Below, piece by piece: positions 1 through 27,892 of a stretch of DNA of 27,892 bases. The DNA is from Saccoglossus kowalevskii (taxonomy: Eukaryota > Hemichordata > Enteropneusta > Harrimaniidae), in contig NW_003120656.1 of the NCBI RefSeq assembly GCF_000003605.2, forward strand, positions 1 to 27,892, read 5' to 3'. Positions within the stretch are counted from its first letter, which is position 1. Every line of letters begins with the position of its first letter. Made by a program: the position numbers and the translations under genes. The notes beneath the pieces were generated by a model. It did not search any database. It was given only the letters and a program-made list of their open reading frames with translations, and was not told the DNA's origin.

Positions 1-790
1 CACAAATGTCAATCCATAAGTTCTTTGTTCCCAGGCATGGCTGAGATTGGGGATGCATGAACGGATAGAAACACACGTACATAAATATCAATCCATAAGT
101 TCACTGTTCCCAGGCATGTCTACGATTGGGGATGCATGAACGGATAGAAACACACGTACACAAATGTCAATCCATAAGTTCACTGTTCCCAGGCATGTCT
201 GAGATTGGGAATGCATGAACGGATAGAAACACACGTACACAAATGTCAATCCATAAGTTCTCTGTTCCCAGGCATGGCTGAGATTGGGGATGCATGAACA
301 GATAGAAACACACGTACATAAATGTCAATCCATAAGTTCACTGTTCCCAGGCATGTCTAAGATTGGGAATGCATGAACGGATAGAAACACACGTACACAA
401 ATGTCAATCCATAAGTTCTCTGTTCCCCAGGCATGGCTGAGATTGGGGATGCATGAACGGATAAAACACACGTACACAAATGTCAATCCATAAGTTCACT
501 GTTCCCTGGCATGTCTGAGATTGGAGATGCATAAATGGATAGAAACACACGTACACAAATGTCAATCCATAAGTTCTCTGTTCCCAGGCATGTCTAATAT
601 TGGGGATGCATGAACGGATAGAAACACACGTACACAAATGTCAATCCATAAGTTCACTGTTCCCAGGCATGTCTGAGATTGGGAATGCATGAACGGATAG
701 AAACACACGTACACAAATGTCAATCCATAAGTTCACTGTTCCCAGGCATGTCTGAGATTGGGAATGCATGAACAGATAGAAACACACGTA
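1..790 (+). repeat. Satellite block with GGCTGAG and TCTAAG variants
   Basis: Ten monomers marked by CATGGCTGAG (G at unit position 40; near 36, 275 and 435), CATAAAT starts (near 80 and 317) and TCTACG, TCTAAG or TCTAATA in place of TCTGAG. The unit at 396-474 has an extra C (TTCCCCAGG) and then a lost base (GGATAAAAC), so its length is unchanged. The same variants recur in the same order at 23,645-24,190. No coding content. Confidence 0.85.
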
Positions 791-1264
791 CACAAATGTC
801 AATCCGTAAGTTCTCTGTTCCCAGGCATGTCTGAGATTGGGGATGCATGAACGGATCTAAACACACGTACACAAATGTCAATCCGTAAGTTCACTGTTCC
901 CAGGCATGTCTGAGATTGGGAATGCATGAACGGATAGAAACACACGTACACAAATGTCAATCCATAAGTTCTCTGTTCCCAGGCATGGCTGAGATTGGGA
1001 ATGCATGAACAGATAGAAACACACGTACACAAATGTCAATCCGTAAGTTCTCTGTTCCCAGGCATGTCTGAGATTGGGGATGCATGAACGGATCTAAACA
1101 CACGTACACAAATGTCAATCCGTAAGTTCACTGTTCCCAGGCATGTCTGAGATTGGGAATGCATGAACGGATAGAAACACACGTACACAAATGTCAATCC
1201 ATAAGTTCACTGATCACAGGCATGTCTGAGATTGGGAATGCATAAACAGATAGAAACACACGTA
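791..1264 (+). repeat. 237-bp (3-monomer) tandem duplication
   Basis: Two adjacent copies, 791-1027 and 1028-1264. The diagnostic GGATCTAAAC, replacing GGATAGAAAC, occurs only near 853 and 1090, exactly 237 bp apart. The first two monomers of each copy look identical. The third differs: the first copy has TTCTCTG and GGCTGAG, the second has GATCACAGG and GCATAAACAG. The third monomer was therefore mutated or replaced after the duplication. Confidence 0.9.
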
Positions 1265-1739
1265 CACAAATGTCAATCTATAAGTTCTCTGTTCCCAGGC
1301 ATGTCTGAGATTGGGAATGCATGAACAGATAGAAACACACGTACATAAATGTCAATCCATAAGTTCTCTGTTCCCAGGCATGTCTGAGATTGGGGGATGC
1401 ATGAACGGATAGAAACACACGTACACAAATGTCAATCTATAAGTTCACTGTTCCCAGGCATGTCTGAGATTTGGGATGCATGAACGGATAGAATCACACG
1501 TACACAAATGTCAATCTATAAGTTTTCTGTTCCCAGGCATGTCTGAGATTTGGGATGCATGAACAGAGAGAAACACACGTAAACAAATGTCAATCTATAA
1601 GTTCACTGTTTCCAGGCATGTCTGAGATTGGGGATGCATGAACAGATAGAAACACACGTACACAAATGTCAATCTATAAGTTCACTGTTTCCAGGCATGT
1701 CTGAGATTGGGGATTCATGAACAGATAGAAACACACGTA
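1265..1739 (+). repeat. Six-monomer divergent satellite stretch leading into module A
   Basis: Mostly CTATAAG units with GATTTGGGATG, GTTTCCAGG, GAATCAC and AGAGAG variants. One unit has a fifth G in the G run near 1390. It foreshadows the module that starts at 1740. Nothing but satellite is visible. Confidence 0.8.
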
Positions 1740-2765
1740 AACAAATGTCAATCTATAAGTTTTCTGTTCCCAGGTATGTCTGAGATTTGGGATGCATGAA
1801 CGGATAGAATCACACGTACACAAATGTCAATCCACAAGTTCTCTGTTCCCAGGCATGTCTGAGATTGGGGATGCATGAACAGATAGAAACACACGTACAC
1901 AAATGTCAATCCATAAGTTCTCTGTTCCCAGGCATGTCTGAGAGTGGGGATGCATGAACAGATAGAAACACACGTACACAAATGTCAATCCATAAGTTCT
2001 CTGTTCCCAGGCATGTCTGAGATTGGGGATGCATGAACAGATAGAAACACACGTACACAAATGTCAATCCATAAGTAGTCTGTTCCCAGGCATGTCTGAG
2101 ATTGGGGATGTATGAACAGATAGAAACACACGTAAACAAATGTCAATCCATAAGTTCTCTGTTCCCAGGCATGTCTGAGATTGGGGATGCATGAACGAAG
2201 AGAAACACACGTAAACAAATGTCAATCCATAAGTTCTCTGTTCCCAGGCATGTCTGAGATTGGGATGCATGAACGGATGGAAACACACGTACACAAATGT
2301 CAATCCATAAGTTCCCTTTTTCCAGGCATGTCTGAGATTGGGAATGCATGAACGGATAGAAACACACGTACATAAATGTCAATCCATAAGTTCTCTGTTT
2401 CCAGGCATGTCTGAGATTGGGAATGCATGAACAGATAGAAACACACGTATACAAATGTCAATCCATAAGTTCTCTGTTCCCAGGCATGTCTGAGATTGGG
2501 GATGCATGCATGGATAGAAACACACGTATACAAATGTCAATCCATAAGTTCACTAATCCCAGGCATGTCTGAGATTGGGGATGCATGAACGGATAGAAAC
2601 ACACGTACACAAAAGTCAATCCATAACTTCTCTGTTCCCAGGCATGTCTGAGATTAGGAATGCATGAACAGATAGAAACACACGTACACAAATGTCAATC
2701 CATAAGTTCACTGTTCCCAGGCATGTCTGAGATTGGGGATTCATGAACAGATAGAAACACACGTA
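1740..2765 (+). repeat. Divergent satellite module A, copy 1
   Basis: Thirteen monomers, each with its own private variants, in a fixed order. It opens with GTAAAC, CTATAAG, TTTTCTG, GATTTGGG and AATCAC. There follow CCACAAG; GAGAGTGGGG; AGTAGTCTG with GATGTATG; GAACGAAGAG; a G-run deletion with GGATGG; CCCTTTTTCC; a GTATAC pair; CACTAATCCC; AAAAGTC with GATTAGG; and GATTCATG. The order matches 8213-9001, so this is a higher-order unit and not random drift. Confidence 0.85.
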
Positions 2766-3554
2766 AACAAATGTCAATCTATACGTTTTCTGTTCCCAGG
2801 CATGTGTGAGATTTGGGATGCATGAACGGATAGAATCACACGTACACAAATGTCAATCCACAAGTTCTCTGTTCCCAGGCATGTCTGAGATTGGGGATGC
2901 ATGAACATTAGAAACACACGTACACAAATGTCAATCTATAAGTTCACTGTTCCCAGGCATGTCTGAGATTGGGGATGCATGAACAGATAGAAACACACGT
3001 ACACAAATGTCAATCTATAAGTTTTCTGTTCCCAGGCATGTCTGAGTTTGGGGATGCATGAACAGATAGAAGCACACGTACACAAATGTCAATCCACAAG
3101 TTCTCTGTTCCCAGGCATGTCTGAGATTGGGGATGCATGAACAGATAGAATCACACGTACACAAATGTCAATCCATAAGTTCTCTGTTCCCAGGCATGTC
3201 TGAGATTGGGGATGCATGAACAGATAGAATCACACGTACACAAATGTCAATCCATAAGTTCACTGTTCCCAGGCATGTCTGAGATTGGGGATGCATGAAC
3301 AGATAGAATCACACGTACACAAATGTCAATCCATAAGTTCTCTGTTCCCAGGCATGTCTGAGATTGGGGATGCATGAACAGATAGAAACACACGTACACA
3401 AATGTCAATCCATAAGTTCTCTGTTCCCAGGCATGTCTGAGATTGGGGATGTATGAACAGATAGAAACACACGTACACAAATGTCAATCCATAAGTTCAC
3501 TGTTCCCAGGCATGTCTGAGATTGGGGATGCATGAACAGATAGAAACACACGCA
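2766..3554 (+). repeat. Module A-like satellite block (partial second copy)
   Basis: It begins 1026 bp after copy 1 (13 monomers minus 1 bp) with the same GTAAAC, TTTTCTG, GATTTGGG, AATCAC opening, followed by CCACAAG. It then diverges into a series of AATCAC units near 3146, 3225 and 3304 that alternate TTCTCTG and TTCACTG. One unit has GAACATTAG (minus 1 bp) near 2908. Confidence 0.75.
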
Positions 3555-3949
3555 CACAAATGTCAATCCATAAGTTCACTGTTCCCAGGCATGTCTGAGA
3601 TTGGGGTTGCATGAACATATAGAAACACACGTACACAAATGTCAATTCGTTAGTTCACTGTTCCCAGGCATGTCTGAGATTGGGAATGCATGTACGGATA
3701 GAAACACACGTACACAAATGTCAATTCGTAAGTTCACTGTTCCCAGGCATGTCTGAGATTGGGAATGCATGAACGGACAGAAACACACGTACACAAATGT
3801 CAATCCATAAGTTCTCTGTTCCCAGGCATGTCTGAGATTGGGGTTGCATGAACATATAGAAACACACGTACACAAATGTCAATCCGTAAGTTCACTGTTC
3901 CCAGGCATGTCTGAGATTGGGAATGCATGAACGGATAGAAACACACGTA
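3555..3949 (+). repeat. Recurrent GTTG/GGACAG five-monomer module
   Basis: Order: GGTTGCATGAACATATAG; two CGT(T/A)AG units with GGGAATG, the second with GGACAG; TTCTCTG with a second GTTG...ATATAG; then CCGTAAG with GGGAATG. The same order is seen at about 11,630-12,020 and about 26,250-26,640. This copy carries private ATTCG changes in two units. Confidence 0.8.
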
Positions 3950-5371
3950 CACAAATGTCAATCCATAAGTTCACTGTTCCCAGGCATGTCTGAGATTGGG
4001 GATGCATGAACGGATAGAAACACACGTACACAAATGTCAATCCATAAGTTCACTGTTCCCAGGCATGTCTGAGATTGGGGATGCATGAACGGATAGAAAC
4101 ACACGTACACAAATGTCAATCTATAAGTTCACTGTTGCCAGGCATGTCTGAGATTGGGGATGCATGAACGGATAGAAACACACGTACACAAATGTCAATC
4201 CATAAGTTCTCTGTTCCCAGGCATGTCTGAGATTGGGAATGCATGAACGGATAGAAACACACGTACACAAATGTCAATCTATAAGTTCACTGTTCCCAGG
4301 CATGTCTGAGATTGGAGATGCATGAACGGATAGAAACACACGTACACAAATGTCAATCCGTAAGTTCACTGTTCCCAGGCATGACTGAGATTGGGAATGC
4401 ATGAACGGATAGAAACACACGTACACAAATGTCAATCCATAAGTTCACTGTTCCCAGGCATGTCTGAGATTGGGGATGCATGAACGGATAGAAACACACG
4501 TACACAAATGTCAATCTAAAAGTTCACTGTTCCCAGGCATGTCTGAGATTGGGGATGCATGAACGGATAGAAACACACGTACACAAATGTCAATCCATAA
4601 GTTCACTGTTCCCAGGCATGTCTGAGATTGGGGATGCATGAACAGATAGAAACACACGTACACAAATGTCAATCCATAAGTTCACTGTTCCCAGGCATGT
4701 CTGAGATTGGGGATGCATGAACGGATAGAAACACACGTACACAAATGTCAATCTATAAGTTCACTGTTCCCAGGCATGTCTGAGATTGGGGATGCATGAA
4801 CGGATAGAAACACACGTACACAAATGTCAATCTATAAGTTCACTGTTCCCAGGCATGTCTGAGATTGGGGATGCATGAACGGATAGAAACACACGTACAC
4901 AAATGTCAATCCATAAGTTCACTGTTCCCAGGCATGTGTGAGATTGGGGATGCATGAACGGATAGAAACACACGTACACAAATGTCAATCTATAAGTTCA
5001 CTGTTCCCAGGCATGTCTGAGATTGGGGATGCATGAACGGATAGAAACACACGTACACAAATGTCAATCCGTAAGTTCACTGTTCCCAGGCATGTCTGAG
5101 ATTGGGAATGCATGAACGGATAGAAACACACGTACACAAATGTCAATCCATAAGTTCACTGTTCCCAGGCATGTCTGAGATTGGGGATGCATGAACGGAT
5201 AGAAACACACGTACACAAATGTCAATCTATAAGTTCACTGTTCCCAGGCATGTCTGAGATTGGGGATGCATGAACGGATAGAAACACACGTACACAAATG
5301 TCAATCTATAAGTTCACTGTTCCCAGGCATGTCTGAGATTGGGGATGCATGAACGGATAGAAACACAAGTA
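3950..5371 (+). repeat. Homogeneous satellite stretch
   Basis: Eighteen monomers of exactly 79 bp, close to consensus. They differ mainly at unit positions 15-16 (CCATAAG, CTATAAG or CCGTAAG) and 52. Singletons are GTTGCCAGG near 4135, GACTGAG near 4384, CTAAAAG near 4512, GTGTGAG near 4937 and CACAAGTAC near 5366. The near-absence of indels and private variants contrasts with module A and suggests recent homogenisation. Confidence 0.75.
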
Positions 5372-6554
5372 CACAAATGTCAATCCATAAGTTCACTGTT
5401 CCCAGGCATGTCTGAGATTGGGATGCATGAACAGAGAGAAACACACGTACACAAATGTCAATCTATAAGTTCACTGTTCCCAGGCATGTCTGAGATTGGG
5501 GATGTATGAACAGATAGAAACACACGTACACAAATGTCAATCCATAAGTTCACTGTTCCCAGGCATGTCTGAGATTGGGGATGCATGAACGGATGGAAAC
5601 ACACGTTCACAAATGTCAATCCATAAGTTCTCTGTTCCCAGGCATGTCTGAGATTGGGGATGCATGAACAGATAGAAAAACACGTACACAAATGTCAATC
5701 CATAAGTTCACTGTTCCCAGGCATGTCTGAGATTGGGAATGCATGAACGGATAGAAACACACGTACACAAATGTCAATCTATAAGTTCACTGATTCCAGG
5801 CATGTCTGAGATTGGGGATGCATGAACGGATAGAAACACACGTACACAAATGTCAATCCATAAGTTCTCTGTTCCCAGGCATGTCTGAGATTGGGGATTC
5901 ATGAACAGATAGAAACACACGTAAACAAATGTCAATCTATAAGTTTTCTGTTCCCAGGCATGTCTGAGATTTGGGATGCATGAACGGATAGAAACACACG
6001 TACACAAATGTCAATCCACAAGTTGTCTGTTGCCAGGCATGTCTGAGATTGGGGATGCATGAACGGATGGAAACACACGTTCACAAATGTCAATCCATAA
6101 GTTCTCTGTTCCCAGGCATGTCTGAGAGTGGGGATGCATGAACAGATAGAAACACACGTACACAAATGTCAATCCATAAGTTCTCTGTTCCCAGGCATGT
6201 CTGAGATTGGGAATGCTTGAACAGAGAGAAACACACGTACACAAATGTCAATCTATAAGTTCACTGATCCCAGGCTGGTCCGAGATTGGGGATGCATGAA
6301 CAGACAGAAACACACGTACACAAATGTCAATCTATAAGTTCACTGTTCCCAGGCATGTCTGAGATTGGGAATGCATGAACAGAGAGAAACACACGTACAC
6401 AAATGTCAATCCATAAGTTCTCTGTTCCCAGGCATGTCTGAGATTGGGATGCATGAACGGATAGAAACACACATACACAAATGTCAATCCATAAGTTCAC
6501 TGTTCCCAGGCATGTCTGAGATTGGGGATGCATGAACGGATAGAAACACACGTA
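5372..6554 (+). repeat. Mixed satellite block with module A fragment at 5924
   Basis: At 5924 the module A opening appears (GTAAAC, CTATAAG, TTTTCTG, GATTTGGG). CCACAAG at 6003 and GAGAGTGGGG at 6082 follow in the same order as copy 1. GGATGGAAACACACGTTCAC occurs twice, near 5591 and 6064. The unit at 6240 carries the odd GGCTGGTCCGAG. G-run deletions lie near 5421 and 6447. Confidence 0.8.
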
Positions 6555-7186
6555 CACAAATGTCAATCCGTTAATTCACAGTTCCAAGGCATGTCTGAGA
6601 TTGGGAATGCATGAACGGATAGAAACACACGTACACAAATGTCAATCCGTAAGTTCACAGTTCCCAGGCATGTCTGAGATTGGGAATGCATGAACATATA
6701 GAAACACACGTACACAAATGTCAATCCGTAAGTTCACTGTTCCCAGGCATATCTGAGATTGGGAATGCATGAACGGATAGAAACACACGTACACAAATGT
6801 CAATCCGTAAGTTCACTGTTCCCAAGCATGTCTAAGATTGGGAATGCATGAACGGATAGAAACACACGTACACAAATGTCAATCCGTAAGTTCACTGTTC
6901 CCAGGCATGTCTGAGATTGGGAATGCATTATCGGATAGAAACACACGTACACAAATGTCAATCCGTAAGTTCACTGTTCCCAAGCATGTCTGAGATTGGG
7001 GATGCATGAACGGATAGAAACACACGTACACAAATGTCAATCCGTAAGTTCACTGTTCCCAGGCATGTCTGAGATTGGGAATGCATGAACGGATAGAAAC
7101 ACACGTACACAAATGTCAATCCGTAAGTTCACTGTTCCCAGGCATGTCTGAGATTGTGGATGCATGAACGGATAGAAACACACGTA
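6555..7186 (+). repeat. Run of eight CpG-bearing (CCGT) monomers
   Basis: Eight successive monomers all keep the CG at unit position 15-16 (CCGTTAA once, CCGTAAG seven times). Most also have GGGAATG. Elsewhere this state is interleaved with CCATAAG and CTATAAG. CACAGTTCCAAGG at 6576 is shared only with the unit at 20,642. Confidence 0.75.
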
Positions 7187-8212
7187 CACAAATGTCAATC
7201 CACAAGTTCACTGATCCCAGGCATGTCTGAGATTGGGGATGCATGAACAGATAGAAACACACGTACACAAATGTCAATCCGTAAGTTCACTGTTCCCAGG
7301 CATGTCTGAGATTGGGGTTGCATGAACAGATAGAAACACACGTACACAAATGTCAATCCACAAGTTCACTGATCCCAGGCATGTCTGAGATTGGGGATGC
7401 ATGAACGGATAGAAACACACGTACACAAATGTCAATCCATAAGTTCACTGTTCCCAGGCATGTCTGAGATTGGGGATGCATGAACGGATAGAAACACACG
7501 TACACAAATGTCAATCCATAAGTTCACTGTTCCCAGGCATGTCTGAGATTGGGAATGCATGAACGGACAGAAACACACGTACACATATGCCAATCCATAA
7601 GTTCACTGTTCCCGGGCGTGTCTGAGATTGGGGATGCATGTACAGATAGAAACACACGTACACAAATGTCACTCCATAAGTTCACTGATCCCAGGCATGT
7701 CTGAGATTGGGGATGCATGAACAGATAGAAACACACGTGCACAAATGTCAATCCATAAGTTCACTGTTCCCAGGCATGTCTGAGATTGGGGTTGCATGAA
7801 CAGATAGAAACACACGTACACAAATGTCAATCCACAAGTTCACTGATCCCAGGCATGTCTGAGATTGGGGATGCATGAACGGATAGAAACACACGTACAC
7901 AAATGTCAATCCATAAGTTCACTGTTCCCAGGCATGTCTGAGATTGGGAATGCATGAACGGACAGAAACACACGTACACATATGTCAATCCATAAGTTCA
8001 CTGTTCCCAGGCATGTCTGAGATTGGGGATGTATGAACAGATAGAAACACACGTACACTAATGTCAATCCATAAGTTCACTGTTCCCAGGCATGTCTGAG
8101 ATTGGGGATGCATGAACGGATAGAAACACACGTACACAAATGTCAATCCATAAGTTCACTGTTCCCAGGCATGTCTGAGATTGGGATGCATGAACGGATA
8201 GAAACACACGTA
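7187..8212 (+). repeat. 474-bp (6-monomer) duplication with one monomer lost
   Basis: CCACAAGTTCACTGATCCC with GATGCATGAACGG occurs at 7358 and 7832, 474 bp apart. Copy 1 (7266-7739) reads GTTG...ACAG, CCACAAG, CCATAAG, GAATG with GGACAG, CATATG with CCCGGG, then GTCACTCC. Copy 2 (7740 on) follows the same order but lacks the plain CCATAAG unit, and has CCCAGG in place of CCCGGG. A further CCACAAG unit stands at 7187. Confidence 0.8.
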
Positions 8213-8843
8213 AACAAATGTCAATCTATAAGTTTTCTGTTCCCAGGCATGTCTGAGATTTGGGATGCATGAACGGATAGAATCACACGTACACAAATGT
8301 CAATCCACAAGTTCTCTGTTCTCAGGCATGTCTGAGAGTGGAGATACATGAACAGATAGAAACACACGTACACAAATGTCAATCCATAAGTTCTCTGTTC
8401 CCAGGCATGTCTGAGATTGGGGATGCATGAACAGATAGAAACACACGTACACAAATGTCAATCCATAAGTTCTCTGTTCCCAGGCATGTCTGAGATTGGG
8501 GATGTATGAACAGATTGAAACACACGTAAACAAATGTCAATCCATAAGTTCTCTGTTCGCAGGCATGTCTGAGATTGGGGATGCATGAACGGATAGAAAC
8601 ACACGTAAACAAATGTCAATCCATAAGTCCTCTGTTCCCAGGCATGTCTGAGATTGGGGATGCATGAACGGATGGAAACACACGTACACAAATGTCAATC
8701 CATAAGTTCTTTGTTTCCAGGCATGTCTGAGATTGGGAATGCATGAACAGATAGAAACACACGATACAAATGTCAATCCATAAGTTCTCTGTTCCCAGGC
8801 ATGTCTGAGATTGGGGATGCATGAATGGATAGAAACACACGTA
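8213..8843 (+). repeat. Module A, copy 2 (contracted)
   Basis: Follows the variant order of 1740-2528 but with two fewer monomers. The unit at 8292 combines CCACAAG, which belongs to unit 1819 of copy 1, with GAGAGTGG, which belongs to unit 1898: a hybrid. The unit at 8687 likewise stands for two units (2292 and 2371). One base is missing at CACACGATAC near 8763. Confidence 0.8.
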
Positions 8844-9630
8844 TACAAATGTCAATCCATAAGTTCACTAATCCCAGGCATGTTTGAGATTGGGGATGCA
8901 TGAACGGATAGAAACACACGTACACAAAAGTCAATCCATAAGTTCTCTGTTCCCAGGCATGTCTGAGATTAGGAATGCATGAACAGATAGAAACACACGT
9001 ACACAAATATCAATCCATAAGTTCACTGTTCCCAGGCATGTCTGAGATTGGGAATGCATGAACGGATAGAAACACACGTACACAAATATCAATCCATAAG
9101 TTCTCTGTTCCCAGGCATGGCTGAGATTGGGGATGCATGAACGGATAGAAAAATACGTACATAAATGTCAATCCATAAGTTCACTGTTCCCAAGCATGTC
9201 TGAGATTGGGGATTCATGAACAGATAGAAACACACGTATACAAATGTCAATCCATAAGTTCACTAATCCCAGGCATGTTTGAGATTGGGGATGCATGAAC
9301 GGATAGAAACACACGTACACAAAAGTCAATCCATAAGTTCTCTGTTCCCAGGCATGTCTGAGATTAGGAATGCATGAACAGATAGAAACACACGTACACA
9401 AATATCAATCCATAAGTTCACTGTTCCCAGGCATGTCTGAGATTGGGAATGCATGAACGGATAGAAACACACGTACACAAATATCAATCCATAAGTTCTC
9501 TGTTCCCAGGCATGGCTGAGATTGGGGATGCATGAACGGATAGAAAAATACGTACATAAATGTCAATCCATAAGTTCACTGTTCCCAAGCATGTCTGAGA
9601 TTGGGGATTCATGAACAGATAGAAACACAC
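8841..9630 (+). repeat. Exact 395-bp (5-monomer) tandem duplication
   Basis: Copy 1 is 8841-9235 and copy 2 is 9236-9630. I read both base by base and saw no difference. Rare markers occur in both: CACTAATCCC with GTTTGAG, AAAAGTC, GATTAGGAATG, AAATATC twice, GGCTGAG, GAAAAATACGTACATAAAT, CCAAGCATG and GGGATTCATG. The first part of the unit belongs to module A. Identity across so many private variants points to a very recent event, or to an assembly duplication. Confidence 0.95.
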
Positions 9631-10028
9631 GTACACAAATGTCAATCCATAAGTTCTCTGTTCCCAGGCATGTCTGTGATTGGGAATGCATGAACAGACA
9701 GAAACACACGTACACAAATGTCAATCTATAAGTTCACTGTTCCCAAGCATGTCTGAGATTGGGGATGTATGAGCAGATAGAAACACACGTACACAAATGT
9801 CAATCCATAAGTTCACTGTTCCCAGGCATGTCTGAGATTGGGGATGCATGAACGGATAGAAACACACGTACACAAATGTCAATCCATAAGTTCACTGTTC
9901 CCAGGCATGTCTGAGATTGGGATGCATGAACGGATAGAAACACACGTAAACAAATGTCAATCTATAAGTTTTCTGTTCCCAGGCATGTCTGAGATTGGGA
10001 ATGCATGAACGGATAAGAAACACACGTA
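9631..10028 (+). repeat. Satellite spacer between two duplications
   Basis: Five monomers of mixed type, including GAGCAGATAG near 9771, a G-run deletion near 9921, a GTAAAC/TTTTCTG unit at 9949 that resembles the module A opening but ends in GGGAATG, and an extra A in GGATAAGAAAC near 10,013. No other content seen. Confidence 0.8.
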
Positions 10029-10106
10029 CACAAATGTCAATCCATAAGTTCACTGTCCCGGGCATGTCTGAGATTGGGGATGCATGTACAGATAGAAACA
10101 CACGTA

Positions 10107-10196
10107 CACAAATGTCACTCCATATGTTCACTGTTCCCAGGCATGTCTGAGATTGGGGATGCATGAACGGATGAAACACATATAGAAACACACGTA
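10107..10196 (+). repeat. 90-bp hybrid monomer (11-bp longer)
   Basis: This unit is 90 bp long because its end reads GGATGAAACACATATAGAAAC in place of GGATAGAAAC or CATATAGAAAC. It looks like the 3' end of an ACGGATAG-type unit joined 11 bp out of register to a CATATAG-type unit, through the shared GAAACAC. It contains the GTCACTCCATATG variant. Confidence 0.9.
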
Positions 10197-10986
10197 CACA
10201 AATGTCAATCCGTAAGTTCACTGTTCCCAGGCATGTCTGAGATTGGGAATGCATGAACGGATAGAAACACACGTACACAAAAGTCAATCCATAAGTTCAC
10301 TGTTCCCAGGCATGTCTGAGATTGGGGTTGCATGAACATATAGAAACACACGTACACAAATGTCAATCCGTAAGTTCACTGTTCCCAGGCATGTCTGAGA
10401 TTGGGGTTGCATGAACATATAGAAACACACGTACTCAAATGTCAATCCGTAAGTTCACTGTTCCCAGGCATGTCTGAGATTGGGAATGCATGAACGGATA
10501 GAAACTCACGTACACAAATGTCTATCCGTAAGTTCACTGTTCCCAGGCATGTCTGAGATTGGGAATGCATGAACGGATAGAAACACACGTACACAAATGT
10601 CAATTCATAAGTTCACTTTTCCCAGGCATGTCTGAGATTGGGGATGTATGAACAGATAGAAACACACGTACACAAATGTCAATCCATATGTTCACTGTTC
10701 CCAGGCATGTCTGAGATTGGGGATGCATGAACGGATAGAAACACACGTACACAAATGTCAATCCATAAGTTCACTGTTCCCAGGCATGTCTGAGATTGGG
10801 GATGCATGAACGGATAGAAACACACGTACACAAATGTCAATCCATAAGTTCACTGTTCCCAGGCATGTCTGAGATTGGGAATGCATGAACGGACAGAAAC
10901 ACACGTACACATATGTCAATCCATAAGTTCACTGTTCCCGGGCGTGTCTGAGATTGGGGATGCATGTACAGATAGAAACACACGTA

Positions 10987-11076
10987 CACAAATGTCACTC
11001 CATATGTTCACTGTTCCCAGGCATGTCTGAGATTGGGGATGCATGAACGGATGAAACACATATAGAAACACACGTA
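10987..11076 (+). repeat. 90-bp hybrid monomer, second copy
   Basis: Same structure as the unit at 10,107, carried along by the 880-bp duplication. These are the only two units in the window longer than 80 bp. Confidence 0.9.
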
Positions 11077-11550
11077 CACAAATGTCAATCCGTAAGTTCA
11101 CTGTTCCCAGGCATGTCTGAGATTGGGAATGCATGAACGGATAGAAACACACGTACACAAATGTCAATCCATAAGTTCACTGTTCCCAGGCATGTCTGAG
11201 ATTGGGGTTGCATGAACATATAGAAACACACGTACACAAATGTCAATCCGTAAGTTCACTGTTCCCAGGCATGTCTGAGATTGGGGTTGCATGAACATAT
11301 AGAAACACACGTACTCAAATGTCAATCCGTAAGTTCACTGTTCCCAGGCATGTCTGAGATTGGGAATGCATGAACGGATAGAAACACACGTACACAAATG
11401 TCTATCCGTAAGTTCACTGTTCCCAGGCCTGTCTGAGATTGGGAATGCATGAACGGATAGAACCACACGTACACAAATGTCAATCCATAAGTTCACTTTT
11501 CCCAGGCATGTCTGAGATTGGGGATGTATGAACAGATAGAAACACACGTA

Positions 11551-12656
11551 CACAAATGTCAATCCATAAGTTCACTGTTCCCAGGCATGTCTGAGATTGG
11601 GGATGCATGAACAGATAGAAACACACGTACACAAATGTCAATCCATAAGTTCACTGTTCCCAGGCATGTCTGAGATTGGGGTTGCATGAACATATAGAAA
11701 CACACGTACACAAATGTCAATCCGTAAGTTCACTGTTCCCAGGCATGTCTGAGATTGGGAATGCATGAACGGATAGAAACACACGTACACAAATGTCAAT
11801 CCGTAAGTTCACTGTTCCCAGGCATGTCTGAGATTGGGAATGCATGAACGGACAGAAACACACGTACACAAATGTCAATCCATAAGTTCTCTGTTCCCAG
11901 GCATGTCTGAGATTGGGGTTGCATGAACATATAGAAACACACGTACACAAATGTCAATCCGTAAGTTCACTGTTCCCAGGCATGTCTGAGATTGGGAATG
12001 CATGAACGGATAGAAACACACGTACACAAATGTCAATCCATAAGTTCACTGTTCCCAGGCATGTCTGAGATTGGGGATGCATGAACGGATAGAAACACAC
12101 TTACACAAATGTCAATCTATAAGTTCACTGTTCCCAGGCATGTCTGAGATTGGGGATGCATAAACGGATAGAAACACACGTACACAAATGTCAATCCATA
12201 AGTTCTCTGTTCCCAGGCATGTCTGAGATTGGGAATGCATGAACGGATAGAAACACACGTACACAAATGTCAATCCATAAGTTCACTGTTCCCAGGCATG
12301 TCTGAGATTGGGGATGCGTAAATGGATAGAAACACACGTACACAAATGTCAATCCATAAGTTCACTGTTCCCAGGCATGTCTGAGATTGGGGATGCATGA
12401 ACGGATAGAAACACACGTACACAAATGTCAATCCATAAGTTCACTGTTCCCAGGCATGTCTGAGATTGGGGATGCATGAACAGATAGAAACACACGTACA
12501 CAAATGTCAATCCATAAGTTCACTGTTCCCAGGCATGTCTGAGATTGGGGTTGCATGAACATATAGAAACACACGTACACAAATGTCAATCCGTAAGTTC
12601 ACTGTTCCCAGGCATGTCTGAGATTGGGAATGCATGAACAGATAGAAACACACGTA
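11551..12656 (+). repeat. Satellite block with GTTG/GGACAG module and CACTTAC unit
   Basis: Contains the recurrent order also seen from 3555 and 26,250, followed by CACACTTAC (near 12,100), CTATAAG with GCATAAACGG, and TTCTCTG with GGGAATG. The same tail recurs at the right edge of the window. GCGTAAATGG near 12,317 is a private form. Confidence 0.8.
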
Positions 12657-14160
12657 CACAAATGTCAATCCGTAAAGTTCACTGTTCCCAGGCATGTCTG
12701 AGATTGGGAATGCATGAACGGACAGAAACACACGTACACATATGTCAATCCATAAGTTCACTGTTCCCGGGCGTGTCTGAGATTGGGGATGCATGTACAG
12801 ATAGAAACATACGTACACAAATGTCACTCCTTATGTTCACTATTCCCAGGCATGTCTGAGATTGGGGATGCATGAACGGATAGAAACACACGTACACAAA
12901 TGTCAATCCATAAGTTCACTGTTCCCAGGCATGTCTGAGATTGTGGATGCATGAACGGATAGAAACACACGTACACAAATGTCAATCCATAAGTTCACTG
13001 TTCCCAGGCATGTCTGAGATTGGGGATGCATGAACGGATAGAAACACACGTACACAAATGTCAATACATATGTTCACTGTTTCCAGGCGTGTCTGAGATT
13101 GGGGATGCATGAACGGATAGAAACACACGTACACAAATGTCAATCCATAAGTTCACTGTTCCCAGGCATGTCTGAGATTGGGGATGCATGACCAGATAGA
13201 AACACACGTACAAAAATGTCAATCCATAAGTTCACTGTTCCCAGGCATGTCTGAGATTGGGGTTGCATGAACATATAGAAACACACGTACACAAATGTCA
13301 ATCCGTAAGTTCACTGTTCCCAGGCATGTCTGAGATTGGAAATGCATGAATGGATAGAAACACACGTACACAAATGTCAATTTGTAAGTTCACTGTTCCC
13401 AGTCATGTCTGAGATTGGGAATGCATGAACGGACAGAAACACACGTACACAAATGTCAATATATAAGTTCACTGTTCCCGGGCGTGTCTGAGATTGGGGA
13501 TGCATGAACAGATAGAAACACACGTACACAAATGTCACTCCATATGTTCACTGTTCCCAGGCATGTCTGAGATTGGGGATGCATGAACGGATAGAATCAC
13601 ACGTACACAAATGTCAATCCATAAGTTCACTGTTCCCAGGCATGTCTGAGATAGGGGTTGCATGAACATATAGAAACACACGTACACAAATGTCAATCCG
13701 TAAGTTCTCTGTTCCCAGGCATGTCTGAGATTGGGAATGCATGAACGGATAGAAACACACGTACACAAATGTCAATCCGTAAGTTCACTGTTCCCAGGCA
13801 TGTCTGAGATTGGGAATGCATGAATGGATAGAAACACACGTACACAAATGTCAATCCGTAAGTTCACTGTTCCCAGGCATGTCTGAGATTGGGAATGCAT
13901 GAACGGACAGAAACACACGTACACATATGTCAATCCATAAGTTCACTGTTCCCGGGCGTGTCTGAGATTGGGGGATGCATGTACAGATAGAAACACACGT
14001 ACACAAATGTCACTCCTTATGTTCACTATTCCCAGGCATGTCTGAGATTGGGGATGCATGAACGGATAGAAACACACGTACACAAATGTCAATCCATAAG
14101 TTCACTGTTCCCAGGCATGTCTGAGGATTGGGGATGCATGAACGGATAGAAACACACGTA
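12657..14160 (+). repeat. CCCGGG cassette repeated at 1185 bp (15 monomers)
   Basis: A three-monomer cassette occurs at 12,657 and 13,843. Its first unit has GGACAG. The second has ACACATATG, CCCGGGCGTG and GCATGTACAG. The third has GTCACTCCTTATG and CACTATTCCC. The ACACATATG units lie exactly 1185 bp apart (12,737 and 13,922). A variant cassette lies between them at 13,369-13,605, with ATATATAAG, CCCGGG and CACTCCATATG. Single-base insertions lie near 12,673, 13,971 and 14,123. Confidence 0.85.
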
Positions 14161-15503
14161 CACAAATGTCAATCCATAAGTTCACTGTTCCCAGGCATGT
14201 CTGAGATTGGGGATTCATGAACGGATAGAAACACACGTACACAAATGTCAATCTATAAGTTCACTGATCCCAGGCATGTCTGAGATTGGGGATGAATGAA
14301 GAGATAGAAACACACGTACACAAATGTCAATCCATAAGTTCACTGTTCCCAGGCATGTCTGAGTTTGGGGATTCATGAACGGATAGAAACACACGTACAC
14401 AAATGTCAATCTATAAGTTCACTGTTCCCAGGCATGTCTGAGATTGGGGATGAATGAAGAGATAGAAACACTCGTACACAAATGTCAATCTATAAGTTCA
14501 CTGTTCCCAGGCATGTCTGAGATTGGGGATGAATGAAGAGATAGAAACACTCGTACACAAATGTCAATCCATAAGTTCACTATTCCCAGGCATGTCTGAG
14601 ATTGGGGATGCATTAACGGATAGAAACACACGTACACAAATGTCAATCTGTAAGTTCACTGTTCCCAGGCATGTCTGAGATTGGGGATGCATTAACGGAT
14701 AGAAACACACGTACACAAATGTCAATCCATAAGTTCACTGTTCCCAGGCATGTCTGAGATTGGGGTTGCATGAACATATAGAAACACACGTACACAAATG
14801 TCAATCCATAAGTTCTCTGTTCCCGGGCATGTCTGAGATTGGGGATGCATGAACGGATAGAAACACACGTACACAAATGTCAATCCATGAGTTCTATGTT
14901 CCCAGGCATGTCTGAGATTGGGGATGCATGAACGGATAGAAACACACGTACACAAATGTCAATCCGTAAGTTCACTGTTCCCAGGCATGTCTGAGATTGG
15001 GGACGCATGAACGGATAGAAACACACGTACACAAATGTCAATCCGTAAGTTCACTGTTCCCAGGCATGTCTGAGATTGGGGTTGCATGAACATATAGAAA
15101 CACACGTACACAAATGTCAATCCATAAGTTCTCTGTTCCCAGGCATGTCTGAGATTGGGGATGCATGAACGGATAGAAACACACGTACACAAATTTCAAT
15201 CCAAAAGTTTTATGTTCCCAGGCATGTCTGAGATTGGGGATGCATGAACGGATAGAAACACACGTACACAAATGTCAATCCGTAAGTTCACTGTTCCCAG
15301 GCATGTCTGAGATTGGGGACGCATGAACGGATAGAAACACACGTACACAAATGTCAATCCGTAAGTTCACTGTTCCCAGGCATGTCTGAGATTGGGGTTG
15401 CATGAAAATATAGAAACACACGTACACAAATGTAAATCCGTAAGTTCACTGTTCCTAGGCATGTCTGAGATTGGGGATGCATGAACGGATAGAAACACAC
15501 GTA
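14161..15503 (+). repeat. Rearranged third copy of the 14-monomer unit
   Basis: Follows the marker order of 21,037-23,249 from its second monomer: GATTCATG; CTATAAG with GATGAATGAAGAG; GAGTTTGGGG; CACTCG; GCATTAACGG; CTGTAAG; GTTG...ATATAG; TTCTCTG; TTCTATG; GGACGCATG; GTTGCATGAAAATATAG; GTAAATCC with TTCCTAGG. It holds two extra stretches: the CACTCG monomer is doubled (14,398 and 14,477), and monomers 8-11 are repeated (14,714-15,029 and 15,030-15,345). Private changes include TTCCCGGG near 14,820 and CCAAAAGTTTTATG near 15,201. Confidence 0.9.
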
Positions 15504-16373
15504 CACAAATGTCAATCCATAAGTTCACTGTTCCCAGGCATGTCTGAGATTGGAGATGCATGAACAGATAGAAACACACGTACACAAATGTCAATCCATA
15601 AGTTCACTGTTCCCAGGCATGTCTGAGATTGGGGATGCATGAACGGATAGAAACACACTTACACAAATGTCAATCTATTAGTTCACTGTTCCCAGGCATG
15701 TCTGAGATTGGGGATGCATAAACGGATAGAAACACACGTACACAAATGTCAATCCATAAGTTCTCTGTTCCCAGGCATGTCTGAGTTTGGGGATGCATGA
15801 ACGGATAGAAACACACGTACACAAATGTCAATCCATAAGTTCACTGTTCCCAGGCATGTCTGAGATTGGGGATGTATGAACAAATAGAAACACACGTACA
15901 CAAATGTCAATCCATAAGTTCTCTGTTCCCAGGCATGTCTGAGTTTGGGGATGCATGAACGGATAGAAACACACGTACACAAATGTCAATCCATAAGTTC
16001 ACTGTTCCCAGGCATGTCTGAGATTGGGGATGCATGAACAGATAGAAACACACGTACACAAATGTCAATCCATAAGTTCACTGTTCCCAGGCATGTCTGA
16101 GATTGGGGGTTGCATGAACATATAGAAACACACGTACACAAATGTCAATCCGTAAGTTCACTGTTCCCAGGCATGTCTGAGATTGGGAATGCATGAACGG
16201 ATAGAAACACACGTACACAAATGTTAATCCGTAAGTTCACTGTTCCAGGCATGTCTGAGATTGGGAATGCATGAACGGACAGAAACGCACGTACACAAAT
16301 GTCAATCCATAAGTTCACTGTTCCCAGGCATGTCTGAGATTGGGGTTGCATGAACATTATAGAAACACACGTA
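15504..16373 (+). repeat. Segmental copy matched at 25,778 (11 monomers)
   Basis: Marker order: GGAGATG; CACTTAC; CTATTAG with GCATAAACGG; GAGTTTGGGG; GATGTATGAACAAATAG; an extra GAGTTTGGGG unit; ACAG; GTTG; CCGTAAG; GTTAATCC with GGACAG; GTTG. The same order without the extra unit stands at 25,778-26,567, about 10.3 kb downstream. Indels here are an extra G near 16,107, a lost C (GTTCCAGG) near 16,245 and CATTATAG near 16,355. Confidence 0.88.
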
Positions 16374-17084
16374 CACAAATGTCAATCCATAAGTTCACTG
16401 TTCCCAGGCATGTCTGAGATTGGGAATGCATGAACAGATAGAAACACACGTACACAAATGTCAATCCATAAGTTCACTGTTCCCAGGCATGTCTGAGATT
16501 GGGGATGCATGAACAGATAGAAACACACGTACACAAATGTCAATCCATAAGTTCACTGTTCCCAGGCATGTCTGAGATTGGGAATGCATGGACGGATAGA
16601 AACACACGTACACAAATGTCAATCCATAAGTTCACTGTTCCCAGGCATGTCTGAGATTGGGGATGCATGAACGGATAGAAACACACGTACACAAATGTCA
16701 ATCCATAAGTTCACTGTTCCCAGGCATGTCTGAGATTGGGGATGCATGAACGGATAGAAACACACGTACACAAATGTCAAACTATAAGTTCACTGTTCCC
16801 AGGCATGTCTGAGATTGGGGATGCTTGAACGGATAGAAACACACGTACACAAATGTCAATCCATAAGTTCTCTGTTCCCAGGCATGTCTGAGATTGGGAA
16901 TGCATGAACGGATAGAAACACACGTACACAAATGTCAATCCATAAGTTCACTGTTCCCAGGCATGTCTGAGATTGGGGTTGCATGAACATATAGAAACAC
17001 ACGTACACAAATGTCAATCCATAAGTTCACTGTTCCCAGGCATGTCTGAGATTGGGAATGCATGAACGGATAGAAACACACGTA
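16374..17084 (+). repeat. Near-consensus satellite stretch
   Basis: Nine monomers of 79 bp, mostly CCATAAG. Private variants are GCATGGACGG near 16,588, CAAACTATAAG near 16,780, GCTTGAACGG near 16,824 and a GTTG...ATATAG unit near 16,979. No other content seen. Confidence 0.8.
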
Positions 17085-17319
17085 CACAAATGTCAATCCA
17101 TAAGTTCACTGTTCTCAGGCATGTCTGAGATGGGGATGCATGAACAGATAGAAACACACGTACACAAATGTCAATCCATAAGTTCACTGTTCCCAGACAT
17201 GTCTGAGATTGGGAATGCATGAACAGATAGTAACACACGTACACAAATGTCAATCCATAAGTTCACTTTTCCCAGGCATGTCTGAGATGGGGATGCATGA
17301 ACAGATAGAAACGCACGTA
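17085..17319 (+). repeat. Two-monomer local repeat with GAGATGGGG deletion
   Basis: GAGATGGGG, which lacks one T, occurs near 17,129 and 17,286, one dimer apart. The middle unit has CCCAGACATGTCTG, which makes the usually imperfect 12-bp palindrome at unit 32-43 perfect, and ATAGTAAC. A dimer duplication or conversion is the simplest reading. Confidence 0.75.
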
Positions 17320-18271
17320 CACAAATGTCAATCCATAAGTTCACTGTTCCCAGGCATGTCTGAGATTGGGGTTGCATGAACATATAGAAACACACGTACA
17401 CAAATGTCAATCCATAAGTTCACTGTTCCCAGGCATGTCTGAGTTTGGGGATGCATGAACAGATAGAAACACACGTACACAAATGTCAATCCATATGTTC
17501 ACTGTTCCCAGGCATGTCTGAGATTGGGGATGCAAGAACAGATAGAAACACACGTACACAAATGTCAATCCATAAGTTCACTGTTCCCAGGCATGTCTGA
17601 GATTGGGAATGCATGAACGGACAGAAACACACGTACACAAAATGTCAATCCATAAGTTCTCTGTTCCCAGGCATATCTGAGATTGGGGGTTGCATGAACA
17701 TATAGAAACACACGTACACAAATGTCAATCCGTAAGTTTCACTGTTCCCAGGCATGTCTGAGATTGGGGATGCATGAACAGATAGAAACACACGTACACA
17801 AATGTCAATCTATAAGTTCACTGTTCCCAGGCATGTCTGAGATTGGGGATGCATGAACAGATAGAAACACACGTACACAAATGTCAATCCATAAGTTCAC
17901 TGTTTCCCAGGCATGACTGAGATTGGGAATGCATGAACGGATAGAAACACACGTACACAAATGTCAATCCATAAGTTCACTGTTCCCAGGCATGTCTGAG
18001 ATTGGGGATGCATGAACAGATAGAAACACACGTACACAAATGTCAATCCATAAGTTCACTGTTCCCAGGCATGTCTGAGATTGGGGATGCATGAACGGAT
18101 AGAAACACACGTACACAAATGTCAATCCATAAGTTCACTGTTCCCAGGCATGTCTGAGATTGGGGATGCATGAACATATAGAAACACACGTACACAAATG
18201 TCAATCCATAAGTTCACTGTTCCCAGGCATGACTGAGATTGGGGATGAATGAAGAGATAGAAACACACGTA
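17320..18271 (+). repeat. Satellite stretch with clustered +1 indels
   Basis: Twelve monomers, mostly consensus. Four single-base gains fall within about 270 bp, all in homopolymers: ACAAAATG (17,640), GGGGG (17,684), GTTTCAC (17,738) and GTTTCCC (17,903). Other variants are GCAAGAACAG near 17,533 and GATGAATGAAGAG near 18,245. No gene. Confidence 0.8.
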
Positions 18272-19061
18272 CACAAATGTCAATCTATAAGTTCACTGTT
18301 CCCAGGCATGTCTGAGATTGGGAATGCATAAATGGATAGAAACACACGTACACAAATGTCAATCTATAAGTTCACTGTTCCCAGGCATGACTGAGATTGG
18401 GAATGCATGAACAGATAGAAACACACGTACACAAATGTCAATCCATAAGTTCACTGTTCCCAGGCATGTCTGAGATTGGGGATGCATGAACGGATAGAAA
18501 CACACGTACACAAATGTCAATCCGTAAGTTCACTGTTCCCAGGCATGTCTGAGATTGGGAATGCATGAACGGATAGAAACACACGTACACAAATGTCAAT
18601 CCATAAGTTCACTGTTCCCAGGCATGTCTGAGATTGGGGATGCATGAACGGATAGAAACACACGTACACAAATGTCAATCTATAAGTTCACTGTTCCCAG
18701 GCATGACTGAGATTGGGAATGCATGAACGGATAGAAACACACGTACACAAATGTCAATCTATAAGTTCACTGTTCCCAGGCATGTCTGAGATTGGGAATG
18801 CATAAATGGATAGAAACACACGTACACAAATGTCAATCTATAAGTTCACTGTTCCCAGGCATGACTGAGATTGGGAATGCATGAACAGATAGAAACACAC
18901 GTACACAAATGTCAATCCATAAGTTCACTGTTCCCAGGCATGTCTGAGATTGGGGATGCATGAACGGATAGAAACACACGTACACAAATGTCAATCCGTA
19001 AGTTCACTGTTCCCAGGCATGACTGAGATTGGGAATGCATGAACGGATAGAAACACACGTA
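18272..19061 (+). repeat. 474-bp (6-monomer) tandem duplication
   Basis: Copy 1 is 18,272-18,745; copy 2 starts at 18,746. GGGAATGCATAAATGG, followed one unit later by GACTGAG with ACAG, occurs at 18,323 and 18,797, 474 bp apart. The fourth unit of copy 2 has gained GACTGAG and starts the next higher-order series. Confidence 0.85.
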
Positions 19062-20404
19062 CACAAATGTCAATCCATAAGTTCTCTGTTCCCAGGCATG
19101 TCTGAGATTGGGGATGCATGAACGGATAGAAACACACGTACACAAATGTCAATCCATAAGTTCTCTGTTCCCAGGCATGTCTGAGATTGGGGATGCATGA
19201 ACGGATAGAAACACACGTACACAAATGTCAATCCATAAGTTCACTGTTCCCAGGCATGTCTGAGATTGGGAATACATGAACATATAGAAACACACATACA
19301 CAAATGTCAATCCGTAAGTTCACTGTTCCCAGGCATGACTGAGATTGGGAATGCATGAACGGATAGAAACACACGTACACAAATGTCAATCCATAAGTTC
19401 ACTGTTCCCAGGCATGACTGAGATTGGGAATGCATGAACGGATAGAAACACACGTACACAAATGTCAATCCATAAGTTCTCTGTTCCCAGGCATGTCTGA
19501 GATTGGGGATGCATGAACGGATAGAAACACACGTACACAAATGTCAATCCATAAGTTCTCTGTTCCCAGGCATGTCTGAGATTGGGGATGCATGAACGGA
19601 TAGAAACACACGTACACAAATGTCAATCCATAAGTTCACTGTTCCCAGGCATGTCTGAGATTGGGAATACATGAACATATAGAAACACACATACACAAAT
19701 GTCAATCCGTAAGTTCACTGTTCCCAGGCATGTCTGAGATTGGGGATGCATGAACGGATAGAAACACACGTACACAAATGTCAATCCGTAAGTTCACTGT
19801 TCCCAGGCATGTCTGAGATTGGGGATGCATGAACGGATAGAAACACACGTACACAAATGTGAATCCATAAGTTCACTGTTCCCAGGCATGACTGAGATTG
19901 GGGATGCATGAACGGATAGAAACACACGTACACAAATGTCAATCTATAAGTTCACTGTTCCCAGGCATGTCTGAGATTGGGAATACATGAACATATAGAA
20001 ACACACATACACAAATGTCAATCCGTAAGTTCACTGTTCCCAGGCATGTCTGAGATTGGGGATGCATGAACGGATAGAAACACACGTACACAAATGTCAA
20101 TCCGTAAGTTCACTGTTCCCAGGCATGTCTGAGATTGGGGATGCATGAACGGATAGAAACACACGTACACAAATGTCAATCCGTAAGTTCACTGTTCCCA
20201 GGCATGTCTGAGATTGGGGATGCATGAACGGATAGAAACACACGTACACAAATGTCAATCCGTAAGTTCACTGTTCCCAGGCATGACTGAGATTGGGGAT
20301 GCATGAACGGATAGAAACACACGTACACAAATGTCAATCTATAAGTTCACTGTTCCCAGGCATGTCTGAGATTGGGAATACATGAACATATAGAAACACA
20401 CATA
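18983..20404 (+). repeat. Alternating 4-mer and 5-mer higher-order repeat
   Basis: Four units end in the same marked monomer, GGGAATACATGAACATATAG with CACATAC (AATACATG at 19,271, 19,666, 19,982 and 20,377; spacing 395, 316, 395). Boundaries: 18,983-19,298 (4 monomers), 19,299-19,693 (5), 19,694-20,009 (4), 20,010-20,404 (5). GACTGAG marks at least one monomer in every unit. The first pair carries TTCTCTG doublets; the second pair has CCGTAAG runs and CTATAAG in the last monomer. Confidence 0.92.
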
Positions 20405-21036
20405 CACAAATGTCAATCCGTAAGTTCACTGTTCCCAGGCATGTCTGAGATTGGGGATGCATGAACGGATAGAAACACACGTACACAAATGTCAATCCGT
20501 AAGTTCACTGTTCCCAGGCATGTCTGAGATTGGGGATGCATGAACGGATAGAAACACACGTACACAAATGTCAATCCATAAGTTCACTGTTCCCAGGCAT
20601 GTCTGAGATTGGGGATGCATGAACGGATAGAAACACACGTACACAAATGTCAATCTATAAGTTCACAGTTCCAAGGCATGTCTGAGATTGGGGATGCATG
20701 AACGGATAGAAACACACGTACACAAATGTCAATCCGTAAGTTCACTGTTCCCAGGCATGTCTGAGATTGGGAATGCATGAACGGATAGAAACACACGTAC
20801 ACAAATGTCAATCCATAAGTTCACTGTTCCCAGGCATGTCTGAGATTGGGGATGCATAAATGGATAGAAACACACGTACAGAAATGTCAATCCATAAGTT
20901 CACTGTTCCCAGGCATGTCTGAGATTGGGGATGCATGAACGGATAGAAACACACGTACACAAATGTCAATCCATATGTTCACTGTTTCCAGGCGTGTCTG
21001 ATATTGGGGATGCATGAACGGATAGAAACACGCGTA
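20405..21036 (+). repeat. Satellite spacer before the 14-monomer repeat
   Basis: Eight monomers near consensus. Private variants are CACAGTTCCAAGG (20,665), GCATAAATGG, GTACAGAAATG near 20,880, CCATATG with GTTTCCAGGCGTGTCTGATATT near 20,975, and CACGCGTAC near 21,030. No other content seen. Confidence 0.8.
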
Positions 21037-22142
21037 CACAAATGTCAATCCATAAGTTCACTGTTCCCAGGCATGTCTGAGATTGGGGATGCATGAACGG
21101 ATAGAAACTCACGTACACAAATGTCAATCCATAAGTTCACTGTTCCCAGGCATGTCTGAGATTGGGGATTCATGAACGGATAGAAACACACGTACACAAA
21201 TGTCAATCTATAAGTTCACTGATCCCAGGCATGTCTGAGATTGGGGATGAATGAAGAGATAGAATCACACGTACACAAATGTCAATCCATAAGTTCACTG
21301 TTCCCAGGCATGTCTGAGTTTGGGGATTCATGAACGGATAGAAACACACGTACACAAATGTCAATCTATAAGTTCACTGTTCCCAGGCATGTCTGAGATT
21401 GGGGATGAATGAAGAGATAGAAACACTCGTACACAAATGTCAATCCATAAGTTCACTGTTCCCAGGCATGTCTGAGATTGGGGATGCATTAACGGATAGA
21501 AACACACGTACACAAATGTCAATCTGTAAGTTCACTGTTCCCAGGCATGTCTGAGATTAGGGATGCATTAACGGATAGAAACACACGTACACAAATGTCA
21601 ATCCATAAGTTCACTGTTCCCAGGCATGTCTGAGATTGGGGTTGCATGAACATATAGAAACACACGTACACAAATGTCAATCCATAAGTTCTCTGTTCCC
21701 AGGCATGTCTGAGATTGGGGATGCATGAACGGATAGAAACACACGTACACAAATGTCAATCCATAAGTTCTATGTTCCCAGGCATGTCTGAGATTGGGGA
21801 TGCATGAACGGATAGAAACACACGTACACAAATGTCAATCCGTAAGTTCACTGTTCCCAGGCATGTCTGAGATTGGGGACGCATGAACGGATAGAAACAC
21901 ACGTACACAAATGTCAATCCGTAAGTTCACTGTTCCCAGGCATGTCTGAGATTGGGGTTGCATGAAAATATAGAAACACACGTACACAAATGTAAATCCA
22001 CAAATTCTCTGTTCCTAGGCATGTCTGAGATTGGGGATGCATGAACGGATAGAAACACACGTACACAAATGTCAATCCATAAGTTCTATGTTTCCAGGCA
22101 TGTCTGAGATTGGGGATTCATGAACGGATAGAAACACACGTA
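21037..22142 (+). repeat. 14-monomer higher-order unit, copy 1 (1106 bp)
   Basis: Fourteen distinguishable monomers in order: GAAACTCAC; GATTCATG; GATCCC with GATGAATGAAGAG and AATCAC; GAGTTTGGGG; CACTCG; GCATTAACGG; CTGTAAG; GTTG...ATATAG; TTCTCTG; TTCTATG; GGACGCATG; GTTGCATGAAAATATAG; GTAAATCCACAAATTC with TTCCTAGG; and TTCTATGTTTCC. The block is followed directly by a second copy. By reading I count about five differences, roughly 99.5% identity. Confidence 0.95.
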
Positions 22143-23249
22143 CACAAATGTCAATCCATAAGTTCACTGTTCCCAGGCATGTCTGAGATTGGGGATGCAT
22201 GAACGGATAGAAACTCACGTACACAAATGTCAATCCATAAGTTCACTGTTCCCAGGCATGTCTGAGATTGGGGTTTCATGAACGGATAGAAACACACGTA
22301 CACAAATGTCAATCTATAAGTTCACTGATCCCAGGCATGTCTGAGATTGGGGATGAATGAAGAGATAGAATCACACGTACACAAATGTCAATCCATAAGT
22401 TCACTGTTCCCAGGCATGTCTGAGTTTGGGGATTCATGAACGGATAGAAACACACGTACACAAATGTCAATCTATAAGTTCACTGTTCCCAGGCATGTCT
22501 GAGATTGGGGATGAATGAAGAGATAGAAACACTCGTACACAAATGTCAATCCATAAGTTCACTGTTCCCAGGCATGTCTGAGATTGGGGATGCATTAACG
22601 GATAGAAACACACGTACACAAATGTCAATCTGTAAGTTCACTGTTCCCAGGCATGTCTGAGATTGGGGATGCATTAACGGATAGAAACACACGTACACAA
22701 ATGTCAATCCATAAGTTCACTGTTCCCAGGCATGTCTGAGATTGGGGTTGCATGAACATATAGAAACACACGTACACAAATGTCAATCCATAAGTTCTCT
22801 GTTCCCAGGCATGTCTGAGATTGGGGATGCATGAACGGATAGAAACACACGTACACAAATGTCAATCCATAAGTTCTATGTTCCCAGGCATGTCTGAGAT
22901 TGGGGATGCATGAACGGATAGAAACACACGTACACAAATGTCAATCCGTAAGTTCACTGTTCCCAGGCATGTCTGAGATTGGGGACGCATGAACGGATAG
23001 AAACACACGTACACAAATGTCAATCCGTAAGTTCACTGTTCCCAGGCATGTCTGAGATTGGGGTTGCATGAAAATATAGAAACACACGTACACAAATGTA
23101 AATCCACAAATTCTCTGTTCCTAGGCATGTCTGAGATTGGGGATGCATGAACGGATAGAAACACACGTACAAAAAATGTCAATCCATAAGTTCTATGTTT
23201 CCAGGCATGTCTGAGATTGGGGATGCATGAACGGATAGAAACACACGTA
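22143..23249 (+). repeat. 14-monomer higher-order unit, copy 2 (1107 bp)
   Basis: Same fourteen monomers in the same order as copy 1. Differences seen: GGTTTCATG for GGATTCATG (monomer 2), GATTGGGG for GATTAGGG (monomer 7), and in monomer 14 GATGCATG for GATTCATG plus a changed and an added A in GTACAAAAAATG (near 23,172). Monomer-to-monomer divergence inside the unit is far larger than copy-to-copy divergence, the hallmark of a true higher-order repeat. Confidence 0.95.
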
Positions 23250-23644
23250 CACAAATGTCAATCCGTAAGTTCACAGTTCCCAGGCATGTCTGAGATTGGG
23301 GATGCATGAACGGATAGAAACACACGTACACAAATGTCAATCCGTAAGTTCACAGTTCCCAGGCATGTCTGAGATTGGGGATGCATGAACGGATAGAAAC
23401 ACACGTACACAAATGTCAATCCATAAGTTCTATGTTTCCAGGCATGTCTGAGATTGGGGATGCATGAACGGATAGAAACACACGTACACAAATGTCAATC
23501 CGTAAGTTCACAGTTCCCAGGCATGTCTGAGATTGGGGATGCATGAACGGATAGAAACACACGTACACAAATGTCAATCCGTAAGTTCACTGTTCCCAGG
23601 CATGTCTGAGATTGGGAATGCATGAACGGATAGAAACACACGTA
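23170..23644 (+). repeat. 237-bp (3-monomer) duplication at the end of the 14-mer unit
   Basis: TTCTATGTTTCC recurs at 23,191 and 23,428, 237 bp apart, each followed by CCGTAAGTTCACAGTTCCC units. The first monomer is the last monomer of the 14-mer unit, so the duplication overlaps its end. The last monomer of the second copy has reverted to TTCACTG with GGGAATG. Confidence 0.85.
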
Positions 23645-24190
23645 CACAAATGTCAATCCATAAGTTCTCTGTTCCCAGGCATGTCTGAGATTGGGGATGC
23701 ATGAACGGATAGAAACACACGTACATAAATATCAATCCATAAGTTCACTGTTCCCAGGCATGTCTAAGATTGGGGATGCATGAACGGAGAGAAACACACA
23801 TACACAAATGTCAATCCATAAGTTCACTGTTCCGAGGCATGTCTGAGATTGGGAATGCATGAACGGATAGAAACACACGTACACAAATGTCAATCCATAA
23901 GTTCTCTGTTCCCAGGCATGGCTGAGATTGGGAATGCATGAACGGATAGAAACACACGTACATAAATGTCAATCCATAAGTTCACTGTTCCCAGGCATGT
24001 CTAAGATTGGGGATGCATGAACGGATAGAAACACACGTACACAAATGTCAATCCATAAGTTCTCTGTTCCCAGGCATGTCTGAGATTGGGGATGCATAAA
24101 TGGATAGAAACACACGTACACAAATGTCAATCCATAAGTTCTCTGGTCCCAGGCATGTCAGAGATTGGGAATGCATGAACGGATAGAAAC
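23645..24190 (+). repeat. Second copy of the left-edge satellite block
   Basis: Reproduces the order seen at 1-580: a TTCTCTG unit; CATAAATATC with TCTAAG; TTCACTG with GGGAATG; TTCTCTG with GGCTGAG; CATAAATG with TCTAAG; and a GCATAAATGG unit. Private changes are GGAGAG, GTTCCGAGG, CTGGTCCC and GTCAGAG. Copies about 23.6 kb apart suggest that the array also has a very long period. Confidence 0.8.
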
Positions 24191-25304
24191 ACATGTACAC
24201 AAATGTCAATCCATAAGTTCACTGATCCCAGGCATGGCTGAGATTGAGGATGCATGAACGGATAGAAACACACGTACACAAATGTCAATCCATAAGTTCA
24301 CTGTTCCCAGGCATGTCTGAGATTGGGGATGCATAAATGGATAGAAACACACGTACACAAATGTCAATCCATAAGTTCACTGTTCCCAGGCATGTCTGAG
24401 ATTGGGAATGCATGAACGGACAGAAACACACGTACACATATGTCAATCGATAAGTTCACTGTTCCCGGGCGTGTCTGAGATTGGGGATGCATGTACAGAT
24501 AGAAACACACGTACACAAATGTCACTCCATATGTTCACTGTTCCCAGGCATGTCTGAGATTGGGGATGCATGAACGGATAGGAACACACGTACACAAATG
24601 TCAATCCATAAGTTCACTGTTCCCAGGCATGTCTGAGATTGGGGTTGCATGAACATATAGAAACACACGTACACAAATGTCAATCCGTAAGTTCACTGTT
24701 CCCAGGCATGTCTGAGATTGGGAATGCATGAACGGATAGAAACACACGTACACAAATGTCAATCCGTAAGTTCACTGTTCCCAGGCATGTCTGAGATTGG
24801 GAATGCATGAACGGATAGAAACACACGTACACAAATGTCAATCCATAAGTTCACTTTTCCCAGGCATGTCTGAGATTGGGGATGTATGAACAGATAGAAA
24901 CACACGTACACAAATGTCAATCCATAAGTTCACTGTTCCCAGGCATGTCTGAGATTGGGGATGCATGAACAGATAGAAACACACGTACACAAATGTCAAT
25001 CCATAAGTTCACTGTTCCCAGGCATGTCTGAGATTGGGGATGCATGAACAGATAGAAACACACGTACACAAATGTCAATCCATAAGTTCACTGTTCCCAG
25101 GCATGTCTGAGATTGGGGATGCATGAACAGATAGAAACACACGTACACAAATGTCACTCCATATGTTCACTGTTCCCAGGCATGTCTGAGATTGGGGATG
25201 CATGAACGGATAGGAACACACGTACACAAATGTCAATCCATAATTTCACTGATCCCAGGCATGTCTGAGATTGGGGATGCATGAACAGATAGAAACACAC
25301 GTAC
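24191..25304 (+). repeat. Satellite block with CCCGGG cassette, third location
   Basis: The GGACAG / ACACATATG + CCCGGGCGTG + GTACAG / GTCACTCCATATG cassette lies at about 24,356-24,590. It is followed by GTTG...ATATAG, CCGTAAG units, and CACTTTTCCC with GATGTATG, as in the 880-bp unit but shorter and without the 90-bp hybrid monomer (GGATAGGAAC stands there). Private changes are TCGATAAG near 24,448 and CATAATTTCAC near 25,239. Confidence 0.82.
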
Positions 25305-25777
25305 ACAAATGCCAATCCGTAAGTTCACTGTTCCCAGGCATGTCTGAGATTGGGAATGCATGAACGGATAGAAACACACGTACACAAATGTCAATCCATA
25401 AGTTCTCTCTTCCCAGGCATGTCTGAGATTGGGGTTGCATGAACATATAGAAACACACGTACACAAATGTCAATCCGTAAGTTCACTGTTCCCAGGCATG
25501 TCTGAGATTGGGAATGCATGAACGGACAGAATCACACGTTCACAAATGTCAATCCGTAAGTTCACTGTTCCCAGGCATGTCTGAGATTGGGAATGCATGA
25601 ACGGACAGAAACACACGTACACAAATGTCAATCCATAAGTTCTCTCTTCCCAGGCATGTCTGAGATTGGGGTTGCATGAACATATAGAAACACGCGTACA
25701 CAAATGTCAATCCGTAAGTTCACTGTTCCCAGGCATGTCTGAGATTGGGAATGCATGAACGGATAGAAACACACGTA
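25305..25777 (+). repeat. 237-bp (3-monomer) tandem duplication
   Basis: TTCTCTCTTCCC with GGTTGCATGAACATATAG occurs at 25,403 and 25,640, 237 bp apart, flanked each time by CCGTAAG with GGGAATG. Differences are GCCAATCC, AATCACACGTTCAC (near 25,531) and CACGCGTAC (near 25,690). Confidence 0.85.
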
Positions 25778-26567
25778 CACAAATGTCAATCCATAAGTTC
25801 ACTGTTCCCAGGCATGTCTGAGATTGGAGATGCATGAACAGATAGAAACACACGTACACAAATGTCAATCCATAAGTTCACTGTTCCCAGGCATGTCTGA
25901 GATTGGGGATGCATGAACGGATAGAAACACACTTACACAAATGTCAATCTATTAGTTCACTGTTCCCAGGCATGTCTGAGATTGGGGATGCATAAACGGA
26001 TAGAAACACACGTACACAAATGTCAATCCATAAGTTCTCTGTTCCCAGGCATGTCTGAGTTTGGGGATGCATGAACGGATAGAAACACACGTACACAAAT
26101 GTCAATCCATAAGTTCACTGTTCCCAGGCATGTCTGAGATTGGGGATGTATGAACAAATAGAAACACACGTACACAAATGTCAATCCGTAAGTTCACTGT
26201 TCCCAGGCATGTCTGAGATTGGGGATGCATGAACAGATAGAAACACACGTACACAAATGTCAATCCATAAGTTCACTGTTCCCAGGCATGTCTGAGATTG
26301 GGGTTGCATGAACATATAGAAACACACGTACACAAATGTCAATCCGTAAGTTCACTGTTCCCAGGCATGTCTGAGATTGGGAATGCATGAACGGATAGAA
26401 ACACACGTACACAAATGTTAATCCGTAAGTTCACTGTTCCCAGGCATGTCTGAGATTGGGAATGCATGAACGGACAGAAACACACGTACACAAATGTCAA
26501 TCCATAAGTTCTCTGTTCCCAGGCATGTCTGAGATTGGGGTTGCATGAACATATAGAAACACACGTA
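25778..26567 (+). repeat. Segmental copy of 15,504-16,373 (10 monomers)
   Basis: Same order of private markers as 15,504-16,373 but one monomer shorter: GGAGATG, CACTTAC, CTATTAG, GAGTTTGGGG, GAACAAATAG, ACAG, GTTG, CCGTAAG, GTTAATCC with GGACAG, then GTTG. The two single-base indels of the other copy are absent here, so this copy may be closer to the ancestor, or the other carries sequence errors. Confidence 0.88.
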
Positions 26568-27892
26568 CACAAATGTCAATCCGTAAGTTCACTGTTCCCA
26601 GGCATGTCTGAGATTGGGAATGCATGAACGGATAGAAACACACGTACACAAATGTCAATCCATAAGTTCACTGTTCCCAGGCATGTCTGAGATTGGGGAT
26701 GCATGAACGGATAGAAACACACGTACACAAATGTCAATCCATAAGTTCACTGTTCCCAGGCATGTCTGAGATTGGGGATGCATCAACGGATAGAAACACA
26801 CTTACACAAATGTCAATCTATAAGTTCACTGTTCCCAGGCATGTCTGAGATTGGGGATGTATGAACAGATAGAAACACACGTACACAAATGTCAATCCAT
26901 AAGTTCACTGTTCCCAGGCAAGTCTGAGATTGGGAATGCATGAACAGATAGAAACACACGTACACAAATGTCAATCTATAAGTTCACTGTTCCCAGGCAT
27001 GTCTGAGATTGGGGGATACATGAACAGATAGAAACACACGTACACAAATGTCAATCCATAAGTTCACTGTTCCCAGGCATGTCTGAGATTGGGGATGTAT
27101 GAACGGATAGAAACACACGTACACAAATGTCAATCCATAAGTTCACTGTTCCCAGGCATGTCTGAGATTGGGGATGCATGAACGGATAGAAACACACGTA
27201 CACAAATGTCAATCCGTAAGTTGACAGTTCCCAGGCATGTCTGAGATTGGGGATGCATGAACAGATAGAAACACACGTACACAAATGTCAATCCGTAAGT
27301 TCACTGTTCCCAGGCATGTCTGAGATTGGGAATGCATGAACGGATAGAAACACACGTACACAAATGTCAATCCATAAGTTCTCTGTTCCCAGGCATGTCT
27401 GAGATTGGGGTTGCATGAACATATAGAAACACACGTACACAAATGTCAATCCGTAAGTTCACTGTTCCCAGGCATGTCTGAGATTGGGAATGCATGAACG
27501 GATAGAAACACACGTACACAAATGTCAATCCATAAGTTCACTGTTCCCAGGCATGTCTGAGATTGGGGATGCATGAACGGATAGAAACACACGTACACAA
27601 ATATCAATCCATAAGTTCACTGTTCCCATGCATGTCTGAGATTGGGGATGCATGACCGGATAGAAACACACTTACACAAATGTCAATCTATAAGTTCACT
27701 GTTCCCAGGCATGTCTGAGATTGGGGATGCATAAACGGATAGAAACACACGTACACAAATGTCAATCCATAAGTTCTCTGTTCCCAGGCATGTCTGAGAT
27801 TGGGAATGCATGAACGGATAGAAACACACGTACACAAATGCCAATCTATAAGTTCACTGATCCCAGGCATGTCTGAGAATTGGGGATGTTGA
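26489..27892 (+). repeat. 870-bp (11-monomer) repeat, second copy cut by the window end
   Basis: Copy 1 is 26,489-27,358 and copy 2 runs from 27,359 to the end. The TTCTCTG/GTTG unit (26,509 and 27,379) and CACTTAC (26,801 and 27,671) are both 870 bp apart: 11 monomers plus one inserted G near 27,011. Shared order is GTTG, CCGTAAG with GGGAATG, CCATAAG, CACTTAC, CTATAAG. Later units diverge. The last monomer (27,833 on) is partial, with GAGAATTGG (plus 1) and GATGTTGA. Confidence 0.85.

What the first reader, a model, noticed from the sequence alone, without database searches (positions are those of the whole stretch)
14714..15345. Hybrid monomer shows how four monomers were gained by unequal exchange
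In the third copy of the 14-mer unit, monomers 8-11 appear twice. The unit at 15,030 begins like monomer 12 (CCGTAAG) and ends like monomer 8 (GTTGCATGAACATATAG, where monomer 12 has GAAAATATAG). Monomers 8 and 12 are the two GTTG...ATATAG types, so pairing 12 with 8 four units out of register explains the 316-bp gain. The breakpoint falls between unit positions 16 and 62.
Basis: partly seen in the sequence, partly recalled or inferred. Interest (0 to 1): 0.75.

Follow-up and report, generated by a model that had tools for sequence, protein, structure and literature searches.

The report
Hybrid satellite repeat from out-of-register exchange
In a long array of 79-base DNA repeats, one larger repeat has four extra units, and the seam is a unit that starts like one parent and ends like another: a clean but ordinary example of how satellite DNA changes length.

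Summary
The window is one 79-bp satellite array of about 353 monomers. A 14-monomer higher-order repeat (HOR) occurs twice in tandem (#266-293) and once, incompletely, at #179-195. In that third copy m8-m11 are followed by the unit at 15030-15108, then m9-m11 again and a normal m12. The 15030 unit matches m12 at position 16 and m8 at position 62. A scan of 317 junctions for a 316-bp duplication has one minimum, at positions 16-61 of that unit (15045-15090). Support is thin: one base on each side, and the same 79 bp occurs at 10355 and 11235. The neighbours carry the argument. Out-of-register homologous exchange is the best explanation; crossover, slippage and break repair are not separable, and gain here versus loss elsewhere is inferred. 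Two additions: m7-m10 and m11-m14 share variants four apart, hinting at an older 4-monomer step (post hoc p 0.0025-0.03), and the repeated m9-m11 trios carry more private changes than their surroundings. This kind of event is textbook.

The parts
1..27892 (.). 79-bp satellite array filling the window, about 353 monomers, 93% matches by TRF
21037..22142 (+). Intact 14-monomer HOR, first tandem copy (m1-m14, #266-279)
22143..23249 (+). 14-monomer HOR, second tandem copy (#280-293; the last monomer differs at its start)
14161..15503 (+). Third, incomplete HOR copy (#179-195: m2-m13, with an extra m5 at #183 and four extra monomers)
14714..15029 (+). First m8-m9-m10-m11 block (#186-189)
15030..15108 (+). 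Hybrid monomer #190: m12-like at position 16 (base 15045), m8-like at position 62 (base 15091)
15046..15090 (.). 45-bp tract identical in m8 and m12 in which the junction most likely lies
15109..15345 (+). Second m9-m10-m11 block (#191-193)
15346..15424 (+). Unchanged m12 (#194) that follows the extra block

Best explanation
A 14-monomer higher-order repeat of a 79-bp satellite gained 316 bp when m12 of one strand or chromatid paired with m8 of another, four monomers out of register, and the molecules were joined inside the 45-bp stretch where m8 and m12 are identical. The product reads m8 m9 m10 m11 (m12-left/m8-right) m9 m10 m11 m12. Shown: the order of the monomers, the mixed state of the junction unit, the kept 79-bp phase. 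Inferred: homologous out-of-register exchange as the cause, gain in this copy rather than loss in the other two, and that the change has no function of its own but is a trace of satellite turnover.
For: The junction scan against each of the two intact copies has one minimum, at #190 positions 16-61, with mismatches rising on both sides (11 against copy 1, 10 against copy 2). The neighbours alone predict an m12-left/m8-right unit, since m11 precedes and m9 follows. 62A is seen in 3 of 353 monomers, all m12 (one more, #206, has an inserted A there), and 54C in 4 of 353, all m11. The joint block score exceeds 5000 of 5000 shuffles. The left half of #190 matches all three m12 copies and no m8 copy, the right half all three m8 copies and no m12 copy. 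Other tandem block duplications lie in the same array: one monomer (#182/#183, identical), five monomers (#112-116/#117-121, 0 mismatches in a 411-bp run) and fourteen monomers (#266-279/#280-293).
Against: One base on each side defines the hybrid; junctions elsewhere in 15009-15117 cost only one more mismatch. The same 79 bp occurs at #131 and #142 in other surroundings, so it can arise otherwise. Position 16 varies often (16G in 80 of 353 monomers) and 16G makes a CpG. The two m9-m11 trios differ at 5 of 237 positions, whereas seven other monomers of this HOR copy differ from both intact copies at 2 of 553, more than a duplication younger than the split of the copies would predict. Without the intact copies as guide the block match is not outstanding (29 of 300 shuffles at any lag 1-15).
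Confidence: 0.8

Rival explanations
1. The four monomers were gained by duplication with the junction just outside positions 16-61 of #190, and the 'hybrid' state comes from one later base change (at 16 in an m8 copy, or at 62 in an m12 copy).
For: Only one extra change is needed. Site 16 differs in 2 of 71 hand-chosen paralogous pairs against a mean of 0.57 per site; one of the two is #195.
Against: Needs an extra change to exactly the other parent's base; weight 0.4-3.5% under the rates tried. Site 62 differs in 0 of the 71 pairs and was given a floor of 1.
Confidence: 0.08
2. The longer form is older: an 18-monomer repeat existed first and the two intact copies descend from a version that lost four monomers.
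For: By reasoning, not a call: recombination between #190 (left) and #194 (right) would give back a normal m12. The two trios are unexpectedly diverged (5 of 237).
Against: All 5 differing sites are private to one trio and none groups the intact copies with either. Needs one event more. It still needs an earlier gain of the same kind, so it overlaps with the best explanation and the confidences are not exclusive.
Confidence: 0.12
3. Gene conversion placed a patch of m8 or of another GTTG...ATATAG monomer into the unit, independently of the duplication.
For: #195 looks like m13 with a patch at positions 11-31 replaced by a 16G type. 28 monomers of the array carry 53T 63A 64T, 6 of them with 16G, and #131 and #142 equal #190.
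Against: Does not account for the four extra monomers, and the duplication alone already predicts the hybrid.
Confidence: 0.06
4. Assembly artefact: 316 bp were doubled in the assembly.
For: Tandem arrays are error-prone; no reads and no assembly could be examined.
Against: The two m9-m11 trios differ at 5 positions, each private to one trio, which a segment doubled in assembly would not show.
Confidence: 0.04

Closest known systems
Hybrid monomers of human alpha-satellite HORs (cen5/D5Z2, cen8, cenX)
   Same: A monomer made of the start of one HOR monomer and the end of another, monomer length usually conserved, seen in structural variants of HORs (passages of PMC8336445, PMC10053651, PMC9549924).
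   Different: 79-bp instead of about 171-bp units; another satellite; the parents differ at only two bases, so the hybrid is far less securely marked.
Alpha-satellite repeat-unit variants of Warburton, Waye and Willard 1993
   Same: By its title, recombination events located within alpha-satellite repeat-unit variants (title seen in a reference list; content recalled; paper not held).
   Different: One event here, so nothing can be said on preferred places.
Unequal crossover model of Smith 1976
   Same: Out-of-register exchange changes copy number by whole units and builds longer periods (citation seen; content recalled).
   Different: A general model; this is one instance.

Membership tests
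Satellite DNA with higher-order repeats | Long head-to-tail array of one unit | tested here: met
   79-bp period over 1-27888, 352.7 copies
Satellite DNA with higher-order repeats | Multi-monomer unit repeated with higher identity than its monomers | tested here: met
   14-monomer copies #266-279/#280-293: 3 mismatches in a 1085-bp run; monomers inside the unit differ by 1-11 bases
Hybrid monomer (start of one HOR monomer joined to end of another) | Diagnostic bases of two parents that split at one point | tested here: met
   Met with one diagnostic base on each side only
Hybrid monomer (start of one HOR monomer joined to end of another) | Closer to the two joined parents than to any single monomer | tested here: inconclusive
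   #190 is 0 from the m12/m8 join but also 0 from #131 and #142
Unequal crossover product | Gain of whole units with phase kept | tested here: met
   316 bp = 4 x 79; #184-195 are all 79 bp
Unequal crossover product | Reciprocal product on the other chromatid (same four units lost, m8-left/m12-right) | not testable with these tools
   The window holds none: its 3 monomers with 62A all have 16G. The reciprocal product would lie on another molecule, so this says little
Alpha satellite | About 171-bp unit | tested here: not met
   The unit is 79 bp

The most novel reading that the evidence does not exclude
The gain reused an older register: m7-m10 and m11-m14 of the 14-monomer unit are themselves descendants of a 4-monomer duplication (each of the four pairs shares variants), so the unit carries its own 4-step slip register and later exchanges tend to jump by the same step, here adding a third block [m11, m12/m8, m9, m10].
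Probability: 0.35. Interest if true: 0.3.

Novelty: new member of a known kind. Interest (0 to 1): 0.15.

Why it matters
A bracketed exchange shows how larger repeat units in satellite arrays gain monomers while keeping phase. It is a useful worked example, in a satellite that gave no match in the searches made, but it changes no accepted view. If the 4-step register held in more copies, it would show that the history of a higher-order repeat steers the size of its later changes.

Tried and rejected
Array elsewhere: one exact 58-base pattern in genome contigs, one exact 37-base pattern in viral contigs, and blastn in 'distant' mode of 14714-15345 in plasmids and phages gave no match. The patterns are consensus stretches searched exactly, so diverged relatives would be missed, and the tools say that records of the window's own genome may be left out. 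Rfam at gathering scores and ARAGORN gave 0 matches. A full-text search for three monomer strings found 0 papers. The organism stays unknown; a eukaryote is an inference from the form of the array and from these missing matches.

A survey of tandem runs was made to look for preferred junction places: few runs are rich enough in variants to bracket a junction, so nothing is claimed. The monomer-level self-alignment had a gap cost so low that it chained unrelated blocks; only its ungapped blocks were used. The lag-4 test was devised after the shared variants had been seen, so its p values are optimistic. In one search the 71 pairs were chosen by hand from the listings, and include monomers of the third HOR copy. 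Scripts left out the last monomer, which the window end cuts (352 of 353 used). Papers: search listings were seen, passages only; no paper was read whole. The confidences of the rivals overlap and do not sum to one.

Full report
What is there. The window is a single head-to-tail array of a 79-bp unit (TRF: positions 1-27888, 352.7 copies, 93% matches). I cut it into 353 monomers by wrap-around alignment to the consensus; 327 of 353 are 79 bp and the last is cut by the window end. No tRNA and no Rfam match at gathering score was found. There was no match in the prokaryote, viral, plasmid and phage searches made, nor a paper in the held library printing any of three monomer strings. The assembly could not be searched: the genome search did not complete.

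The higher-order repeat. Monomers #266-279 and #280-293 form two tandem copies of a 14-monomer unit, with 3 mismatches in a 1085-bp run. A third copy lies at #179-195 (14161-15503). It follows m2 to m13, with m5 doubled (#182 and #183 identical) and four extra monomers. After #195 it leaves the unit: #196-200 equal #326-330, 0 differences in five monomers.

The observation. In the third copy #186-189 are m8-m11, #190 is the unit at 15030, #191-193 are m9-m11 again and #194 is m12. Against the consensus m8 has 53T 63A 64T, m12 has 16G 53T 62A 63A 64T and #190 has 16G 53T 63A 64T. The finding's description and its 16-62 bracket are right; its comparison coordinates are 7 bases off (21590-21984 is correct). 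A joint score for the arrangement, measured against m8-m12 of the first intact copy, is 50.7; 0 of 5000 shuffles of monomer order reach it (highest -6.0). The match between the two blocks taken alone is weaker: 4 places at lag 4 in the real array reach its score (itself included), 3 of 300 shuffles at lag 4, and 29 of 300 over lags 1-15. The intact copies make the case.

Where the junction lies. I modelled a 316-bp duplication of m6-m13 of each intact copy at each of 317 junctions (14871-15187) and compared it with the observed 948 bp. The minimum is at positions 16-61 of #190 (15045-15090), with 11 mismatches against copy 1 and 10 against copy 2. Junctions at 15009-15044 or 15091-15117 cost one more, and the cost climbs further out. 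With a uniform prior over these 109 places the inner interval keeps 96.5-99.6% of the weight under three assumed rates. 62A is the better marker: 3 of 353 monomers, all m12. 16G is common, 80 of 353.

Weak points. #190 is identical to #131 and #142, which stand in other surroundings.

An older register. At a step of four, m7/m11 share 16G, m8/m12 share 53T 63A 64T, m9/m13 share 24T and m10/m14 share 24T 25A; of the other six pairs at this step only m3/m7 share a variant. The run of four is matched in 0.25% of 20000 permutations of the 14 monomers at lag 4 and 3.0% at any lag 2-7; for 14 monomers drawn from elsewhere in the array it is 1.9%. The statistic was chosen after looking. With the unit closed to a circle, step four also has the fewest differences of steps 1-7 (66; range 66-84). 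This suggests that m7-m14 arose by an older 4-monomer duplication and that the new gain jumped by the same step; it is not proven.

Age and direction. The two m9-m11 trios differ at 5 of 237 positions, each change private to one trio (2 in the first, 3 in the second); both intact copies have the other base each time. Outside the duplication, seven monomers of this copy (#179-182, #184-186) differ from both intact copies at 2 of 553 positions. Five changes in 474 bp are more than expected if the duplication is no older than the split of the copies (Poisson P 0.002 or 0.03, taking 1 or 2 changes outside). Three of the five sit within 16 bp of #192, and no other of the 352 monomers compared has its positions 5-24. 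So the gain is not visibly recent, and an 18-monomer ancestor with loss in the other copies is not excluded.

Mechanism and standing. The best explanation is an out-of-register homologous exchange between m12 and m8. Mitotic or meiotic unequal crossover, replication slippage, break-induced replication and single-strand annealing could leave the same seam (general knowledge, no call). Hybrid monomers in higher-order repeats are described for human alpha satellite in passages I saw of PMC8336445, PMC10053651 and PMC9549924. Passages of PMC2853522 describe unequal crossovers with conversion in alpha-satellite arrays. A passage of PMC3694981 speaks of junctions of about 20 bp and cites Warburton, Waye and Willard 1993, which is not held. 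The finding is a correct, well described instance of a known process.

Noticed in passing
15425-15503 (#195): m13 with 10A and 32T kept, but 17C, 20A and 24T absent and 16G present: looks like a short conversion patch (positions 11-31) from a 16G-type monomer such as the neighbouring m12; 59 other monomers carry that stretch, so no donor can be named.
   Followed up: partly
15188-15266 (#192): Three private changes (8T, 17A, 23T) within 16 bp; no other of the 352 monomers compared has positions 5-24 of this unit.
   Followed up: partly
14398-14555 (#182-183): m5 is exactly doubled in the third HOR copy, a second gain within the same unit.
   Followed up: partly
8828-9633 (#111-121): Five-monomer tandem duplication with 0 mismatches over a 411-bp run, one of the youngest-looking block duplications of the window.
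   Followed up: partly
10107-10196 and 10987-11076 (#128, #139): Two 90-bp monomers with the same 11 extra bases, eleven monomers apart, within a block that repeats at lag 11.
   Followed up: no
whole window: AGGCATGTCT, which fits the p53 half-site consensus RRRCWWGYYY (consensus recalled), occurs 304 times on the + strand, in most monomers; probably coincidence, as the spacing is 79 bp.
   Followed up: no
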